Assembly (NCBI RefSeq): GCF_026586665.1
Contig: NZ_JAODIY010000004.1
Coordinates: 366,120-430,119, forward strand
DNA length: 64,000 nt
Source: Halovenus rubra
GTDB lineage: Archaea > Halobacteriota > Halobacteria > Halobacteriales > Haloarculaceae
Direction of reading: 5' to 3'
Shown: one piece after another, positions 1 through 64,000 of the stretch
Position numbering within the stretch: the first letter of the stretch is position 1
Layout of the letters: each line of letters begins with the position of its first letter
Notes under the pieces: generated by a model
What the model saw: the letters and a program-made list of their open reading frames with translations, nothing else
Told to the model about the DNA's origin: nothing
Databases searched by the model: none
Position numbers and translations under genes: made by a program

Positions 1-149
1 GAGTTATTAAAAAGCGCCGGGGGGATTACTCGGTATACTGAGAGACTATGGGTGCCAGCGGCAGGTACGCGCTGTGTGCCGACTCCTCGGAGACATCCAT
101 CCCCAAAGAGCGCGTCGATGGCTGCTAGCAACCCTGCTGTGGGACGGGC

Positions 150-479
150 TTAGAGGTCAGGAGCACGCACGGGAGTCTCGTCTTCTGTCCCGGAGAGACA
201 CTCACAGGTGAGTACACTGTCTTGGACGGGTTTGACGATGGCTGTCTGGGTGCCGGGACATACGCGTTCAGCGACGACGCGTCGGAACTCGGTCCGGGCG
301 AGCGAAGCGACAACGGCGTCGAGTTTGCCTCCGACCCGACACGGAGCGTCCGGCACCTCAATATCATGCTCGGCGACGACGGTGTCGACGAGGTCGTGGG
401 TATATGCGAGGGCAACCACGCCAAGTATACCGTCGACGTCGATACCATAATCAGGGGCTCCATCTCTCCCATCGACAGT
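150..479 (-). pseudogene. Possible C-terminal remnant of an unrecognised gene
   Basis: Reading leftward there is an open stretch of about 108 codons ending at a TAA at 150-152. Codon use looks haloarchaeal (GAC, GTC and CTC rich), and the segment around ILGVVALAYTHDLVDTVV looks protein-like. No start can be placed, because the upstream end runs into the antisense of the kinase remnant at 480-614. The codon boundaries coincide exactly with an open + strand frame (222-614), so codon bias cannot decide the strand. I do not recognise a family. Best read as debris of a disrupted gene. Confidence 0.25.
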
Positions 480-614
480 CAAAAGCGAACCGGATACGGT
501 CTCTCTATCGTCAAGCAAATTGTGGAGTCCCATGGCTGGAACATCTGGACTGTCGAGGGTTCCGAGGGAGGGGCTCGGTTCGAAATCACCGGCGAGAATC
601 TCGTTGATGAGTAG
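480..614 (+). pseudogene. Histidine kinase C-terminal remnant (HATPase end)
   Basis: About 43 codons ending in TGA contain GYGLSIVKQIVESHGW followed by EGGARFEI. This is the G2 box and closing strand of a haloarchaeal HATPase_c domain, and it matches the ends of the two intact kinases in this window (GFGLAIVKEIVEAHDW...GGARFEI and GFGLTIVQEVAKDHGW...GGARFEI). The preceding + frame (222-479) shows no N box, G1 box or HisKA helix. This is therefore only the last piece of a kinase gene, joined to unrelated sequence, and is almost certainly non-functional. Confidence 0.6.
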
Positions 615-660
615 ATTTTCTCTCTGTTGCACCGATTTTCTAACGGGTTCCAACTAAGTC

Positions 661-952
661 ATCACTCTCCACAGTCGTGCATATTGTGTACTGATTGACC
701 ACAGCGAGTTCGAACAGACCAAGCTGTCGTGGAAGATACCGCACCTTATATCTCCATGCCAATTCGGATATCGTTCTAATTTGATAGGTAACTCGCCACT
801 TAATACACACTACGTTTCGGTTGAGAATAGTTCTATGATGCCCTCCTGTTTGAGTTTACTTTTTTGTAGTAACTCTGTCAGTTGTCACATCTATCGTATC
901 TATCCACAATGCCTGGGAACGTCCCGTTGTAAGTGTCTATTTTGATATACAG
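661..952. other. AT-richer intergenic stretch
   Basis: No open frame with haloarchaeal codon use, no RNA gene and no clear repeat was seen. It separates the kinase remnant from the interrupted small gene at 953. Confidence 0.4.
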
Positions 953-1153
953 ATGGGTGACAAAGAGCCACAGCAGACCGAATGGGAGTCCGAGGTCGGG
1001 TTGTCCGAAGAAACTACCTACGTGGCCATTTACCCGAGTCGCAAGGACACCGGGGAGTGGATTGGGGGCCTAGAAGCAAGTTACTGATATATTCTTGCCG
1101 ACGGCGAGACACAGTATGCACTCGAACTAATGACTATCCCTCTCAGAGGCTAA
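953..1153 (+). pseudogene. Small acidic gene interrupted by an in-frame TGA
   Basis: An ATG at 953 opens 44 codons (start MGDKEPQQTEWESEVG) with good haloarchaeal codon use and acid-rich composition, stopping at a TGA at 1085-1087. The same frame then continues with another 21 plausible codons (YILADGETQYALELM...) to a TAA at 1151-1153. The continuity of frame and style across the TGA suggests one gene of about 66 residues, broken by a point mutation. It could instead be a genuine 44-residue protein. Function unknown. Confidence 0.4.
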
Positions 1154-1367
1154 CAGACGCGATTCTCGATGTTCAGCCAGGATGCTTCTGTGGTACCAGT
1201 AAATCGGTGGCCTCGGCACTCATAGGGTTCGTCATCCGAACGCGAGGAACGAGTCACCTCGTCCAGCCCCGCGACATCGGAACCTTATTTTCTCGTCATC
1301 GGCCATCTTATTCTACAATCGGTGCTCAAATGAGCGTTCCGCCATCAAGTCGCACCTCTCAATTACC

Positions 1368-2069
1368 TTAGTACAACGAGGTAATGGCTCCAGCAATTTG
1401 GTCGACGGCAGTTTCCCAGATAGAGAAGCCAGTTACGACAGCGAGCAGTGTATCGGCAGCGAAAAAGACAAAGAGTCCAGCACCGAACATATGGGCTTTC
1501 CGTATGTCAATTTTGTTTGAGAACGTGTAGAAAAAGTACGCGTTCGCTAGACTAACCGGAATGATGACCAGCATTTCGCCAATCCAGATACCGGGGCTTG
1601 CACCGAATTGAGCAGCGAGCGTAATCGTAATCAACTGTGTCTTATCACCGAACTCTCCAGCAGCCATCATCGCAAAAATCGGGACGAACCCACCGAGAAC
1701 GTTCGGGACTTTCTGACCGAACAGTGTCACATCGAGTTCTGAGGCTGCAGTCAACCCTCCGCCGTCTGTCGTCGCCGTTGCTGTCCCCTGCTCGGGCATG
1801 GACCGCCATAACAAGACAGCAAACAGTGCGAACAACACGACTGTAATAAGGTCAAGATACACACCCGGAATCGTGTTCTGAAGTGCGTTCCCAAACAATA
1901 TTTCGAGGGCTGTCCAGCCTGCAAATGCTGTCCCGGCAGCGGATACCACTAGCAGCGGGTGGTATCGTGTTGAGAGACTCGCAATGATGAGTTGCACTTT
2001 CTCTCCCGGCAATACCGCTAGCTGCCATCCTGCGGCGACGACTATTACAGTTAAAATATCAGCCATCAC
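1368..2069 (-). CDS. GDT1/UPF0016 (TMEM165-like) cation transporter
   Basis: A 233-residue integral membrane protein with about six hydrophobic segments in two halves, the layout of the GDT1/TMEM165/MneA family that moves Mn2+ or Ca2+ in exchange for H+. The signature E-x-G-D-K-[TS] is intact in the second half (GEFGDKTQ, near residue 138). The first half has only a degenerate version (LPGEKVQL, near residue 21), so one of the two pseudo-symmetric cation sites differs from the usual ExGDK pair. It starts MMADIL, so either Met may be used. It is separated from its neighbours and looks monocistronic. The family call is firm; the ion is inferred. Confidence 0.82.
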   Translation of the reverse strand: MMADILTVIVVAAGWQLAVLPGEKVQLIIASLSTRYHPLLVVSAAGTAFAGWTALEILFGNALQNTIPGVYLDLITVVLFALFAVLLWRSMPEQGTATATTDGGGLTAASELDVTLFGQKVPNVLGGFVPIFAMMAAGEFGDKTQLITITLAAQFGASPGIWIGEMLVIIPVSLANAYFFYTFSNKIDIRKAHMFGAGLFVFFAADTLLAVVTGFSIWETAVDQIAGAITSLY

Positions 2070-2265
2070 TGGTCACCTTGCATGAGATATCTACGACCAC
2101 ACCAATGTTTAGACGTATCTAATCTTTAAAGCCTTTGGTATCAAAAAGTCACAGCAAAGCAGTGGTGCTGTGGCAACTCTGAGACTGCCCGCTGATGATA
2201 AAAGAGACGACAACTAATTTTAGACGGAACACTGAGAGTACCAGAAGCGATGGACGCTAGCCGAC

Positions 2266-3786
2266 TTAGTCGTCTTTTGTCTTGATATCTGCCGAGAGGC
2301 CCTGTGCCATCTCGATATCCTTGGAGTTGTTGAGCGTCCAGGCTGTCCGGTCGGTGACAGCTTCGATGACCTCACGCGCAGACGGGTAGCCGTTGCCGGA
2401 CTTCTTTACGCCACCGAAGGGGAGCTGGACCTCTGCGCCAATACAGGGAAGGTTCCCGTATGCCAGTCCGACCTCGGCGTTATCACGGTAGTAGTTGACT
2501 TGGCGGTAGTCCTCAGAGATGACAGCACCGGCAAGACCGTAGTTCGTATCGTTATGGATGTCGACGGCGCGCTCGATATCGCCGTCGTATTCGAGGAGTG
2601 CAATGTGCGGACCAAAGACTTCTTCCTGTGTACAACGCAGATCTTCGTCGGGGTCAGCCTCGTAGACGAACGGACCGATCCAGTTCCCGTCCTCGTGACC
2701 GTCTGGAATTTCTTCGGCGTCGAGTTCCGTACGGTCGACGAGGACATCAACACCTTCGTCGCGGGCAAGCTGGTTGTACTTCGAAACTTTCTCGTAGTGA
2801 CCTTCCTCGATGAGTGGTCCCATAAATGTCCCCTCATCAAGTGGGTCGCCAACAGCGATGTCTTGGGCGATGTCGACAAACTGCTCTTTGAACTCGTCGT
2901 AGATATCAGAGTGGACAATCAGACGTTCACTAGAGACACAGCGCTGACCGGTCGTCTTGAAGGAACTCATCACGGCCGCGTGCACTGCGATATCGAGGTC
3001 AGCCTCTTCAGTGATAATGATGCCGTTTTTGCCACCCATCTCACAGGCTGCACGTTTGCTGGGGGATTCAGCACACTTCTGGGCAACTTCGTGGCCGACT
3101 TCAGCGGAGCCAGTAAAGAGCACTGTGTCGACGCGGTCGTCGTCAACGATGGCAGCGCCAGCGTCACCGAAGCCTTGGACCATGTTGAACACACCTTCAG
3201 GGATACCTGCATCAACCATCATCTCAGCGATGATCTGTCCGCACCATGGTGTCTGCTCTGCAGGCTTCCAGACAACGGTGTTCCCTTCGACAAGTGTCAC
3301 GGCCATATGCCAGAAGGGGATCGCGACGGGGAAGTTCCACGGAGAGACACAGCCTGCGACACCGCGGGGTTTCCGACGCATATACGCATCTTTCGCGGGC
3401 ACTTCGCTGGGGACAATATCTCCTTTCGGGTGACGGGCGTCGCCAGCAGCCCATTCGACCATGTGCCAGGCCTCAGTCACGTCAGCTTTTCCTTCTGAAA
3501 TTTCTTTGCCACACTCTTTGGTGACAACCTCGCCAAGTTCTTCGTGTCGCTCACGGAGCTCATGATAGACATCCCAGAGATACTCGGCTCGGTTGATTCG
3601 AGACAGATCGCTCCACTCCTCGAAGGCCTCGTCGGCCGCTGCCATTGCGCGGTCGACATCGGATTCAGTTGCACGATGGAACGTCCCCAGCTCTTCCCCG
3701 TTTGCCGGGTTGTGGCTCGCAAACGTCTCGTCTCCATCTCCCTCTACCCATTCACCGTCGATGTAATGTTTGTACGTCTCGGACAT
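2266..3786 (-). CDS. NAD(P)-dependent aldehyde dehydrogenase
   Basis: A 506-residue cytoplasmic ALDH-superfamily enzyme oxidising an aldehyde to its carboxylate. Hallmarks by residue from the chosen start: Asn151 in SPWNFP, Lys174 in KPAEQTP (cofactor), the general base Glu249 in CEMGGKNG, and the nucleophile Cys283 in TTGQRCVSSERL. The C-terminal PFGGVKKSGNG segment is also typical. The start is placed at MSETYKHYIDG, where homology begins; an upstream Met at 3807 would add seven atypical residues. Substrate cannot be read from sequence; such haloarchaeal enzymes are often annotated as succinate-semialdehyde or related dehydrogenases. Monocistronic by spacing. Confidence 0.92.
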   Translation of the reverse strand: MSETYKHYIDGEWVEGDGDETFASHNPANGEELGTFHRATESDVDRAMAAADEAFEEWSDLSRINRAEYLWDVYHELRERHEELGEVVTKECGKEISEGKADVTEAWHMVEWAAGDARHPKGDIVPSEVPAKDAYMRRKPRGVAGCVSPWNFPVAIPFWHMAVTLVEGNTVVWKPAEQTPWCGQIIAEMMVDAGIPEGVFNMVQGFGDAGAAIVDDDRVDTVLFTGSAEVGHEVAQKCAESPSKRAACEMGGKNGIIITEEADLDIAVHAAVMSSFKTTGQRCVSSERLIVHSDIYDEFKEQFVDIAQDIAVGDPLDEGTFMGPLIEEGHYEKVSKYNQLARDEGVDVLVDRTELDAEEIPDGHEDGNWIGPFVYEADPDEDLRCTQEEVFGPHIALLEYDGDIERAVDIHNDTNYGLAGAVISEDYRQVNYYRDNAEVGLAYGNLPCIGAEVQLPFGGVKKSGNGYPSAREVIEAVTDRTAWTLNNSKDIEMAQGLSADIKTKDD

Positions 3787-3961
3787 GTCTGCAACTATCA
3801 ACCTCATCCGATAAAAACCCCCACAGAAGTCGGACGCTTTGGTAGTCGATATCAGGGAAGGGTGTCAGTGACAGTCCTCGGTGTGTGCAGGTCACGAACG
3901 GTCGTCTGGACTATCTCCTACAACAGTGTCTTTTTGTCTCTTGTTACCAAATATGGTGGTA

Positions 3962-4183
3962 ATGAACGAAACAATTAAACGAATACTCGGTGCTCTTGGC
4001 TGGGGTGAATCAGGGCAATCTCGGGGTGAGTCTGAGCAGGAGGCAGAATCGACGTTTGTTCCCTCCCAGATGGATGCCTCCGTGCTAGAGGCTCATGGCA
4101 TGGAAACGACGAGGGCTGAACAAGAGCTCACACAGCTCCAAGAGAAAGCAGAACAACTCGAAAAACAAAAGCGAGACCAATAG
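3962..4183 (+). CDS. Small coiled-coil protein, unknown function
   Basis: A 73-residue acidic protein (an alternative ATG at 3953 adds MVV). Residues 1-15 (MNETIKRILGALGWG) form a short amphipathic or basic head. The last 30 residues (TRAEQELTQLQEKAEQLEKQ) have heptad-like Leu spacing and predict a coiled coil. There are no catalytic motifs. It converges with the next gene without a gap. Probably a real haloarchaeal small protein, function not recognised. Confidence 0.55.
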   Translation: MNETIKRILGALGWGESGQSRGESEQEAESTFVPSQMDASVLEAHGMETTRAEQELTQLQEKAEQLEKQKRDQ

Positions 4184-4492
4184 TCAGGGGCCAGCAGCGC
4201 TTTGGACCTGCCAGCCGCCCTCAAGGTCACAAGCCTCACGAACTGTAAACTCGAAGGTCGTCTCCTGTGTAAGGCTCATTCCGCCGTCGACCGCTTCGAC
4301 ACGGAGAGGAACGTCGAGTGCGCTCCCACAACAGCCAACACCGACGAACTCCGCCCACGTTTCTCCGGTCTCGGCAGTGTCGTGGGCTTTTAGCAGGTAC
4401 GATCGAAATGGTGTGTCTTCGACGATAGCACGACCCCAGTCCGACAGATCGGCTGGATATGACAGGATGACGTGTGTTGCTGTCTCAGTCAT
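4184..4492 (-). CDS. Conserved hypothetical protein with GVGCCGSALDVPL motif
   Basis: A 102-residue soluble protein starting MTETATHVILSYPADLSDWG; a longer reading to 4534 adds an unlikely basic N terminus. It carries a double-Cys segment (VGCCGSA) and ends in a mixed beta region (TFEFTVREACDLEGGW). No known domain was recognised. It is tail-to-tail with the coiled-coil gene, the stop codons abutting at 4183/4184. Confidence 0.6.
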   Translation of the reverse strand: MTETATHVILSYPADLSDWGRAIVEDTPFRSYLLKAHDTAETGETWAEFVGVGCCGSALDVPLRVEAVDGGMSLTQETTFEFTVREACDLEGGWQVQSAAGP

Positions 4493-4629
4493 GTATCTTG
4501 CTTGTATCGCCAAACGCTTAGCTGTTCTGTGCACTGACGGCTCATCCTCAGATCCAACTTGCCTGTCTCCCTCGACACCACTCAGAAATAGACGACCATC
4601 GAATTTCTTGCGAAAAATGCGGTTACCTG

Positions 4630-5169
4630 TTACTCTTCGGGAACTTCAAACGTTTGGAGCGTTGCAGAGGTCTCACCGTCCTCGCTGGTCCAGACGACCG
4701 TGATCGAATCGCCGTACTCGACGAAGATGGTTGCCGTCTCCCCGGCGCTCATCTGGCTGGCATTGTACGCTGTATCTGTGGACTTGGAGAAGTCGTCGTA
4801 TTCGGGTGCGTCTCCTGAATTAAGGCTTGCATTGCTACCAGTCACCCCCAATAAAGATGAGTCAACATTGGGGCCACCAGTATGTTGGATACTTAGACTC
4901 GCATTAGCAGAGCCTTCCGCAAAGGCAGTACCTGCACCAGATGTAGCGTTATATGTATTACCCCAAGAGTCTTCAGTGCCATTTAAATCGCCTTCTTCGA
5001 CGCTGAAACTAAAGCTCGCTTGCGGTGCTGTCTCGCTGACCTGTTCCCCTAGTCCGAGTACAAACGTCGCGATAACAGCCGCCAAAATGACTGTAATGGC
5101 GACCATCAGAATGACACCAATGACCGGACTGACTGCATCATCTTCCTCGAAGAGTTGTTTTAATTGCAT
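4630..5169 (-). CDS. Type IV pilin (archaeal PilA/DUF1628 class III signal)
   Basis: A 179-residue pilin precursor. Residues 1-10 ([10 protein letters not shown]) lead into the archaeal prepilin-peptidase site and the invariant [15 protein letters not shown] hydrophobic stretch of haloarchaeal DUF1628 (Pilin_N) pilins. The remaining 130 residues are Ser/Thr/Asn-rich beta sequence with several N-glycosylation sequons (NGT, NAT, NAS). A longer open frame to 5322 exists, but the pilin start is unambiguous. PibD would cleave before the hydrophobic helix, and the product would act in adhesion pili. No pil assembly genes are nearby, so it is a stand-alone pilin. Confidence 0.9.
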
Positions 5170-5368
5170 GGTTGCTTGTTTCGTGCGCACCGTCCGAGCA
5201 GCCAGTGCCCCTTTTTGCCAGGGTTTCTGTTGCAATACCCTATTGCCGTATTCGATAGCTGCAATCGGGCGGTTGCGCTTGTATTTAGGTTCTCTCTCAT
5301 ACCGTATTAACTGTTCGCCCAAATTCCCAGCAATGAAAATGAAGTGGTGTCTCTTCTAACTGAGCAAA

Positions 5369-5944
5369 TCAGAGGTGTAAGTCAACCTCATTCAGGTCTA
5401 TTGTCTTTTCGACTTCTTCGACTTCCTCTTCAAGTGCCTCGATCTTTTTGTTGAGATCTTGATAGCGATGGTGATCCTGTAACTCGTGGTCAGCCATCTC
5501 AACCTCTAGAACGTTCCGCCTGAGTTTGAGTGAACTGAGTTTTTGTATCTGGTCATTGTACTCCGAAATCGTTAGTGCGCGCTCGATGGCCTCTCTCAAA
5601 TCTTCTTTGCCGACCGGTTTGACGACATAGCCGTCGAAATTCATCTCTGTGATATCGAAATCCGGGTCTACTGCTGTCACCATCACGACACGACAGTCAA
5701 GGCTCCGCCTGCGTATCTCTGCTAGAACCTCATCGCCTGATACGTCTGGCATCCGCCTGTCTAGCAACACGACATCAAACGAGTCGTCGACGAGGGCCAG
5801 TGCCTCGGTTCCTCCAAGTGCGGTTGTAACGTCGTACTCAGACCCGAGTCGCAGTTCGTACGTCCTGGCGACCCGCTCCTCGTCCTCGACGAGAAGGACC
5901 GATGGCTGATGCGAATCTGACACGTCTCCATATTGAGGATACAA
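5369..5944 (-). CDS. Response regulator, receiver + HalX domain
   Basis: 191 residues. The receiver domain (about 13-125) has the acidic pair (VEDEE, 19-22), phosphoacceptor Asp62 in VVLLDRRMPD, Thr90 in VMVTA and Lys109 in VVKP. The C-terminal 65 residues are the helical HalX domain of haloarchaea, with a strongly coiled-coil, acidic tail (KKIEALEEEVEEVEKT). No kinase gene is adjacent, so it is an orphan regulator. It is a paralogue of the regulator at 28059. A DNA-binding output is not obvious. Confidence 0.92.
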   Translation of the reverse strand: MYPQYGDVSDSHQPSVLLVEDEERVARTYELRLGSEYDVTTALGGTEALALVDDSFDVVLLDRRMPDVSGDEVLAEIRRRSLDCRVVMVTAVDPDFDITEMNFDGYVVKPVGKEDLREAIERALTISEYNDQIQKLSSLKLRRNVLEVEMADHELQDHHRYQDLNKKIEALEEEVEEVEKTIDLNEVDLHL

Positions 5945-6010
5945 CTAATTATAAGCTAGCCCATTTCTACCAAGAACCTTTATGAGCAGATATACAGCCA
6001 GCCCTATCTG

Positions 6011-6121
6011 TTACGTGCCGCGGTACGGAATCGAACCGTTTTCGCCCGTGACACTGAGGATTTGCTTCTCGGTGTCTTGAGCAAACACGTCTGGTTTGAT
6101 AGAGCGGCCCTCGGGACGCAT
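6011..6121 (-). other. Short open frame downstream of the hydrolase, doubtful
   Basis: From an ATG at 6121 there are 36 codons (MRPEGRSIKPDVFAQDTEK...) to a TAA at 6011. The frame stays open upstream into the hydrolase gene without another ATG. Codon use is protein-like, so this may be the end of a truncated gene or a very small protein. Nothing recognisable. Confidence 0.25.
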
Positions 6122-6180
6122 GTTCGCCTGAACGCCGAGCTGTGACTGGCTGTCTCCCGAATACGTTACAGCAATCAGTC

Positions 6181-6963
6181 TCAGGTGTCGATGTGCTCCG
6201 TGATGAACTGTGAGAGAGCTTGGTTGAACGCTTCAGGGCGCTCAAGCATGGCAAGGTGACCAGCGTCTTTGAGAACGGTCGTCTCACACGAGTCGATAGT
6301 ATCGGCTAAGAATTCGTGATACAACGGCGGTGTCAGTCGGTCATCTGCGCCGACGACCGCTAGAGCGGGCAGGTCAATTTCAGCTACCTGCTCTCGAACG
6401 TCGAACTCGTGGCAAGTAAGAAAGTCACGAGTTGTTACCTGTTGTCCTGTCTTTTGGAGCGTTTCTTTTGATTTAGCAAGCAGCGACCCCCCGGCGTCTG
6501 CAAAGAGCATCGACGGCTGGTGTAGTTGCTCGATTGCACTGTTAAAGTCAGACACGAGCAACTCCCGCAACTCTGCGTTGACGGCAAGCTTTGCACCTGT
6601 CCCTGCGAACACGACCCCGTCAGCATCAAAATCCGTGTTCAACAATACCTCGAAGACAACCGCTCCACCGAGTGAATTGCCGATGAGAATGTCGGCGTCG
6701 GTTTCGCGGGCAACAGCGGTGACATCTCGTGCGTATGCGTTCAGTGTCTCTTGTCCTGGCTCGGTGTGGATTGCTCCAGACGTGCCATGACCGCTGAGAT
6801 CGACAGCCACTGCAGGGTGTGTCGGGCCAGTCGGAGCATACTGATGGGCCCATAGCTGGTGATTTCCGCCGCTTCCGTGGATGTATAACGCCGTCGGACC
6901 GGACGTGTCAGACTGAGTTGCCCGGTACATTGTTGTCCGCCCGTCGTGGTCTACCTGTTGCAT
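6181..6963 (-). CDS. Alpha/beta-fold hydrolase
   Basis: A 260-residue cytoplasmic hydrolase. Visible features: the oxyanion-hole strand LYIHGSGGNHQLW, the D-L-S-G-H-G-T-S turn, the nucleophile elbow GNSLGG (about residue 118), the acid in VVGADDRLTPP (about 207) and the catalytic His in LKDAGHLAMLERPE (about 238), in the order expected for the family. The start is MQQVDHDGRTTMY; the 24 codons upstream overlap the intergenic region. Substrate unknown (ester, lactone or C-C hydrolase all possible). It diverges from pcn, sharing the roughly 115-bp upstream region. Confidence 0.88.
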   Translation of the reverse strand: MQQVDHDGRTTMYRATQSDTSGPTALYIHGSGGNHQLWAHQYAPTGPTHPAVAVDLSGHGTSGAIHTEPGQETLNAYARDVTAVARETDADILIGNSLGGAVVFEVLLNTDFDADGVVFAGTGAKLAVNAELRELLVSDFNSAIEQLHQPSMLFADAGGSLLAKSKETLQKTGQQVTTRDFLTCHEFDVREQVAEIDLPALAVVGADDRLTPPLYHEFLADTIDSCETTVLKDAGHLAMLERPEAFNQALSQFITEHIDT

Positions 6964-7040
6964 GGGTGCCCATTGTTTGCTCGGACACTTTGTCGTGTTC
7001 CCTTTGCTTGAGCGTGTGCACGCTGGCAACTCCAATGGAG

Positions 7041-7050
7041 TGTCTTTTTA
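7041..7050 (+). promoter_or_regulatory. TATA-like box of pcn
   Basis: TGTCTTTTTA lies about 28 bases before the pcn ATG, fitting a leaderless haloarchaeal transcript. Confidence 0.4.
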
Positions 7051-7077
7051 GGGGATGCCGTCGTAATCTGGCACAAG

Positions 7078-7824
7078 ATGTTCAACGCCATCGTGCGCGC
7101 AGATACACTCCAGGCGACGCTCGACTCCGTGGGTGTTCTCGTCGACGAATGCAAGATTCACTTCGACGACAAGGGGCTCGAAATCCGGGCGGTTGACCCT
7201 GCAAACGTCGGAATGGTTGACCTCTCACTCGGTGAGGAGGCGTTCGAGTCCTTCGATGTTGACGAGGGGCTCATCGGTGTCGACCTCGTCCGGCTACAGG
7301 ATATCGCCGGGATGGCAAGCAGTGACCAACTTGTCCACCTCGAACTGGATGAGGAGACGCGCAAGCTTCACATCTCTATCGATGGATTGGAGTACACACT
7401 TGGTCTCCTCGACCCCGAATCTATCCGCGAAGAACCAGACCTCCCCGAAGACCTCGATCTTCCAGCCAACATCGTTATTGAGGGCCGCGATATCGACCGT
7501 GCTGTCACAGCCGCTGATATGGTGAGCGATCACATCGAGCTTGGTCTTGACGACGCTGAAGACGTGTTCTATGTCGCTGCACAAGGAGACACTGACGACG
7601 TGCACCTCGAACTCGATAATGAGGACCTCATCGATCTCGTGAGCGGTCCTGCATCGTCGCTGTTTTCGCTCGAATACCTAAAGAACATGAACAAAGCCAT
7701 TCCGAAAGATACCGAGGTAACAATGGAGTTGGGTGAAGAGTTCCCTGTCAAACTGCACTTTGACATTGCCGAAGGCAAAGGAAACGTTACCTACATGCTC
7801 GCACCGCGGATTCAGAGCAACTGA
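7078..7824 (+). CDS. pcn: DNA polymerase sliding clamp PCNA
   Basis: 248 residues, the normal size for archaeal PCNA, starting [19 protein letters not shown]. It forms a homotrimeric ring that tethers replicative polymerases, FEN1, ligase and RFC to DNA. The paired-fold signature is present, including [18 protein letters not shown], an acidic interdomain linker region and the C-terminal [25 protein letters not shown] strand to which PIP-box partners bind. Acidic surface residues are abundant, as in other halophilic clamps. The co-location with priL downstream is typical of haloarchaea. Confidence 0.97.
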
Positions 7825-8038
7825 AAGCAAAGTTCTTGGAGCTTCTCTCCAGAGTAAAGTCCTCTTTCTCGCTGTCATACGCTGTCGATTTGGGCAGAGA
7901 GACATCTTCTTAAGTAGCAAGCCATGTCAGCCACCCCCATCTCTTCTCACAGTGGTGACTCTCGACTGTGTGGCGTATAATTCTGTTATCGGTATCGAGA
8001 CCAATGTGACCATTTAACATGACAGAACGAAAAGACGG

Positions 8039-8048
8039 CCATATAAGA
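8039..8048 (+). promoter_or_regulatory. TATA box of glutamate dehydrogenase gene
   Basis: CCATATAAGA lies about 27-35 bases ahead of the ATG at 8074, consistent with a leaderless mRNA. The rest of the 250-base pcn-gdh spacer shows no gene. Confidence 0.5.
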
Positions 8049-8073
8049 ACCCGGGGGAACGAACTACGAGCCA

Positions 8074-9333
8074 ATGTCAGACGAACCTCCGAGTACCCTA
8101 AACAACATGCGCACCCAGATGCAGCGCGCACAGGAGTACGCACAAGTGACAGAAAATGTGTTCACACGGCTTAAACACCCAGAGCGAACCCTTGAAGTCT
8201 CTTTGCCGGTACTTCGAGATGACGGCACTGAAGACATATTCAAAGGATACCGTTGCCAGTTTAGCGGCGCGCGCGGTCCATACAAGGGTGGTGTCCGGTT
8301 CCATCCAAGTGTTTCACAGGACGAGGTTATCGCACTGGCCGGTCTTATGTCGTCGAAAACTGCGCTCGTTCGACTTCCGTACGGTGGAGCAAAAGGTGGT
8401 GTCGTCTGTAACCCAAAAGAGCTCAGCCGTGACGAAATAAAGCGAATGACCCGCCGGTACATGGAGGGTATTCGCCGAATGGTGGGGCCAAAAATGGATA
8501 TCCCGGCACCCGATATGAACACCGGTCCCCGTGAAATGGCGTGGATGATGGATACCTACTCCGTCTACGAAGGACACACCATACCCGAAGTCGTTACCGG
8601 GAAACCAATCGAACTCGGCGGGACTCCGGGGCGCATAGAAGCGACCGGCCGCGGAGTCGCAAACATCACAGAACAGATTCTCAACTACTACAGTCGGTCG
8701 CCCGAAGACTCGACAATCGCAATTCAAGGCTTTGGAAACGTCGGGTCCTGGGCCGGACGGCTTCTTGCCGAGCGCGGCGCAAACGTCGTCGCGACAAGCG
8801 ATGTTACTGGCGGTATCTACAACCCCAAAGGCATCGACACGCACGAGGTTGGAGAACTCATCGAATCTGGCGGCCAGATAGGTGATTACGACGGCGATAT
8901 CGAGCGTATCTCGAACGACGAGCTCCTTCGGCTTGATGTCGATGTCCTCATCCCTGCTGCTGTCAGTCACGTTATCACTGCCGACGTGGCAGAGGATGTG
9001 CGAGCCGACATCATCGTCGAGGCGGCAAACGGACCGACGACGCCCGAGGCTGATGATGTCCTCGCCGAGCGAGATATCCCGACGGTTCCAGATATCCTCG
9101 CCAACGCGGGTGGTGTCATCGTTTCCTATCTCGAATGGGTCCAGAACACACAGGAGTACAGTTGGACGCTAGAAGAAGTCAACGCTGACCTCGAACGCCG
9201 GATGACCGAAGCGTTCGAAGAGATGATGGACGCCTACGCTGAATACGAAACCCCGGACCTCCGCACCGCGGCGTACACGCTTGCGCTTGACCGGCAGGCA
9301 ACAGCCCACGAGCAGCGCGGTCTCTTCCCCTAA
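8074..9333 (+). CDS. gdhB: Glutamate dehydrogenase (Glu/Leu/Phe/Val family)
   Basis: A 419-residue hexameric-type GDH interconverting glutamate and 2-oxoglutarate plus ammonia. Substrate-binding Lys71 (GPYKGGVRFHP), Lys95 and catalytic Lys107 (LPYGGAKGGV) are present, with Asp147 in PAPDMNT. The Rossmann motif GFGNVGSW (219-226) follows, and the C-terminal domain ends ALDRQATAHEQRGLFP. The nucleotide preference (NAD or NADP) cannot be read reliably. Haloarchaea usually have several gdh paralogues, so the symbol is tentative. It is followed by the membrane protein and priL. Confidence 0.95.
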   Translation: MSDEPPSTLNNMRTQMQRAQEYAQVTENVFTRLKHPERTLEVSLPVLRDDGTEDIFKGYRCQFSGARGPYKGGVRFHPSVSQDEVIALAGLMSSKTALVRLPYGGAKGGVVCNPKELSRDEIKRMTRRYMEGIRRMVGPKMDIPAPDMNTGPREMAWMMDTYSVYEGHTIPEVVTGKPIELGGTPGRIEATGRGVANITEQILNYYSRSPEDSTIAIQGFGNVGSWAGRLLAERGANVVATSDVTGGIYNPKGIDTHEVGELIESGGQIGDYDGDIERISNDELLRLDVDVLIPAAVSHVITADVAEDVRADIIVEAANGPTTPEADDVLAERDIPTVPDILANAGGVIVSYLEWVQNTQEYSWTLEEVNADLERRMTEAFEEMMDAYAEYETPDLRTAAYTLALDRQATAHEQRGLFP

Positions 9334-9392
9334 GATACCGTCTTGCGTCTGTCTGACGTATTATTTTGTACGAGGAGCCGGAAGCTGCCGGT

Positions 9393-9962
9393 ATGACGAG
9401 TCTGGACGAGGCCTATAGCCAGGACTGGACGGGTGACCGGAACCCACGTCGTGTTGTTGGTGGCTTGGCGCTCGTCGGGGCAGGAATCGTTGCAGTTATG
9501 ATTGCGATGGTGCTCGTTGGCCTGCAAGGTGACAGCACAGTCGCAAAGCGGTACGGTGGCGTCATTGCAGGCCTTGGAATCCCTGCACTCTTGCTCGGTG
9601 TCGTTGTCGTGTTGCCTGCGAGCAACCGAACCCGCCTCGGTGTTGTATTCGGTACCGTTATCGCCAGCACAGGCGTATTCTTGTTCTGGAACGTCTATCC
9701 GGACCGCTGGACACGTACTGCAGAGCCACTCGCATTCGAAACGACGATGCTCTATGGGGTCGGATGTGTCGTCGCGCTTGCTTTTGTCTTTAGCGCGATT
9801 GCCAGCTTTCGGCTCCGGAACAACCCACAGGGGACTGTTCGCCTCGAAGTTGTCCGCCAAGGTGAGACCAGAACTGTCGAAGTAAGCAACGAGCAGTATC
9901 GACAGATGGTCAATGACGGCGGACAAGCCGAGCAACTCCTCCGAGAAATCGAAGATCAGTAG
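9393..9962 (+). CDS. Conserved haloarchaeal membrane protein upstream of priL
   Basis: 189 residues starting MTSLDEAYSQDWTGDRNP. Four hydrophobic helices lie at about 20-45, 55-75, 80-100 and 120-142. They are followed by a soluble tail (TVRLEVVRQGETRTVEVSNEQYRQM) that looks like a small beta/helix domain. It lies 48 bases before priL and is probably co-transcribed. No enzymatic motif. I recognise it as the type of hypothetical membrane protein found beside haloarchaeal priL but assign no function. Confidence 0.72.
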   Translation: MTSLDEAYSQDWTGDRNPRRVVGGLALVGAGIVAVMIAMVLVGLQGDSTVAKRYGGVIAGLGIPALLLGVVVVLPASNRTRLGVVFGTVIASTGVFLFWNVYPDRWTRTAEPLAFETTMLYGVGCVVALAFVFSAIASFRLRNNPQGTVRLEVVRQGETRTVEVSNEQYRQMVNDGGQAEQLLREIEDQ

Positions 9963-10010
9963 CGCGCCGGTCCGTCGACTTTTTGCGCCACGGTCCCGAA
10001 CTGGGGAATA

Positions 10011-11078
10011 ATGAAACAGCTTCACGCGCGGTATCCGTTTCTCCAATCGGCGCGAGAAGCCGTCGAAGGCATGACTGTCACAATCGTCGAGATTGTTCGC
10101 ACGGAGGACGAAGTCGTCAAACGCGCGGTTGAACGAATCGAAGGGGCACTCGAAGACGGGACAATCGGCGAGTCACACCGCCGGGACCGTGTCGAACTCC
10201 TCTCTTACCCGGTTGCGCGAGTACTTGTTTCGCTCGTCGATGAACACGTCTTGACCAGAAAATACGCGACAGCCGAAGCACGGACTGCTCACGACCGATT
10301 CGAGTACGACCTCAACCGCACGGTCGAATTCAAGAGCACACAGCGCGAGCAGGTAACACTCGATACTCTTCTCCGAGAGTTCAGCATCGCAAGCGGTGTC
10401 CGAAAAACCAGTAACGGGTCTGCCGTCGACGTGGGTACCTACCTTGATCTTGCGGCTGACAAACGTGGCGACGAATGGCGACTGGTGAATCGAGAACTCG
10501 CTGACGGCGAGGTCTTCCTTGCGTCTGGAGAGGTGCTTGTCCTCATCCGACAGGCAGTCAAACAACGCATCGAATCAGGGCTACCTCTGACAGTCCCCGA
10601 AGAAATTGCCACCGGACTCGAAACTGCACGCGAGCGTGTCGCCGAGTCGCTGGCCGAACTCGACTTGATGCGCGATATCGACACGGTCGTTCCAGAGATG
10701 TTTCCCCCGTGCATGCGCGCGCTCCTCGACAAGGTACAGAAAGGTGACCATCTGGCCCATCACTCACGGTTCGCTATCGCCTCATTTCTCACGAGTATCG
10801 GTATGTCAACCGACGAAATCGTCGAACTATTCCAGGTAAATCCTGGATTTGGAGAAGAAGCGACCCGATATCAGGTTGACCACATCCGTGGTGACACCAG
10901 TCCGACAGAGTACTCGACTCCCTCGTGTGCGACGATGCAGTCTTACGGTGATTGTGTCAATATGGATAATCTCTGTGAAACCATTGCACATCCGATGGCC
11001 TACTACGAGGCAAAGCTTGATGATACCGACGAGGATGAAATCGTCGACTGGCGCGAGAGACAGAGTTCTGACGCGTAG
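10011..11078 (+). CDS. priL: DNA primase large subunit PriL
   Basis: 355 residues, the archaeal-eukaryotic primase non-catalytic subunit that pairs with PriS to make primers. Its four 4Fe-4S cluster cysteines are all present: Cys234 (FPPCMRALL), Cys306 (TPSCATM), Cys315 (YGDCVN) and Cys322 (NLCETIAHPMAYY). The helical N-terminal domain begins LHARYPFLQSAREA. The C terminus has a short acidic extension. The gene lies two genes downstream of pcn, a conserved replication neighbourhood. Confidence 0.95.
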   Translation: MKQLHARYPFLQSAREAVEGMTVTIVEIVRTEDEVVKRAVERIEGALEDGTIGESHRRDRVELLSYPVARVLVSLVDEHVLTRKYATAEARTAHDRFEYDLNRTVEFKSTQREQVTLDTLLREFSIASGVRKTSNGSAVDVGTYLDLAADKRGDEWRLVNRELADGEVFLASGEVLVLIRQAVKQRIESGLPLTVPEEIATGLETARERVAESLAELDLMRDIDTVVPEMFPPCMRALLDKVQKGDHLAHHSRFAIASFLTSIGMSTDEIVELFQVNPGFGEEATRYQVDHIRGDTSPTEYSTPSCATMQSYGDCVNMDNLCETIAHPMAYYEAKLDDTDEDEIVDWRERQSSDA

Positions 11079-11160
11079 CTTTGTGATGACAGCCGACAGT
11101 TGCAGTGTCAGACATTGAGTAGGCACAGTGTCACAGCCTTCAGGCCGTAGACACGCGACG

Positions 11161-11697
11161 TTACTCTGGTTTCTCTTCGAAGTCGTGTCGTTCGATGAGG
11201 TATCCAAGAAGTGGGAGGGCGACGATGAAACTCCCAATGAGACCGATGATGAACAGTCCGCCATCGGAGGTGAGCTTGGTTTGGGTCTTGCCCTCAGCGA
11301 CACCGTCGAACGTCCCATCAAACGAACCATCCTCGACTGTTCCGTTCATCGTGCCGGTCACGGTCCCGTCAATCGCTCCGCTAATCGAGCCATTGAACTG
11401 ACCGGTAAACACACCATCCTCGGTGACAGAGCCTTCTGCTTGCCCATCTACCGGGCCGATAATACCATTCTCGTATTCACCGGAAAAGCCAGTGACTGCG
11501 GTCCCGTTCTCGGCAGTTTCAAGCGTCCCGTCAAACTCTCCAGATAGTTCTCCAGTGAGTTGCCCTTCTTCATCATCAGGGCCGACAGTCACTGTTTCTC
11601 CGTACGCACCCGTCACCACCACCAGTCCGGTGATAAAGAGCGCGACAGCTGCGACTGACACAACAATCTGCACGACCGTCTTCCGGTCGACGTCCAT
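11161..11697 (-). CDS. Membrane-anchored protein with Gly-rich beta repeats
   Basis: 178 residues. An N-terminal helix (about 8-30, VVQIVVSVAAVALFITGLV) and a C-terminal helix (about 148-170) flank an extracytoplasmic segment. That segment is built of at least ten short G-x-[FVI]-x-G-x units such as GEFDGTLE, GQFNGSISG, GAIDGTVTG, GTMNGTVE and GSFDGTFDG, spaced 6-8 residues apart, predicting a small beta-solenoid. The start MDVDRKTVV is preferred over a Met at 11769, which lies inside the upstream gene. The genes are probably co-transcribed (gap 50 bases). Function not recognised. Confidence 0.72.
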   Translation of the reverse strand: MDVDRKTVVQIVVSVAAVALFITGLVVVTGAYGETVTVGPDDEEGQLTGELSGEFDGTLETAENGTAVTGFSGEYENGIIGPVDGQAEGSVTEDGVFTGQFNGSISGAIDGTVTGTMNGTVEDGSFDGTFDGVAEGKTQTKLTSDGGLFIIGLIGSFIVALPLLGYLIERHDFEEKPE

Positions 11698-11747
11698 GCT
11701 CGCGGATTTCACAGGAACAGCCAAAAGAGCTTCGAAGCGTTTGTTCG

Positions 11748-12329
11748 CTACCGTGTTGATTCCACCCATGCTGAGAGAATCCCACCCGTCGCACCACAGA
11801 CCACTGGGTAGAGAATTCCTGCCAGTGCAAGTGCTTGGAACCGGTTTGGACCGAGTACATCAGCAACCTCAAATATAAATGCCCCACCAAGCGATAGAAA
11901 GATGATACCGAAGACAATCGACCCACCTACTTTTGCGCCTGTGACGATTTCAGTCACGCCAAACGAACGCGTAAGAAAGTAGCCGGCACCAAGAAACGCA
12001 AGTACTGGTAGTGCGTGATAAACAACTGCAGGCAATACAATTGTTTCTGTCCCAACCCTTTCGAGCCCGGTTCCGGTGAGATAATTAATCGAGGGAACAT
12101 CGACCGTACCCTCACTCCCGGGCGGCGCACGCTGTTCGATACCGACGAACTGAGCGTTATAGAAGATCCAGCCAGCTCCCTCTATGAGGTCGCCAACAAA
12201 GCGTTTCCCCTCGAAGATAGCGACCAATAGAAATGTCGCCAGATAGCTGGTGAGGTATGCCGTTGCGCCGTACATTGAGCCCTCGACCATTGGAAGTTGA
12301 CCCGGGCCCGTATCCGTCTTCTCGCTCAT
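11748..12329 (-). CDS. Conserved haloarchaeal multi-pass membrane protein
   Basis: 193 residues starting MSEKTDTGPGQLPMVEG. Four or five hydrophobic segments are visible (about 22-42, 107-127, 137-157, 168-190). An exposed loop around 60-95 contains VPSINYLTGTGLERVGTETIVLPA. It lies downstream of hjc and upstream of the Gly-repeat protein on the same strand. No transporter signature; function unknown. Confidence 0.7.
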   Translation of the reverse strand: MSEKTDTGPGQLPMVEGSMYGATAYLTSYLATFLLVAIFEGKRFVGDLIEGAGWIFYNAQFVGIEQRAPPGSEGTVDVPSINYLTGTGLERVGTETIVLPAVVYHALPVLAFLGAGYFLTRSFGVTEIVTGAKVGGSIVFGIIFLSLGGAFIFEVADVLGPNRFQALALAGILYPVVCGATGGILSAWVESTR

Positions 12330-12378
12330 CTGGCGGTGGTTCTCGTTCCAGCACAATACACCCGACGAATCAACCCGC

Positions 12379-12906
12379 TTACCGGAGCATCTCGACACCG
12401 TCCTCGACGGTAAGATCATCGCGGTCAACTGCTTCGAGTACCCGGCGGATGTCTTTTGTTTCGTCTGGCTCGTCGTCGCTTTCGGCACTAACTTCGTCGA
12501 GAGTCTGTCGCTCTGAGTGACCGGTTAGCTCCGCAAAGTCGGTTCCCTCAGCGAGGGCAGTCTCTTTTTTGACTCGGTAGTTGCCGCCGTCGGTCTGGTA
12601 GAGGTCGTCCGGATGAAAAAAGTACCAGCTCTCACGGTCGAAACGGACACCGACCCGGGGCTTTGCACCGAAGTTCCGTGAGAAGTAAACAAGTGCGTAC
12701 ACTTCTTCACCGTCGAGATATATCGGGTCGCCTGCGGAGGCTTTTGCCTCGATAGCATAGAAGGTGTTGCCATCTCCAGCAAGTACGTCTGGGAGTTCGC
12801 GTTTGGTCGCGCTGCCACTTGCTGGTGCACGCATCACTGCCATACCAGCATCATCAAGCAAATTCACCAGTTCCCGCTCCCGACGGTCCCCTTTGGCGTT
12901 CGACAT
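12379..12906 (-). CDS. hjc: Holliday junction resolvase Hjc
   Basis: A 175-residue archaeal resolvase cutting four-way junctions during recombination. The start [17 protein letters not shown] is chosen because Hjc homology begins there. Nuclease-fold residues are visible: Glu10/Glu12 in RRERELV, Asp40 in [10 protein letters not shown], and Glu53 and Lys55 in FYAIEAKAS. The core ends near residue 115. The remaining 60 residues are an acidic haloarchaeal extension ending [11 protein letters not shown], a short helical element. Confidence 0.92.
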
Positions 12907-13066
12907 AAATTGTATTCGCTGACCCACCGATTTAAACTGACTGTTACCGTATTTCGATTGCGTTTCTGTCTTACACAACGGTCGTGTCTCGCGATGACCA
13001 ATCGACAGTTTGGCGGCTATCTATGCTGGGGACACAACCGCAATGCATGGACCCCACATGCTCGTC

Positions 13067-13456
13067 TTAGGTATCAACCCGAGCTACTGCCTCAATTTCG
13101 ACGAGCAGTTCCGGTTCGATGAGTTGTTCGACCTCCACCATTGTGGTCGCTGGTCGCACTTCCCCAAGCAGTTCGCCATGTGCACGGCCAACCGTCTCCC
13201 AGTCTTCGATATCGACGACGTATATTCGAGTTCTTACAATATCAGTTAACGACGCATCTAGTTCCGACAGTGCATCCTCAATATTCGAAAGAATCTGTTT
13301 CGTCTGACGATAGGGGTCACCGAGACCGACGATGGTTCCATCGTGGCTGGTCGCAGTGGTGCCGGAGACGTGGATTTCGCCACCAGTTTTGACTGCGCGG
13401 GAGTAGCCAACCTCATCTTCCCACGTTGTTCCGGTGCCAATATTGCGTCGTTTCAT
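13067..13456 (-). CDS. RidA/YjgF-family protein
   Basis: 129 residues with the trimeric YjgF/RidA fold (EIHVSGTTATSHDG, QILSNIEDALSELDASLTDIVRTRIYV, LLVEIEAVARVD). RidA proper deaminates enamine/imine intermediates using an Arg in the motif P-A-R-S-x-V. Here the equivalent is PATTMVEV, with Thr in place of Arg, which argues for a non-RidA subgroup with different chemistry. Monocistronic and convergent with nothing obvious. Confidence 0.88.
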   Translation of the reverse strand: MKRRNIGTGTTWEDEVGYSRAVKTGGEIHVSGTTATSHDGTIVGLGDPYRQTKQILSNIEDALSELDASLTDIVRTRIYVVDIEDWETVGRAHGELLGEVRPATTMVEVEQLIEPELLVEIEAVARVDT

Positions 13457-13509
13457 ACGGTTTCATGGGTCAGCAACTGATAAAAATCACGCGACCTATC
13501 TGGTTAGTC

Positions 13510-15051
13510 TCACTCCTCAGACGAACTACCGTCGCTGTGCCTTGCCAGCGTATACGCCAGGCCCCCAATCCCAGTCACCGCCCCAGCGATGCCAAACCCG
13601 GGGCCATCGTCGTCAGCCCCGGTCGTTTCTTGCTCCCGGACCGTTGTTGACGTTGGGGCTGTGGAGGGTTCCTCTGTCGGTGTCGTGGTTGGCGTTGCGG
13701 TCGCTTCCGGTGTCGATGTCTGTGTCTCAGTTGGCTCAGCTGGCGGACCGGCAACCAGGTTCGGTGGGTCCGCCTGCTTTCCCGCCTCGTCGGGGAACAG
13801 ATAGAGCCCAGGGGTCGTCTCATTGGGCGCATTGAAGCCTGGGCCGAGTTTGATAGAGCTTCCTAAAAATGCCTCGCCAGCGGTGACACTCTGTGCAGTC
13901 CAGAAACAGGTCTCGGTAGGATCGCGCCACCAAACCATGCGTTCTGGCTCTGAGGGAGTGCTGATATCGTGGACAGTGACGCCACCGTAATACCAAGACG
14001 CGTAGAGCCGGTCGCCGACAATGTCGACGTTGTGTGCGGTCGTAAACCAGCCAGACTGTGTATTGTCGTACGATTCAGGGGCCTCAATGTGAGCGAACTT
14101 TTCTGGTGAGTCTTTGTTTGAGATATCCCAGAGATCGATACCGCCCGGGCCACCAATTTGTTCTCCATCGGTCCCCGGTCCGGTTGCTGCCCACGCTTCT
14201 TTGCCGACTGCAAGGATCTCTCCCTCCTCATCGGGCTGTGCGTAGTGGGCGTTCCCACCTGGAATAAACGCCTCTCGTCTGGCTTCGGAAGCAGAGAACT
14301 CGGTCAGCTCCGCCAGCGAGTAATCTCCAACCCGTGAACGTACTGTCGGATCCGTGGGATCGCTCACGTCGACGACCCACGTCCCTGAATCCCAGTATGG
14401 CAGGTATGCGACTCCGTTTTGAACGTATACATCGTGAAGAACCCGACCCGAGAGGGCTGTGTTCTTCCATTCCGATTCGTGGTCGACAAGCGACCAGCGC
14501 CCAAGCTCTGTGGGATTATCGTCAGCAATGTCGATCATTATGAGCGGGTTCGTCGGGAGACCACTACCTGTCAGGTAAATAATTCCGTCCTCAAAATAGC
14601 AGTTGTGAATGTAGTGGTCAGTCCCATACCAGGCCAGTTTCTGTGGGTCTGCGGGCTCACTGATATCGAACAGGGCGAACCCTTGTGCGGAGGCCGGCAA
14701 GGGCTGAGCGGGTCCCGGGACAATCAATCTATCATTCCATGCCCATAGGTCATAGACTCCCCTCATCGAGGACCCGTCTGTTGACTCGACACCTCGGCGT
14801 TCTGCCAGTAGTGTCGGATTTTCGGGATCTGAGATATCAACAGACACAAATCCATCTCTTACAGCGACGTATGCACTGTCACCGTCATCGTGAACTGTCG
14901 CTTCACGAGCACCGGGAATATCGATTGTCCCCAGTGGCTCGTACGGTGTCTGTGCAGATGTGGATTCGCCAGTTGCGGAGCCACGACCCGACGCAACCAG
15001 AGGGAGGGATACAGCAGCGCCAATTGTCCTGAAGAAATGGCGGCGTTTCAT
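13510..15051 (-). CDS. Tat-exported LVIVD-repeat surface protein with PGF-CTERM-like tail
   Basis: 513 residues. The N terminus MKRRHFFRTIGAAVSLPLVASG is a twin-arginine signal. The body (about 40-420) has repeated beta-propeller blades of the LVIVD type, recognisable as V-D-I-S-D-P-x-x-P recurring (VDISDPENPT, FDISEPADPQ, VDVSDPTDPT, WDISNKDSP, HDISTPSEPE). A Thr/Pro-rich, probably glycosylated stalk (about 425-475) follows. The end is a tripartite sorting tail: acidic DDDGPGFG, a hydrophobic segment and Arg, as in archaeosortase A substrates. The PGF motif is followed by a relatively weak TM, so lipid transfer is inferred. Confidence 0.82.
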   Translation of the reverse strand: MKRRHFFRTIGAAVSLPLVASGRGSATGESTSAQTPYEPLGTIDIPGAREATVHDDGDSAYVAVRDGFVSVDISDPENPTLLAERRGVESTDGSSMRGVYDLWAWNDRLIVPGPAQPLPASAQGFALFDISEPADPQKLAWYGTDHYIHNCYFEDGIIYLTGSGLPTNPLIMIDIADDNPTELGRWSLVDHESEWKNTALSGRVLHDVYVQNGVAYLPYWDSGTWVVDVSDPTDPTVRSRVGDYSLAELTEFSASEARREAFIPGGNAHYAQPDEEGEILAVGKEAWAATGPGTDGEQIGGPGGIDLWDISNKDSPEKFAHIEAPESYDNTQSGWFTTAHNVDIVGDRLYASWYYGGVTVHDISTPSEPERMVWWRDPTETCFWTAQSVTAGEAFLGSSIKLGPGFNAPNETTPGLYLFPDEAGKQADPPNLVAGPPAEPTETQTSTPEATATPTTTPTEEPSTAPTSTTVREQETTGADDDGPGFGIAGAVTGIGGLAYTLARHSDGSSSEE

Positions 15052-15129
15052 ACCTGTCTGTTGTTGCCACATGAAAAATAAGTGGCGGATATGGCAACGC
15101 TAGACCTGCGAAGTGGGTGGCTAATCGTT

Positions 15130-16950
15130 TCAGGCGGTGGTTTGTTTGTCAAACCCACGTATCTCGAACCGAGCGCCGCCATCTACACTCTCACTCACTG
15201 TAATCTCCCAGTCGTGTGCTTCGACAATCTCTTTGACAATAGCCAGGCCAAACCCAGCTCCGTCCTCGGAGGTTGTCTGTCCAGTTTCGAAAATGCCGTC
15301 ACGTTTGTCAGGTGGGATACCGGGTCCGTCGTCTGCGACGACGATTGTTTCGTCTTCACACTGGACACGTACTGTCACATCCGAACCGCCGTGCTCGGTA
15401 GCGTTCCTGAACAGGTTCTCGAACAGTTGCCGGACCCTCGACCGGTCTCCTTCAATTGTCATATCTCCCGTTCGTTTAAGAGTCGCATCGCTCTGGTCAA
15501 CCATCCCCCAACAGTCGCTGAGACAGGACGACAGTTGAATCTCTTGTGTCTCGGTCACCATCTGGCCCTGCTTTGCCAACTGCAAGGTTTCACGAATCAA
15601 TGTCTCCATTCGGTTGAGAGCGTCGGAAATTTGGTCAACTGACTCGCTGTTATGATTGCTCTGGACGATTTCTAGATGTCCCATCGCAACGTTCAGTGGG
15701 TTCCGGAGGTCGTGGGAGACGATACTAGCAAACTCTTCGAGACGCTCGTTTTGACGCTTGAGTTCCTGCTCATTTTCTTTCCGTTCCGTAATATCGTGGA
15801 AGACCAGAACAACGCCCGAAAAGTCAGAACTTGCCGGCAGTAACGACGCGTGAACTTCTAACTCTCGGGAAATACCGGACCGCGTTTCAATAGAGACTTC
15901 GATGACTTTTTTCCGAACGTCGGAGTTTGACCGGAGTTCCTCAACGATCTCTCGAGATAGCTCGAAGACATCTTCCGAAATGATGCCGTCTGCCTGTAGA
16001 TTGATAAACGGTTGACCCACCAACTCCGCGGCTGTATAGCCCACGATACTCGCACCCGGTTCGTTAATATCGCTGATTCGCCAATCTTCATCAACTGTCA
16101 GCACACCCATTGGAATCGTCTGGACAATCGTCTCGTACTGTTCAAGTTCTCCCTCCCTCCGCTTGCGCTCGGTAATATCGGAGTACACTGCAAATCCCTC
16201 GATTTCGCCGGGAGTTCGAACAGGGATTGATCGCAGATTAAAAATCGATGTTCCATTGGCAGCAAGCCGCCGTACCACTCGGTCAACCATCTTCCCGGAG
16301 TCTATCTGATTGTCAATCTCGTTCGACTCCGCTTGAATGTTATCTGGAACAATCAGATTGTTGACTGAGCAGTCGCGTATCTCTTGTTCTTCTATTCCGA
16401 ATACGTCCTCAAAGGCGTCGTTGACGGATTTAAAAACTGTATTGCCGTCTTCGAACCCGTACGCGATTGTCGGCTCAGGGAAATTAGAAAACAGGTCCGA
16501 AAACCGCTCGCGTTCCCGTGCCAGCTCTTGGCCCTGTGATATTTGATTTCCGTCTCTGGTCGATTCCTCTTGTCGTGCTTTGACTAGCCGCTGAATGCTG
16601 TCACGGAGCGGTTCTTTTGCGCCAGTAACGTTTAGAACATACGCAGCTCGGTCCGTTGTATACACTTCTGTTGCAATATCGGCAGAATCTGACTCGGTAA
16701 ACAGAACGAACGGTACTGACTCTGCTCTCTCAGTAACTGCTTCCATGAACGAAACACCGGTTTTTTCTCCCACGTCGTACGCCGAAACAATACAATCGAA
16801 ACGGCGAGTATCTAGTTCAGCCAGCCCGGACGAAGCGTCGGGAACTGATGTAATCGAAGGGCTGTCTAATGCCTGCTCTAGCAGACGTTCCGTCTCATTC
16901 CTCCGGCCTTTTGTGGCATCGACCACCAATAACCGGATGGCTGTCTCCAT
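15130..16950 (-). CDS. Sensor histidine kinase: receiver-like, two PAS, HisKA, HATPase
   Basis: 606 residues, with no membrane segment, so a cytoplasmic sensor. Residues 1-125 are a receiver-like domain in which the phosphoacceptor position is Ala57 (IVSAYDV) and the acidic pocket is reduced (VVDATKG). PAS domains lie at about 150-262 and 272-390, each ending in DITERK. HisKA has His413 in SIVSHDLRNPLN. HATPase_c has FENLFRNATEHG (N box), VADDGPGIPPDKRD (G1) and GAGFGLAIVKEIVEAHDW (G2). The start METAIRLLVVD is preferred to a Met 26 codons earlier. No cognate regulator is adjacent. Confidence 0.92.
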   Translation of the reverse strand: METAIRLLVVDATKGRRNETERLLEQALDSPSITSVPDASSGLAELDTRRFDCIVSAYDVGEKTGVSFMEAVTERAESVPFVLFTESDSADIATEVYTTDRAAYVLNVTGAKEPLRDSIQRLVKARQEESTRDGNQISQGQELARERERFSDLFSNFPEPTIAYGFEDGNTVFKSVNDAFEDVFGIEEQEIRDCSVNNLIVPDNIQAESNEIDNQIDSGKMVDRVVRRLAANGTSIFNLRSIPVRTPGEIEGFAVYSDITERKRREGELEQYETIVQTIPMGVLTVDEDWRISDINEPGASIVGYTAAELVGQPFINLQADGIISEDVFELSREIVEELRSNSDVRKKVIEVSIETRSGISRELEVHASLLPASSDFSGVVLVFHDITERKENEQELKRQNERLEEFASIVSHDLRNPLNVAMGHLEIVQSNHNSESVDQISDALNRMETLIRETLQLAKQGQMVTETQEIQLSSCLSDCWGMVDQSDATLKRTGDMTIEGDRSRVRQLFENLFRNATEHGGSDVTVRVQCEDETIVVADDGPGIPPDKRDGIFETGQTTSEDGAGFGLAIVKEIVEAHDWEITVSESVDGGARFEIRGFDKQTTA

Positions 16951-17055
16951 TGGCCTTGTTTCAGTTGCACACTCATTTAATGGTTCGGGAGCGAATTCGC
17001 GCCTACGAACACGGTCCACGACTACCACAGCTGCGTTATCGCTAATCAGTGATGG

Positions 17056-17742
17056 CTACTCGCCCCAGTACAACCAGGGGCCAAGTATCATATAGGCCAT
17101 CGCAGCGACCAGTAACACTCTGGGGAGGATACCGTTGAATAGGTTTGGGAACAGGATTGCGCCCATCTGGACGGTTCCCATGACTATCGCGTCACGAGCC
17201 GTGAGTTTCGGATACGGGACCGGTGCAACCATGAGTACCGAGAGCACTGTGGTTGCACCCAACAAGAGTGGGACAGAAACCAGTCCGCTAAGATATGCTG
17301 CAGCGAGAATCGTAGCACCGAGCGTATTTTGAATGCCGGGACGGTTCTCCCCTTCGTCGACGTGTACCGTATACAATGCAGTTCGAACCAACGAGAAGAC
17401 GACAAAAATCGATGCAGCGCCAACGGCAGCGACAAGTAGTTCAGGGGTATCAGTCAGGTTGTCCCACTGGTCTCGGGCGACTGCAAACACAAACAAGCCA
17501 GTTGCAGTCCCAAACGAGACGATATCTGCCATCGAATCCAGATACGGGCCAACCTTTGTACCTCCGTACAACCGGGCGATAATTCCGTCAACTGCGTCGG
17601 CGGCTGCAGCAAGCAAGAGGAGTTGCGCGACGAGCATTGGCCTGCCGAGAACCGCCCCAATCATCGCAACAACGCCAACGATAGCATTTAGAAGCGTTAT
17701 GACGTCAGCGGCACCGAGACGGTCGACCACACGAAGCGACAT
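17056..17742 (-). CDS. pssA: CDP-alcohol phosphatidyltransferase, archaetidylserine synthase-like
   Basis: A 228-residue membrane enzyme joining a polar head group to CDP-archaeol. The family signature D-G-x2-A-R-x7-G-x3-D-x3-D is complete (Asp52, Gly53, Ala56, Arg57, Gly65, Asp69, Asp73). Six or so hydrophobic helices follow. The N terminus MSLRVVDRLGAADVITLLNA resembles the haloarchaeal archaetidylserine synthases associated with the PGF-CTERM/archaeosortase system. A PGF-CTERM-type substrate is encoded 2 kb away. Head-group specificity (serine or other) is inferred. Confidence 0.87.
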   Translation of the reverse strand: MSLRVVDRLGAADVITLLNAIVGVVAMIGAVLGRPMLVAQLLLLAAAADAVDGIIARLYGGTKVGPYLDSMADIVSFGTATGLFVFAVARDQWDNLTDTPELLVAAVGAASIFVVFSLVRTALYTVHVDEGENRPGIQNTLGATILAAAYLSGLVSVPLLLGATTVLSVLMVAPVPYPKLTARDAIVMGTVQMGAILFPNLFNGILPRVLLVAAMAYMILGPWLYWGE

Positions 17743-17841
17743 ACACGACTGGTTGGGAAGCGGATACAAATAGGTGCGGATTCATCTCTCAGCTTGAGAT
17801 AATATCGACGCAGTTGACCCAGACACAAAGCAGCGATTGAC

Positions 17842-19332
17842 TCAGTACTTTCGGTTTTCTTCGGCTAAGTCGATGGCTTCATAGAACGCTGTATCGAGAC
17901 GGTTTCGCTCTTCAAGCCAATCGAAGTACCCCTCACGCGAGGCAGGATAGCGCTCGTAAAGCTCTTCGTACCGATCGACGAACACACGTGTCTTGCGGAA
18001 GCCGTCGAGTGCCTCATACAGTTCGCTATTCGATACGTCAAGATGGTCGAACGTACCCGAGAGGTAGTGTGTGAGCAGATTCTTCCCTGCCCCGGCAAGG
18101 ATACTCAGCTTCGAGGTGAGGTCATCAAAAGCCGTGTCCGTACTGACAATCTCGCGGATTTCGTTTTCTGGGAGGACAGCAGCCATCGCTCGGAGGACAG
18201 AGATGTCGATAGAGCTAGCAGCGACATTGTATGCATCTCTGGCTGCGAGTTTTGCTCCCTCGCCGTGGTCTAAATAAAGGTAGGTGTTGTGTTCCCAGAG
18301 GCGCTGCTCGCTTACGTCACCATCAGCAACTGCTCCTGCAGCGGTTTTTCCCGCAGAGAACCCGGAGATTGCTGCTCCTCGAATCCCCTTACCCGTGATG
18401 GGATGTGTCGTCCCAGCGGAACCACCCGCCGTCAAATATCCTGGCGCGACCATCGAATCGAGCGGCCGGCGCAGTGCAATCGCTGCACCGAGCTTGTTCT
18501 TTTTGTCGAAGCGCTCGGCGACCTTTGCGCCCTCATACTCTGGCCGGCCATCGAGATCCTCTCCGAGGCGATCTGCGAGCGGAATCGGGTCTTTGTTCAT
18601 CTGGAATCCGAGGCCAACGTTGACGGAGGTTGGTGACCGTGGGAAATACCAGACGTATCCCATCTCCTCTAGCGGCTTGCCGACAATCGAGTTCTGGTAT
18701 TCGACCGGCTCGTCTGTCTCAATAATCTCACGATAGGCTGAGCCGAAGTGGGTGAAATGTGGTTTCTCGAAGCTGACACCACCTGGGGCGTCCAGCGACT
18801 CAAAGTCGACCATATCTTGGATAACCGATTGCGCACCAGCAGTGTCGATGACCACATCTCCACTATATGTGACAGGGTCACCCTCGCAAATTGCTTCGAC
18901 TCCATTGACGCTCCCGTTTTGTATCACGTCGTTGACTACGGTATCGAAATGCTGAGTCACTCCCAGTTCGGTCGTCTGGTCAAGAAGCCGTTGGCCGAAC
19001 TCGTAGCGGTCGATGACGTTGCTGTGTTTGTCGTAGGGAATGACTTTTCTAACGTCAAGCTCTTCGTCCCACCACTCGATTTGGTCGATGTTCCCGTCGG
19101 CCTGTACCGCCTCGTCTGAGGCGATTGCGTCCATATCGATTGGCCCGGGGTACCGCGATGGATCTCTCGGACTTTTGATTGCGTCGCCACAGGCGATAAA
19201 GCCACCTTGTTCGGCTGGTTTTCGCTCCAACTGGACGACTTCGGCACCCTCTGCCGCAGCCGTCGCAGCCGCGAAACAACCCGCGATACCGCCACCAACG
19301 ACGATTACCTCGTAAGCTTCACTCCGGGCCAT
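17842..19332 (-). CDS. Geranylgeranyl reductase-family flavoprotein
   Basis: A 496-residue FAD-dependent oxidoreductase of the family that saturates the isoprenoid chains of archaeal lipids (digeranylgeranylglycerophospholipid reductase type). The N-terminal dinucleotide-binding motif VIVVGGGIAGCFAA (8-21) and Glu/Arg at the end of the second strand (VVQLERKP) are clear. The second FAD motif is GYLTAGGSAGTTHPITGKGIRGA (about 330-352), read here as GGSAG followed by GKGIRGA. It lies next to the archaetidylserine synthase gene, consistent with lipid biosynthesis. The exact substrate is inferred. Confidence 0.88.
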   Translation of the reverse strand: MARSEAYEVIVVGGGIAGCFAAATAAAEGAEVVQLERKPAEQGGFIACGDAIKSPRDPSRYPGPIDMDAIASDEAVQADGNIDQIEWWDEELDVRKVIPYDKHSNVIDRYEFGQRLLDQTTELGVTQHFDTVVNDVIQNGSVNGVEAICEGDPVTYSGDVVIDTAGAQSVIQDMVDFESLDAPGGVSFEKPHFTHFGSAYREIIETDEPVEYQNSIVGKPLEEMGYVWYFPRSPTSVNVGLGFQMNKDPIPLADRLGEDLDGRPEYEGAKVAERFDKKNKLGAAIALRRPLDSMVAPGYLTAGGSAGTTHPITGKGIRGAAISGFSAGKTAAGAVADGDVSEQRLWEHNTYLYLDHGEGAKLAARDAYNVAASSIDISVLRAMAAVLPENEIREIVSTDTAFDDLTSKLSILAGAGKNLLTHYLSGTFDHLDVSNSELYEALDGFRKTRVFVDRYEELYERYPASREGYFDWLEERNRLDTAFYEAIDLAEENRKY

Positions 19333-19422
19333 GTACTGGTCTATTCTATGGCGGGCACGATTGTGAATGTAACTGTTTGAGGACGCCGCTGCGTTTTTTT
19401 CAGTACGGGATGAATAGTGTCT

Positions 19423-20382
19423 ATGGACGAACCGGATCTACACCCCGAACTGGTCGAAACTGCGACCGCTATCGCCGAAATGGAGGTTCGAGGGGCGGCG
19501 ACAATTGCCGATGCGGCTGCACGCGCGCTGGAAAAGCAAGCCCAGGCAAGCGACGCTGCGACGCCCGTTGCGTTCCGTGAGGAACTTGCTGCTGGGGCGC
19601 GACGGCTGCTCGACACCCGCCCGACTGCTGTGAGTCTGCCGAACAGTCTCCGATATATCCTTCGCCGAACAGATGGCGATACTGTAGAAGAGCTCAGGAA
19701 TGCTGCTATCGCTGGGGCTCAGGAGTTTCGTGACCGTCTTGAGTCCGCACAAGACGACCTCGGTGCGATTGGAGCCAACCGACTCCAGGACGGAGATACG
19801 ATCCTCTTTCATTGCCATTCGACCGACGTGCTTTCTTGTATTCGTACCGCCCGCGAGCAAGGGACGGCGCTGAGTGCCATCGTCAAGGAGACACGTCCCC
19901 GAAAACAGGGGCACATTACTGCACAACAACTGCAAGAAATCGGTGTCCCAGTGACACTTATCGTTGACGGCGCAGCTGGCCGTTATCTCGACGAAGCAGA
20001 CCATGTCTTCGTCGGTGCCGACTCAGTGACCGCTGATGGCTCTGTTGTCAACAAGATTGGAACCCGTCAGCTTGCGGTCACCGCACGTGAGCGAGACACC
20101 CCTATCGTTGTGGCGGCACAGACGGTCAAACTTGACCCGACGACACTCTCAGGCCACACTGTCGAAATAGAGATGCGCGACGAGCAAGAGGTTATCAGCA
20201 GCTCGGAACGCAATGCAATTGGCGACATCACAGTCGAGAATCCTGCCTTTGATGTGACGCCGCCACGATATGTCGATGCAATTGTCACCGAGCGAGGTCA
20301 ATTCCCGCCAGAGAGTATTGTCTTTTTGATGCGTGAGTTGTTCGGCGAACAGGCCATGGAACCGTGGGAGGCTGGCAACTGA
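19423..20382 (+). CDS. Ribose-1,5-bisphosphate isomerase (eIF2B-like fold)
   Basis: 319 residues. It isomerises ribose 1,5-bisphosphate to ribulose 1,5-bisphosphate, the RuBisCO substrate, in archaeal nucleotide degradation. It is distinguished from translation initiation factor 2B and methylthioribose-1-phosphate isomerase by Cys131 in FHCHSTDV and Asp200 in FVGADSV, the catalytic pair known in Thermococcus R15P isomerase (Cys133/Asp202). A GTG at 19417 is an alternative start. The PfkB kinase follows 3 bases downstream, and RuBisCO is 2 kb away. Confidence 0.9.
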   Translation: MDEPDLHPELVETATAIAEMEVRGAATIADAAARALEKQAQASDAATPVAFREELAAGARRLLDTRPTAVSLPNSLRYILRRTDGDTVEELRNAAIAGAQEFRDRLESAQDDLGAIGANRLQDGDTILFHCHSTDVLSCIRTAREQGTALSAIVKETRPRKQGHITAQQLQEIGVPVTLIVDGAAGRYLDEADHVFVGADSVTADGSVVNKIGTRQLAVTARERDTPIVVAAQTVKLDPTTLSGHTVEIEMRDEQEVISSSERNAIGDITVENPAFDVTPPRYVDAIVTERGQFPPESIVFLMRELFGEQAMEPWEAGN

Positions 20383-20385
20383 CCG

Positions 20386-21261
20386 ATGACCGGACAGACA
20401 GTCATCTGTGCAGGTCACGTTAATTGGGACGTGACGCTGTATGTAGATAGACTCCCAGCAGCTGACGGCGAGGCAGCTATCGTCAATCAGAGCCAGAACG
20501 GCGGTGGTAGCGCCTCAAACACCGCATACATGCTGGCGTCACTCGGATGTGCTCCGGTGTTGCTTGGAAGCACTGGTGACGATGAGTATGGGGCACTTGT
20601 GCGAAACGAACTTACTGATGTCGGCGTCGACTGCCGACATCTGGAATACGTCGATGATGGAATCACGACTGTGAAATACCTCATCGTAGACGAGTCGGGT
20701 GAGGTAATGGTCCTTGCCAGTGACGGCGCAAACGAGACATTTACCAGTAATTCACTTTCGGATGATACTTTCGACAGCGCGACTCACCTACATTTGACAA
20801 GCCAGCGACCGGACACGGCATACGACCTCGCTAAACGGGCAGTTGATGCTGGGATACCGGTAAGCTTCGACCCAGGACGACGACTCGACTTGCGTGAGTA
20901 CCAGCCTATCTACCGACTCGCTGATATACTCTTTCTGAACGAAAACGAGGCTACGGCTGTTAAGCAAGCCGACGTTCTCGACGGTGCCGAAGGAATTACC
21001 GTGATTAAACACGGTGCCGAGGGGGCAACGGCGGAGTCTGAAGAGCTAACGGTATCTCATGCTGGATACGAGACCGAACCAGTCGATACCACGGGGGCTG
21101 GCGACGCCTTTGGGGCAGGGTTCATCGCAGCTACCCTCAACGACAAACCGTTGGAACGGGCACTTGCTGTCGGCAACGCCTGTGGTGCGTTGACGACACA
21201 GTGCAGCGGCGCACGTTCTCCGCTTTCGTGGTCGGATATCGAGTCGCTCATCGACGGATAG
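20386..21261 (+). CDS. PfkB-family sugar kinase, probable ribose-1-phosphate kinase
   Basis: A 291-residue ribokinase-fold enzyme. It has the N-terminal NGGGSASNTAYMLASLG motif (38-54) and the C-terminal catalytic motif VDTTGAGDAFGAGF with base Asp240. It is only 3 bases behind the ribose-1,5-bisphosphate isomerase gene, so it is almost certainly co-transcribed. By context it should make ribose 1,5-bisphosphate from ribose 1-phosphate, as reported for PfkB enzymes of archaeal pentose-bisphosphate pathways. Sequence alone shows only a sugar or nucleoside kinase. Confidence 0.85.
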   Translation: MTGQTVICAGHVNWDVTLYVDRLPAADGEAAIVNQSQNGGGSASNTAYMLASLGCAPVLLGSTGDDEYGALVRNELTDVGVDCRHLEYVDDGITTVKYLIVDESGEVMVLASDGANETFTSNSLSDDTFDSATHLHLTSQRPDTAYDLAKRAVDAGIPVSFDPGRRLDLREYQPIYRLADILFLNENEATAVKQADVLDGAEGITVIKHGAEGATAESEELTVSHAGYETEPVDTTGAGDAFGAGFIAATLNDKPLERALAVGNACGALTTQCSGARSPLSWSDIESLIDG

Positions 21262-21278
21262 TACAGTAAAGAGAGCAG

Positions 21279-22313
21279 TTACTCTGGTAGGTTGTCGACA
21301 ATAGCGTCGAACTGCTTTCTGAATCGGGCCTCTGCCCGCCCGCGTGCAAGTTCTGAGAAGTCCGCAAATGCAGTGTTAAATCCAGCCATTCGCCACAGCA
21401 GTGTCACAAAGTGATATACATTTCGTCGGTACTTGAACCCGCCGTCTGGGTCGAACGACCGGTGAGTTCGATACCCTTCGTACATCTTTTCACGAAGCCG
21501 CTCTCTTGTCTCTGAGTCACTGAATGCCGGATCGATAAACAAGAATTCAGTCCGGGCAATATGATACTCTGGGTCGCCTGCAAGTGCAAACTGCCAATCA
21601 AGAACCGCAGAAATCGGTTCCTCGCCAGCGCGATCAAACATCACATTTGCTGGCCGGAAGTCATCGTGTATCAGTCGCGGAACCGCATTTGTATCGATAA
21701 AGGGCAACCCGTCGTCGAGATACTGGCGCGCTGTCGTCTGAAGGTCCGAAAACGGAGTCTCCGTTAGTCGGTCAATATACCCAGTGGCGATATCACCGAA
21801 AAACTGCTGCCAGTCCCACGAGAAGTCGTCGACAACCAACCGTCCGTCTTCCAATGCAAGCGTTCCAAACCCTTCAAACCCGATTTCAGCGTGCATGTCT
21901 CCAAGAATTGTGCCAGTGTGACTGGCGACCTGATTGAACTCCTTGGCACGAAGATCACCGAGAGACTCGACAAGATTATCTCCATGCACTCGCTCGGTGA
22001 TAAAATACGGCTCAAGCGGTGGTTCCGGTTCCTGTTTGAAAACGAGAATGCGCGGGACCGGAATCTCTGTACGGTCTGCAACATACTCATGGAGAAACGG
22101 TTCGAGTGCAAAGTCTGGATCGCCCGATTTAAACTTAATAACGACCTCGTAAGCCTCGCCAGCATAGTGCACCTTTACGAGAAAGACATCTCCCTGATGA
22201 CCAGCAGTGGGTCGATTGAACGAGAAGTCGTCAAAGTCCGGGCCCGACTCTTCGAGAACTGATTCAATGTTGTGCTCGGGTTCCGGCACAGGTGTAGGAT
22301 TGTTATTTGACAA
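21279..22313 (-). CDS. Phosphotransferase, aminoglycoside-phosphotransferase (APH) family
   Basis: 344 residues with a protein-kinase-like fold. The nucleotide-binding Lys lies in YEVVIKFKSGD. Brenner's motif is LIHDDFRPANVMFD (catalytic Asp and metal-binding Asn), and the DFG-like Asp is in AVLDWQFALAGDPEYHI. The family phosphorylates small hydroxylated molecules (choline, methylthioribose, sugars, antibiotics). No ATG is available: TTG at 22313 (before SNNNPTPVPEPEHN) or TTG at 22340. It lies between the PfkB kinase and RuBisCO genes on the RuBisCO strand, 63 bases downstream of it, so a role in ribose or nucleoside metabolism is possible. Confidence 0.8.
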   Translation of the reverse strand: MSNNNPTPVPEPEHNIESVLEESGPDFDDFSFNRPTAGHQGDVFLVKVHYAGEAYEVVIKFKSGDPDFALEPFLHEYVADRTEIPVPRILVFKQEPEPPLEPYFITERVHGDNLVESLGDLRAKEFNQVASHTGTILGDMHAEIGFEGFGTLALEDGRLVVDDFSWDWQQFFGDIATGYIDRLTETPFSDLQTTARQYLDDGLPFIDTNAVPRLIHDDFRPANVMFDRAGEEPISAVLDWQFALAGDPEYHIARTEFLFIDPAFSDSETRERLREKMYEGYRTHRSFDPDGGFKYRRNVYHFVTLLWRMAGFNTAFADFSELARGRAEARFRKQFDAIVDNLPE

Positions 22314-22376
22314 TATAAACACCACTATTCGGAGCGACAACTCGTAGACAAGTTGGTACTATTTGGATCAGAGGTC

Positions 22377-23627
22377 TCACCGGGGTGTCTCAGTGCCCCA
22401 CTTCTCCAGTGCACGGGCGAGTTCTGGGCAGTCACTCGCTGCGTTTTCAACAGATTCACCGCGCGCTGCGGCGTCAGTGGCCCGTCGGAAAGCGACAGCA
22501 CCGGCGTGGGTCCCGTCAGGATGTCCGTGGATTCCGCCCCCGGCCTGTACAGCGATGGTAGTCCCAAGTTCGGTTAGTAGCTGGTCCATCAGTCCAGCAT
22601 GGAGTCCACCAGAAGCAACCGGAAGCACGTCGGTGAGTCCGTGGCAGTCGGATTGTAACCACTCGTTGATTCCACGCGTATCTTCGTTTGCCAGTTTTCC
22701 AAGCCCTGCAGTCCCTGTGTGAATATGGTCGACGCCACAGAGGCGCGCAATCTGGGCGATTACCCGCATCGAAACGCCATGTGTCGGGATGCGGTCGAAA
22801 GCTGCGTGCATCGCACGATGGGCGTGGATTGCGAGACCGTGGCGTTCACACCGTTCCCGAACTTGTTGGACGGCTCCCCAGCCTGTTGTTACTACGTCAA
22901 CCATCACAAACTCACAGCCGTGCTCAGCGGCCATATCAACCCGTTCGAGCATCTCGTTGCCCGAGGCAGTGACGTTTAGCAGATAGCTCTTTTTCTCACC
23001 GGTTTCATCCTCAGCAGCATCTCGCTGTGCGAGACTCTCAATGAGACGATCTTCGAATGGGTTAAACGACTGGTCGGTGAGGTTTTCGTCGTCTTTGAGC
23101 AGGTCGATGCCGCCGGTCCACGCCTCGTAGCCGACGGTCGCATGCTGTTGGGTGTTCAGGCCGACTTTTGGCTTTGGCACTGTGGCGGTTGCCGGCCGCT
23201 CTCCGGCATCCAGTATCTCTGTCCTGATTGCGCTCCCGTACTGGGGGCCAGGGAAGCTTTCGACGAGTTTCTTAGGCCACTTACAGTCGAGCAGTCGGAT
23301 GCGGTCGACTGCCTTCATCCCCATGATATTTCCGGCAATACACGAGAGAATCTGAGGCATACTGCCCGGCTCGAATAGCGCGTCAGGATAGGCCACGGTT
23401 ACCTGCCCACTCTCCTCATCGATTGCGCAGGCCGTTGCAGAGAGGTCTTCAACAGACCCCTCAACGTCAAGCTCGGCCCAAGTCCCGTTCGAACTCTCAC
23501 TTGCGACCCGGCTTGCTGCGCCGTTCCAGCTGATACCGTCGGCTGGTTCAAGATAGAACGAACAGACAAGATCGCTCTCTTTCGGTTCGTACGCCGTGTC
23601 GAGGAAATCTTCGTAACGAATACCCAT
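22377..23627 (-). CDS. rbcL: Ribulose-1,5-bisphosphate carboxylase, form III
   Basis: A 416-residue archaeal-type RuBisCO turning ribulose 1,5-bisphosphate and CO2 into two 3-phosphoglycerates. Catalytic residues are intact: Lys152/Lys154 in ATVPKPKVGL, carbamylated Lys178 with Asp180/Glu181 in GIDLLKDDEN, His in AIHAHRAMHAAF, and His in VDHIHTGTAGLGK. Phosphate-binding segments SGGLHAG and QAGGGIHGHPDG are also present. The start MGIRYEDFLDTAYEP is preferred over 7 codons further upstream. No small subunit or phosphoribulokinase is nearby, as expected for AMP-pathway RuBisCOs. Confidence 0.95.
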   Translation of the reverse strand: MGIRYEDFLDTAYEPKESDLVCSFYLEPADGISWNGAASRVASESSNGTWAELDVEGSVEDLSATACAIDEESGQVTVAYPDALFEPGSMPQILSCIAGNIMGMKAVDRIRLLDCKWPKKLVESFPGPQYGSAIRTEILDAGERPATATVPKPKVGLNTQQHATVGYEAWTGGIDLLKDDENLTDQSFNPFEDRLIESLAQRDAAEDETGEKKSYLLNVTASGNEMLERVDMAAEHGCEFVMVDVVTTGWGAVQQVRERCERHGLAIHAHRAMHAAFDRIPTHGVSMRVIAQIARLCGVDHIHTGTAGLGKLANEDTRGINEWLQSDCHGLTDVLPVASGGLHAGLMDQLLTELGTTIAVQAGGGIHGHPDGTHAGAVAFRRATDAAARGESVENAASDCPELARALEKWGTETPR

Positions 23628-23708
23628 ATGATACTCTTTGACGGTCAATCACATAAAAGCGCCTTCGAACGTAGGTGGTTTCGGAGTTCCCAAACGCCGG
23701 GATCGCTC

Positions 23709-24173
23709 TTACTCGTAGAGCCAGGTTTCGTCGACGCGTTCCCAGTCGACGAGTTCCTCGTCATCGAAGAAGAGCTCAATCTCGCGTTCGTTCGAACCGG
23801 GGTCCTCGTGGTCGGAACCGTGGATAACGTTCCGTCCCAGGTCGAGGCCCAGGTCACCGCGGATGGTTCCGGGTGCCGATTCTGCGGGGTCGGTTTCGCC
23901 CATCATACCACGAACCTGTCGGACTGCATCTTGTCCTTCCCAGACCATCGCCATGACTGGGCCGGACGTGATGAAGTCTACGAGACCGTCGAAAAACGGT
24001 TTATCTTCGTGCTCACCGTAATGTTCTTCGGCGAGGTCACGGTCAATCTGCTTGAACTTCGCAGCGACGAGCTTCAACCCACGGTCCTCGAATCGCGAGA
24101 TAACGTCGCCGATAAGCCCGCGCTGGACGCCGTCAGGCTTGACCATGACGAAGGTTCGTTCCTGCTCGCTCAT
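23709..24173 (-). CDS. ndk: Nucleoside diphosphate kinase
   Basis: 154 residues; equalises NTP pools by ping-pong transfer through a phosphohistidine. Active-site His118 lies in [31 protein letters not shown] is the N-terminal signature. Last gene of the rpl7ae operon, its ATG overlapping the rpl24e stop by 4 bases (ATGA). Confidence 0.97.
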
Positions 24174-24457
24174 ACTTCTGCCTCAGTCTCGGTTTCCTCG
24201 TCAGACTCTTCGTCCTCGGATATCTCGGCTGTGTCATCCGCGACAGAGTCGGACTCATCTTCTTCGTCAGCGTCCGTCTCTTCGTCTTCCTCGTAGCCGA
24301 TCCATTCGAGGTCGCGCGATTCTCGGCCGAGGAAGTAGTTCTTCTCGGCTTTGGCGCCCTTGAACCACAGAACAGTGCCGTCAGTTTTGACGTACATCTT
24401 GCCAGTTCCGGGCTCGATTTCTTCACCGGTGTAATCACACGTCCGTTTCTGAACCAT
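24170..24457 (-). CDS. rpl24e: Ribosomal protein eL24 (L24e), zinc-ligand-poor form with acidic tail
   Basis: 95 residues. Residues 1-55 match L24e ([21 protein letters not shown]..., [10 protein letters not shown]). Of the four zinc-binding Cys of canonical L24e (C-x2-C...C-x3-C) only the first is kept. The others are Thr in CDYTG and Lys/Ala in FKGAKAEKN, so no zinc site can form. The last 40 residues are almost entirely Asp/Glu/Ser/Thr. It overlaps rps28e by one base and ndk by four, so translation is coupled. Confidence 0.93.
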
Positions 24458-24684
24458 TATTGGCCTCCGATTGTGTCGGCTTCGCGTGCTGTCTCTCGCA
24501 GCTGAAGAACATCGCCTTCGCGGACAGGTCCGAGTACGTTACGGGTGATGATACGACCCTTATTTGAACCCTCACGGATTCGGCACTTGACCTGCATGGC
24601 CTCACCGTGCATTCCTGTCTTGCCCACGACTTCGATAACCTCAGCTGGCGTGGAACCGCCGTCGTCTGCTTCCTCTGCACTCAT
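24457..24684 (-). CDS. rps28e: Ribosomal protein eS28
   Basis: 75 residues of the small-subunit protein S28e. The core runs [38 protein letters not shown], and the C-terminal LRETAREAD motif. A short acidic N-terminal extension is typical of halophiles. Second gene of the operon, 11 bases after rpl7ae. Confidence 0.96.
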
Positions 24685-24695
24685 CCGTGGTCACC

Positions 24696-25058
24696 TCAGC
24701 GGAGTTCCTCGATTTTCTCAGCGATATCCTCGACATCAGTGGAGGCATCGCCCGCGTCGGTGATGGCGGCGGCTGCGCTGCCAACTTCAAGTCCAGCAGC
24801 ATGACCGATATCATCCTGAGCACCAACGAAAATAAACGGAACGTTCTTTTCGTCGGACAGCTCTGGCAGGTGCATAACGACCTCCTCAGGCTGAACATCC
24901 TCTGCGACGAAGACGAGGTCAGCATTCCCTCGCTCGATCGCTTTTGTGGTTTCGTTTGTTCCTTTCTTTACAGCTCCCGTATCCCGGGCGACTTCGAGGG
25001 TTTCGAGCGCATCGTCCTCGAGGTCTGCCGGAACGTCAAAGTCAACGTATACTGGCAT
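24696..25058 (-). CDS. rpl7ae: Ribosomal protein eL8 / L7Ae, K-turn RNA-binding protein
   Basis: 120 residues. L7Ae binds kink-turns in 23S rRNA, box C/D and H/ACA guide RNAs and RNase P. The fold signature is visible: [30 protein letters not shown] and [27 protein letters not shown]. The start [10 protein letters not shown] has a strong Shine-Dalgarno sequence eight bases upstream. First gene of the four-gene operon. Confidence 0.97.
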
Positions 25059-25066
25059 GGTTATGT

Positions 25067-25074
25067 TCACCTCC
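25067..25074 (-). promoter_or_regulatory. Strong Shine-Dalgarno sequence of rpl7ae
   Basis: GGAGGTGA on the minus strand, eight bases before the ATG at 25058. Most genes in this window lack such a site, so this one fixes the start and implies a leadered mRNA. Confidence 0.8.
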
Positions 25075-25133
25075 TGTGTGCGGGCTCGCACTCCCCCGCC
25101 GTCCGCGGCGAGTGCCGCGTCCGCCCTGATGGC

Positions 25134-25144
25134 GATATAATCCT
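25134..25144 (-). promoter_or_regulatory. Candidate TATA box of the rpl7ae operon
   Basis: GATTATATCGC on the minus strand, about 80 bases before the rpl7ae ATG. It would give a leader of roughly 50 bases containing the Shine-Dalgarno site. Confidence 0.4.
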
Positions 25145-25356
25145 ATTCCGGCTGGGAGCGTCATCAACCCCACACAGGCTGTATTCATTAGTGTTCTAGC
25201 AGACACTAAAGTGCTTTCGAAGCTATCTGCGCGTGGGGGTGTTCGGCACAACGGTAAAATCGAAGAATACGCCCGATAACATCATATTTATATAAGTAGA
25301 TATACAGAATAGGTGTTCTGCAAATCTTTAGGTTACATTCGCCTGCAATTGAATGT

Positions 25357-26145
25357 ATGAACGGAATGACCGAGGCTATCGGTAATTTTGTACAGCGGTT
25401 CACGACGACACGCGACCTTGAGGTCTCTGAAATGACAACAGAAACACATCCAGTTCCGACCTCAGTCTCAGTTGATGCGGTCAATGGCTCTGTCTCAGTC
25501 ATAGGGTCGGAACGCGACGATGTACAACTCAAGTACACCAAGCATGGACCGTCCGAGGCAAAGCTAGATGAGCTAAAAGTTCACACAATCACAGAGAGTG
25601 GGCAACTACAGGTGACAGTCAGCTACCCTGGAAATTCACCCGGAAAGGTCGATATCGAACTGTGTGTCCCATGCGAGCTAAAAGTATCACACGTGAGCAC
25701 GACAAACGGCCGAATTGACCTACAGGATATCGACGGAAATCCACGGTTACGGACGCAAAACGGTGAAATAACCGTCAGTGGCTGTAGCGGGTATGTTGAT
25801 GCCGAAACGACAAACGGTAGTATCAGTATTGAGGACACAGACGGCGTCGACCATGCGAAGTCAGTCAACGGGAAAATCGGACTCGACCTTTGCTCGGTTC
25901 GACAGGACACTGTTATCAAAAGCTCGTCTGGACAAATTGAGGTGCGCACAGGTGAGATTGATGTTGCAGTTACAATTAGTACCAAAGTCGGTGTTATCGA
26001 CGCACCGATTTTCGACAAGCAGCCGACTGGCGTTGGACACGTTTCGGTTGAGGACGAACTTGGCTCAGCCCAGCATTCCCTAGATATCTCGAACTCAGTT
26101 GGAAGTATTCGGTTTGAATCGCTTGAATCTACCAAAACCGCCTGA
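25357..26145 (+). CDS. DUF4097-type beta-helix protein
   Basis: 262 residues made of repeating short beta strands of the DUF4097 / putative adhesin type. The motif T-x-N-G-x-I recurs (VNGSVSV, TTNGRIDL, TQNGEITVSG, TTNGSISIED, SVNGKIGLD, SSSGQIEVRTG), predicting a solenoid of about nine rungs. There is no signal peptide or TM, so it is probably cytoplasmic, as for many DUF4097 proteins. The start could be the Met at residue 4. Upstream, a TATA-like ATTTATATAAG (25286-25296) may serve it. Function unknown. Confidence 0.75.
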   Translation: MNGMTEAIGNFVQRFTTTRDLEVSEMTTETHPVPTSVSVDAVNGSVSVIGSERDDVQLKYTKHGPSEAKLDELKVHTITESGQLQVTVSYPGNSPGKVDIELCVPCELKVSHVSTTNGRIDLQDIDGNPRLRTQNGEITVSGCSGYVDAETTNGSISIEDTDGVDHAKSVNGKIGLDLCSVRQDTVIKSSSGQIEVRTGEIDVAVTISTKVGVIDAPIFDKQPTGVGHVSVEDELGSAQHSLDISNSVGSIRFESLESTKTA

Positions 26146-26243
26146 GTTTCCTCCTTCAAGCGAATTAATACAGTGTACGCTCGTGTCCTACCTCTGTCAG
26201 TTACGCGCTAGTAGTATGAGTATGGTTCACATTGATAAAGTAG

Positions 26244-26252
26244 TTTTAATAC
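26244..26252 (+). promoter_or_regulatory. TATA-like element before the small Cys-pair frame
   Basis: TTTTAATAC lies about 40 bases before the ATG at 26290 and 95 before the one at 26346. Suggestive only. Confidence 0.3.
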
Positions 26253-26345
26253 GGTAACGCACCCAGGAATTGGTGAGGCAACGCAGACAATGACTGATAT
26301 CCGCTACTACGTGACTCATCTTCTTGTGTCAAGAGTCACACCACT

Positions 26346-26444
26346 ATGTGGCGGATATATGGCTCCGGTAAGCCATACTCCGGGCATTGCTGGAAATGCG
26401 ATGCCACGGAAGCTTCTGGCTGCACGTTTTGCTCCATAACCTGA
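26346..26444 (+). CDS. Candidate 32-residue zinc-binding microprotein
   Basis: ATG to TGA encodes MWRIYGSGKPYSGHC, then WKCDATEASGCTFCSIT. This is two Cys pairs (C-x2-C, nine residues, C-x2-C), a complete zinc-ribbon ligand set in a tiny protein. Small zinc-finger proteins are common in haloarchaea. An overlapping frame (ATG 26290 to TAA 26437, 49 residues) lacks this logic. The following bases, one frame shifted, continue as a basic segment and a hydrophobic stretch (LWLGVLLLIVG) up to 26565, so a frameshifted longer zinc-ribbon/TM protein is also possible. Confidence 0.4.
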   Translation: MWRIYGSGKPYSGHCWKCDATEASGCTFCSIT

Positions 26445-26572
26445 CCCCCACGCGGACTACCCGCTCGGGAGGGGAACAAGGGGCTCGCCTGGTCTGACCT
26501 TGCTTAAGTACAGACGAGGACGACTCTGGCTTGGTGTATTGTTGCTAATCGTTGGTAAGTAACCGGAAATAT

Positions 26573-26854
26573 ATGTCAGCTACAATAGATACAGACCAAT
26601 TGACGCGGGTCGAAGTAACGGTAACAGTTCGTGTCCCTGAGCACGACGAAGTCGACCTGATGACAGGTGCACAGCAGCGTCTCGCAGCAGTTGATACTGT
26701 ACAAAACGTCAGTATCGAAGAGCTGCGAGGGATAAACCCACGCCTCGGTGCGACGGTCGTTATCGTCGAAACCGCTTTGCAGACAGCACAGCCAGTTGCG
26801 GTATACAAATCACTAACTGAAACTGTCGGAATCGAAACCCAATCAAGGAAGTGA
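26573..26854 (+). CDS. Small conserved-looking protein, unknown function
   Basis: 93 residues starting MSATIDTDQLTRVEVTVTVRVPEHDEVD. It alternates beta strands and a helix (MTGAQQRLAAVDTVQNVSIEELRG, then LGATVVIVETALQT), which resembles a small ferredoxin-like or ACT-like alpha/beta sandwich. No catalytic or DNA-binding motif. The start is the ATG; a TTG at 26552 would add seven residues. It is tail-to-tail with the DUF7344 gene. Confidence 0.6.
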   Translation: MSATIDTDQLTRVEVTVTVRVPEHDEVDLMTGAQQRLAAVDTVQNVSIEELRGINPRLGATVVIVETALQTAQPVAVYKSLTETVGIETQSRK

Positions 26855-26874
26855 ACACGACAGATAGTCAGCCT

Positions 26875-27453
26875 TTAGCGCAGTTCCGGCGGCTTTTCAT
26901 GTTCTCCGAGGTGCATCTCGGTGCGGTTGATGTGTGTGTGAGCCAGTGCCGTGACAGTGAATGTTATCAATACAAACACTGCTAACGCAACGCCTGGAAA
27001 TATATCGAAGTTGGACAACAATATTGCAGCAAGTAGAAGAACAACAGCGTCCACCGCAGAAAGGAACAAATAGAATGAACTCCACGGAATATCATTCCCG
27101 GCAACTAGTTCGAAATAGATATCCACCTCTTCAGCTGCGGGGGTAAGTGACGCAACACCTTCTCTGTCATCAAAATCAACAACGCCGATGTCGTCCATCC
27201 GCGGTAGATGTACTTGTTGCAATGATGTGTACACACGCTTGCGCTGGTCGTATGTCACCTCTTCCCATTCAACATCATTTTCCCATGCAGCGATCTGTTC
27301 AGATAGCTCCCCAAGCTCAGCATCTTCCCCGTTCTTTTTCAGGTAGTGGAGTGTGTACCGACGACGATGATTACTCAACAACTTGAAATAGTCATCGTAA
27401 TCAATTGATTCTGGGGACGAATCCGAGTTACCTGAATTAGTTTTCGTACTCAT
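26875..27453 (-). CDS. DUF7344 winged-helix membrane protein
   Basis: 192 residues. Residues 20-110 are the haloarchaeal DUF7344 winged-helix domain: YFKLLSNHRRRYTLHYLKKNG, then AAWENDVEWEEVTYDQRKRVYTSLQQVHLPRMDDIGVVDFD, recognisable by the R-x-V-Y-T-S-L-x-Q-x-H-L-P motif. Two hydrophobic helices near the C terminus (about 125-145 and 150-170) anchor it in the membrane. Presumed DNA-binding regulator of surface genes, by family and context. Paralogue of the protein at 38986. Confidence 0.85.
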   Translation of the reverse strand: MSTKTNSGNSDSSPESIDYDDYFKLLSNHRRRYTLHYLKKNGEDAELGELSEQIAAWENDVEWEEVTYDQRKRVYTSLQQVHLPRMDDIGVVDFDDREGVASLTPAAEEVDIYFELVAGNDIPWSSFYLFLSAVDAVVLLLAAILLSNFDIFPGVALAVFVLITFTVTALAHTHINRTEMHLGEHEKPPELR

Positions 27454-28020
27454 ACTATGTGCCTTGGTGGCCGTCAGTGCTGGTATCCCCACCATGGGGC
27501 ATCTCTTTACTGTTTGACTATGCCTCATTCATTGTTAATTAGCTGATATTGGTCCTAGTTAAGTGTGAGTTAGTTCCATTAAACAGACTTTTTCATGTCT
27601 TTGTACATACCATATCGGCTACGTTAACAACACTGTTATTTAAAACATTCTAAATAGTGGTTATACCCATCTCTGAGAGCAAACTAACCTACAGCAGTAA
27701 TTTTGCTGGGCTAAAAACCTCAAACAGTTTGGTGGATAATACCGGTATAATACCGCCAAGAACTGCTATTTCAGAGTGTCTCATCTCTTGTTCAGGTTGC
27801 TGTTTATCTCTGTAACTAGGTGGTACTTTAGAACGCAGAATGTGTTCGTAATCCCGCAACTACATTAAAACAGTTATGCTTGAAATTTGATATTATCTGG
27901 GACTTCAAGAAAATACTGAAGCTGAACAGAAACGCTACATGGAGTCCAACTACCAGCGGCGTCAGGCCCTCTCTCATACTAAAACAAATATTCGCTGCTA
28001 CTGAGCTAAACTGTCGCTAC
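27454..28020. other. Long AT-rich intergenic region
   Basis: About 570 bases without a credible gene or RNA. It is conspicuously AT-rich and serves as the divergent upstream region of the DUF7344 gene (left) and the HalX regulator (right). Confidence 0.5.
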
Positions 28021-28030
28021 TTATTTATAA
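28021..28030 (+). promoter_or_regulatory. TATA box of the HalX regulator gene
   Basis: TTATTTATAA is centred about 33 bases before the ATG at 28059, a classic haloarchaeal near-leaderless arrangement. Confidence 0.6.
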
Positions 28031-28058
28031 CATTGAAAGAAACCAGCAAACACAAAAA

Positions 28059-28637
28059 ATGAGTTCAAACACCCGAGTGCTCATCGTTGAAGACCAGGAA
28101 GATGTCGCACAAGTGTATGCAAATATTTTAGAGACGGAGTATGAGGTACTAACAGCCCACTCGGGAGAGAAAGCGGTTGAGCTCATCGACGACACAGCTG
28201 ATATTCTGCTACTGGACCGCCGTCTTCCGGGTATGTCTGGCGATGAAGTGCTTGAAGAGATCAACAAGAACGAGCTCGGCTGCAAAGTGGTGATGGTGAC
28301 TGCAGTTGAACCGGACGTAGAAATCGTCGAGATGGATTTCGACGAATACCTTGTTAAACCAGTCAGAGAAGAGAAGATAACCGAGGTCGTTGAAAAAATG
28401 CTCGCGAGGAAAGAACATGATGTACAACTACAAGAGATGTTTGCTCTTGCAGAGAAACTCGCGACCCTCGAAGCAAAACTTGATATTGAGCAATTAAATA
28501 ACAGTGAGGAGTATCAGGAACTCCGAAACGAGTTTGCAACCCTACAGGAGTCTGTTGCAATCCCTGAATCCGATAGTGACCCGTATCTTGATGCAACCCG
28601 TGAGAAAATTCGAGCGTTGTTGGCTACCCGAGAGTAA
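28059..28637 (+). CDS. Response regulator, receiver + HalX domain
   Basis: 192 residues. The receiver domain has VEDQED (acidic pocket), phosphoacceptor Asp53 in LLLDRRLPG, Thr81 in VMVTA and Lys100 in YLVKP, all intact. The C-terminal helical HalX region runs from about 115 to 192 (LAEKLATLEAKLDIEQ, SEEYQELRNEFATLQ). The paralogue at 5369 shares the LLDRR-P-x-x-SGDEVL and C-K/R-VVMVTAV motifs. An orphan regulator at the left edge of the surface-protein region. A HalX output to the DUF1102 genes is conceivable but unproven. Confidence 0.92.
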   Translation: MSSNTRVLIVEDQEDVAQVYANILETEYEVLTAHSGEKAVELIDDTADILLLDRRLPGMSGDEVLEEINKNELGCKVVMVTAVEPDVEIVEMDFDEYLVKPVREEKITEVVEKMLARKEHDVQLQEMFALAEKLATLEAKLDIEQLNNSEEYQELRNEFATLQESVAIPESDSDPYLDATREKIRALLATRE

Positions 28638-28821
28638 CGCAGAGTCTTCCTGAACTAACGTAGAACGATATTTAGACTTCATTCTCACCGTTGATGACTG
28701 CCGAGTACAGCCCAAGAGAACCAGTTCTGTGAATATCTATAGCTCAGGCAGAATAATACCATATAGGCGGGAACCCTTATCGTGACAGTAGATAGCCTCA
28801 GGTCGACTGATCATTACAAGT

Positions 28822-29766
28822 ATGAAACGAATTGTGCTTACACTTACTGTACTTCTCGCTCTCGGATTGATACTTTTCCCGACAGTCGGCTTTCCACTCA
28901 GTATGGACAGTGGTCCCGACCCCGTAGAAGAAATTAGTCATCTAGAAATGATGCCAAGCGACGGGGCGAATGGCGCCTACGCTGTGTTCACTCCACAAGG
29001 GAAACTGCATCTCAACTTCTCGACTGCAAAACAGCAACAGGCCGGCACCGGAATAAATAATGATACGGTTACATATATCCATAATGTATTCAAAATTGCA
29101 AACGTAGATAACTCGTCAGTCCCAGTCTGGGTTGAATTAGAAGCCAACGACGTTGCAGTCGAATTTTATCGGTCATCTGACCCTACTGCATCAATTCAAG
29201 GAGAATCCAACGCAGTCCAAGTAAACGGGAACGACAATCAGCAGGTAGGTGTGCTCATCGATACAACAGGTAAGCAGATTCCAGAGTCGTTCACGTTCAC
29301 CGTGTACTCTAAGGCCGAAGACGACGAAAGTGAAGACGAGACACCGACTGAACAAGACCCAGTGACTGCTCCAAGCGAAGAGACACCGGTCGAAGAAACG
29401 CCCACAGATAACACACCAGACGAAGGCGGAGACGAGACTTCGGATGATGAAACGCCATCAAGCGAAACGCCGACCCAAAGTACCCCGTCGGAAACCGATC
29501 AGGGAGAGGGTGGGTCCGGAACAACCACGATAACACCGACACCAACGCAGACAGCAGAGCCTGGTGCAGGCGGAGCGCAACCTGATGGTGGCGACGATCA
29601 AGATACCGATGGTACTGAACAAGAAGGCGAAGTCATTGATCCCACCGACGACGGTCTCGGTGCAATCTTGGGCGGTCCCCTGTCCAATACACTGTGGTTG
29701 CTGCTTGTTGCTGCTGTTCTTGGCGTGGTCGGGTTCGCAGGGCTACGTAGGTGGGCAAGGAATTAA
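28822..29766 (+). CDS. DUF1102-related exported protein with Gly-Gly/TM/Arg C-terminal tail
   Basis: 314 residues. The signal peptide MKRIVLTLTVLLALGLILFP lacks a Tat RR. A globular domain of DUF1102 type follows (DGANGAYAVFTPQGKLHL, TYIHNVFKIANVDNSSVPVWVE), spanning about 30-165. Then comes a roughly 95-residue acidic, Thr/Pro/Glu-rich spacer (ETPVEETPTDNTP type) likely to be glycosylated. The C terminus is tripartite: AILGGPLSN, a hydrophobic helix and RRWARN. This resembles sorting tails such as GlyGly-CTERM. The rhomboid protease gene begins 33 bases after the stop codon. Confidence 0.8.
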   Translation: MKRIVLTLTVLLALGLILFPTVGFPLSMDSGPDPVEEISHLEMMPSDGANGAYAVFTPQGKLHLNFSTAKQQQAGTGINNDTVTYIHNVFKIANVDNSSVPVWVELEANDVAVEFYRSSDPTASIQGESNAVQVNGNDNQQVGVLIDTTGKQIPESFTFTVYSKAEDDESEDETPTEQDPVTAPSEETPVEETPTDNTPDEGGDETSDDETPSSETPTQSTPSETDQGEGGSGTTTITPTPTQTAEPGAGGAQPDGGDDQDTDGTEQEGEVIDPTDDGLGAILGGPLSNTLWLLLVAAVLGVVGFAGLRRWARN

Positions 29767-29798
29767 CTCACAGCAGTTCGGACAGCCAAACGGTCACG

Positions 29799-30641
29799 AT
29801 GGAAAACCATGTACCGGGTGGTTCAGAGGACTTCTCGTGGAAAATCAAGGCTGATGTTCAGTTTGTTGATCTCCTACTCCTTGGTAGCGTTCCAGTGGTC
29901 TTGTGCCTCGTCTTTTTTCTTCCCGAAGGACAACGGAGCCAGTTGGTTTTTGAGGTCGATAACCCGTCGATACTGACTGCGTTTACTGCCTCGTATGTTC
30001 ATTTGACTGAGTCTCATCTCACCGGCAACGTAGCAGTCTACCTTGTTGTAGCACCAATGTACTATCTCGTGTGCGTGTTGAGCGACCGACGGCCGCTGTT
30101 TTGGTATACGACTGTCGTTGTGCTCAGCGTCTTTCCATTTGCACTGGCTACAATGCAACTGTCTTTCCTTACTAAGCGGACTGTGTTAGGGTTCTCGGGA
30201 ATTAACGCAGCGTTTGCTGGCTTGCTTTGTTTTGCCGTTGTCCGCTATACGGGTGATGTACTTTCAAAACGGTTGAGCCATCATTACTCACCGGTCTTGC
30301 TCTTTGTTGTCTTTGGGATCGTTACACTGGTCTCGCTGCCAGATCGAGCTTGGCGAACTGAGCTGGCAATACTCTCTTTTACACTCGCTGGCCTGTATCT
30401 CGGGTTCCTCCTTCGCCAAAGTGGGATACCGACGATTGGTGATGTTCGGGAAGCCCTCGACAGTCCAGGATATGTCGAACTTGCGGGTAGCTCTCTTGGA
30501 ATTGTTCTCGTTTATCCGTTTGTTGCCTTCCAGCCGAAGATGGCTGTTGAGGGAGGGGCCCTTGATATCTATATTCATCTACTCGGGTTCGCTCTTGGAT
30601 TCATTGTTGTCTATATTTTCGTTACTGTTACTGAGGAGTAA
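29799..30641 (+). CDS. Rhomboid-family intramembrane serine protease
   Basis: 280 residues with seven or more hydrophobic helices. The rhomboid signature is intact: H68-x4-H73-x3-N77 in VHLTESHLTGNVAVYL, nucleophile Ser133 in GFSGINAAFAG, and catalytic His260 in IHLLGFALGF. Rhomboids cut transmembrane helices of other proteins. It is 32 bases downstream of the DUF1102 protein with a Gly-Gly tail, probably co-transcribed, which makes that protein the likely substrate. The start MENHVPGG is preferred over one inside the upstream gene. Confidence 0.85.
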   Translation: MENHVPGGSEDFSWKIKADVQFVDLLLLGSVPVVLCLVFFLPEGQRSQLVFEVDNPSILTAFTASYVHLTESHLTGNVAVYLVVAPMYYLVCVLSDRRPLFWYTTVVVLSVFPFALATMQLSFLTKRTVLGFSGINAAFAGLLCFAVVRYTGDVLSKRLSHHYSPVLLFVVFGIVTLVSLPDRAWRTELAILSFTLAGLYLGFLLRQSGIPTIGDVREALDSPGYVELAGSSLGIVLVYPFVAFQPKMAVEGGALDIYIHLLGFALGFIVVYIFVTVTEE

Positions 30642-31141
30642 TTATCACACAGGACTCACAACGCGAACGTTCCTGATACGGGTAAAACAGGGTGTAATAG
30701 TAATTCTGTTCAAACACCTCCACGAGGACAGTGTCGTTGTCATGGCTCTTTGGGCTGATTTTCTAAGCAACATGTAGAGTCTGAGCGAGACAGTCTGCGT
30801 CAAAATAAGTCTCTACAAAAACACCCAACAGCGGGCAATTGTCTAAAGATTTTATGTAATTAAGTTATAATGTACAGAAACACACTGTGATGATTATATA
30901 TGTCTATTATACGGAGCCAGAAACCGGAAACACACATCTAAGGCCGCCTACCGTATTTTGCGACGGTTACTACACCACCGGCTTATCGCATTGTATGCTT
31001 AGTTTGCGATGTTGGCCGTCCGATCAGGAATAGCCAGAGCGTAATGGCCAATTGTTCATCGTAATCACGAGACGAGGAACTGCCTATTCAGGGGCTGTAA
31101 GATGGTTTTTCACCCAGTCCATAGCTAAGTGTGTATCATGC
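30642..31141. other. AT-rich intergenic region upstream of the subtilase
   Basis: No gene with plausible codon use was seen. It contains A/T blocks such as GATTATATATG near 30893-30903 that could be promoter elements for the downstream subtilase, implying a leader of over 250 bases. Confidence 0.4.
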
Positions 31142-31170
31142 ATGGTAAACCATAGCCCTCGCCACGAGGG
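31142..31170 (+). promoter_or_regulatory. Two adjacent perfect inverted repeats in the subtilase leader
   Basis: ATGGT-AA-ACCAT (31142-31153) is followed two bases later by CCCTCG-CCA-CGAGGG (31156-31170), ending 26 bases before the subtilase ATG. They could form two hairpins in the mRNA leader or an operator at the promoter. Confidence 0.55.
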
Positions 31171-31196
31171 TGCAATCTGGCAGATAGAACTCAAAC

Positions 31197-34100
31197 ATGA
31201 GTAAAAGCGAAATCACAACGAAGTTGTTTGCCATCGCTTTCGCGGTGGTTATGGCGCTGTCGATGGTGAGCATGGGTGCTGCATCCATCGGTGCGCAGAC
31301 AACAACAGACGACGTAGATGTACAGAATTTTGAAGACGTAGAGATCTCTACTGATCTGCAAGACACAGCAGATTCAAATGAAGTCGTCGAGGCAATCGTC
31401 CGGTTCGATTCGATTGACGTGGACGCGTTGCCGACTGGCAACCACGATGCAGTCGTTGGGCAGCTCAAATCGCACGCGGACCGCACACAGGAACGGTTCA
31501 AAGCGTGGGCTAGCCAGAACGACGCAGTTTCTGTTGAAGGAAGTCTCTGGATCACGAACGCTGCAGTGGTCAAGATCCGGACCAGCGAGGTCAGCCTCGA
31601 CGACCTCGCCGACCAGCCTGGTGTCACACGCATCCACGAGAACCACCAGTATTCGCTCCCTGAGGTTCAGGAAGGCGATGCCCCAGCTAACCAGGACGTA
31701 ACCTACGGCCTCGACCAGATGAACGCGACCGAAGTCTGGGACATGGGTATCACTGGCGAGGGTGCCGACGTGGCCATCCTCGATACTGGTGTTGCAGGTG
31801 ACCACCCGGACATCGACATTGCTCCGGAACGCTTCGTCGAAATCGATGAAGACGGTAACCCAGTCGATGTTGATCCGTACGACTCCGCAGACCACGGTAC
31901 GCACGTGAGTGGTACCGCAACCGGTAGCGCCAACCCTGATGGTGGCACGGCTTACGGTGTTGCGCCTGATGCTACTCTCTGGCACGGCCTGACGATTCCG
32001 GGCGGTGGCGGCTCTTTCGTGCAGGTTGCTGGTGGTATGGAGTGGGCTGCAAACCAGTCTGAAATTGATGTTGTCGGCATGAGCCTCGGTGCAGAGGGTT
32101 ACCTCCCTGACCTGATCGAGGCAGCGGAGAACATCCGTGAATCCGGAAAGATTCTGACCGCATCGATCGGCAACGCTGGTCAGGATACCAGTGGTTCCCC
32201 CGGTAACTACTACTCGTCTTTCGCTAGCGGTGCTGTCGACTCTGACGGCAACCTGGCGGGTTTCTCGAGTGGTGAAACAATCAACACTCAGGAAGACTTC
32301 GGGGACGATGCCCCCAATTACTGGCCTGATGAGTACGTCCAGCCAAACGCCGCTGCAGCCGGTGTCGACGTTCTGAGTGCTGCCCCAGATGGTAGTACGC
32401 AGAGTCTGTCAGGGACTTCGATGTCCCAGCCCCACAAGGCTGGCCTCATGGCCCTGATGACATCCGCATACGGAGACGTTAACCCTGACTTGTTCAAGGA
32501 CGTTGTTCAGGAAACCGCATGGCAGCCTGACGACAGTCTTGAAGACCCGAACCAGCAGTTCGGTCACGGTATTGTTGACGCAGCAGCAGCCGTCGGACAG
32601 GTTGCCTACAACCAGTCCATCGAAGGAACCGTCTACGACACGGAAGGTAACCCGGTCGCGGGTGCCGAAGTGACCGTCGACGAGACCGGCGTCAGTACGA
32701 TGACCGGTGAAGACGGAACGTACTCGATTATCCACGAAGCCGGTACGTGGAGCGTTACGGCAGATGCGTTCGGTCACTCCCCGATGACCGAAACAGTCGA
32801 ACTAAACGAAAACGAAACCGCAACCCAGGAGTTTGACCTTGACGGCGAACTCGACCTCGAGCCTGTTGAAGGTCAACAGGAGGGTGTCGAAGCAGGTAGC
32901 ATGGTGACGGCTACGGTCAACATCGCGAATGTTGACACTGTCACCGTTAACGAAATTGCCGGCTACGAAGGTAACATGACGCTACACGTCGGCGGTGAGG
33001 AGGCCACCTTCGGTGAGCCTGTCTCCGTTGACTACAACGGCTGGAGCACAGTCGTCGAAATCGCAGTCGAAACTGAGTCCGATGTCGCTGGTGAGATCGA
33101 GCTTGAACACACCTTTGCGGGTGCAGGCGACAGTACCACCATCACGACCGGACCGACTACCGTCTTCGAAGAATACGTCAAAGTTGGTGTCGTCGGTGAA
33201 AACGGCGACGATGTCGTCAACCGGCTCAGCAGTCAGCTCGGTTCGATGTACACTTTCGACACACTGACCAGCTCCGAGGCAGTTGACGCCGCCAGCAACG
33301 CCGAATACGACGTGTACGCCATCAACTCGATGGAAGAGAATCACGTCGAAGAGTTCAACGGATACACCGCTGGAGCCACAGCAGGTGTCGTCTGGCTTGA
33401 CAATTGGGGCTCGTCCTCGAACGGTATCGAGGCCAAGTCCGCAGTTCTGGGCAACCCCAGTAGCACTAGCGACAGCTTCTCATCGCCAAACCCTGAACTC
33501 GAGATCACCTCTGACCACCCGATCTTCGAAGGTGTCGGTCAGGTTGGTGACATGTTCCAGATTCACAGCGCCTCCTTTGCGGACCACTCGTGGTTCGAGG
33601 GGTACGACGGTGACGTGATCGGTAACATCCAGGCAGGCGGCGTCGATGACGGCAGCGGTGTCGGTGTCGACGAAGAAGATAACACGATTCTGCTCTCCAC
33701 GTTCGGTAGCTCTTCGTTCGTCTCGAGCGGCGACTTCAGCGAAGAGGCAGATATGGTGCTTGCAAACGCAGTCTCGTACCTTAGCGAAGAGTCCGACGTT
33801 GAACCTGAAGCGACGCTGAGTATCGAAGATACAAACGTTTCGGTCCAGCATGCTGAAGACGAAGTGACCCTTCACGCAACTCACGAATCCGCTGCTGGAT
33901 TCCAGGCGTTCATCAACTTCGATACTGAAGCCGTCGAAATAACCAACGTTGAAGCCGCGAACATGGGTATCCAGTATGAGCTGAACAACGATGAGGGCTG
34001 GCTCTACATCTCCGGTGCAGAAGCAACTGGCCAGGAGAACCCCGAGCTTGCCCACATCTCGCTCAACGCGTCCGGACTTGACGCGAGTGAGGAAACCGCA

Positions 34101-34469
34101 CTCGAACTTGGCAGTGACAGCGTTGTCAACGACGAGATGGGTAACCAACTCCTCACTACGCTCGAGAATGGTCACATCAACGCTATCTCTCAGGAGCTTG
34201 GTGACGTCCTCGGTGACGGTGACATCCACTCCGGTGACGCTGTCGTGGTCCAGCGCTACATCGCTGGCCTCGACATCCCTGTCTCCGAAGAGATGGTCGA
34301 GACCTATGGTGACGTTGACCAGGACGGCGAAGTCACGTCTGCTGACGTGACCGCCATCCTTCAGCACATCACTGAGCCCGACCACCCAGGCTTTGCGCCT
34401 GATGAAGACTCTGATGTTCAGAGTATGACGATGGTCGTCCAGGGCCCACAGATTGGCCTAGCAGGCTAA
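31197..34469 (+). CDS. Secreted subtilase with cohesin-like and dockerin-like modules
   Basis: 1090 residues. An N-terminal export helix (9-30) is followed by an I9-like propeptide (about 55-155). The S8 protease domain (170-460) has the triad Asp196 (ILDTG), His233 (DHGTHVSGT) and Ser408 (SGTSMSQPH), with oxyanion Asn326. Next come a carboxypeptidase-regulatory-like beta domain (475-545), further beta and ThuA/glutaminase-like segments (about 545-870), a cohesin-like domain (ending near 1000; NNDEGWLYISGA) and a dockerin-like pair of Ca loops (GDVLGDGDIHSGDAV; GDVDQDGEVTSADV). Codon use is strongly biased, suggesting high expression. Tandem paralogue of the 35569 gene. Confidence 0.9.
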   Translation: MSKSEITTKLFAIAFAVVMALSMVSMGAASIGAQTTTDDVDVQNFEDVEISTDLQDTADSNEVVEAIVRFDSIDVDALPTGNHDAVVGQLKSHADRTQERFKAWASQNDAVSVEGSLWITNAAVVKIRTSEVSLDDLADQPGVTRIHENHQYSLPEVQEGDAPANQDVTYGLDQMNATEVWDMGITGEGADVAILDTGVAGDHPDIDIAPERFVEIDEDGNPVDVDPYDSADHGTHVSGTATGSANPDGGTAYGVAPDATLWHGLTIPGGGGSFVQVAGGMEWAANQSEIDVVGMSLGAEGYLPDLIEAAENIRESGKILTASIGNAGQDTSGSPGNYYSSFASGAVDSDGNLAGFSSGETINTQEDFGDDAPNYWPDEYVQPNAAAAGVDVLSAAPDGSTQSLSGTSMSQPHKAGLMALMTSAYGDVNPDLFKDVVQETAWQPDDSLEDPNQQFGHGIVDAAAAVGQVAYNQSIEGTVYDTEGNPVAGAEVTVDETGVSTMTGEDGTYSIIHEAGTWSVTADAFGHSPMTETVELNENETATQEFDLDGELDLEPVEGQQEGVEAGSMVTATVNIANVDTVTVNEIAGYEGNMTLHVGGEEATFGEPVSVDYNGWSTVVEIAVETESDVAGEIELEHTFAGAGDSTTITTGPTTVFEEYVKVGVVGENGDDVVNRLSSQLGSMYTFDTLTSSEAVDAASNAEYDVYAINSMEENHVEEFNGYTAGATAGVVWLDNWGSSSNGIEAKSAVLGNPSSTSDSFSSPNPELEITSDHPIFEGVGQVGDMFQIHSASFADHSWFEGYDGDVIGNIQAGGVDDGSGVGVDEEDNTILLSTFGSSSFVSSGDFSEEADMVLANAVSYLSEESDVEPEATLSIEDTNVSVQHAEDEVTLHATHESAAGFQAFINFDTEAVEITNVEAANMGIQYELNNDEGWLYISGAEATGQENPELAHISLNASGLDASEETALELGSDSVVNDEMGNQLLTTLENGHINAISQELGDVLGDGDIHSGDAVVVQRYIAGLDIPVSEEMVETYGDVDQDGEVTSADVTAILQHITEPDHPGFAPDEDSDVQSMTMVVQGPQIGLAG

Positions 34470-34516
34470 CGTCACTCAGCCGTTCCGAGCGTGATTGAAT
34501 CGTACGCTAACTATCT

Positions 34517-34552
34517 CCCGCCCCGTGCGGGTTTCCCCAACTCGCTTTTTTT
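34517..34552 (+). terminator. Stem-loop plus T-tract after the subtilase gene
   Basis: CCCGC-CCCGT-GCGGG (34517-34531) is followed by a T7 run (34546-34552), 47 bases past the stop codon. A second pairing, CCAACTCGC with GCGGGTTGG, brackets the T-run. Confidence 0.6.
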
Positions 34553-34630
34553 ACCATGCGGGTTGGTTTCAAGAATACTGTAGATAAATCTGTAGCTAAA
34601 TTACTTAGATTAACTCATAACTGTTTGGGA

Positions 34631-34641
34631 AAAACTTATAT
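34631..34641 (+). promoter_or_regulatory. TATA box of the membrane cohesin gene
   Basis: AAAACTTATAT lies about 25-33 bases before the ATG at 34664, so this gene is transcribed on its own rather than by read-through from the subtilase. Confidence 0.55.
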
Positions 34642-34663
34642 TTCTGTGTGAAGAGCTAGCAGT

Positions 34664-35482
34664 ATGAAGCTTCCAAGCCCCTCGTTCAGCATCGGCGTGG
34701 TGCTGATGTGTGCCGTCCTTTTCGTTTCGTCGGTAACGGTTGCTGCTGGTGCATACAGCACGTCAGCAGACAACATAGAGACAATACAGCAAGAAGTCGA
34801 CCAACTATATCTTAACTCAGACACCGGGTCTCCAGGCGGGTCAGCGCTTGTTACCCTTGGTGCTGAGGCCGACAACGTAGCCGGGTACGAAGTCAATCTC
34901 AGTTTTGACCCATCCGTCGTACAGTTCGCTAACGCCACAGGAGAGAGTCTGTCTGATCCTGTCACAAATGTAAATAATAAAGAAGGATGGGTTTATCTAA
35001 CAAGTTCGGACCCGGAAGGCGTTGCAGACCCGACGATAGCATTTCTGGAGTTCCGCGTTGTCGGTGAAACTGGAGATAAAAGCCCACTCCAATTTAACGA
35101 CGGTGACACTCTCGTCAATAACGAAGATCTGGAGGTATACGAGGCATCTAACGGTGAAATAGACCTTTCGTCAACGACTATCAGTGTGGCTGAAATCGGC
35201 TCAGATCAGAGCTCGGATAACGGCGACGGGTCTTCATCCGGAGATGGTTCATCAGACCAATCTTCAGACGATACTGCCGGTGATAACTCGGCTGATGAGA
35301 ACTCAGACAGTCAAACTGAACCAGATGACTCGTCCACAGGAGACACGGCGCCACAAGATGATTCAAGCTCTGGCATGTCGACGCTTACTATTGTTGCACT
35401 GGCGTTTGCCGCAGGTGCTATACTCGTCACAGCAATTGTCGGCTCTGTTCTGTATGGGGTCCGAGTTGGCCGGAGACAGTAA
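34664..35482 (+). CDS. Membrane-anchored cohesin-like domain protein
   Basis: 272 residues. A signal peptide (about 1-29) is followed by a cohesin-like beta-sandwich (about 45-170: VAGYEVNLSFDPSVVQFAN, NNKEGWVYLTSSDPEG, IAFLEFRVVG). A roughly 55-residue Asp/Ser-rich spacer comes next. A C-terminal helix (STLTIVALAFAAGAILVTAIV) with YGVRVGRRQ facing the cytoplasm anchors it. It shares the NN-x-EGW-x-Y core with the cohesin-like domains of both flanking subtilases. In cohesin-dockerin systems this is the docking partner, so it is a candidate cell-surface receptor for the proteases. Confidence 0.82.
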   Translation: MKLPSPSFSIGVVLMCAVLFVSSVTVAAGAYSTSADNIETIQQEVDQLYLNSDTGSPGGSALVTLGAEADNVAGYEVNLSFDPSVVQFANATGESLSDPVTNVNNKEGWVYLTSSDPEGVADPTIAFLEFRVVGETGDKSPLQFNDGDTLVNNEDLEVYEASNGEIDLSSTTISVAEIGSDQSSDNGDGSSSGDGSSDQSSDDTAGDNSADENSDSQTEPDDSSTGDTAPQDDSSSGMSTLTIVALAFAAGAILVTAIVGSVLYGVRVGRRQ

Positions 35483-35568
35483 CTAATCACCCTTTCAGGT
35501 GGTTCCGGAACCTGTTTCAGAGTGACAATAACTACCCTTAGTTACGTGCAACAAGCGAATAGTTCGTC

Positions 35569-38500
35569 ATGAGTAGACTCTCTGGGCTGGTTGGTTGCCT
35601 TTCGCTTGTGCTGGTCTTTTCGCTTATCTGGCCGTGGGTCGGCTTCACTGGAGGGGCGGTTGGGGCTGGGCAGACTCCTTTCGATGAGAAAGAGAGAAAC
35701 CAGACGGCCAACTTCGAAAACCAGACTGTCGTCGTACGTTTTGAACCAGTTGACCGTGACCGTCTCTCAGGGAGTGACCGACCAACCGTGACTGAGCGGC
35801 TCAAAGACCATGCAAACAAAACCCAGAAGCCGTTCTTACGGTGGGCAAAACGCACTGACAGCGTCGCCGTCAAGAGCAGCTATTGGTTGACGAATGCGGT
35901 CCTCGTCTCTGTGAGTGATAAATTAAGCCGGGCAGAACTCGTCGATCATCCACATGTCGTTGGGTTACACAATAACTTCGAAGTTAGCGTGCCGGATACC
36001 GGAGAACCCAGCTCTCAGACCGCATCAGCGACAGGAGATGTTACGGAGGGACTGGATCTGCTCGGGGTACCTGAAGTCTGGGAAACGTACGGTGTCAGGG
36101 GAGACGGTGCAGATGTCGCTATCATCGACACTGGTGTTGATATCACACATCCAGACCTTACACTCCCCAGCTCACGGTGGGCACACTTCGACAAAGAAGG
36201 CAATCTGGTCGACTCTCAACCACACGACAACAATGGTCATGGAACACACGTAAGTGGCACTGTCGTCGGTCCGACTAATCCAGCAGGTGATGTACCCGCT
36301 TATGGCGTTGCTCCGGAGGCGACGCTCTGGCACGTAAAAGCACTCGATAGCAGTGGTGTCGGAACGTTTGAGCAACTCGTGGCCGCGATGGAGTGGGTAG
36401 TGACTGAGTCGGATGTGGATATTGTTGGAATGAGTCTTGGTGCTGAAGGTTACCATACTCAACTCATTGAGCCTGCACAACACCTCCGGGACGCAGGAAT
36501 CATTCTTACGACCTCAGTTGGAAATAGCGGCCCCGAAACAACTTCTTCTCCTGGGAACTATCAGAGTGCATTTACTACTGGCGCAGTCGACAGCGTGGGG
36601 AACGTTGCTGATTTCTCCAGTGGTAACAGGGTCGATACTGCCAACTTTACTGATGAAGTACCGGATAGTTGGGAGACTTCTTATATCAAGCCCGATGTTG
36701 TTGCGCCAGGTATCGATATCACGAGTACCTCTACTGGCACTGGGTACGAGACACTTTCAGGTACTTCGATGGCTCAACCGCACACTGCCGGTATCTTCGC
36801 ACTCCTAGTCTCAGCACTGGGAACAACTGACCGAGAACGCTTCCAGCACATTATCAAGAAAACAGCAGATGACCGGGAAGCAATCCCAAAGAACCGGGAA
36901 GGAAGCGGTATTATCGACGCGACGGCGGCTATCGGCGCTATTCTTGGAGACGACGGAGTCAGTGGAACGGTCCAGAACACAGGTGGTCAGCCACTGGGCA
37001 AAGCTCAAATCACCGTCGAGGAAACTGGTGCAACAGTCCGTACAGAATCTGACGGCACCTATTCGGTACCACTCGCGCCAGGGCAGTACACCATCACGGC
37101 AACAGCGTTCGGTTACGAATCGCAAACCAAACCCGTGACAGTCAGTGACAACAACCAGATAACTACTCAGTTTTCGCTCAATTCAGCACCTGATCTCAAT
37201 ATCGTTGATGGGCTTCCCAAACGTCTCGGATCTGGAATTTCTGCGGCCAGTGAGCTAACAGTGGCCAACGCAACAAAGCTTACAATCGATAACCGTGGAA
37301 CAATTAATGGGAGTCTTACTGTCACTGTCGATGGAGATGAGGTGTCATTTGGAACACCGATACCGCTTTCTCCGGGTGTAAATGATGTCAATATTGGCAT
37401 TCAAGTAGGAGATAAAGCAAAAGGAACTCTTGGATTGTCCTATACTGTTGAGAGCGGTGGGATGGTGAACGCTGTCGACGGGAGGCGTGTTACTGTACTC
37501 AATGAGCAATACAGCGTTGGAGTTGTCGAAGACAACAGCTCCAACTGGGGACAAACGTGGGCAAACAAACTTGAGGGGAGACTTCCAGCCAAGTATAGTG
37601 TCGACTCAGTAAGTGCACAGAACGTAATTGAAACGCCCCACAGATACGATTCGTATTTCGTCCATTCTATCGACGATACGATTGTAGACGAGTGGATGGA
37701 AGCGACGAGCGATATTGGGGTCGTCTATACGAGCCAGCATGCTGGACCGGATGCGCTCAACCAGCGTTCGACTGCAATCGGGGACCCCGACACCGTCCGT
37801 GCCACACCGGGGTTGCGGACTTGGAGAGTAGTGGAAGAACATCCTCTCTTCGACGGCGTCGCAACGCGGGGAGACACTATTACGGTCCACAAAGAGGATG
37901 TCTTCGCAGACGGAGCTTCGTTTTCGGGAACAGAGGGCACCATTATTGCAGAGGCAGCCAACGGAAAGGGTGCTGTCGCCATTGACTCCTCCAGAAACGA
38001 TATCATGCTTACGTCGGTCGGATTTGGCTGGGTTCTGCCAGGCGAGCACACCCGTGACGCGTTGAGTGTTGTTACGAACGCAGTAACGTACTTCCTAGAC
38101 TCGGAACCTACCAGTAAATACTCGCTCGGGATAGCAGACGGCAGTGTCTCAAACAGAGTTCCAAACACGACAGTGAGGCTGTCCGCTCGCGGAGACGAAA
38201 TCGCGGGTTACCAAAGCTTCATTGAGTTTGATCCCGATAGACTGCAGATTGATACTGTGTCTCCAATGACTTTTGAGACGGTCTACGAGCTTAATAATCA
38301 AGAGGGTTGGCTCAACATCGCTGGAACGGCCCCGGAAGGACGGACAGATCCGATTCTTGCAGAACTATCGGTGACGGTAAACACAACTGCGACAGATAAT
38401 GTAACGTTATTTCTTGGCGGTGAGTCAAAGCTGAACGGTAAAATGGGGAGTAAGATTGATGCTGTTCGCAACCGTGGCCAGATTACGATTCGTGAGCGAC

Positions 38501-38757
38501 AACTTGGTGATGTTCTGAATAATGGAAGGATCCACTCGGGCGATGCCATCATTGTGCAGCGCTACCTTGCCGGCTTGGATATTCCGGTTTCAACAGAAAC
38601 TGTCGAGACCTACGGTGATATTGACCAGGATGGTGACGTTACATCTGCAGATGTTTCCTTGCTATTGCAATATCTCGTTACTCCAAGAGACTCGAATCTG
38701 AGGCCCGGCAACGACAAGCAACAAGGAAATCTGATGACGGCGTTGAGGGTAGTATAA
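35569..38757 (+). CDS. Second secreted subtilase with cohesin-like and dockerin-like modules
   Basis: 1062 residues, paralogous to the 31197 protein over its full length and with the same domain order. Signal peptide (1-33), propeptide, S8 domain with Asp187 (IIDTG), His224 (GHGTHVSGT) and SGTSMAQPH, then carboxypeptidase-regulatory-like, ThuA-like, cohesin-like (NNQEGWLNIAGT) and dockerin-like modules. The first Ca loop is degraded (GDVLNNGRIHSGDA, lacking two usual Asp/Asn ligands); the second (GDIDQDGDVTSADV) is intact. Codon bias is weaker and AT content higher than in the paralogue, suggesting lower expression or divergence. Confidence 0.9.
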   Translation: MSRLSGLVGCLSLVLVFSLIWPWVGFTGGAVGAGQTPFDEKERNQTANFENQTVVVRFEPVDRDRLSGSDRPTVTERLKDHANKTQKPFLRWAKRTDSVAVKSSYWLTNAVLVSVSDKLSRAELVDHPHVVGLHNNFEVSVPDTGEPSSQTASATGDVTEGLDLLGVPEVWETYGVRGDGADVAIIDTGVDITHPDLTLPSSRWAHFDKEGNLVDSQPHDNNGHGTHVSGTVVGPTNPAGDVPAYGVAPEATLWHVKALDSSGVGTFEQLVAAMEWVVTESDVDIVGMSLGAEGYHTQLIEPAQHLRDAGIILTTSVGNSGPETTSSPGNYQSAFTTGAVDSVGNVADFSSGNRVDTANFTDEVPDSWETSYIKPDVVAPGIDITSTSTGTGYETLSGTSMAQPHTAGIFALLVSALGTTDRERFQHIIKKTADDREAIPKNREGSGIIDATAAIGAILGDDGVSGTVQNTGGQPLGKAQITVEETGATVRTESDGTYSVPLAPGQYTITATAFGYESQTKPVTVSDNNQITTQFSLNSAPDLNIVDGLPKRLGSGISAASELTVANATKLTIDNRGTINGSLTVTVDGDEVSFGTPIPLSPGVNDVNIGIQVGDKAKGTLGLSYTVESGGMVNAVDGRRVTVLNEQYSVGVVEDNSSNWGQTWANKLEGRLPAKYSVDSVSAQNVIETPHRYDSYFVHSIDDTIVDEWMEATSDIGVVYTSQHAGPDALNQRSTAIGDPDTVRATPGLRTWRVVEEHPLFDGVATRGDTITVHKEDVFADGASFSGTEGTIIAEAANGKGAVAIDSSRNDIMLTSVGFGWVLPGEHTRDALSVVTNAVTYFLDSEPTSKYSLGIADGSVSNRVPNTTVRLSARGDEIAGYQSFIEFDPDRLQIDTVSPMTFETVYELNNQEGWLNIAGTAPEGRTDPILAELSVTVNTTATDNVTLFLGGESKLNGKMGSKIDAVRNRGQITIRERQLGDVLNNGRIHSGDAIIVQRYLAGLDIPVSTETVETYGDIDQDGDVTSADVSLLLQYLVTPRDSNLRPGNDKQQGNLMTALRVV

Positions 38758-38985
38758 CGCTTCTCCTAAAACCTCTAAAGATATTTTTGTTAAAATGGTG
38801 GTCATAATGACATTTTAATGCTTACCCTCTCTATTAGCGTCGATGTGGCAACTCATATATACTACCTTACTGTACTTTTCAGGCTACATTATACAACAAT
38901 GTAGGAGAGATAGGTTGTGATTGGATGGCATTCAGTGTCATACCTACAAGTGTTCTGAAAGGAAACCAAAACTCTCGGTGAAAGA

Positions 38986-39606
38986 ATGTCTGACGTAACA
39001 TCACAAATACAGAGCAGTGAGGATACAGGAGGGGAAAAACAAAGTCGCGGTATTGGAATCGAAACAACCAATATCGCTGAGGAGAAGGTTGAGTCAATCT
39101 CGCGCAATGAGATATTTTATCTATTGAGTAACGAACGGCGCGTCGCTGTTCTTAGATATTTAGCCGAACAGGATAGTTCGGAACAACAGCTGGGTGGTGT
39201 TGTCGAGAAAATAGCTAGTTGGGAAAACGATAAACCAGTCGTCCAGCTAGGTAATGATGAACGCCATCGAGTCTATACTTCATTGCGGCAGGCACACCTT
39301 CCAGCGCTGGATGAAGCCGATGTAATCAATTTCAACAAAAACCGTGGGATCGTTAGCAGAGGAAACTCGTTTGACCGTGTCCATGAGTATCTTGAGTATG
39401 ATCCATCTACAGAATTAAACGATGAGCAGACAACGTCGTTGTTTATCATCTCTTTACTCGGTCTTACCGGACTTCTCTTCTCGGGACTGAGTGCAACTCC
39501 CGTCTTTCCATCTTTTGGACTGGGGTATAGTGCTGTCATATTTATTACACTCGTCCTAACAATAATTGTTTCGATAGGATGCTTTTTGAACTCTCGCTTG
39601 AATTGA
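38986..39606 (+). CDS. DUF7344 winged-helix membrane protein
   Basis: 206 residues. The winged-helix region (about 38-135) carries IFYLLSNERRVAVLRYLAEQD and HRVYTSLRQAHLPALDEADVINF, matching the DUF7344 protein at 26875 motif for motif. Two C-terminal transmembrane helices (about 148-168 and 178-200) follow. Presumed regulator, close to the subtilase genes; targets unknown. Confidence 0.83.
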   Translation: MSDVTSQIQSSEDTGGEKQSRGIGIETTNIAEEKVESISRNEIFYLLSNERRVAVLRYLAEQDSSEQQLGGVVEKIASWENDKPVVQLGNDERHRVYTSLRQAHLPALDEADVINFNKNRGIVSRGNSFDRVHEYLEYDPSTELNDEQTTSLFIISLLGLTGLLFSGLSATPVFPSFGLGYSAVIFITLVLTIIVSIGCFLNSRLN

Positions 39607-39786
39607 CTGACCTACTGTGTGCCTGTTGTAGCCAGATAATTGAGACACCTAAACAATTTTATTGAACTATGCTGTCAGTAAGGGTTATCTGAATACAGAA
39701 ACTGTTGGGCAACAAGCGTTTTCAAGCACAGCATATCCGTATTCAGGCAGGTCAAAACTACGTCCAGTCTCTTGTGAATATATAAC

Positions 39787-39945
39787 ATGGAAAAGCCACA
39801 CACTCCATATCCCCTCGGTCGTTGTCCGGAGTGTGAGTCAAAGATTACCTCGGAACAGCTGGTTTTGAAGTTCAAACCAAAAGACGGAACAGTAAAAACG
39901 CTCGCATTTTGCAACAACTGCGGCGAAGTCATTCCTCCTGTATAA
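39787..39945 (+). CDS. Small zinc-ribbon protein (CPEC...CNNCG)
   Basis: 52 residues: MEKPHTPYPLGRCPECESK ... TLAFCNNCGEVIPPV. The two knuckles C-P-x-C and C-x2-C-G, 27 residues apart, make a treble-clef or ribbon zinc site like those of the many haloarchaeal CPxCG small proteins, several of which affect biofilm, swarming or stress phenotypes. A TATA-like GAATATATAAC lies immediately upstream. Too short for usual gene calls. Confidence 0.72.
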   Translation: MEKPHTPYPLGRCPECESKITSEQLVLKFKPKDGTVKTLAFCNNCGEVIPPV

Positions 39946-40205
39946 CGGGTTAATGGGGCAACAATACGGGGCACCGAAGTACTTCTCGGCGATATCTTAG
40001 CTGTAAGTGTTCGATTTTGGGCGAGCAGGTGGTTTTCAAGCAGTTACCTACATCAGAGCCGATAACAGTATATATAATTACCGACAAATTCACGTCTATA
40101 ATTTGCATATCTCTGGAATACGTTTGCTTATATCGGAAGCTCTCTGATTAGCATCTAGCCCTTTTAATTCGAGTAACAGAGTCACTGATTCGCGTAACAC
40201 AACAG

Positions 40206-40859
40206 TCAGTTGTCCGGTCGGAATGAAGGGTCTTCGTCTACATCACCGACGAGAGTCACTTTCTCATTGAATACTTGATCGTACTCGGTGGCGTCGATTC
40301 CATCAGTGTATACTCGCAGCCCAAACGTGATGCATTTTCCAACTTCAAGCTCGACCGCACTGTCTTTTCCCATGATTGGATCTATATCAAGAACGTTAGT
40401 TCCCACTGTCTCGTCGGTAGCTTCCCCTACGTAACACATTAGTCTGGAAGTACCCTGATATTGTGCATCGATACCATCAGGAAAGTCATCATCAGTTGGC
40501 TTTTTAATAAAGAAGGCAACATCCTCTAAACCTTGGTTACAGACTTGGACGAGATCGTCGAACCACGTTAATGCGGACGTATTTGTTCCCTCTCCAGGTT
40601 CAACGCCATTTTTTGAGTCGAACGCATCGTGTTCTGAAATATCAATACCTATCGTTTCATCACCGTCCATACTGGCGAAATGCTTGCTGTTTCGTGACCG
40701 CGAAACAGTCTCAAATTTTAAATATGCTGATGAATCTCCGGCGACGTTGATTGTGACATCGCGTTGTGCCTCTACTGTACTGAAGGCGCTTGTCCCAGCT
40801 AGCCCACTACCAACTGCGGCAGAGCCACCGATTGCAACGAGTATTGTGCGTCGTTTCAT
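40206..40859 (-). CDS. DUF1102 exported protein with SipW-type N terminus
   Basis: 217 residues. The N terminus MKRRTILVAIGGSAAVGSGLAGTSAFSTVEAQRD has twin Arg, a hydrophobic stretch and the G-T-x-A-F-S motif of SipW-dependent signal peptides. It is followed by the E/A-x-R strand that starts the mature DUF1102 domain (DVTINVAGDSSAYL). The mature protein is acidic beta sequence with a conserved W-F-D-D-L-V-Q-V-C-N-Q-G core, also found in the 43242 protein. Probable extracellular fibre-like or S-layer-associated subunit (inference from TasA/camelysin analogy). Confidence 0.82.
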   Translation of the reverse strand: MKRRTILVAIGGSAAVGSGLAGTSAFSTVEAQRDVTINVAGDSSAYLKFETVSRSRNSKHFASMDGDETIGIDISEHDAFDSKNGVEPGEGTNTSALTWFDDLVQVCNQGLEDVAFFIKKPTDDDFPDGIDAQYQGTSRLMCYVGEATDETVGTNVLDIDPIMGKDSAVELEVGKCITFGLRVYTDGIDATEYDQVFNEKVTLVGDVDEDPSFRPDN

Positions 40860-41162
40860 AATGCCAATCACCCGTATGAGAGGTGTCTGTAGAAAAACAT
40901 ATGTCTCCTACAAGTATTGTATTCGTGTGCCTGACATTCAAGACTGCTGCACAGACACGTCTCAGGTATTATCTGAACAACAGTTATCTTTGCTAAAAGA
41001 TTCTCTTATCCAGAGTTGGATTTTCCCCCAGCACTCAGCTGTCCCACTTCAATTGGTGTAGGCTTCTCCAAACCTATCGTGGAGCTCTCACACTGGCACC
41101 GAAAAACGACTTCTCCTATCTTGAACTCTGCTTATCTCCAGTGAGACACCGTCGGTCGATTT
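40860..41162. other. Intergenic region between two exported-protein genes
   Basis: About 300 bases with no convincing gene. It serves as the promoter region of the 40206 gene and the downstream region of the 41163 gene. Confidence 0.4.
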
Positions 41163-42062
41163 TCACTCTGAAGTAGTGTCAGTGCTGACGTTTCCACACT
41201 GTGCGGGCGTTTTCTTTCCCCCTCCGAACGAGCCACGACTATTCCGAATAACCCAGCCCGCTTTCCCATCACACGGTGATGTCTTGCATCGCCAGTTCCT
41301 ATCACCGGCGAACTGAACCTTTTGTCCACGTATCCCTTCGAAATCGCGTTCGTTAGCGTACCCATCAGCTGACTTTTGATCCATGGTAGCTGTTCCAGAT
41401 GTGCTCGAACCAGTCCTGTAACGATACCACTCAGCCCCACCGTGAAGAACGACCTCTTCAACTGCGACATCGGTTTTCCATTTAATACCAACAACTTCAC
41501 CATCGTCATCGTGCCAGTTGGGCTCTACTGACGGGTTCAACTCCGAAGGGTTTGTGTCAGATTTGGGTGCGAATCCAACCAGAACGATTCTTTGCCTGTC
41601 GATACAGGAACATTCGAGATTGACTTCGGAGTTCCGTTGGGCATTGATTAGTGTGTGACCACCCTCACTTTCAGCGCGAATGTCGAAGCCAAACTCTCCA
41701 ACCGCTTGCGTGTTATCTCCACAGCTAAATGTAACCGTGAGAGGCTTTTGTTCTCCAAGACCCAACGAATCTGGGAATTGATAATCTAGCAGCTGAATGC
41801 CACCTCCTGACAGATTGGCTGAGCCATCGACACGCGAAAGTGGGTCATTTGTTTGGTTACGTAACGGAATGTTGAATGTTTCCTTGCAGCCAAACTCAAA
41901 CGTCTCGGGAATCTCCATGCCGAGATACGCATCTTCGTCGCCTTCGACTTGAATTTGCATTTTCCGCTGTGTCTCGGCAGTCGTCGTCCCACGACTTCCG
42001 ACTAACAACCCGGTTCCAGTCAGTGCGGCTGATGAGCCAAACAAAAATCGTCTCCGTTTCAT
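41163..42062 (-). CDS. Cys-rich exported protein, divergent member of the SipW-type set
   Basis: 299 residues. The N terminus MKRRRFLFGSSAALTGTGLLVG is Tat-like, followed by a mature start (TQRKMQIQVEGDEDAYLGMEI) that matches the DUF1102 proteins. The body is unlike them: an Ig-like segment (ETFNIPLRNQTNDPLS, PLTVTFSCGDNTQAVGEF), about eight Cys (GCK, SCG, ECSC, RCKTSPC, QCG) and a C-terminal segment with VVGIKWKTDVAVEEVVLHGG. The canonical GTxAFS motif is replaced by VGSRGTTTAET. Function unknown; probably extracellular. Confidence 0.7.
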   Translation of the reverse strand: MKRRRFLFGSSAALTGTGLLVGSRGTTTAETQRKMQIQVEGDEDAYLGMEIPETFEFGCKETFNIPLRNQTNDPLSRVDGSANLSGGGIQLLDYQFPDSLGLGEQKPLTVTFSCGDNTQAVGEFGFDIRAESEGGHTLINAQRNSEVNLECSCIDRQRIVLVGFAPKSDTNPSELNPSVEPNWHDDDGEVVGIKWKTDVAVEEVVLHGGAEWYRYRTGSSTSGTATMDQKSADGYANERDFEGIRGQKVQFAGDRNWRCKTSPCDGKAGWVIRNSRGSFGGGKKTPAQCGNVSTDTTSE

Positions 42063-42588
42063 GGTGTCATAGTGTAAAGGGCGAACTCTGTGTAACTCAC
42101 GTTCGTACTTGTCCAGAACGCATTCCGTGCGTATAAAACCTCATTACCTTTCACGTTCTAAACGAGTTTCTCACAAGCAAAACGCCATGTAACGTGTCTG
42201 TAACACACTCTTCTGTCTCTTTTACAAAATGCATACACCTATCTATTATTGGTGTGACAGGAGGTCCCTGAAACAACAACATCCTTGAATTTCAGTTTGA
42301 AATTAGTTCTACCAGCCTTATGATGTGGTCCGATTTTCAAGTCGTTTTGATGTTATGGCTGCCCTGAGTTGTAACTGGTCCGAAACGCCAAGCTAGTGAT
42401 TTTTTCGTCTGCTTCAACGACTCACGTGAGCGCTTTCAGGGCTAGTGATATGAACACAGCTTTCGGCTCAGGAAGTATAATACAATAGATGTGTGTTTTC
42501 TATTGATAGTTACGTCCGGCACCGCAGATGAGGTCTTTCACACGAAGTGTTGCGGTCTACCTGGACGCAACAACAACAACAAGCAAAC
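42063..42588. other. Divergent intergenic region between exported-protein genes
   Basis: About 525 bases without a credible gene. It contains promoters for the leftward Cys-rich protein and the rightward DUF1102 pair. A perfect 10-base palindrome CTCACGTGAG lies near 42421. Confidence 0.4.
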
Positions 42589-43203
42589 ATGCCAATGAAA
42601 CGACGAAAATTCTTGATCGGCGCAGGCGCACTGGCTGCCGGTGGCGCGACTGCTCTCGGAACCGGCGCATTCAGCAGAGTTGAAGCGGAACGTACAGTGA
42701 GTATTGATGTCGAAACGGACTCAAATGCATATCTGGGATTGAGTAAGTTATCTAATTCGTCGAACAGTCAGCAGTTCGCCGAAGTCAGTGACGGAAAACT
42801 CTCGGTCAATATCGGCGACTCAGGTAATGGAGGCTCTGGTGTCAACCCTGATTCAACAACATACTTCGACGATATGTTCCAACTCAGCAACAACGGGGTA
42901 GCCGAAGCTAATATCTCCTACAGTTTCCCCACGTACAATTCAGGAAGCAATGGACACCCCGACCTTACGAATAATTGGAAAACGCCCACCGATAGTAACT
43001 GGGCTATTTGCTTCTATTATCTCGACAGTAACGATAACCGTCAAATGATCACACCGAACGACGCTGTCTCGCTTGATGCAGGAAATTCCGATAAGATTGG
43101 GGTTCGTACGATGACGCATGGTCTCGACGCGACGACGAATGACCCGCTGATTGATGGTTCTATCACAATTGTCGCAGACGCACCTGACGCTGGTAGTCCA
43201 TAG
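42589..43203 (+). CDS. DUF1102 exported protein with SipW-type N terminus
   Basis: 204 residues from MPMKRRKFLIG (MKRRKFLIG at 42595 is equally possible). The signal contains GATALGTGAFSRVEAER, the SipW-dependent pattern GTxAFS followed by the mature start TVSIDVETDSNAYLGL. The mature domain is Asn/Ser/Asp-rich beta sequence (VNPDSTTYFDDMFQLSNNG). It is a tandem paralogue of the next gene, 38 bases away; the two share nearly identical opening codons and are probably one transcript. Candidate substrate of the signal peptidase at 45896. Confidence 0.85.
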   Translation: MPMKRRKFLIGAGALAAGGATALGTGAFSRVEAERTVSIDVETDSNAYLGLSKLSNSSNSQQFAEVSDGKLSVNIGDSGNGGSGVNPDSTTYFDDMFQLSNNGVAEANISYSFPTYNSGSNGHPDLTNNWKTPTDSNWAICFYYLDSNDNRQMITPNDAVSLDAGNSDKIGVRTMTHGLDATTNDPLIDGSITIVADAPDAGSP

Positions 43204-43241
43204 GACTACATTCCGTTTTCCACCCGGGCACCACAACAAAA

Positions 43242-43835
43242 ATGAAGCGACGAAAATTCTTGGTTGGTACGGGTCTGAGTGCGACTGCAGGAGTTGGTCT
43301 TATTGGAACGGGAGCGTTCTCACAGGTTGAGAGCGAGCGTAATCTGACAATTGGTCTTGCCAAAGATCCAAAGGCATATCTTGGACTTGACGTTGCTGAC
43401 ACGCCGAACGGTGAATACGGATATGTCGACGACAACGGCAGACTTAGAATCGCGATGTCTGATGAAAACCCATCAGCAGCCAGTTCGCCGATGGGCTTGG
43501 GCGTCAATTCGGATGCTACTTCTTGGTTCCAGAACGTCTTCACCGTCTGCAACCAGGGAACTAAAGAAGCGTCGGTGTACGTCCAAGACGACGAAGACTG
43601 GCCGACAGTCCCCTTGGGGGAGGGGTATCCGGAAGAGGGTAAGCGGCGCCTTGATTTTCATCTCGAAGAGCACAGACAACAATCGATTCTCGGCGAGCAA
43701 AACGCAGTCACTCTCATTGAGGGGTCCTGTGCTATGATCAGCGTTACGATTAGAGCTCATAGCCTTTCTGAGGGAGATCAGGTACTCGCTGAGATAGATA
43801 ATCAAGTCACGATCAACGCCAATAGCTTCGACTAG
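43242..43835 (+). CDS. DUF1102 exported protein with SipW-type N terminus
   Basis: 197 residues. MKRRKFLVGTGLSATAGVGLIGTGAFSQVESER is the SipW-type signal (GTGAFS). The mature domain begins NLTIGLAKDPKAYLGLDV and shares SWFQNVFTVCNQGTKEASVYV with the 40206 protein. A charged central region (EGKRRLDFHLEEHRQQ) is unusual for the family. Second gene of the pair with 42589. Confidence 0.85.
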   Translation: MKRRKFLVGTGLSATAGVGLIGTGAFSQVESERNLTIGLAKDPKAYLGLDVADTPNGEYGYVDDNGRLRIAMSDENPSAASSPMGLGVNSDATSWFQNVFTVCNQGTKEASVYVQDDEDWPTVPLGEGYPEEGKRRLDFHLEEHRQQSILGEQNAVTLIEGSCAMISVTIRAHSLSEGDQVLAEIDNQVTINANSFD

Positions 43836-44317
43836 ATTACGCCTCGCTGGCGTTCTTGGACGAGTACGCAGGGAGTCAACAGCCACACTATACTCCAAAT
43901 TTTAGCTTATATATGCTAGTATACGATCGTAACAGGCTATGATACCGCCAGTCTCTCGATTGTACTGGTGCTCGATCTGGTAAAGCAACTAGCATTTGTA
44001 TAAGATATTCTATATACTATCTAACTCATACGCATCTAATGCTACTACATTGTCGTATGATTAAAACTCAAGAAGAGTTTTTGTTTATCTATAGCTGAAT
44101 TTCTGTTCTACGTATGGTATAGCAGTCCTGACTGGACTCTCAGGCACTAACTGAGCACCTGTCGTAGTCGATTATTGAATTCGATTTTTGATTCAGTGGG
44201 AGTAATCCTATATTACATGCATTAGAATCTTAATTTGAGATCCTGTGATGGCTTTTCACGGTCACCACCTTGGAGTCGTCAAGTGGAGAATTCAGCCTGA
44301 AACAACTGTGAATATGC
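43836..44317. other. AT-rich intergenic region before the histidine kinase
   Basis: About 480 bases, strongly AT-rich, with no gene or RNA recognised. It presumably carries the kinase promoter. Confidence 0.45.
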
Positions 44318-45745
44318 ATGAACGCTAGACTGCAATCAGATTTAGAGCGACAACCTGCACAGACCGAAACAATCTCGATTCTTGTTGTCGACGATGAGCA
44401 AGATTATGTTGACATTACCGCAACACATATTCAGAGACAACAAAAGGATGTGACCGTCTCTACGGTCGAAGACTCTCGAACTGCGATTACACGCTTAGAG
44501 GAAACAGAGGTCGACTGTATTATCTCGGTGTACGATATGACGCCACTGACCGGGATCGAACTTCTCCGGAAAGTCAGGGAAGATTACGGTGACCTCCCGT
44601 TTATTCTGCTGACAGCGAAAGGTTCCGAAGATTTGGCTAGTCAAGCCATTTCAGCGGGTGTCTCCGATTACTATCAGAAAGGATTTGGAAACGATTACTA
44701 TGAAAAGCTCGCTAACAGGGTAACCTCTCTCGTAAAAAAACGTCGCGAAAAGCAAGGAACGGCGAGCAGACGAACGTTCTTCGATAACGCACCGTTTGCC
44801 GCTATTGAGTGGGACAGCCAGCTTGATGCCGTCCAACTCAACGAGACTGCACGCGAGATATTAGGCTACTCGAGTACTGAATTCGAAGGATGTAGCCTGA
44901 AACAGATTGTTCCAGAGTCGGAGCGCGATACGGTTCAGAAAATAGTTGGTAATCTGCTCGCAGAGAAGGGAACGCAAACCCACAAAACAGAGATTGTTAC
45001 CAACAATGGGAAGCGTATTTCTTGTCAATGGCGGAGTCGGGCGTGTACCGACGAAAGCGGCGAAATTGTTGCCATTTACTCCCAGTTTCACGCGCTGTCG
45101 GAATATGAAGAGCTGAAGTTGAAAAACCAGAAGCTAAACCGATTAGTCTCAGTTGTGAGTCATGACCTGCGTAACCCAGTTCAGTCATTGTCTCTCTCGC
45201 TTGCAGCGGTCGAGCAAAACGGTGCTGATGAAGAGAACATCGGCCGTTGTCGCCGCTCACTCGATCGAATTGAGGCGCTTATTGATGACCTTCTAACAAT
45301 CGGGAAGCAAGATGGAGATCTTAACACTCAGCTAATCGGGCTGGAGACGCTGGTAGACGAGTGCCGAGAAAATATCGAAGTTGGGCCTGCTACCGTTATA
45401 TGTACAACAGAACTAAAAATAATGGCAGACCCAGGACGGGCATTACAACTGCTCGAAAATCTCATCTCGAACGCAATCAAACACGGTGCAGACAGTGGGA
45501 TTATTCGTATTGGGACAATAGAAAACGGGTTCTACGTCGAAGACGACGGGCCGGGGATCCCGCCTGAAAAGCGTGACACGGTCTTTGAGTACGGGTACTC
45601 GAGAACCACCACCGGGACTGGTTTTGGTTTGACAATTGTACAGGAAGTCGCAAAGGACCATGGTTGGGATGTTGTGCTGACAGAGAGCAAAGAAGGAGGT
45701 GCTCGGTTCGAGATTTTGGATGTCGAGACCGCCGAACAATCGTGA
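44318..45745 (+). CDS. Sensor histidine kinase: receiver-like, PAS, HisKA, HATPase
   Basis: 475 residues, soluble. The receiver-like domain (18-135) keeps the acidic pocket (VVDDEQDY), Thr in LLTAKGSED and Lys121, but the phosphoacceptor position is Val71 (CIISVYDMTPLTG). A PAS domain spans about 150-262. HisKA has His282 in VVSHDLRNPVQS. HATPase_c has LENLISNAIKHG (N box), EDDGPGIPPEKRD (G1) and GTGFGLTIVQEVAKDHGW (G2). It lies between the DUF1102 genes and the signal peptidase, so control of the surface module is plausible. Confidence 0.92.
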   Translation: MNARLQSDLERQPAQTETISILVVDDEQDYVDITATHIQRQQKDVTVSTVEDSRTAITRLEETEVDCIISVYDMTPLTGIELLRKVREDYGDLPFILLTAKGSEDLASQAISAGVSDYYQKGFGNDYYEKLANRVTSLVKKRREKQGTASRRTFFDNAPFAAIEWDSQLDAVQLNETAREILGYSSTEFEGCSLKQIVPESERDTVQKIVGNLLAEKGTQTHKTEIVTNNGKRISCQWRSRACTDESGEIVAIYSQFHALSEYEELKLKNQKLNRLVSVVSHDLRNPVQSLSLSLAAVEQNGADEENIGRCRRSLDRIEALIDDLLTIGKQDGDLNTQLIGLETLVDECRENIEVGPATVICTTELKIMADPGRALQLLENLISNAIKHGADSGIIRIGTIENGFYVEDDGPGIPPEKRDTVFEYGYSRTTTGTGFGLTIVQEVAKDHGWDVVLTESKEGGARFEILDVETAEQS

Positions 45746-45895
45746 GTGTCCCAACTCACCCGTCACGTCGCAGTATCGAACACGATGCACTCTGTGTGTA
45801 AGCATAGGTGGTCGAATTATTAGCATATCATCCGAATGAATGTATGAAAAAAGATACCAGAGCTGTGGGTTAACGTCAGCACAGACAGGTCAGGC

Positions 45896-47041
45896 ATGAA
45901 GATTAAACGAGTAGCTTGGTTGAGTCTTCAGTTGTTGGTCGCACTATGTCTGGTCGTGTTAGTTATCGGCCAGGTACTTGGACAGCCCATTCTGTTGAGT
46001 TATGTCACGACTGGTAGTATGGAGCCAACGATAGATACCGGCGATGGGTTCATCGCGGTTCCCACTGAGTTAGCAGGAGAGCCTGAGGTGGGCGATGTTG
46101 TCGTGTTCAATGCACAGGAAATAGAGAACGGGCAGCTGACGACACATCGTATCGTTGGCGAGACTGAGAAAGGATTCGAAACGAGGGGTGACGCGAACCC
46201 GTTTACTGACCAAGACGGGGGCGAGCCATACGTAAAAGAGCCCCAAATCGAGGCTGTTGCGTGGCAACCAGGGGAAGACGTGGCAACGATTCCGCGACTC
46301 GGTGACGCCGTCTCGGGCGTTCAATCTCTGCTGGCATCCATTCAGAGTCTGTTGGCTCAGTCGCTCGGGTTAGATGCCCTTCTCGGAATGCAGGGAATGG
46401 GGTATCTCGTTTTGCTTCTATCAATTATCCTCTATTTGCTGGATATTAAACTAGCAGACAGAGAACGCTACAGCCGAAAGTTATCGAGAAATACAGGCAT
46501 GAGCACTCATCTGCTTGTCATCCTATTCACCCTACTCGTGATGGCTGGTGGCACTGCTGCCATGGTGGGGCCTGCCGAGACCCATGAGTTCGGTATCGTT
46601 AGCGCCGAATTTAACAGTGAGTCGCCTGACCTGATTCAACAGGGAACAACAGAATCGTACGATTATGAATTTGTCAACACTGGAATTCTCTCAACGGTTG
46701 TCGCCTTGGAACCTGCAGGTGACAATATCAAGACAGATTCTAAATCGATGACAATCTCTGGACGAGGAACCGAAAACGTGAGCGTCGCTATTACTGCACC
46801 ACCCAACACGGGGTTCTACCAGTCATATCTCAAAGAACACAGATACATTCATACCCTGCCAAAGTCGATGATTCTATCACTTTATGATATCCACCCATGG
46901 CTCCCCATCCTCGTTATCAACGCAGAAATTGGTATTCCGTTCTATCTACTTGGCAGGACTATTATGGGTACAGGATCGACCAGATTTGAACAACGAACCG
47001 GCCCGTCTCGGTTTGATCGCCTTGTCGGTCGACTCAGGTGA
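45896..47041 (+). CDS. Archaeal signal peptidase I, SipW-like, with long C-terminal extension
   Basis: 381 residues. After an N-terminal helix (9-28) come the type I signal peptidase boxes: Ser41 in TTGSMEPTIDTGD, then His84 in TTHRIVGE in place of the bacterial Lys, and Asp99 in RGDANPFTD. This is the Ser-His-Asp form of archaeal/ER/SipW enzymes. A second helix lies near 166-182. From about 205 there is a third helix and an extracytoplasmic Ig-like domain (PAETHEFGIVSAEFN ... VSVAITAPPNTG), which normal signal peptidases lack, and a final hydrophobic segment. It lies 52 bases before the DUF5305 gene. Confidence 0.9.
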   Translation: MKIKRVAWLSLQLLVALCLVVLVIGQVLGQPILLSYVTTGSMEPTIDTGDGFIAVPTELAGEPEVGDVVVFNAQEIENGQLTTHRIVGETEKGFETRGDANPFTDQDGGEPYVKEPQIEAVAWQPGEDVATIPRLGDAVSGVQSLLASIQSLLAQSLGLDALLGMQGMGYLVLLLSIILYLLDIKLADRERYSRKLSRNTGMSTHLLVILFTLLVMAGGTAAMVGPAETHEFGIVSAEFNSESPDLIQQGTTESYDYEFVNTGILSTVVALEPAGDNIKTDSKSMTISGRGTENVSVAITAPPNTGFYQSYLKEHRYIHTLPKSMILSLYDIHPWLPILVINAEIGIPFYLLGRTIMGTGSTRFEQRTGPSRFDRLVGRLR

Positions 47042-47093
47042 CAGAGATAGTTTTTCAAAAAAGACAAACATAACGAAAATATTACAATAAACA

Positions 47094-48251
47094 ATGGATA
47101 ACGACAGACTGCTAGTAAAGCACAGAGTAGGGAAGTACTTCTGGATAGTTGTTCTCTTGTGTGTCGGTATTGCATTAGTCGGTGGGTATTTTACCGTCAC
47201 GACATACACATCTAGCCCAACTGAGATCGAACAGTTTGAGGAGGCAAGTTGGTCATCAACTACGTCGCTCTCGCATCAGGCAACCGTGATGAAGGGAACC
47301 GATTTGTATGAGCAAGGCTCGGTGTTACGAAATCAACGTTCCTATTTTACGCAGGTAATGCCGATAACAAATGGGTCACTCGAGTATAGCTACCTCGCAA
47401 CTGGGGGTGGAAACGTTGATATCGAGACCACAGTAACACTTGTTCTTCGGTCGACTGCCGAAGAAGACGGTGAAGCGGTTACGTACTGGGAAACACAGGA
47501 ACAACTCAAATCGGTGAGCCACCAGTCAGTCGAGCCCAGCGAAACGATTACGGTTCCGTTCGGAATGAACATTTCCGCTCTCGTCGACAACGCAGAACAG
47601 ATAGACAATCAGCTTGGGGGGTCTCCAGGAACCACTGAGGTTGCGTTGGTTTCAGAGTTGTCAGTAGCTGGGGAGCGGAACGGAAAAGAAACAAGCGAAA
47701 CGTACAGTTACGAGACACGTCTCGACATCGGGTCGTCTGTGTATCAGTACACTGACGTCGGCCCGTTTGAGGAATCTGGCCAGCAACTCGGACAACGTGT
47801 CGGCGAGAGTGAGTACAGTCCACTGCGAACAACCGGGGGGCCGCTTTTAGCTCTCATCGGAATCAGCGGACTGGTTGTAGTCAGTATCAGTCACTACCGT
47901 GAGACGTTTGAAGTCAGTGAGCAGGCCTTGGCTTGGGCTGAGTATTCCAACACCTACGATGAGTATTCCGAGTGGATTAGTGAGGGACGGGTGACAGACG
48001 ACAGTATACCGTCCTCTACGGTTGAGGTTGCCTCGGTCAAAGACCTCGTTGACGTTGCGGTAGATTCTGACCGGCGTGTCATCCACGACGCTGAACGTCA
48101 GGAGTGTCTTGTTATTGATGACGGGACAGCGTACGTTTATTCAACACCACCCGAACCACAAACAGACAGACCGGAAGAACCGCTTTCGACGGCTGAATCT
48201 GACGAATCGGCGGCCTCTGACGATGAGGCGACCTCCCAAGAAGCGAAGTAA
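47094..48251 (+). CDS. DUF5305 membrane protein, partner of the signal peptidase
   Basis: 385 residues. An N-terminal helix (about 15-38: YFWIVVLLCVGIALVGGYF) leads to an extracytoplasmic beta domain of DUF5305 type (about 45-260: TDLYEQGSVLRNQRSYFTQVMP, YSYLATGGGNVDIETTVTLVL, ETITVPFGMNISAL). A second helix (about 252-272) and an acidic cytoplasmic tail (VDLVDVAVDSDRRVIHD ... AYVYSTPPEP) follow. It is directly behind the signal peptidase gene, an arrangement that suggests one surface-protein processing unit. Biochemical role unknown. Confidence 0.8.
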   Translation: MDNDRLLVKHRVGKYFWIVVLLCVGIALVGGYFTVTTYTSSPTEIEQFEEASWSSTTSLSHQATVMKGTDLYEQGSVLRNQRSYFTQVMPITNGSLEYSYLATGGGNVDIETTVTLVLRSTAEEDGEAVTYWETQEQLKSVSHQSVEPSETITVPFGMNISALVDNAEQIDNQLGGSPGTTEVALVSELSVAGERNGKETSETYSYETRLDIGSSVYQYTDVGPFEESGQQLGQRVGESEYSPLRTTGGPLLALIGISGLVVVSISHYRETFEVSEQALAWAEYSNTYDEYSEWISEGRVTDDSIPSSTVEVASVKDLVDVAVDSDRRVIHDAERQECLVIDDGTAYVYSTPPEPQTDRPEEPLSTAESDESAASDDEATSQEAK

Positions 48252-48446
48252 GACACGTTATCGAGGTCTACACACACGAAATAATGCCAGTTTAATTGGA
48301 TGAGGTGACGAGACCGCTGTACAGGGTCGTATCCGTTTTAGAAACCTCAACCCACAATGAACGAGCTAGAACAGAAAAATGATAGTTCGTATAATATAAA
48401 CCAATTTCAGCGAACTAATATACCCTCACTCTACCAAGGCAATTCA

Positions 48447-49013
48447 ATGACAGAGAGTCCGAAAGTTGTCGCAGTCTGTGGAAGCTTACGGGATGATAGT
48501 TCAACGCGTGTCGTTTTGGCACATGTTATGGCAGCTGCTAAAGCGTCTGGAGCACAGACCTCAGTTATCGACCTCCGGGAGTACGACCTTCCGTTATATA
48601 ACGGCGACAAGAAAGATGCCGGAGACGCACAGAAGCTCCGCGAGAACATCAAAGTGGCTGATAGCATTGTTTTAGGGACGCCAATTTACCACGGCTCAAT
48701 CGCGTCGCCGCTGAAAACAGCACTGGACTACTGTGGCTTTGATGAGTTTGAAGACAAGCCGGTTGGTCTCGTGACCGTTGCTGGTGGACGGTTTCCGACA
48801 CCCTCACTACTCCATTTACGCACTATTTGTGTCTGGCTTCGAGCAGTCCCGCTCTCACACCAGGTGGGCATACCGAACATTAGCAGTGTTATCGAAGACG
48901 GACAGTTGGTTGACAACACGGCGCTAGAACGAGCAGAGAAACTGGGCGACAAAATAGTAGAGTACTCATATCTACTCGACAATCAGCGGACAGACCCGCC
49001 AACGATAGGGTAG
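48447..49013 (+). CDS. NADPH-dependent FMN reductase family protein
   Basis: A 188-residue flavodoxin-fold oxidoreductase. FMN phosphate loop VCGSLRDDSSTRVVL (about 9-23), the LGTPIYHGSIASPLKTALD motif that contacts the flavin, and VGLVTVAGGRFPTPS. The family reduces FMN or quinones/azo compounds with NAD(P)H. The start MTESPKVVAVCGS is preferred over an upstream Met that adds 30 polar residues. It converges with the small regulator, one base between stops. Confidence 0.88.
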   Translation: MTESPKVVAVCGSLRDDSSTRVVLAHVMAAAKASGAQTSVIDLREYDLPLYNGDKKDAGDAQKLRENIKVADSIVLGTPIYHGSIASPLKTALDYCGFDEFEDKPVGLVTVAGGRFPTPSLLHLRTICVWLRAVPLSHQVGIPNISSVIEDGQLVDNTALERAEKLGDKIVEYSYLLDNQRTDPPTIG

Positions 49014-49014
49014 T

Positions 49015-49317
49015 TCACTGTCTGGTGTCTTCGAAAGCCATCACGAGTTGCTTACCGACGGAAGTGAGTGTATACTTCTCGTCGCGTTTTCTGACGAGTT
49101 CTCCTGACAGTTGGTCAAGATGATAATTAAACCGTCCGGAGTCTGAGACACCAACCTGCCGTCTAAGCGTTGAGAATGATAAACCCTCAGTATCGGAGAC
49201 CGCATACAGTTCGGTGAGAATTGCAATCCGGGTCTCATCAGCGAGCAACGACCCAATTGCCGCCTGCAGCGTGGGGTTATCAGCGTTCGAGTTTGTCGAG
49301 TCGTGTTTTGCGTTCAT
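49015..49317 (-). CDS. Small winged-helix (ArsR-like) transcriptional regulator
   Basis: 100 residues. Winged-helix signature: LQAAIGSLLADETRIAILTELYA, FSTLRRQVGVSDSGRFNYHLDQLSGELV and KYTLTSVGKQLVMAFE. This is the pattern of haloarchaeal ArsR/DUF7347-type regulators. The start is the ATG at 49317; a GTG at 49329 adds MSIA. It is downstream of the possible RHH protein on the same strand (gap 18 bases), so the two may be one operon. Ligand unknown. Confidence 0.8.
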   Translation of the reverse strand: MNAKHDSTNSNADNPTLQAAIGSLLADETRIAILTELYAVSDTEGLSFSTLRRQVGVSDSGRFNYHLDQLSGELVRKRDEKYTLTSVGKQLVMAFEDTRQ

Positions 49318-49335
49318 TGCTATACTCACCCTCTG

Positions 49336-50019
49336 TTATTGCTGTGCCTGTTCGCCAAACAGTACGTCTTCAATTTTCACCTGCTCGACAACGAGCTCTC
49401 CTTGACTATCACGACCCCAAGTAAGGACAGGCGTTACCTCGTACTCCTCGGCTCCGTCACCGAGCTCAAGTCGAACCGACGAGCCAGTTGCCAAGCCTTC
49501 CGCGATTCGCTGGCGTGTTGCCCTTTTGAAACAGTTCATCTCGGTGACCGATTTACTTTGTCTGACGGCCACAACATCAATTTCGACGCCACCCGCTCGC
49601 ATTTCGATTTCGACCCGGAGTGGTACCCGGTTAGCGGGGGTCTCATCTAAAAACGGAAAGATGAGAGTTGCATCTTCTGCGTTCGCAAGCGACTCAACCT
49701 CGTCCTCATAATCGTACGGTGGACTACCGGACGACTCAGCTTCGAACGTCTCAACGCCGAGCGCATTTTCGAGTGAGGCCTCGATTCGTTGTTTGAGCTG
49801 GCGTTCGATACGGTCACCAAAATCAGTATCGCCCGGCGAAGGCGTCTGTTCCGGTCCGTCGTGTACTGTGGCATCTCGGTCCGTTGGTTGAGAGAAATCG
49901 TCAATCTGGAGCCCACGGTGCAAGACTTCTTTCCAAGATAAATCGAGGTGCTTTTTGACTCGCTTCATCCGCTCAAACACCTCGTCGTCGCTGATTGTAA
50001 TCCGAATCTCTCTCGACAT
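49336..50019 (-). CDS. Possible ribbon-helix-helix regulator with C-terminal alpha/beta domain
   Basis: 227 residues. The first 40 (MSREIRITISDDEVFERMKR, then VKKHLDLSWKEVLHRGL) look like a ribbon-helix-helix DNA-binding domain: a polar strand followed by two helices. An acidic linker (about 42-110) and a beta-rich C-terminal domain (RVPLRVEIEMRAGGVEIDVVAV, SSVRLELGDGAEEYEVTPVLTWGRD) follow. Its promoter carries an ordered array of AACTCACA repeats, consistent with autoregulation. Probably co-transcribed with the winged-helix gene. The C-terminal domain is not recognised. Confidence 0.62.
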   Translation of the reverse strand: MSREIRITISDDEVFERMKRVKKHLDLSWKEVLHRGLQIDDFSQPTDRDATVHDGPEQTPSPGDTDFGDRIERQLKQRIEASLENALGVETFEAESSGSPPYDYEDEVESLANAEDATLIFPFLDETPANRVPLRVEIEMRAGGVEIDVVAVRQSKSVTEMNCFKRATRQRIAEGLATGSSVRLELGDGAEEYEVTPVLTWGRDSQGELVVEQVKIEDVLFGEQAQQ

Positions 50020-50020
50020 A

Positions 50021-50103
50021 TGTGAGTTTTTGTTCTTCTATTATATAAAACCACTCCCCAGTAACTCACATCCAACTCACAAAGAACTCACAACAACTGC
50101 GTA
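50021..50103 (-). promoter_or_regulatory. Operator-like array of AACTCACA repeats around a TATA box
   Basis: Exact AACTCACA at 50063-50070, 50074-50081 and 50085-50092, spaced precisely 11 bases. Weaker copies continue the phase at 50052 (CACTCCCC) and 50096 (AACTGCGT). The inverted copy TGTGAGTT lies at 50021-50028, next to the ATG at 50019. A TATA box (TTATATAAAA, 50041-50050) sits between, about 26 bases from the start codon, so the sites flank the core promoter. Confidence 0.75.
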
Positions 50104-50198
50104 GCGCTGTCGCTACTCGTGACTCTTTAGGTTGCTCTGGCATACGAGGGGGGTCTGGTGTCTGAAGAAATCGCGTGAAAGAACTCCCTACGCGGTGT

Positions 50199-50897
50199 TT
50201 AGGGCATATATCGGATACTCACGACACCCGCTTCAGTATCTGTCCTGACTTCGACGCGGGAAACGTGGTCATATCGGGCGGCATTTTTATACGTCGTCTC
50301 GTCGTCGTGCAACTCTTCGACAGTGTCTGCTACTTGTGCTGGCTCGACACGGATGATATGTATCTCGCCTTTGCCTTCTCGTTCGATAGCCACAGCGTCT
50401 CCGATACTGAGTTCTTCCGTAGCAATCTCACGAACGTGCGTTGTCAATGCTTCGTCGCTCTGTTCGACCGGAATTGAGTACTGCTCTTCTAGCTCTTCGA
50501 CTAGGTAGGAAACACCCATTGGCGGCTGTTCTTCCAGTGTTGCCTCGATGATCTCGTGGCGCTCGAAGCCAGGATTCTCTACGAGCGTACAAATTTGGGC
50601 TGTATTTATCTCATGAAGCGTGACTGAGACATCTTGTGCATACTTGACATAAAACGTACCAGTCACTTCCTCTAACTCACCGCCGCCGGCTTCAACTATC
50701 GGCGCCTTGGTTTCTAACTGCTCTTGGTCATCCGGTTGTGCGTCGTTTTGCGTATCTTGGTCACCACTTGCTCCCTCTCCGTCTGTACTCTCGGGCGCTG
50801 GGGCATCTCCCGGGCCGACAGCGTCGTCCTGCTGATACATCGAAACAACCTCGTCGACCTGTTCGTCGTCATTCTCTGTCTCGTCTGTCCCTGTCAT
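50199..50897 (-). CDS. Conserved haloarchaeal acidic protein, unknown function
   Basis: 232 residues. The first 75 are disordered and highly acidic (TDETENDDEQVDEVVSM type). The rest is an ordered domain: GTFYVKYAQDVSVTLHEINTAQICTLVENP, EEQPPMGVSYLVEELEEQYSIPVEQS, SIGDAVAIEREGKGEIHIIRV and a C-terminal VSRVEVRTDTEAGVVSIRYMP. It looks like the DUF5812-type haloarchaeal proteins, but I am not certain. Divergent from pgi with about 88 bases between starts. Confidence 0.68.
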   Translation of the reverse strand: MTGTDETENDDEQVDEVVSMYQQDDAVGPGDAPAPESTDGEGASGDQDTQNDAQPDDQEQLETKAPIVEAGGGELEEVTGTFYVKYAQDVSVTLHEINTAQICTLVENPGFERHEIIEATLEEQPPMGVSYLVEELEEQYSIPVEQSDEALTTHVREIATEELSIGDAVAIEREGKGEIHIIRVEPAQVADTVEELHDDETTYKNAARYDHVSRVEVRTDTEAGVVSIRYMP

Positions 50898-50985
50898 GCG
50901 ACCAGATACGGTACGAGCACTTTTTGTGGTTTCGACTGGCGGAGAAAGTCGTGAGTTCTAACAACATCCAGCCGAGAAGCGACGT

Positions 50986-52281
50986 ATGAACGTAGATATC
51001 GGGAACATACTGACCGATAAGAGTCAGCCGTCGCTTGATAAACATGAGTTCGAAGAGTTGGCTGAGAGGGTTCGCGTTGGGCATGAACGCATCGCCGAGG
51101 GTCGGGAGAACAACGAGTTTGGCTATGCCGCATTGAACCTACCAGAAACGGTCGATTCAGACGAGATTCGCCGGAAGACCGACCACTTCGCCGACAGCGA
51201 TGCCGTCTTAACTGTCGGCATTGGTGGGAGTGCGCTTGGTGCAGCGACCATAACAACGGCGGTCGGTAACGACGAGGTCGAACACTACGTACTAGACAAC
51301 GTTGACCCGGAACACACGCAATCTGTCCTCAACTCTCTTGACCTCGGTAAGACTGCTGTCCATGTTGTTTCCCGCTCTGGTACGACCGCTGAGACACTTG
51401 CTACGTTCTTAGTTGTACGTGAAGCGATGGACGATGCCGGCGTCGACTGGACTGAACAGACGATTGTAACTACCGGTGATGACGGTCCACTCCGTACGCT
51501 TGCCGAAACACATGCTCTGCCCGCTCTCGATGTTCCCGATAACGTCCCCGGGCGGTTCTCTGCACTGTCGACAGTCGCACTCGTTCCCGCAGCAATCCAA
51601 GATTGCGATATCGATGCTTTCCTCGATGGCGGGAAAGAGGGTGCTGAAAGTCTCTCGCCGTCGCTGTCTGACTGTCCGGCTTATGCGTACGGTGCTGTCT
51701 CCTACGCGCTCGGCCAGCGCGGAGCAGACATGAATGTTATGATGCCTTATGCTGAACGATTAGAGCCGTTCTCGGAGTGGTTTGCACAGCTCTGGGCTGA
51801 GAGTCTCGGGAAAGACGGTGGGGGACAGACGCCGGTCCGAGCACTTGGGGCCACAGATCAGCATTCACAACTCCAGCTATACCGTGCGGGCCCGCGAAAC
51901 AAGCTTGTCACATTCGTTCGCCCACAGGAGACAGCCAATGTGACGATTCCCGAGACTGATATCGACGAACTCTCGTATCTTGGTGGCAGCGAACTTGGCT
52001 CGCTGCTCGATGCAGAGTTCGAAGCAACCGAAGCAAGCTTGGCCACAGCAGGTTGTCCAAACGTCAGGATCGAGATTGAACAGTTGAACGAACAGTCCCT
52101 CGGCCGATTGCTCTACGATATGGAAGCTGCCTGTATTTTGGCCGGCGAACTATACGATGTCGAGACATTCACACAACCAGCCGTCGAGTGGGGAAAGCGT
52201 GCAGCCCGTGGACTCCTCGGCGAGAGTGAGTTTGAGGAAGCAGCCGCAATTGCCGAGAAAAATCGTCACATTATCGACTGA
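50986..52281 (+). CDS. pgi: Glucose-6-phosphate isomerase
   Basis: 431 residues, converting glucose 6-phosphate to fructose 6-phosphate in gluconeogenesis. Phosphate-binding segments TVGIGGSALGAAT and VVSRSGTTAETLATF and the AESLGKDGGGQTPVRALGATDQHSQLQL region are clear, as is the C-terminal TQPAVEWGKRAARGLL lysine segment. It is of the shorter (SIS-domain, bacterial-like) type used by haloarchaea. Monocistronic, with a start 5 bases after a short leader. Confidence 0.95.
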   Translation: MNVDIGNILTDKSQPSLDKHEFEELAERVRVGHERIAEGRENNEFGYAALNLPETVDSDEIRRKTDHFADSDAVLTVGIGGSALGAATITTAVGNDEVEHYVLDNVDPEHTQSVLNSLDLGKTAVHVVSRSGTTAETLATFLVVREAMDDAGVDWTEQTIVTTGDDGPLRTLAETHALPALDVPDNVPGRFSALSTVALVPAAIQDCDIDAFLDGGKEGAESLSPSLSDCPAYAYGAVSYALGQRGADMNVMMPYAERLEPFSEWFAQLWAESLGKDGGGQTPVRALGATDQHSQLQLYRAGPRNKLVTFVRPQETANVTIPETDIDELSYLGGSELGSLLDAEFEATEASLATAGCPNVRIEIEQLNEQSLGRLLYDMEAACILAGELYDVETFTQPAVEWGKRAARGLLGESEFEEAAAIAEKNRHIID

Positions 52282-52504
52282 GTTGAGTGGCACCGTGGCC
52301 CAGTCCACACTTCTCTGTAGAGCAGTACAACGACAACACCAACCCACGTTTCGCTACGCATCCATTCCAGCTATTGTTTAGTTACTAACCAGTGTTTTCA
52401 GCTAACACAGCACGTATAACCGATAGATGGCGGCAAAACCAACCGACAGGAGCGTCTTCGATTCGAAACCTTCAATTATCCCCCGGCAGTATACTGAATT
52501 GCGA

Positions 52505-52579
52505 GGGTTCGTGGTCTAGACCGGTTATGACACCTCCTTGACATGGAGGAGGCCGGCGGTTCAAATCCGCCCGAACCCA
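52505..52579 (+). tRNA. tRNA-Val (GAC)
   Basis: A 75-base cloverleaf. The acceptor stem GGGTTCG/CGAACCC with discriminator A (52579), the D arm GTCTAGACCGGTTATGAC, the anticodon stem CCTCC/GGAGG with loop TTGACAT (anticodon GAC) and the T arm GGCGG-TTCAAAT-CCGCC all pair. No CCA is encoded and no intron is seen. Reads GUC/GUU valine codons. Confidence 0.96.
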
Positions 52580-52773
52580 TATACGATTTCTATAACAAGC
52601 AATCACATTCTGTAATTCAACAGTTATTCCACTACAATCACACTGTTCACTCCGATATGAGATTCTTTTGTATTGTCTTTCGCTGAACTACTATTTCCGC
52701 ATTAGACTCTTTCTCAACGGGGTCATCGTATACCAGATTTTCCATCGGTTTAGTAATCGGTCTGCTACAGAAG

Positions 52774-53325
52774 CTACTTTGAGACGAGGTCGTCGTTTTT
52801 GACGACAACGTCGTCACGTTTCCGGTCGACGAACAGCGCGTCAGACCATGCCGTCTCTTGGGTCTCGTTTTCTGCGGTATCGCCGGTTTTCTCAAGCGCT
52901 TCGAGCCTCGCTACGGAAGCAGCTTTCGCAACCGAGAGCGACCGGTGAGTCTGGTCGCCAACAACCTCGATTTTTTTTCGCGCTCCGCCGGGAACGTAGA
53001 CGAACTCCATCGGCTCGATAACGAGCGTCTGATGGCTCCCGTCTTCGCGTTCCATGGTGTATTTAGCTCGGCCATCAAGGCAGAGATTTACCTCGTCGAG
53101 TCCCGGCGTGTGGGTGTGCCAGTCGAGTTGCTCGTCGGGGTGCAACTCGAAGTACAGACACCGAAACTCGTTGGTCCGAATGGTCTGTGGTGGGTGGGCA
53201 ACATCATCTGGCTCGGCACCCTCCGCCTGTGCTGTCTGAATTTTGTACATCGTCTGCCTGGGGAGAGGTGCGTAGGTCCGCTCCTCAGGCGTCAAATCTG
53301 TGTTGTCTTTCTGTTCGCCTGACAT
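52774..53325 (-). CDS. Cupin-domain protein
   Basis: 183 residues. A single cupin barrel spans about 45-140: LYFELHPDEQLDWHTHTPGLDEVNLCLDGRAKYTME carries the metal-binding H-x-H...E motif, and EPMEFVYVPGGARKKIEV the second motif (its late His is at THRS). An acidic C-terminal tail follows. The start MSGEQKDNTDLTPEERTYA is used; a longer frame to 53448 overlaps the next gene. It lies 71 bases downstream of the N-acetyltransferase gene. Substrate unknown. Confidence 0.82.
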   Translation of the reverse strand: MSGEQKDNTDLTPEERTYAPLPRQTMYKIQTAQAEGAEPDDVAHPPQTIRTNEFRCLYFELHPDEQLDWHTHTPGLDEVNLCLDGRAKYTMEREDGSHQTLVIEPMEFVYVPGGARKKIEVVGDQTHRSLSVAKAASVARLEALEKTGDTAENETQETAWSDALFVDRKRDDVVVKNDDLVSK

Positions 53326-53396
53326 AGTTTTCGCTGTGTTGTTTGATCGATTGGTATCTTCAAATATTAGTTTCTTGGCGGGAGAGTCGATGGCTG

Positions 53397-54191
53397 TCAG
53401 TCTGCTGGATATAGTATACCAAAGCGTTCCGTGAGTACGTCGTGCCACCTTTCGGGTTGGACCGGTTCCTCGTGTTTCTCTGAGCCGACGTACTCGACAA
53501 ACGTTTCGGCATCGAGATAGACCAATCCGTTTTCGGTCCCAACTGAAATCGACGGCGAGCCGGTAAACGTCGACTCGGGAGCGCTCTGCAGGTAGTCGTT
53601 TGTTGCCTCGAAATACGAGAGCGACCTGGGCGTCTCGTCGAACACGTATCGGTCAGTCCATTCCTCGTGGCTCTCGTAGCGAAACTCCACGCGGTGGGTC
53701 ACGTCAGGGCGCTCTGCCTCGATAACACGCCACTCAACGCCAACATCATCGGTCAGTGCTGGCCCGTTGACTGGGATTGGCTGTCGAATCTTGGGCGTTC
53801 CCATCCCCACATCGACCACGTAGCGGCCATCGAGGTGGACCACGTTTGCGTGATGATTGGCTGGGAGCTCGACCCCACCGTCGCCAGTAATCCGCGCGGC
53901 CACGCGGTCGACATCGTAGCCGAGGCTGTCTAAGAGCCAATGAAAGAGGCCGTTAAGCTCGAAGCAGTAGCCGCCGCGTTCACGCGTGACGATTTTTTCA
54001 TATAGCTGTGGCGTCGAAAGCACGACGCCAGAACCGTCCGTGTCACCGTGTGGGTCGCCGACGATTGCGAGATTCTCGAATGGCACAGCCGTGACGTGTG
54101 CGTATAAGAGGCGCTGGAGTGACTCGATGTCAGATTCCCCGACTGCCGATGGGCTGAGCCCGATACGGCTCAGATACTGTTCGGGCGTCAT
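53397..54191 (-). CDS. Arylamine N-acetyltransferase
   Basis: 264 residues of the NAT family that moves acetyl from acetyl-CoA to arylamines or hydrazines. The catalytic triad is in order: Cys76 in ERGGYCFELNGLF, His114 in PANHHANVV and Asp127 in YVVDVGMG. The N-terminal SLQRLLYAHVTAVPFENLAI segment is also characteristic. In archaea its natural substrate is uncertain. Probably co-transcribed with the cupin gene. Confidence 0.93.
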   Translation of the reverse strand: MTPEQYLSRIGLSPSAVGESDIESLQRLLYAHVTAVPFENLAIVGDPHGDTDGSGVVLSTPQLYEKIVTRERGGYCFELNGLFHWLLDSLGYDVDRVAARITGDGGVELPANHHANVVHLDGRYVVDVGMGTPKIRQPIPVNGPALTDDVGVEWRVIEAERPDVTHRVEFRYESHEEWTDRYVFDETPRSLSYFEATNDYLQSAPESTFTGSPSISVGTENGLVYLDAETFVEYVGSEKHEEPVQPERWHDVLTERFGILYPAD

Positions 54192-54322
54192 TGCCGTCGC
54201 TTTGCAGTTTTCTTTCTCGTCCGAGCAGCCCGGTAGTACGTGTCCATGCCCAGAAGACGAGTGGAGAGGGCATCAATGTTTGCTGAATCGCGTTTTTGTA
54301 GGTTCGCTGAGAAGAGCCGCAG

Positions 54323-55294
54323 TTACATGTAGCCGAGGTCGCGCAGACGCTCCATCAGGTCTTCTTTGTCTTGGGCGCGACCGGCTCGCTCGGTGGTGTC
54401 TTCGAGGTTCTGCAGCCATGCGGGCTCGTCGGTTGTCTTTTCAGTCGAGACCTCGGAACCGAGCGAACGGAAGCCAGCGACGTACTTCGGCGAGATGGGC
54501 ACATCTTCCCACTCCACACCATCGGGAAGGTCGTCACCAGACTGGGGAACGTGTCCGCTGTCGGGGAACTCGGCTGCCGCTTCTGGAACCACGTAATGCC
54601 AGAAGGCATCCCACACATCTGCTTCCTTGAACTGTAGGATTGGGTGGACTCGGTCGTGTGGTGGGTAGGTGTCTGGGTCGTGGCGTGGCGAGAAGAACGT
54701 CTCGTCGGCCCGAGCTTCCTGCTCATCCCAGCGAACGCCGGAAATGACACCGTCTATCTCGTGTGTTTCAAGGGCGTCGTTCAGCGCAACCGTCTTGAGG
54801 AGATGGTTGCCGACGTACGTGTCGAGCAGGAAGGGGAACGTCTCATCCTCGTACTCGAGAATATTGCGGATGTGATGTTGGTTGTGGTCGCCAAGTGCAT
54901 CGACTGGGATGTCATCACCGGGCCCAAGTCCGTTCTCGTCGACGTAGGACCCGACGTCTTCGTTGCGCGCGTACACAAGGTCGATGCCCCACTCGTCGGC
55001 CCAGTGCTCGACGAAATCAGTAATCTCATCGAAATGCTGGTAGTGGTCGATGAACACTGCTGTCGGTTTCTCGAAGCCGAACTCGTCAGCCACTTCGTTG
55101 ATGAAATAGAGCGTGAGTGTGGAGTCTTTTCCACCAGTCCACATGACTGCGGGGTTTTCGTACTCTTCGAGACCCTGTCGTGTCACGTCGATTGCTTTCT
55201 CGATTTTTGACTCAAGGGCAGGATACTCGCTTGGATCTTCACCTTCACCGTCGGTGTACTCAACGTCGATGTAATCCGGGAAATCTGCCGTCAT
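54323..55294 (-). CDS. PAPS-reductase/ATP-sulfurylase (CysH/CysD) family protein
   Basis: 323 residues of the adenine-nucleotide alpha-hydrolase superfamily. The PP-loop VMWTGGKDSTLTLYFI (about 50-65) binds ATP/PAPS. FIDHYQHFDEITDFVEHW and VISGVRWDEQEARADETFFSPRHD are the family's second and third motifs, followed by RVHPILQFKEADVWDAFWHY. No reductase Cys pair (ECGLH) is seen at the C terminus, so it may be a sulfurylase-like or thiolation enzyme instead of a PAPS reductase. Confidence 0.85.
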   Translation of the reverse strand: MTADFPDYIDVEYTDGEGEDPSEYPALESKIEKAIDVTRQGLEEYENPAVMWTGGKDSTLTLYFINEVADEFGFEKPTAVFIDHYQHFDEITDFVEHWADEWGIDLVYARNEDVGSYVDENGLGPGDDIPVDALGDHNQHHIRNILEYEDETFPFLLDTYVGNHLLKTVALNDALETHEIDGVISGVRWDEQEARADETFFSPRHDPDTYPPHDRVHPILQFKEADVWDAFWHYVVPEAAAEFPDSGHVPQSGDDLPDGVEWEDVPISPKYVAGFRSLGSEVSTEKTTDEPAWLQNLEDTTERAGRAQDKEDLMERLRDLGYM

Positions 55295-55360
55295 GTCTCA
55301 GACGGCGTTCCAGTTTTCAAAGAAGCTTTTCATTCACGCCGCGTAACCAGTCCCGTCGCG

Positions 55361-56704
55361 TCACCTCACGAGACTGGTCCCATCCATTTTGGGAGTGTCG
55401 GCTTCGATCTCCATTAGGTCCAGAATCGTCGGCGTGATGTCGTAAAGGTCTATATCATCCACTGAGAGGTCAGCCGTCGAGTAGAGACACGCATTGTCGA
55501 ACTTGTGCATCCCGTTGCGAGGTCCGGTGGTGAACACGTCGTCTTTTGCACCGAACGACGCTTTCAGGTCGAATCCATCTGCGGGAACAACCACGACATC
55601 CGGCGCTATCTCGGTGTTTTGTCCGTCGAATGCGTCTTCTCCCTTGACGATACGGCCACAAACTTTCCTGTCGTCGGGACCAGTGAGTGCTTTGAGGTCG
55701 GCTATCAACTCATCGCGAGTGGTTTCGTACTCACTTTCTGGAACTGTTCCATCTGGTTCACGCCCTTCGAGATTGAGGTAGAACCGACCAGGAATGAGCG
55801 AGTACGCCCTCGTCTCAGGGCCGATATCAGCGAGGTCTTCGGGCTCGTCAGCGGCGTATGAAAGCCAGCCGTTTTCAGAGAGCCATCGGTTACAGTTCAC
55901 CTCGTAGTTGAGTTCCGTGAATCCATGGTCAGACGCGACAATCAACTCCGTGGTCTCGTCAAGTTGTTCCCGAATCTTCCCAATATACTCGTCGAGGTTA
56001 CGGTAAAAGTCGAGGAACTCCTCAGCATACGCTCCATCCTGTGCGTAGTCTCGGAACAAGAAGTGATTCACGCGGTCAGTTGCCATAAACACGCCAAAGA
56101 AGAGGTCCCAGTCGTCTTGGTCAATGTAGTGGCTAAATGCATTGTATCGTGCCTCTAGTGTCTCGTTTGCGTTTTCGATGAATGCTGTCTTGTCATCGTT
56201 GTGGCCGAGGCTTGCGTCGACATCGACCTGATAGTTGAGATCTTCGAGCGTACTCTCTACCGCTGGCGAACTCGCTGCATCCTCCAGTGACGGCGAGAGA
56301 AAGCCCGACACCTGCCGTTGCACTTCATCGGACGGTGGGAACGTGACTGGGACGTTGAACACCGACGCTGAGCGGTCGGCAGCCGTCACTCGATCCCATA
56401 GCCGGGTAGCCTTAACGTGGGCCCCTAAGGGGACGTAGGTTTCATAGGAATCCGGCTCTCGGTCTTGGAACCCGTATATACCTGTCTCGCCAGGGTTCTG
56501 GCCGGTGGTAAGTGCTGGCCAGCAAGCGCTCGATTCTGGTGGGACAATGCTTTGGAGTCGTCCACCAGTTCCCTCCGACGCAATCGCGGTGAGATTTTCG
56601 AACACGTCCGGGTGATCCTCGACAAGATCGTACGGAACACCATCGATACCAACGAAAACGACACGCGGGCCATCATCCCCACGCAGTCGGTCGAACAGTC
56701 CCAT
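55361..56704 (-). CDS. Alkaline-phosphatase-superfamily phosphodiesterase/nucleotidase
   Basis: 447 residues. Metal and nucleophile residues of the superfamily are visible: Asp in VFVGIDGVPYDLVEDHP, the nucleophile Ser/Thr region IVPPESSACWPALTTGQNPGETGIYGF, Asp/His in MATDRVNHFLF, and ASDHGFTE. A final cluster is PRNGMHKFDNACLY followed by DITPTILDLMEIEADTPKMDG. No signal peptide, so cytoplasmic. Such haloarchaeal enzymes are annotated as nucleotide pyrophosphatase- or phosphoglycerate mutase-like; substrate uncertain. Divergent from gltX. Confidence 0.88.
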   Translation of the reverse strand: MGLFDRLRGDDGPRVVFVGIDGVPYDLVEDHPDVFENLTAIASEGTGGRLQSIVPPESSACWPALTTGQNPGETGIYGFQDREPDSYETYVPLGAHVKATRLWDRVTAADRSASVFNVPVTFPPSDEVQRQVSGFLSPSLEDAASSPAVESTLEDLNYQVDVDASLGHNDDKTAFIENANETLEARYNAFSHYIDQDDWDLFFGVFMATDRVNHFLFRDYAQDGAYAEEFLDFYRNLDEYIGKIREQLDETTELIVASDHGFTELNYEVNCNRWLSENGWLSYAADEPEDLADIGPETRAYSLIPGRFYLNLEGREPDGTVPESEYETTRDELIADLKALTGPDDRKVCGRIVKGEDAFDGQNTEIAPDVVVVPADGFDLKASFGAKDDVFTTGPRNGMHKFDNACLYSTADLSVDDIDLYDITPTILDLMEIEADTPKMDGTSLVR

Positions 56705-56794
56705 GCAGGTATTCTCTTGCCCTGTGTCTAAATAGATGCGGTTCTGAGGCAAATCCGTCCCAGTTTTGGTGGTCGGGCGTGGACGTACTCAGTA

Positions 56795-58531
56795 ATGGAC
56801 GAGGATATCGAGAACCAGGCAAAAGAAGCCGCTGAGACAAACGCTCTGTTCAACGCGTTGAAACACGACAGTGAGGCACAGGTTGGTGCAATTATGGGCC
56901 CTCTGATGGGGCAAAACCCAGAGTTTCGAGAGTATGGGGACCAGATTGCTGGTGTTATCGCACCTGTCGTTGAGGAAGTTAACGGGATGAGCCAAAAAGA
57001 GCGACGCGAACGGCTCGCAGAGCTCGCACCCGAGCGCCTCGAAGCACTCGAAGCCGAAGACGAGGAGGACGAGCAAGCACTTCCCAAACTACCCAACGCT
57101 GAGGAATACGACCAGGTTCGAATGCGAATGGCACCGAACCCGAACGGGCCGTGGCACCTTGGCAGCGCGCGGATGCCCGCGGTTATTGGAACGTACAAAG
57201 ACATCTACGATGGGTGGATGCTCTGTCGGTTTGACGATACAGACCCGGAGACAAAGCGTCCAGATCTCGACGCCTACGATGAGATTCTGGAGGCTGTTGA
57301 ATATCTCGGCTTCGAACCCGACAAGATACTCAAAGCGAGTGATCGCCTCGAAACCTACTACGAACACGCTCGGGACCTGATTGAGAAAGGTGGGGCATAC
57401 ACATGTTCCTGTCCCCAGGCGGAGTTCTCGGAACAAAAGAACGCTGGAGAGGCCTGTCCTCACAGGGATAAGGATATCCAGACGGTCAAAGAGGAATTCG
57501 AGCGGTTAGTCGACGGCGAGTACGGAGACGGCGAGATGGTCCTTCGCGTCAAGACCGATATCGAACACAAGAATCCCGCCCTGCGCGATTTCGTCGCATT
57601 CCGGGTTATCGAGACACCACATCCGCGTGCGGAAGCCACGGAGTACCGATGCTGGCCGATGCTTGACTTCCAGAGCGGTATCGACGACCATCTAACCGGT
57701 GTCACACACATCATTCGAGGTATCGACCTTCAGGATTCGGCGAAAAAACAGCGGTTCGTGTACGACTACTTCGGCTGGGAGTACCCAGAGGTTGTCCACT
57801 GGGGCCACGTCAACATCGATGAGTACGACATCTCGATGTCAACTTCGACAATCAAAGAACTCGTCGACACAGGGAAACTCGATGGCTGGGATGACCCACG
57901 CGCACCGACAATTGCTAGCCTCCGTCGTCGCGGAATCCGTGGCGAAGCCATTGTCGATGCGATGGTCGAACTCGGCACGTCAAGCTCTAATGTTGACCTC
58001 GCCATGTCTGCAGTGTACTCCGAGAACCGAGAACGAATTGACGATGAGACTGACCGGGCTTTCTTTGTTCGTGATGACCCCGAACACGGTGGTGGTGCCG
58101 TCGAAAAGTCCATAGAGGGAGGGCCCGATGCTGGAAAGCCGCGTGTCCATCCTGAACACGAGGATCGCGGGCAGCGGAACATCCCTGCTAAGGGCGGCGT
58201 TTTACTCGAGGAGTCTGACCTCCCACCGACGGGTAATCGTGTCTGGCTCAAAGGGTATGGCTGTGTCGAACATACCGAGAGTGGATTTAAGTTCGTTGAT
58301 GCCTCTCTCGATGTCACACGCGAAGAGAACGTCGACATTGTTCACTGGGTCTCTGCAACGGATACCCAACCAGTCAAAATGCGGACTCCAGAAGGCGATA
58401 TTTCGGGAGTTGCCGAACCGGGCCTCTCTACGTACGACACTGATGAGATGGTACAGTTTGAACGGGTTGGCTTCGCCAGAATCGATAAGCAAAGCGAGGA
58501 TGAGACGGTGGTTTATTTCGCCCATCGGTAG
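56795..58531 (+). CDS. gltX: Glutamyl-tRNA synthetase (archaeal type)
   Basis: 578 residues. The archaeal/eukaryal-class GluRS charges tRNA-Glu, and in organisms lacking GlnRS also tRNA-Gln. The ATP-binding HIGH-type motif is MAPNPNGPWHLGSARM (about 110-125). The KMSKS-type motif is SMSTSTIKEL, the haloarchaeal MSTS variant. A roughly 100-residue helical N-terminal extension precedes the catalytic core, and a beta-barrel anticodon-binding domain ends the protein. Leaderless-looking start. Confidence 0.95.
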   Translation: MDEDIENQAKEAAETNALFNALKHDSEAQVGAIMGPLMGQNPEFREYGDQIAGVIAPVVEEVNGMSQKERRERLAELAPERLEALEAEDEEDEQALPKLPNAEEYDQVRMRMAPNPNGPWHLGSARMPAVIGTYKDIYDGWMLCRFDDTDPETKRPDLDAYDEILEAVEYLGFEPDKILKASDRLETYYEHARDLIEKGGAYTCSCPQAEFSEQKNAGEACPHRDKDIQTVKEEFERLVDGEYGDGEMVLRVKTDIEHKNPALRDFVAFRVIETPHPRAEATEYRCWPMLDFQSGIDDHLTGVTHIIRGIDLQDSAKKQRFVYDYFGWEYPEVVHWGHVNIDEYDISMSTSTIKELVDTGKLDGWDDPRAPTIASLRRRGIRGEAIVDAMVELGTSSSNVDLAMSAVYSENRERIDDETDRAFFVRDDPEHGGGAVEKSIEGGPDAGKPRVHPEHEDRGQRNIPAKGGVLLEESDLPPTGNRVWLKGYGCVEHTESGFKFVDASLDVTREENVDIVHWVSATDTQPVKMRTPEGDISGVAEPGLSTYDTDEMVQFERVGFARIDKQSEDETVVYFAHR

Positions 58532-58594
58532 CGATTTGACTGAATGCTGTCAGTCAAAGGTTTAAGTATTCGCCCGGACTGTGAATAATTAGCA

Positions 58595-58933
58595 ATGGCA
58601 ATCGACCCGGAATTTGAGGAAACGTATACCGAAACCGAGCGACACGAGGAGCATCGCATCTGGACACCTGATGGCGAGGAACCGAGCGAAGAGATGCAGG
58701 GAATCCATGGGACTCACGTCGCGGTTGATTTCGACATCTGTATCGCAGACGGTGCCTGTCTCGAAGACTGTCCGGTCGACGTGTTTGAGTGGGTTGACAC
58801 ACCCGGGCACCCAGAAAGCGAGATAAAGGCAGACCCGACCTACGAAGACCAATGTATCGACTGTATGCTCTGTGTCGATGTCTGCCCTGTTGATGCGATT
58901 GACGTCGACCCGAGCAGAGCAGGACGCATCTAA
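58595..58933 (+). CDS. Dicluster ferredoxin (zfx-like, 7-8 Fe)
   Basis: 112 residues. Two cluster motifs: CIADGACLEDCPV (C-x5-C-x3-CP) and CIDCMLCVDVCPV (C-x2-C-x2-C-x3-CP), as in archaeal 7Fe/8Fe ferredoxins with an N-terminal extension. The extension here is about 40 residues and acidic, and contains no clear zinc ligands beyond EEHR and IHGTH. It probably carries electrons for the electron-transfer-flavoprotein cluster about 0.8 kb downstream. A TATA-like GGTTTAAG lies near 58559-58566. Confidence 0.9.
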   Translation: MAIDPEFEETYTETERHEEHRIWTPDGEEPSEEMQGIHGTHVAVDFDICIADGACLEDCPVDVFEWVDTPGHPESEIKADPTYEDQCIDCMLCVDVCPVDAIDVDPSRAGRI

Positions 58934-59116
58934 CTAGGCCGGTTACACGACTGTGTAAGTTCTTTTCTGGAAGCACTATCACTTAGAGAGACTGGTCACC
59001 GAACTGTGTCTCTGTTCAGTAACTGCTTTCTCTTGTTGGCTTGACTGCCCTCATACAGCACTGTGTCGTGTGACACGTCTCGTTTTGTGCGTAGCCACAG
59101 ACGGAGTGGACCCTGA

Positions 59117-59554
59117 TTACTCTCTTTCTGTTTGTGCTGTCTCGGCAGAATCGGGGTCTGACCGGTCGAGAGAGGTCTCGCGCACCTTTGACGGTGGTGA
59201 GTACGCGTCGTTCGATATCTCAGCTCCCTCATCCAGAGCAACCAGACGGTCAAGCCGACGCTCGAACTCCGCCTCGTCGATCTCTCCCCTGGCGTATCGA
59301 CGTTTCAATTCTTCGACTGCATCAGTAGCTGACTCGGCTTCGTCTGCAGTCGTATCTTCGGCTGAGAACAGTAGCGCCGCAATCTCGTCGCCCCAGAACA
59401 AAAACACAGGCGTTAGCAGGAACCATCCGACTACGAGAATAGCGTCAGAAAGGGGTTCAGCGACCATTCCACTGAGCATCAGGAGTGGAAGGGTTACCAC
59501 TGCTATTGCTAGCCATAGTTCGTCTGCGACGAACTGTCGGGCCTGCTCGCTCAT
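59117..59554 (-). CDS. SHOCT-domain membrane protein
   Basis: 145 residues. Two hydrophobic helices (about 13-30 and 35-57) precede a short C-terminal oligomerisation domain (EELKRRYARGEIDEAEFERRLDRL), the SHOCT signature. An acidic tail follows. SHOCT proteins are small membrane-associated proteins of mostly unknown role. Isolated between the ferredoxin and etfB. Confidence 0.85.
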   Translation of the reverse strand: MSEQARQFVADELWLAIAVVTLPLLMLSGMVAEPLSDAILVVGWFLLTPVFLFWGDEIAALLFSAEDTTADEAESATDAVEELKRRYARGEIDEAEFERRLDRLVALDEGAEISNDAYSPPSKVRETSLDRSDPDSAETAQTERE

Positions 59555-59718
59555 TAATCAGTGTTTAGGCGGTCGGTATTTATGTTCTGTGTCCAGCTAA
59601 TCGACCGCGCGGCTTTTTTTCGTGTCTTGTGGAGACACCTATCTGGGCTAAAATACAGAGAAACGACGAAACACTTAGGCCGTTAACGCTGTGCAACTTT
59701 CCTAGGGTAGTGTTACAA

Positions 59719-60597
59719 ATGCACATGGTTACTCTTACCAAAGGCGTTCCTGACTTCCGTGAAGGAAAGGTCTCGTTCGACGAGGACGGCCATCTAGAAC
59801 GGGGGAAGACGCCGACTGTGATGAACCCGAACGACAAGATAGCATTACGCGCAGCACTCCAGACAAAAGTAAAACACGGCGGTCACGTCTCGCTAATGAG
59901 CATGGGTCCGCCGGGGTACAAAGAAGTACTCCAAGAAGGAATGAAAGATGTCTATGCTGACGACCTCTTCTTGCTGTCGGACCGTGAGATGGGCGCAGCA
60001 GATACATGGGCCACAGCAATGACAATTGCTACTGGTATCGAGCAACTAGAGCAAGAACCGGATATCATCTTTGCCGGTTTCAAAACTGCAGACGGCGAGA
60101 CTGGACACACTGGGCCACAAACGAACTGGTGTCTCGATATCAACGACGAGCTAACGGACAGGCCACTGATAACCCACGTCATCTCGATTGATGTTGACGA
60201 GGACAAGGGAACCGTCCGTGCCAAACGACTCGTCGAAGGTGACCTCTCAGAGATTGAGACAATCGAGGCAGAGCTTCCGGCTTTTATCGTCACCGACCCG
60301 GAGTTCGAGGCTACCTATCGGCGTGCTGAACACCGATTGCGGTACAAGGACCTTCGTGAGGCGACCAGAGAGCGAGCAGCGACGCTTGAGTTGGACGAAG
60401 ATGTAACAGTCTGGAATCAAGAAGCCCTGAACCTCGACCCAGATTTCATCGGCCTGGATGGGTCACCGACAATCGTCTCCGGTGTCGACCCTATTCCCAA
60501 GGAGCCGTCGGAACGCGAGGCGACGGTTATCGAACCAGACGACGAAGAAAAGATGGAGACGGTGTTCGATGAAATGAAGCAGTATGCGAGTAATTAA
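59719..60597 (+). CDS. etfB: Electron transfer flavoprotein beta subunit (FixA/EtfB)
   Basis: 292 residues from MHMVTLTKGVPDF (or MVTLTKG, two codons on). EtfB signature: VMNPNDKIALRAALQTK, LLSDREMGAADTWATAMTIATGIE, and IIFAGFKTADGETGHTGPQT with the bound nucleotide. The GETGHTGPQ loop binds AMP or, in bifurcating (FixA-type) ETFs, FAD. It forms a heterodimer with the next gene, whose ATG is 2 bases past its stop. Confidence 0.95.
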   Translation: MHMVTLTKGVPDFREGKVSFDEDGHLERGKTPTVMNPNDKIALRAALQTKVKHGGHVSLMSMGPPGYKEVLQEGMKDVYADDLFLLSDREMGAADTWATAMTIATGIEQLEQEPDIIFAGFKTADGETGHTGPQTNWCLDINDELTDRPLITHVISIDVDEDKGTVRAKRLVEGDLSEIETIEAELPAFIVTDPEFEATYRRAEHRLRYKDLREATRERAATLELDEDVTVWNQEALNLDPDFIGLDGSPTIVSGVDPIPKEPSEREATVIEPDDEEKMETVFDEMKQYASN

Positions 60598-60599
60598 CA

Positions 60600-62246
60600 A
60601 TGGTAGAAATCGACCCCACTGAACACGATATCGCAGACCTTGGACCGGAAGTCAACTCGGTAGACGATATCGACGAACTTGAGGCGATGCTGGCACTCGA
60701 AGAGGAGGGAAACGACCGGCCGCCAGTCAAAACACTCATCGAGAGTCGAATTGAGACACTCGTTGACGAAGACGAGGAACTGGACCCAGAAAACGTGGAC
60801 CTGACGGAGTTGACCATCGCTGATATTGCCAATATGGTCCGCGATATCGACGACGCTGACATTGTGCGAGACCTTGTCGAACGAGAGAACGACGGGAAAG
60901 AGCGGAAAGGCGCACTCACACAACTAGAGAGCCGTATCGAATCCATCGAAGGAACCGGTGACGTCGAGGGCGAAGAACTAGAGTACGTGCCACCGGAACA
61001 ACAGTATCCCGGCCTCGACCATCCGACAGCCGACAAGCAGTATGTCGAGGGTCTCTCAGATGAACGCTACCGAGACATGTGGGTCTACTGCGAGACACAG
61101 CAGGGCAAACTCATCGACGTGTCAAAAGAGATGCTGGGGAAGGCCCGAGAGTTGATGGATGATTACAACGAAACCTACGGCGGTGATGAAGACGGAACTC
61201 CCGAAGACGTCGTTGCCGTCATTATCGGTGAGAACGCAGACGAGTTGGCCGACCAAGCAGTTGCCTACGGTGCAGACCGTGTCGTCTATCACGTCGACGA
61301 CCGACTTTCGCGGTTCCGTCACAAGCCCTACACGGAGATTTACTGCCATCTGTGTCGGGATTGGGAACAAGAGTGGCGTAACTACCACGAACCTCGGTAC
61401 AACATCTTCCCAGCGACAAATAACGGTCGTGACCTCTCGGCGCTCGTACAGGGAGAACTCGACTCGGGGCTTGCTTCGGACTGTTCGGACCTCTACATTG
61501 AGGAGGCAATGATTTCGAACCCAGCAAAAACCGGCAATCCCGGCAACAGCAAAGAGTTCGAGCGCGTTCTCCACATGCCGCGCCCGGATTTCTCAGGCTT
61601 CGAGTACTCTACTATCCTCTGTATCGACAAACCGTTCCGGGATTTCCACCCGCAGGGTGCAAGCGTTATTCCCGGCACGTTCGATCTCCCGGAGCCAGAC
61701 CACGACCGGGACGGCAGTATCGTCGAACACGATATCGAACTGCCTGCTGACTGGTTCCAGATAGATGTTATCGACCACGACCAGCTTGAGGCTGGTGTTG
61801 ACCTCACAGGTCACGAGGTTGTCGTTGCGATGGGTCGCGGTATCGATAGAGTCGATCCGACCGAGGGACTTGAACTCGGAGTTGAACTCACCGACCAGTT
61901 CGAGGATGCCGGCTTTGGCCTCTCCCGTGGTGTCATCACAGCCTCGTACGATTTCGGAGGTCACGTCGAGCAGTATGTCTCGGAGGAGCGACAGATTGGC
62001 GAGTCGGGACAGGCTGTCGAGCCCAACCTCTACATCGCGGCGGGAATTTCGGGAGCTATCCAGCACAAAGTTGGGATGGACGAATCCGAGACAATCATTG
62101 CTATCAACACCGACCCTGAGGCGGATATCAGGGAGTTCTCAGATTACTTCATTGAGGGTGACCTCTTTGAGGTGTTACCAACACTTATTGACGCACTCGA
62201 CGCGGGCGAGTTCCAGCCCGTCCTTGCGGAGGCGAGTGGTGACTGA
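60600..62246 (+). CDS. etfA: Electron transfer flavoprotein alpha subunit with long N-terminal extension
   Basis: 548 residues. Classic EtfA (about 320 residues) occupies the second half: VVAVIIGENADELADQAVAYGADRVVYHVDD, and the FAD-binding C-terminal domain VVVAMGRGIDRVDPTEGLELGVELTDQF ... EQYVSEERQIGESGQAVEPNLYIAAGISGAIQHKVGM. The first about 150 residues are a highly acidic helical extension (LTELTIADIANMVRDIDDAD). Haloarchaeal EtfA proteins carry such extensions. Part of the etfB-etfA-fixCX operon. Confidence 0.95.
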   Translation: MVEIDPTEHDIADLGPEVNSVDDIDELEAMLALEEEGNDRPPVKTLIESRIETLVDEDEELDPENVDLTELTIADIANMVRDIDDADIVRDLVERENDGKERKGALTQLESRIESIEGTGDVEGEELEYVPPEQQYPGLDHPTADKQYVEGLSDERYRDMWVYCETQQGKLIDVSKEMLGKARELMDDYNETYGGDEDGTPEDVVAVIIGENADELADQAVAYGADRVVYHVDDRLSRFRHKPYTEIYCHLCRDWEQEWRNYHEPRYNIFPATNNGRDLSALVQGELDSGLASDCSDLYIEEAMISNPAKTGNPGNSKEFERVLHMPRPDFSGFEYSTILCIDKPFRDFHPQGASVIPGTFDLPEPDHDRDGSIVEHDIELPADWFQIDVIDHDQLEAGVDLTGHEVVVAMGRGIDRVDPTEGLELGVELTDQFEDAGFGLSRGVITASYDFGGHVEQYVSEERQIGESGQAVEPNLYIAAGISGAIQHKVGMDESETIIAINTDPEADIREFSDYFIEGDLFEVLPTLIDALDAGEFQPVLAEASGD

Positions 62247-62328
62247 TGCTGAGGACACAGCGACGTCCCTCGACTAGCAGAACAAACGAGAAACAGACAC
62301 GACAGCCGACAGAACACGGAGTAATTCG

Positions 62329-63990
62329 ATGAGAGACACGCACGAACATTACGAAGCAGTCGTCGTCGGGAACGGACCCGGCGGCGCTGCCGCGGCAGCA
62401 GCACTGGCAAAACAGGACATCGAGACACTTGTTCTCGAACGCGGGACTGCGGCCGGCTCGAAAAACGTCTCGGGTGGTCTCATCTACGGTGAGGAGTGGG
62501 CACCATACACAATGGACGACCTCTTCCCGGGTTTCCGAGAGGAAGCAGCGGAGCGACCGATCGACGACTACTACATTCATAACATCGCCGGCGAGAGCGT
62601 CAAAACGTTTGACCTACACAAGATTCACCATCAGGGGACTGAATGGTGTGATGCCGTCCTTCGCCGAACGATGGACTCGTGGCTCGCCGACAGAGTCCAC
62701 GAGATGACTCGCGAGACAGGGGGTGGCATGTTGACTGATGTCCGGGTGAATGGACTGCTCCGTGAAGGCGGAAAGATTGTCGGCGTCACCTGTGATGAAC
62801 TTGACCCAATAACAGCCGATGTCATCATTGCCGCCGACGGTGTAAACTCTGAACTGGCCCGCGATGCAGGGCTGATGGATTGGGAGGAACCTGATGACTG
62901 GTTCCAAGGTGTAAAAGCAGTTGTCGATATGGACCCCGAACGCATTAACCAGCGGTTCGATATCGACCCCACTACCGGTAGTGCACACCTTTTTTCGGGT
63001 GATCTCTTCGATGGCGTCCGCGGAGGGGGGTTCCTCTACACGAACGAGGATTCGCTCTCAGTCGGCACTGTGTTCCACCTCGACTCGATTGCCGAGGAAC
63101 GCGCCGAACCCCACGAACTGCTCGACAACCTGCTCACTCACCCGTTACTAGACCAGTGGTTCGACGGCGAGTACGAGGAACGCGAGTACTCGGCGAAGCT
63201 GGTCCCCGACTCAAAAAAGGTTGCACACCCATCACCACACCGTGGACGTCTTCTCCTTGTGGGCGATGCGGCCGGGCAAATGCAAGCACAGGGACCAATC
63301 ATCAAAGGAATGAACCATGCTGTCACCGCGGGTGGGCTAGCCGCCGAAGCCTTCCAAGAGGCCAAAACACGAGGTCAACCCGGCGCCGCCGGGGCGCTGT
63401 ATGAACGCAAACTTGAGTCAGAAGGTGTGATGAAGCGACTTCGGCCTCGACGGTACCGGATGACACGCTTTATCTCTGAGAGCCGGCCTATCAACAAACT
63501 CGGCAACGCAGTCATTAACTCGCGTGTTGGGGCCGCTGGGCTCAAACTCTTTGACGGTCTAATAGAGCGGTCGTTTAACTCACCGTTCGTCCTTGGGATG
63601 ATTCCTGACACGAAGATGACCTATGTGACCATACCCGAACGAATAGGTGAGGTCCTTGGGGACCCTGTCACAAGCGAGAATAATGTCGAACCGCCAGGCC
63701 TTGATGACCGCATTGGTGACCTCACGTACAACGTCGACGACCCACACATTGAGGTTCGCGACGAGAGCTTCGATGCGAGTGGCGTAGCCGTGACTGCCTG
63801 CCCGGTGAGTGCCACTGACTTTGGGGGCGGGTGCTACCGTGAGGAAACCGTACAAACAAATGGTGAGACCGAACGCAAAGTAAGCCTTGACACTCAGCCG
63901 TGTGTCGAGTGTGGCACGTGTGCTGTCGTCGCCGATACTCACTGGGAGCATCCAAGTGGGGGGAAAGGCGTCGAATTTAAACAGGGATAA
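62329..63990 (+). CDS. fixC: FixC-FixX fusion: ETF:quinone oxidoreductase
   Basis: 553 residues. An N-terminal FAD-binding motif VVVGNGPGGAAAAAALAKQ opens a FixC-type flavoprotein, with a second FAD motif LLLVGDAAGQMQAQGPIIKGMNHA and the GSKNVSGGLIYG segment typical of FixC. From about 465 the protein continues as a FixX ferredoxin domain (VAVTACPVSATDF ... QPCVECGTCAVVAD) with the cluster cysteines. It thus resembles full-length mitochondrial ETF-QO, moving electrons from the ETF to menaquinone. The stop is at 63988-63990, complete within the window. Confidence 0.93.
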   Translation: MRDTHEHYEAVVVGNGPGGAAAAAALAKQDIETLVLERGTAAGSKNVSGGLIYGEEWAPYTMDDLFPGFREEAAERPIDDYYIHNIAGESVKTFDLHKIHHQGTEWCDAVLRRTMDSWLADRVHEMTRETGGGMLTDVRVNGLLREGGKIVGVTCDELDPITADVIIAADGVNSELARDAGLMDWEEPDDWFQGVKAVVDMDPERINQRFDIDPTTGSAHLFSGDLFDGVRGGGFLYTNEDSLSVGTVFHLDSIAEERAEPHELLDNLLTHPLLDQWFDGEYEEREYSAKLVPDSKKVAHPSPHRGRLLLVGDAAGQMQAQGPIIKGMNHAVTAGGLAAEAFQEAKTRGQPGAAGALYERKLESEGVMKRLRPRRYRMTRFISESRPINKLGNAVINSRVGAAGLKLFDGLIERSFNSPFVLGMIPDTKMTYVTIPERIGEVLGDPVTSENNVEPPGLDDRIGDLTYNVDDPHIEVRDESFDASGVAVTACPVSATDFGGGCYREETVQTNGETERKVSLDTQPCVECGTCAVVADTHWEHPSGGKGVEFKQG

Positions 63991-64000
63991 CACACGGATG

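Follow-up and report, generated by a model that had tools for sequence, protein, structure and literature searches.

Cohesin and dockerin form the most familiar plug-and-socket pair among natural proteins, and their use in archaea is, to our knowledge, so far unclear. In Clostridium thermocellum, dDoc_0689 is a double-dockerin S8 protease whose dockerin prefers the cohesin of the cell-bound scaffoldin ScaD, and the available part of that report proposes a role in anchoring the protease at the cell surface (PMC12484212). In archaea, a noncellulosomal cohesin from Archaeoglobus fulgidus (PDB 2xdh) is bound by an archaeal dockerin, and scaffoldin-like proteins of ANME combine a dockerin with as many as five cohesins, with a surface use proposed, according to the available sections of the source (PMC9012536). 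A haloarchaeal protein combining a subtilase with a dockerin has been known since 2008, when a Halobacterium subtilisin (NP_280653.1) was described with two Dockerin_1 repeats (BMC Genomics 2008, PMC2605481). The word "cohesin" occurs 0 times in the available text of that paper, which mentions no cohesin domain, anchored-cohesin gene, or pairing of the two.

The window analyzed here, a stretch of 64,000 nucleotides from Halovenus rubra, contains three consecutive genes on the forward strand. SubA (31197..34469; identified by its ORF and Pfam) is an exported S8 subtilase of 1090 residues. It is followed after 194 nt by AncC (34664..35482; ORF and Pfam), a membrane-anchored single-cohesin protein of 272 residues, which ends 86 nt short of SubB (35569..38757; ORF, Pfam, and BLASTP), an exported S8 subtilase of 1062 residues with the architecture of SubA. 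The order and coordinates given for these genes in an earlier note on this DNA were exact. That note also described both subtilases as ending in a cohesin-like domain and a dockerin, which was borne out by Pfam, BLASTP, and a fold model for SubB, and it placed a separate transmembrane-anchored cohesin protein between them, in agreement with an above-threshold Pfam match and a transmembrane segment in AncC (35375..35461, limits set by eye). AncC begins with a signal peptide, and its one cohesin (34799..35152; Pfam, Foldseek, and VIA) is followed by an acidic Ser/Gly-rich linker, the transmembrane segment, and a basic tail.

SubA consists of a signal peptide, a prodomain-like region, the S8 domain (31755..32570), CarboxypepD_reg, a 200-residue region, a cis cohesin-like domain (33795..34184, located by BLASTP with AncC), and a dockerin (34197..34376). 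The prodomain-like assignment in the subtilases is our assumption, as is the ThuA/GATase-like label given by eye to the 200-residue region; for a Tat signal, a label that we likewise presume, the search covered solely RR within the first 90 residues. Peptidase_S8 matches from Pfam had E values of 3.7e-32 in SubA and 1.6e-44 in SubB (36100..36909, forward strand). Both subtilases contain the Asp/His/Ser triad and the oxyanion Asn (Asp196, His233, Ser408, and Asn326 in SubA), with an unusual PNAAAAG in SubA at the place occupied by PDVVAPG in SubB. A wider count of the triad (35/35) is partly circular because the rows were chosen through the His and Ser motifs. SubA and SubB are tandem paralogues with 38% identity by BLASTP; by domain, identity is highest in the dockerin (72%), followed by S8 (49%) and the cis cohesin (33%).

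The dockerins of SubA (34.6 bits, 2.2e-8) and SubB (38503..38682; 38.9 bits, 1.0e-9) exceed the Pfam cut-off of 22.9 bits for Dockerin_1 (PF00404) and are the only two matches to that family at E<=0.01 in the host genome. Each is of type I, with two F-hand repeats. The ligands of repeat 2 are complete, and position 3 of repeat 1 is Leu in both, in contrast to Asn/Asp in 36 of 41 aligned sequences. Searching the PDB with a dockerin profile identified 31 distinct sequences at E<=0.001, mostly named as dockerins or as dockerin-bearing cellulosomal enzymes. We assume that the dDoc_0689 dockerin is the "Serine protease" of PDB 8x39/8x3a, as is probable. In a single-chain AlphaFold model of the SubB cohesin-dockerin region, the dockerin half had a pLDDT under 50 and no confident fold.

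AncC also passes the Pfam threshold for Cohesin (PF00963; 27.4 bits vs. 24.1, E 4.5e-6). In both subtilases the cis cohesin gave no Pfam match at E<=1, and AncC matched both proteins by BLASTP (E 8e-12 and 3e-11) with the low-complexity filter off, the match to SubA extending past the domain. A model of the AncC cohesin and the AlphaFold model of the SubB cis cohesin (38104..38490) were compared with the PDB by Foldseek, and for each model all of the listed rows (50/50) were cohesin entries. In VIA lists spanning the cohesin part only, the best matches had Z 9.3 for AncC (rmsd 3.1, 116 aligned residues) and Z 12.7 for SubB (rmsd 2.7, 112 aligned). These data support the assignment of the window modules as true cohesin and dockerin homologues. 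The motif NN-x-EGW, reported earlier as common to all three window cohesins, is literally there. Its exact form is rare elsewhere (5/43 anchored and 1/30 cis cohesins, a set that includes the SubA/AncC pair of the window), and the cohesin family has the looser consensus NVxNExGWV. We therefore rejected the idea that NN-x-EGW marks mutual binding and regard it as a cohesin-family feature that is seldom exact.

Gene pairing was surveyed in a sample of 391 genomes of the host's class, 74 of which matched the cohesin-dockerin profile. Among the matches listed, 35 of 69 genomes had a full cohesin-dockerin unit, and a cohesin-only gene adjoined that unit in 34 of the 35 (the exception being G396), a count based on DNA for 31 genomes (30 positive) and on match rows alone for 4 (4 positive). 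Thirteen more loci encode a dockerin enzyme lacking a cis cohesin and then a cohesin gene, the two genes overlapping by 4 nt in 12 loci and separated by a 2-nt gap in 1. We presume to label this enzyme "MPE," with Pfam matches in 2/13 and a common N-terminal motif in most others. Anchoring in the pairs is complementary: a C-terminal hydrophobic segment is found in 40/43 cohesin partners and 0/43 dockerin partners. A plasmid of Halomicrococcus gelatinilyticus likewise carries an S8 peptidase gene and then a gene for a "cohesin domain-containing protein." Relatives are found on two plasmid records; there is no sign that the window's own contig is a plasmid, and the idea of a plasmid origin for the module was dropped. 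No relative was identified in scans of viral contigs, and base composition showed no clear sign of an island. A genome-contig scan with poor patterns yielded a single locus, in Halopiger goleimassiliensis. Downstream of SubB lies a gene for a DUF7344 protein (38986..39606, forward strand; Pfam), possibly a regulator of the module. A DUF7344 copy occurs within 2 kb at 9/30 cohesin-dockerin pair loci, where the window counted as negative because distance was taken from SubA/AncC only, and at 0/13 dockerin-only pair loci; the view that DUF7344 generally belongs to the module was not upheld.

In a comparison of five domains, the cis cohesin had the lowest mean identity between pairs (0.37); the value for the dockerin was 0.54. 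Distances between dockerins correlated with those between anchored cohesins once the distance of the region preceding the cis cohesin had been removed (28 pairs, r 0.42, permutation p 2e-4). This lends docking weak support because linked genes have a common history, and a co-travelling block can yield such correlations without contact. The dockerin correlated more strongly with the cis cohesin (0.60), as expected for neighbors in one chain, but also for binding in cis.

Collectively, we consider it likely that SubA, AncC, and SubB constitute one surface-docking module in which the dockerins plug into the AncC cohesin. This reading is favored by the conserved adjacent pairs, the complementary anchoring, the constraint on the dockerin, and the expansion to multi-cohesin proteins in relatives. 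Both proteases would leave the cell through Sec, and AncC, seated in the membrane, would present its single cohesin through an acidic, flexible linker. The dockerins at the protease C termini would bind this cohesin, with Ca2+ presumably required by analogy, so that the proteases are retained at the cell surface instead of being lost to the brine. We infer that SubA and SubB compete for one anchor and that their role is nutritional. Each cis cohesin would offer a second potential socket, and the dockerin of a neighbor placed there would produce short protease chains ending on AncC. With its one cohesin, AncC could hold a larger assembly than one protease or two only through cis cohesins that bind dockerins. 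The earlier note had proposed that dockerins binding the anchored cohesin, or each other's cohesins, could assemble a protease matrix; the module identities stood, docking to AncC is the likeliest use in light of the domain, fold, and comparative evidence, and the matrix is conjectural.

The cis cohesin lends itself to other interpretations. It lies immediately before the dockerin in 30/43 paired loci, two cohesins precede the dockerin in some relatives, and in SubB it models as a good cohesin fold. All of this would suit a self-polymerising protease whose dockerin enters the cis cohesin of the next molecule, giving chains of proteases joined head to tail, with AncC as the cap at the membrane. 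Such an arrangement is possible but on balance unlikely, given that its socket ranks last among the five domains in conservation and differs far more between SubA and SubB than the dockerin does, that in the window's clade the cis cohesins occupy a long branch of the cohesin tree (1.21), and that the anchor is present in 13 paired loci with no cis cohesin. This fast divergence would fit a spacer, and the X modules that adjoin certain bacterial dockerins offer a model for a structural helper of the dockerin; alternatively, the cis cohesin might bind its own dockerin and so mask it until release. The short linker between cis cohesin and dockerin in the window's clade and the correlation of 0.60 are consistent with a helper or mask. 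We nonetheless find either role doubtful for a domain that retains a clear cohesin fold and that is absent from some of the dockerins in paired loci.

Other readings dispense with docking to AncC altogether. In the available parts of haloarchaeal genome papers, dockerins are called substrate-binding (PMC10963439, PMC13260240), and the dockerin might be a Ca2+-stabilised or substrate-binding C-terminal module rather than a plug, its cohesin neighbor acting alone. Genome-wide data agree with this: among 146 genomes of the host's order, Pfam cohesin was found in 31, dockerin in 57, and both in 15, and the association was not significant (15/31 vs. 57/146, p=0.16), so co-occurrence failed as support for docking. 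Orphans of both kinds are common, with Pfam cohesin lacking any dockerin in the same genome in 16 of the 31, and in genome G003 41 dockerin matches stand beside just 2 to Pfam cohesin, which also weighs against docking; many haloarchaeal dockerins must therefore have another role. For the paired dockerins, however, this explanation is improbable, as it leaves unexplained the near-universal pairing of cohesin-dockerin units, the reappearance of this pairing with another type of enzyme, the complementary anchoring, and the multi-cohesin proteins in genomes rich in dockerin proteins. The partners might also lie elsewhere. The host genome encodes a fourth cohesin, solitary and transmembrane-anchored, on contig C48 (L001:6086-6760), which exceeds the Pfam cohesin cut-off and has a C-terminal hydrophobic segment; the SubA and SubB dockerins could bind it and AncC something else. 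This is very improbable, because cohesins without a dockerin in the genome are frequent, the C48 cohesin has a very long branch in the tree (3.01), and AncC is the conserved neighbor.

The preferred reading, docking to AncC, also bears on the comparison with cellulosomes. A search of the host genome found no multi-cohesin protein, hence no several-cohesin scaffoldin, and both of its dockerin proteins are S8 proteases rather than carbohydrate-degrading cargo. Multi-cohesin proteins occur in three genomes of one genus, g42, which belongs to the Natrialbaceae, the family of Halopiger, and there they accompany several dockerin proteins. The protein in G087 has 8 cohesins by Pfam, and that in G261 has 14 by a custom HMM and 10 stretches by Pfam. 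We presume these proteins to be scaffoldin-like; their ends are presumed to be PGF-CTERM-like from a P-[GA]-[FW] match close to a hydrophobic C terminus. The recurrence of plug-and-socket pairing in many relatives suggests that digestive enzymes are held at the surface, as in cellulosome bacteria. Tentatively, and with somewhat less than even confidence, haloarchaea may possess a protease-based equivalent of the cellulosome: in minimal form, proteases with plug and socket chained head-to-tail on one anchored cohesin; in full form, the g42 surface scaffoldin with 8 to 14 cohesins, its PGF-CTERM-like end, and a load of between six and ten dockerin proteins, subtilases for the most part.

If docking is correct, cohesin and dockerin serve haloarchaea in near-saturated brine to retain proteases at the cell surface, and the series from one to many cohesins in related genomes would trace a route from an enzyme-anchor pair to a scaffold. 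Protein engineering would also gain docking pairs that tolerate salt, and the dockerins labelled substrate-binding in haloarchaeal genome papers would have a role open to direct testing. The window shares the archaeal cohesin fold of PDB 2xdh (VIA Z 8.3 for AncC and 11.6 for SubB); we know of no paired protease-anchor module in the context of the A. fulgidus cohesin. As with dDoc_0689 and ScaD, an S8 protease bears a dockerin and a cell-bound cohesin protein is its partner, here a predicted one. In the available part of its description, dDoc_0689 is a bacterial cellulosome component that has two dockerins and for which no cis cohesin is mentioned (PMC12484212), whereas the window module is archaeal, with cohesin and dockerin in tandem, a dedicated anchor gene adjoining, and no cellulases. 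ANME and the haloarchaeal relatives are alike in having archaeal multi-cohesin proteins, but ANME are methanotrophs whose dockerin cargo, in the available sections, is mainly solute-binding proteins (PMC9012536). In the window the predicted cargo is proteases, and the relatives have 8- and 14-cohesin proteins with a PGF-CTERM-like end.

The three genes of the module lie on the + strand. SubA (31197-34469) and SubB (35569-38757) encode S8 subtilases (1090 and 1062 aa; 38% identity), and AncC (34664-35482), encoding a 272-aa protein with one cohesin, is separated from them by gaps of 194 and 86 nt, respectively. Each subtilase opens with a hydrophobic segment, followed by an S8 domain whose catalytic triad (Asp, His, Ser) and oxyanion Asn are all in place, a CarboxypepD_reg domain, further β and α/β regions, a cohesin-like domain and, only a few residues on, a type I dockerin. 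A usually conserved subtilase motif reads PNAAAAG in SubA versus PDVVAPG in SubB; the SubA triad is nonetheless intact. AncC comprises an N-terminal hydrophobic segment, one cohesin that passes Pfam's cut-off, a linker that is acidic and rich in Ser and Gly, a C-terminal transmembrane segment, and a basic tail, bearing out the earlier note's description of a separate, membrane-anchored cohesin protein between the subtilases.

The cohesin-like domains of SubA and SubB (cis cohesins, directly preceding the dockerin) are below the reach of Pfam and were therefore tested by other means. With AncC as the BLASTP query, E values were 8e-12 for SubA and 3e-11 for SubB (low-complexity filtering off; the SubA match overruns the domain). 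AlphaFold models of SubB and AncC, built from a five-sequence alignment, gave pLDDT values of mostly 73-94 across the first 110 residues of the SubB model and about 74-93 across most of the AncC cohesin. In Foldseek searches of the PDB, all 50 matches listed for each model were cohesin entries, including Archaeoglobus. VIA-align returned cohesins as 49/50 of the matches listed for SubB (Z 12.7, rmsd 2.7, 112 aligned) and 47/50 of those for AncC (Z 9.3, rmsd 3.1, 116 aligned). Domain and BLASTP evidence and, for SubB, the fold agree with the earlier claim that both subtilases end in a cohesin-like domain plus a dockerin. Among PDB sequences, a profile of 48 anchored cohesins matched three at E<=0.01, all type II cohesins from the adaptor scaffoldin of Acetivibrio, and a profile of 41 dockerins matched 31 at E<=0.001, the majority bearing names of dockerins or of dockerin-bearing cellulosome enzymes. 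In the window's clade (4/41 sequences), dockerin repeat 1 has Leu at position 3 and is without one usual Ca ligand.

SubA and SubB are the only proteins of the genome that Dockerin_1 matches at E<=0.01, and Pfam cohesins above cut-off are confined to AncC and one solitary protein on another contig (L001:6086-6760), which has a C-terminal hydrophobic segment as in AncC. The genome therefore holds two dockerins against four cohesins, two of these in cis. Lone cohesins resembling the solitary protein occur often in dockerin-free genomes and must therefore serve another role.

A profile of 13 cohesin-dockerin units was searched against 391 genomes of the class, and 74 matched at E<=1e-5. Among the matches listed (150 rows, 69 genomes), 35 genomes contained a full unit and a cohesin-only gene adjoined it in 34: 30 of the 31 read in DNA, and four seen from match rows (G234, G267, G278, G381), leaving G396 as the sole exception. 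Usually the cohesin gene lies downstream on the same strand, at a spacing from a 65-nt overlap to 263 nt. The enzymes are almost all S8 subtilases; exceptions include a β-helix protein (L039) and a protein with weak carbohydrate-binding matches (L061). A second pair type, found at 13 loci, consists of a dockerin enzyme without a cis cohesin (a metallophosphoesterase in both cases tested by Pfam) and then a cohesin gene, with a 4-nt overlap at 12 loci and a 2-nt gap at one; its cohesins form a separate clade (98/99). Over all 43 pairs, a sample biased by the choice of loci for profile match, so that 34/35 is the fairer figure for pairing, a C-terminal hydrophobic segment was present in 40 cohesin proteins versus no dockerin protein; of the three cohesin proteins lacking it, one is truncated by the locus end and one is barely under threshold. 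Named records agree with this pairing: a plasmid of Halomicrococcus gelatinilyticus carries a "cohesin domain-containing protein" gene 119 nt after a gene for an S8 peptidase, and in Halobaculum halobium a gene so annotated is overlapped by 4 nt by a DNRLRE-domain gene.

SubA and SubB are 72% identical in the dockerin, 49% in S8, and 33% in the cis cohesin. Mean pairwise identities were 0.54, 0.54, and 0.37 for these domains in 29 S8 cohesin-dockerin proteins, and 0.52 for the dockerin, 0.42 for the anchored cohesin, and 0.36 for the cis cohesin in 28 pairs. Once corrected for the distance of the protein region that precedes the cis cohesin, dockerin distances in the 28 pairs correlated with those of the anchored cohesin (r 0.42, p 2e-4) and more highly with those of the cis cohesin (0.60, p 2e-4); linked genes share a history, which can account for part of this. 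A tree of 30 S8 cohesin-dockerin proteins placed SubA and SubB together with two members of family f7, G112 and G140 (100/100), and apart from G373, which belongs to the window's own family; a cohesin tree grouped AncC (100/99) and likewise the cis cohesins (100/99) in this way. Of five genomes sampled from the window's genus, four had no match to the cohesin-dockerin profile at E<=1e-5. Together with the f7 grouping, this marks the module as accessory and as probably transferred whole from one family to another; details of its origin are unsure because SubB is on a long branch.

The most likely reading is a putative docking in which the SubA and SubB dockerins would bind the anchored AncC cohesin and the proteases would be held there. 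This is favored over binding among the proteases only, because the anchor gene is the constant neighbor, pairs without cis cohesins exist, and the divergent SubA and SubB retain much the same dockerin, as expected of one shared socket. The cis cohesin could be a second putative socket, giving short chains, a helper of the dockerin, or a relic. Weighing against the docking reading, across 146 genomes of the order Pfam cohesins (31 genomes) and dockerins (57) showed no significant association (15 with both, p 0.16), 16 of the 31 cohesin-positive genomes had no dockerin, and one genome (G003) has 41 dockerin matches versus two Pfam cohesins. The pairing therefore belongs to this module, not to all haloarchaeal cohesins and dockerins.

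Beside the module, 40206-48251 is a possible surface-fimbria island, with TafE-like (2.8e-16) and TafC-like (8.6e-8) proteins, both under the NCBIfam cut-off, two DUF1102-like proteins, a histidine kinase, an S26 signal peptidase, and a DUF5305 protein. Just upstream of SubA (28822-30641), the coding region of a rhomboid-like membrane protein (Rhomboid 0.0022, under cut-off) begins within that of a DUF1102 protein with a C-terminal transmembrane segment. DUF7344 proteins (26875-27528 and 38986-39606) flank the module; the genome has only three, and the third, also on this contig, adjoins a surface-type protein of 765 aa. A copy lies within 2 kb at 9/30 cohesin-dockerin pair loci of relatives, and a role as regulator of the module is possible.

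Enlarged clusters occur in three genomes, all of genus g42 in f7, which is also the family of G140, where several dockerin genes run together (L044, C1:2.91-2.93 Mb). G087 (L034, L035) encodes a 1258-aa protein with eight cohesins (eight Pfam stretches) and a PGF-CTERM-like end, three single-cohesin anchors, and six dockerin proteins. In G261 (L067, L068), a purpose-built HMM finds 14 cohesins in a 2087-aa protein (10 stretches by Pfam), which is accompanied by one three-cohesin protein, three single-cohesin proteins, and 10 dockerin proteins. G391 encodes a four-cohesin protein without a visible anchor and a two-cohesin protein, matched by the purpose-built HMM only and not by Pfam at 1e-4, and two dockerin proteins. 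The majority of dockerin proteins tested in these clusters are subtilases.

Neither the paired protease-anchor module nor the 8- and 14-cohesin proteins were found described in the literature searched, and Peer 2009 may contain haloarchaeal cases. Passages in two papers term haloarchaeal dockerins substrate-binding (PMC10963439, PMC13260240), and a Halobacterium subtilisin with dockerin repeats has been on record since 2008, according to a passage in PMC2605481. The relevant section of PMC9012536, citing Peer 2009, states that scaffoldins were absent from archaea known at that time and describes ANME proteins bearing as many as five cohesins. A cellulosome-like protease matrix, as the earlier note envisaged, is unproven. 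The best candidates for a scaffolded protease complex in archaea are the G261 and G087 clusters, and a cellulosome-like logic is plausible for the predicted docking.

Follow-up and report, generated by a model that had tools for sequence, protein, structure and literature searches.

Which kind of extracellular system is encoded at 40206-48251 of a 64,000-nucleotide stretch of the Halovenus rubra genome (the whole stretch is called the window here, and all coordinates are positions in it), where proteins with twin basic signals are encoded close to an endoplasmic reticulum (ER)/SipW-type signal peptidase? An earlier note, made from the letters alone, had read these genes as a dedicated haloarchaeal fibre or matrix system with SipW-dependent substrates of the TasA/camelysin pattern. 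Its open reading frames and signals were recovered, as were the kinase, the S26 peptidase and the DUF5305 protein; what changed is the family to which the fibre subunits belong and the extent of the locus.

Pilins and their signals

By sequence homology, three short, single-domain proteins of the window are pilins of the Tat-fimbria (tafi) kind, a system with components TafA-TafF (Galeva et al., iScience 2025 28:111793, as cited in PMC12687288). The first is encoded at 40206..40871 on the minus strand (likely start MKRR at 40859; Tat signal RR...GTS-AFS), and the second (42589..43203; RRKFL...GTG-AFS) and third (43242..43835) on the plus strand, both with the pattern MKRRK...GTGAFS. As single sequences they matched PDB entry 9p0a, titled "Structure of Natrinema sp. 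J7-2 Tafi pilus," at 3.3e-9, 2e-15, and 1.2e-9, respectively, and a profile built from 34 pilin relatives matched the same entry at 6.2e-45.

The only informative NCBIfam models matched by the pilin-type proteins of the window were TafE, TafA, and TafC. TafE scores were 59.7 (40206), 58.3 (42589), and 68.7 bits (43242) against a cut-off of 155, and TafA scores were at most 37.2 bits against 190. A fourth protein, encoded at 41163..42062 on the minus strand, combines an RR signal and an N-terminal pilin-like region with a Cys-containing C-terminal domain; it matched the TafC model over residues 15-148 with 31.7 bits (cut-off 410) and has a relative at L002:1511-2362 (1.7e-17). Its signal is divergent, as the earlier note had observed, beginning MKRRR... 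and ending GSRGTTTAE, and this TafC-like protein is a possible minor or tip subunit. Since all of these equivalog cut-offs were missed, the window proteins are better regarded as relatives than as orthologues of the named Taf subunits. The description of these proteins as multiple DUF1102 substrates holds only in part: against the Pfam threshold of 22.2 bits for PF06510, 43242 scored 27.3 bits, ORF 42547 fell short with 18.2 bits, and the Pfam search returned no match to 40206 or 41163.

The signals themselves are strongly constrained. All 71 relatives with a twin-basic signal carry RR, never KR, RK, or KK, and R5, R6, A27, F28, and R35 are invariant across 34 aligned pilins, so the signal pattern picked out earlier is not a matter of chance. 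The four window proteins (40206, 41163, 42589, and 43242) all have RR. This strict use of RR makes Tat the most likely export route as judged from the signals. Pilin signals are weakly hydrophobic (Kyte-Doolittle hydropathy 1.4-1.8), compared with 2.9 for the RR-less TafF-like protein described below; generic Tat-signal models of Pfam and NCBIfam gave weak matches to the window proteins, and TatC genes were found in the genome. The Ala-Phe at the end of the pilin signals, which is invariant, has a parallel in TasA, a SipW substrate with Phe at P2' (PMC10269814).

Signal peptidase, DUF5305, and the comparison with TasA-SipW

Beyond the pilins lies an S26B (Sec11/SipW-type) signal peptidase (45896..47041, plus strand), which scored 60.2 bits with TIGR02228 (cut-off 51.85) and matched SEC11A at 2.3e-5 in a profile search. 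It shares the Ser-His-Asp arrangement of Sec11/S26B peptidases, with S41 and H84 kept in all 17 relatives and D99 in 16, confirming the catalytic type proposed earlier. It differs from them in about 200 extra C-terminal residues, a half of the protein that holds two further predicted transmembrane (TM) segments and a non-TM segment of roughly 100 residues; the earlier note had proposed a putative Ig-like domain in this peptidase. The extension is present in peptidases of taf-like loci (e.g., 374-388 aa). A general Sec11-like peptidase of 280 aa, a weaker match encoded elsewhere in the genome (G000:C39), is without it, and its extra length is N-terminal. The existence of this general peptidase makes a dedicated role for the 45896 enzyme reasonable, as the earlier note had supposed for the system as a whole. 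In the peptidase tree, the window-type enzymes form a clade (support 100/99) apart from those of canonical taf clusters, and both types are present in G000 and in G026. A scan of viral contigs found none that encode the peptidase.

The peptidase gene is followed by that of a DUF5305 membrane protein (47094..48251, plus strand; PF17231, 170.8 bits), with two TM segments, a domain of about 210 residues between them, and an acidic tail. Among relatives, 35 of 40 DUF5305 genes sit no more than 10 kb from an S26B peptidase gene, and the protein is a candidate assembly partner. Common ancestry of DUF5305 and the extra half of the peptidase was considered and rejected, as the profile comparison aligned a single TM segment with a probability of 2.9%. 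A profile search returned no convincing relative of DUF5305 among solved structures.

The peptidase, together with a conserved Phe that follows the signal end as it does in TasA, is what might suggest an archaeal SipW-TasA biofilm-matrix system, in which TasA/camelysin-type fibres would be exported by Sec and processed by a SipW-type enzyme. In addition, a relationship between the donor-strand fibres of TasA and those of archaeal bundling pili has been described (PMC9674648), and the bundling pilus structure is among the best fold matches of the window pilins. The peptidase, for its part, matches the SipW equivalog model NF046067 weakly, at 36.5 bits against a cut-off of 190. Against this reading, the SipW-signal model TIGR04088 matched nothing above its cut-off in the genome and nothing in the window, and the M73 model PF12389 (TasA/camelysin) had zero matches in the genome; with both models positive on the B. 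subtilis control, membership in the SipW/TasA/camelysin group was rejected. Moreover, the strict RR suits Tat and not Sec, and sequence homology points to the tafi pilin. The comparison with TasA by structure prediction that the earlier note had proposed also came out against its reading. For the AF2 models of 42589 and 43242, whose confidence is low to moderate (pLDDT 57 and 68.5, the latter for 43242), the thread filament 7pnb, the tafi pilus 9p0a, and the bundling pili 7ueg were all within the top four Foldseek matches, with TM-scores of at most 0.49 and a best E-value of 0.0047 for 43242, and no TasA entry appeared in the top 50 of either of these moderate-confidence models. We therefore consider a SipW-TasA matrix system very improbable.

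The fibre system of the window is thus of the known tafi kind, and not the Bacillus TasA/SipW matrix system. With Bacillus tapA-sipW-tasA it has in common fibre subunits co-encoded with an ER-type signal peptidase, a Phe just past the cleavage region and, likely, donor-strand logic. It differs in the missing SipW-signal and M73 matches, in the probable use of Tat instead of Sec, and in a protein family that is another one by sequence; no TapA homologue was seen. Bundling pili (AbpA, 7ueg) and the thread filament (Saci_0406, 7pnb) are donor-strand complemented (PMC9715654, PMC9674648); both rank within the top four fold matches of the window pilin models, and no sequence match between them and the window pilins was found.

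Alternatively, the pilin-like proteins might be a mixture of surface proteins exported by Tat (adhesins or S-layer-associated) without ever forming polymers, with the peptidase a spare. Many paralogues in related genomes do carry long unrelated C-terminal extensions (e.g., 360-459 aa in L002 and 869 aa in L037), a feature unusual for fibre rods, and the fibres of the window and their expression are predicted from the genes. Such a collection is nevertheless hard to reconcile with three window pilins that are short, single-domain, and homologous to a solved pilus subunit, or with the peptidase and DUF5305 accompanying pilins in loci across the order, and we regard it as very unlikely.

Extent of the locus and the canonical taf cluster of the genome

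The tafi-type system is larger than 40206-48251 and includes genes at 26875, 28822, 29751, and 38986, all of which the earlier note had missed. At 28822..29766 (plus strand) lies a TafF-like membrane-anchored DUF1102 protein (32.0 bits, above the Pfam threshold) with a Sec-type signal lacking RR, a Pro/Thr-rich stalk, and a C-terminal TM segment at residues 290-308; it matched TafF of the same genome at 2e-11, but NCBIfam TafF gave no match. Overlapping its gene by 16 bp is that of a rhomboid-like intramembrane protease (29751..30641, plus strand), which keeps GFSG and the C-terminal His motif. Although its Pfam Rhomboid score of 18.6 bits is below the cut-off of 22.6, a relative in L044 passes with 23.4, and the GxS serine and C-terminal His motifs are retained in 8/8 relatives.

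Regulatory genes occur in both parts of the locus. A DUF7344 regulator of the type found in taf loci (26875..27528, minus strand; PF24035, 108.9 bits) has a winged-helix-type domain and a C-terminal TM segment, and matched its counterpart in the canonical taf cluster at 5e-43; a second (38986..39606, plus strand; 83 bits) has two C-terminal TM segments. All three DUF7344 genes of this genome lie inside its two taf-like loci. DUF7344 was rejected as a marker for taf loci in general, for other genomes carry up to 33 copies. A HalX-type response regulator (28059..28637, plus strand; Response_reg and HalX domains) precedes the TafF-like gene, an order also found in three other window-type loci (L038, L044, and L064). 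The histidine kinase at 44318..45745 (plus strand; Receiver-PAS-HisKA-HATPase, no TM segment) is missing from the other window-type loci examined. Bacterial-type promoters and terminators showed no excess over shuffles, the models being bacterial and not informative for an archaeon.

A distance of 8-10 kb, occupied by unrelated-looking genes, lies between the pilins and the TafF-like and rhomboid genes, and a subtilase/cohesin island (31197-38757) separates the 28059-30641 part from the 38986-48251 part, so that the operon is not continuous. The two parts could accordingly be unrelated loci that are neighbours by chance. Yet in L038, L044, and L064 the response regulator, TafF-like, and rhomboid genes are beside the pilins or one gene off, in L041 and L043 the TafF-like and rhomboid genes sit between pilins and peptidase, and among 41 genomes 8 of 9 strong rhomboid matches fall in taf-like loci. 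A chance neighbourhood is thus improbable, and we treat the two parts as one interrupted system. The window gene set recurs in six loci from several families of the order (L038, L041, L043, L044, L046, and L064), with gaps in L044 and L046.

Elsewhere in the same genome, a canonical taf cluster (L033) also holds a peptidase, DUF7344, DUF5305, and a rhomboid. In this genome the S26B peptidase type, DUF5305, DUF7344, and the rhomboid are each confined to the two taf-like loci, the one exception being the weaker Sec11-like copy mentioned above. The window locus shares with tafi the pilin homology, the twin-arginine signals, the start RR...G-x-G-A-F-S/T...VEAxR, and TafC-like and TafF-like partners. 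It differs in having three short pilins as opposed to one TafA and one TafE, in scores below the equivalog cut-offs for all Taf models, in a shorter and displaced TafF-like gene, in an additional kinase and HalX regulator, and in its separate peptidase clade and inserted island. Taken together, the Taf scores below cut-offs and the separate peptidase clade suggest a second tafi-like system at this locus, paralogous to the canonical cluster and divergent from it, a reading to which we assign a probability of roughly 0.83.

Possible assembly and significance

From the genes at this locus, we infer roles in assembly, tethering, and release. The pilins would fold in the cytoplasm and exit by Tat, after which the co-encoded peptidase may cut at the signal end, before Ala-Phe, and free an N-terminal strand. 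This strand could then fill the incomplete beta-sandwich of the subunit that follows, and subunits joined in this way would make up a thin donor-strand fibre. Assembly would take place in the membrane at a site made of the peptidase and DUF5305, with the TafC-like 41163 as a putative minor or tip subunit; the TafF-like 28822 may tether the fibre, and the rhomboid possibly clips 28822 to release it. DUF7344 and the two-component proteins would switch expression.

For the archaeal thread, Sec export was proposed, and the assembly machinery was not identified and the assembly pathway unknown (PMC9715654). A tentative and rather doubtful extension of our reading is that the locus and its relatives across the order represent a complete, previously unassembled archaeal donor-strand pilus machinery, in which DUF5305 and the peptidase, whose extra domain would be extracytoplasmic, would be the platform, and the rhomboid would cut the TafF-like base, releasing or resetting fibres. 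If so, fibre shedding would be under proteolytic control.

Overall, two ancient paralogous tafi-type versions coexist in one genome, and a fixed gene set (the peptidase with its extra half, DUF5305, the TafF-like anchor, the rhomboid, and DUF7344) accompanies tafi-type pilins across several haloarchaeal families. As this set travels with the pilins, it narrows the candidates for factors of assembly, anchoring, and release to a few. The logic of encoding fibre subunits together with a Sec11-type peptidase, with Ala-Phe as the putative site, is common to this locus and Bacillus TasA-SipW, although the protein family is not.

Pilin-like genes of the core locus

The ORFs named in the earlier note all lie where it placed them, and its description of their signals was accurate. 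The three pilins (40206-40871 on the minus strand; 42589-43203, in an ORF opening at 42547, and 43242-43835, both on the plus strand) start with the twin basic residues of MKRR and have G-T-x-A-F-S signal ends (GTS-AFS in the first, GTG-AFS in the others), while the divergent fourth, TafC-like protein (41163-42062, minus strand) starts with MKRRRFLF and has a signal end unlike theirs. Domain searches also recovered the histidine kinase (44318; receiver-PAS-HisKA-HATPase) downstream of the pilins, followed by the S26 signal peptidase (45896) and the DUF5305 gene (47094). The DUF1102 label held for 43242, which is over the Pfam threshold, but for none of the other three. The note had missed a second DUF1102 protein over threshold (28822) and two DUF7344 genes (26875 and 38986). 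The cluster is bordered on the right (48357-49329) by genes of the NADPH-dependent FMN reductase-like and ArsR-type HTH kinds; neither belongs to it in the relatives examined.

The NCBIfam Taf models were the only informative family models for these proteins: the pilins scored 68.7, 59.7, and 58.3 bits against TafE and 41163 scored 31.7 bits against TafC, all well below the equivalog cut-offs. Among solved structures, the three pilins matched one convincing chain, 9p0a (2e-15, 1.2e-9, and 3.3e-9), titled “Structure of Natrinema sp. J7-2 Tafi pilus,” which a profile built from 34 relatives matched at 6.2e-45. Tafi (“Tat-fimbriae”) are described as thin, Tat-exported, TafA-based haloarchaeal surface appendages (Galeva et al., 2025, cited in PMC12687288). 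We consider the window locus to be a tafi-like fibre system, with a probability of about 0.83. The comparison with TasA by structure prediction, proposed in the earlier note, did not favour TasA: for AF2 models of two pilins, built from alignments of window and related-locus sequences only (pLDDT 57.3 and 68.5), the top four fold matches were the thread 7pnb, tafi 9p0a, the bundling pili 7ueg, and a FimA entry. The fold scores were modest, and therefore this evidence backs the sequence result and cannot stand alone.

Two other Halovenus loci (L001 and L002) encode pilins of ~360-460 residues with long C-terminal extensions past the pilin domain; these may be decorated or adhesive subunits. Clustered arrays of at least eight pilin paralogues in related genomes (L040 in G016:C360, and G032:C1:2530000-2560000) suggest repertoire expansion of fibre subunits. 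The window's own genome (G000) also encodes, on contig C2, a lone 869-residue protein (L037:6694-9303) with an N-terminal tafi-type Tat signal and a pilin-like region, and no peptidase, DUF5305, or DUF7344 homologues in the 18 kb fetched.

Export signals and the signal peptidase

The earlier note took the pilins for SipW-type substrates such as TasA or camelysin. TasA, cleaved by the dedicated SipW, has Phe at P2′ (PMC10269814), and the alignment of pilin relatives shows an invariant Ala-Phe where the signal ends; an aromatic residue at this position is the feature shared by TasA and the window pilins. Membership of that family was nevertheless rejected, as the SipW-cognate signal model scored nothing above its cut-off across the genome and had no match at all in the window, the TasA/camelysin model had none in the genome, and the B. 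subtilis controls were positive for both. Moreover, a twin-basic signal could be recognised in 71 of the 78 distinct pilin and TafC-like ORFs from the loci fetched, and it is RR in every case and never KR, RK, or KK, which points to Tat. The remaining seven ORFs are incomplete or have a wrong start, except two with RR-less, strongly hydrophobic signals. Signals of that kind, in the TafC-like or pilin-like proteins L011:2542-2925 and L038:11226-11963, suggest that Sec instead of Tat may serve some subunits. The window pilin signals are only weakly hydrophobic, whereas the TafF-like protein, which lacks RR, has an ordinary Sec-type signal, as do the cohesin protein and subtilases of the window. 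TatC domains are encoded three times in the genome, all at one place.

The peptidase scores 60.2 bits with TIGR02228, over the cut-off of 51.85, and its relatives give a profile that matches human SEC11A. Seventeen relatives all share S41 and H84, and 16 of them keep D99, consistent with the predicted Ser-His-Asp enzyme. The ~200 additional residues of the window enzyme hold two further predicted TM segments and then a non-TM segment. Both TIGR02228 matches in the genome (E <= 0.001) lie inside taf-like loci; a general Sec11-like enzyme of 280 residues, with a weaker match, is encoded elsewhere. Across 41 genomes, 35 of 40 DUF5305 genes have such a peptidase no more than 10 kb away and 27 have a pilin no more than 15 kb away; many of those outside these distances sit on short contigs. 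The peptidase/DUF5305 pair recurs on named plasmids of Natrialba magadii, Haloferax larsenii, and Haloarcula sinaiiensis. On the first and last of these (L054 and L055), its neighbours bear NosL or PKD-domain annotations and no gene is annotated as fimbrial; one neighbour in L055 has a tafi-type RR signal.

The wider locus and its inserted island

In two loci of the same genus (L038 and L064), a response regulator, TafF-like protein, rhomboid, DUF7344 protein, two pilins, another candidate subunit, peptidase, and DUF5305 protein form a single compact run, and most of this set occurs, rearranged, in L041, L043, and L044. The TafF-like (28822) and rhomboid-like (29751) genes overlap by 16 bp in the window and adjoin in all six of the examined window-type loci holding both (the window and these five relatives). 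Eight of nine strong rhomboid matches in the 41 genomes lie inside taf-like loci, and the GxS serine and C-terminal His are kept in all eight copies read. All three DUF7344 genes of G000 lie inside its two taf-like loci, although such genes are far more numerous in other genomes.

Between the window's TafF-like/rhomboid pair and its pilins lie two subtilases (31197-34469 and 35569-38757) flanking a membrane-anchored cohesin protein (34664-35482); both subtilases carry a type I dockerin and a carboxypeptidase-regulatory-like domain. This insertion was not seen in the five relatives and appears to encode a cohesin-dockerin protease complex of the cell surface. A cohesin-like stretch also occurs within the second subtilase (8e-11).

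A probable second, tafi-like system and a possible mechanism

A canonical taf cluster (L033; G000:C34:143000-162000) lies ~250 kb away on the same contig. It comprises a peptidase, TafF (322 bits), TafE (227 bits), TafA (153 bits), DUF7344, a large TafC-like protein, DUF5305, and a rhomboid-like protein. Its TafE is over the NCBIfam cut-off, whereas its TafA, TafF, and TafC fall short of theirs; each component of the cluster has a counterpart in the window. In the peptidase tree, the window groups with L038, L041, L042, L043, L046, and others (support 100/99), separate from canonical-taf peptidases (93/95). The separate clades, and the presence of both types in G000 and in G026, from another family of the order, indicate at the sequence level that these are two old paralogous systems.

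From the homology, signals, catalytic residues, and gene sets, we infer that folded pilins would be exported by Tat, cut before Ala-Phe by the co-encoded peptidase, and polymerised through donor strands, a mode described in the literature on thread, bundling, and TasA fibres (PMC9715654; PMC9674648). DUF5305 and the extra half of the peptidase might form the assembly site, with the TafC-like protein as a minor or tip subunit and two-component and DUF7344 proteins exerting control. The TafF-like protein might act as a tether; its release by the rhomboid is a doubtful part of the scheme.

Tafi pili and a tafi structure are already known. The subtilase/cohesin island inserted in the locus is new here, as, apparently, are a conserved partner set that includes a rhomboid linked to the TafF-like anchor and a divergent second version of tafi coexisting with the canonical one.
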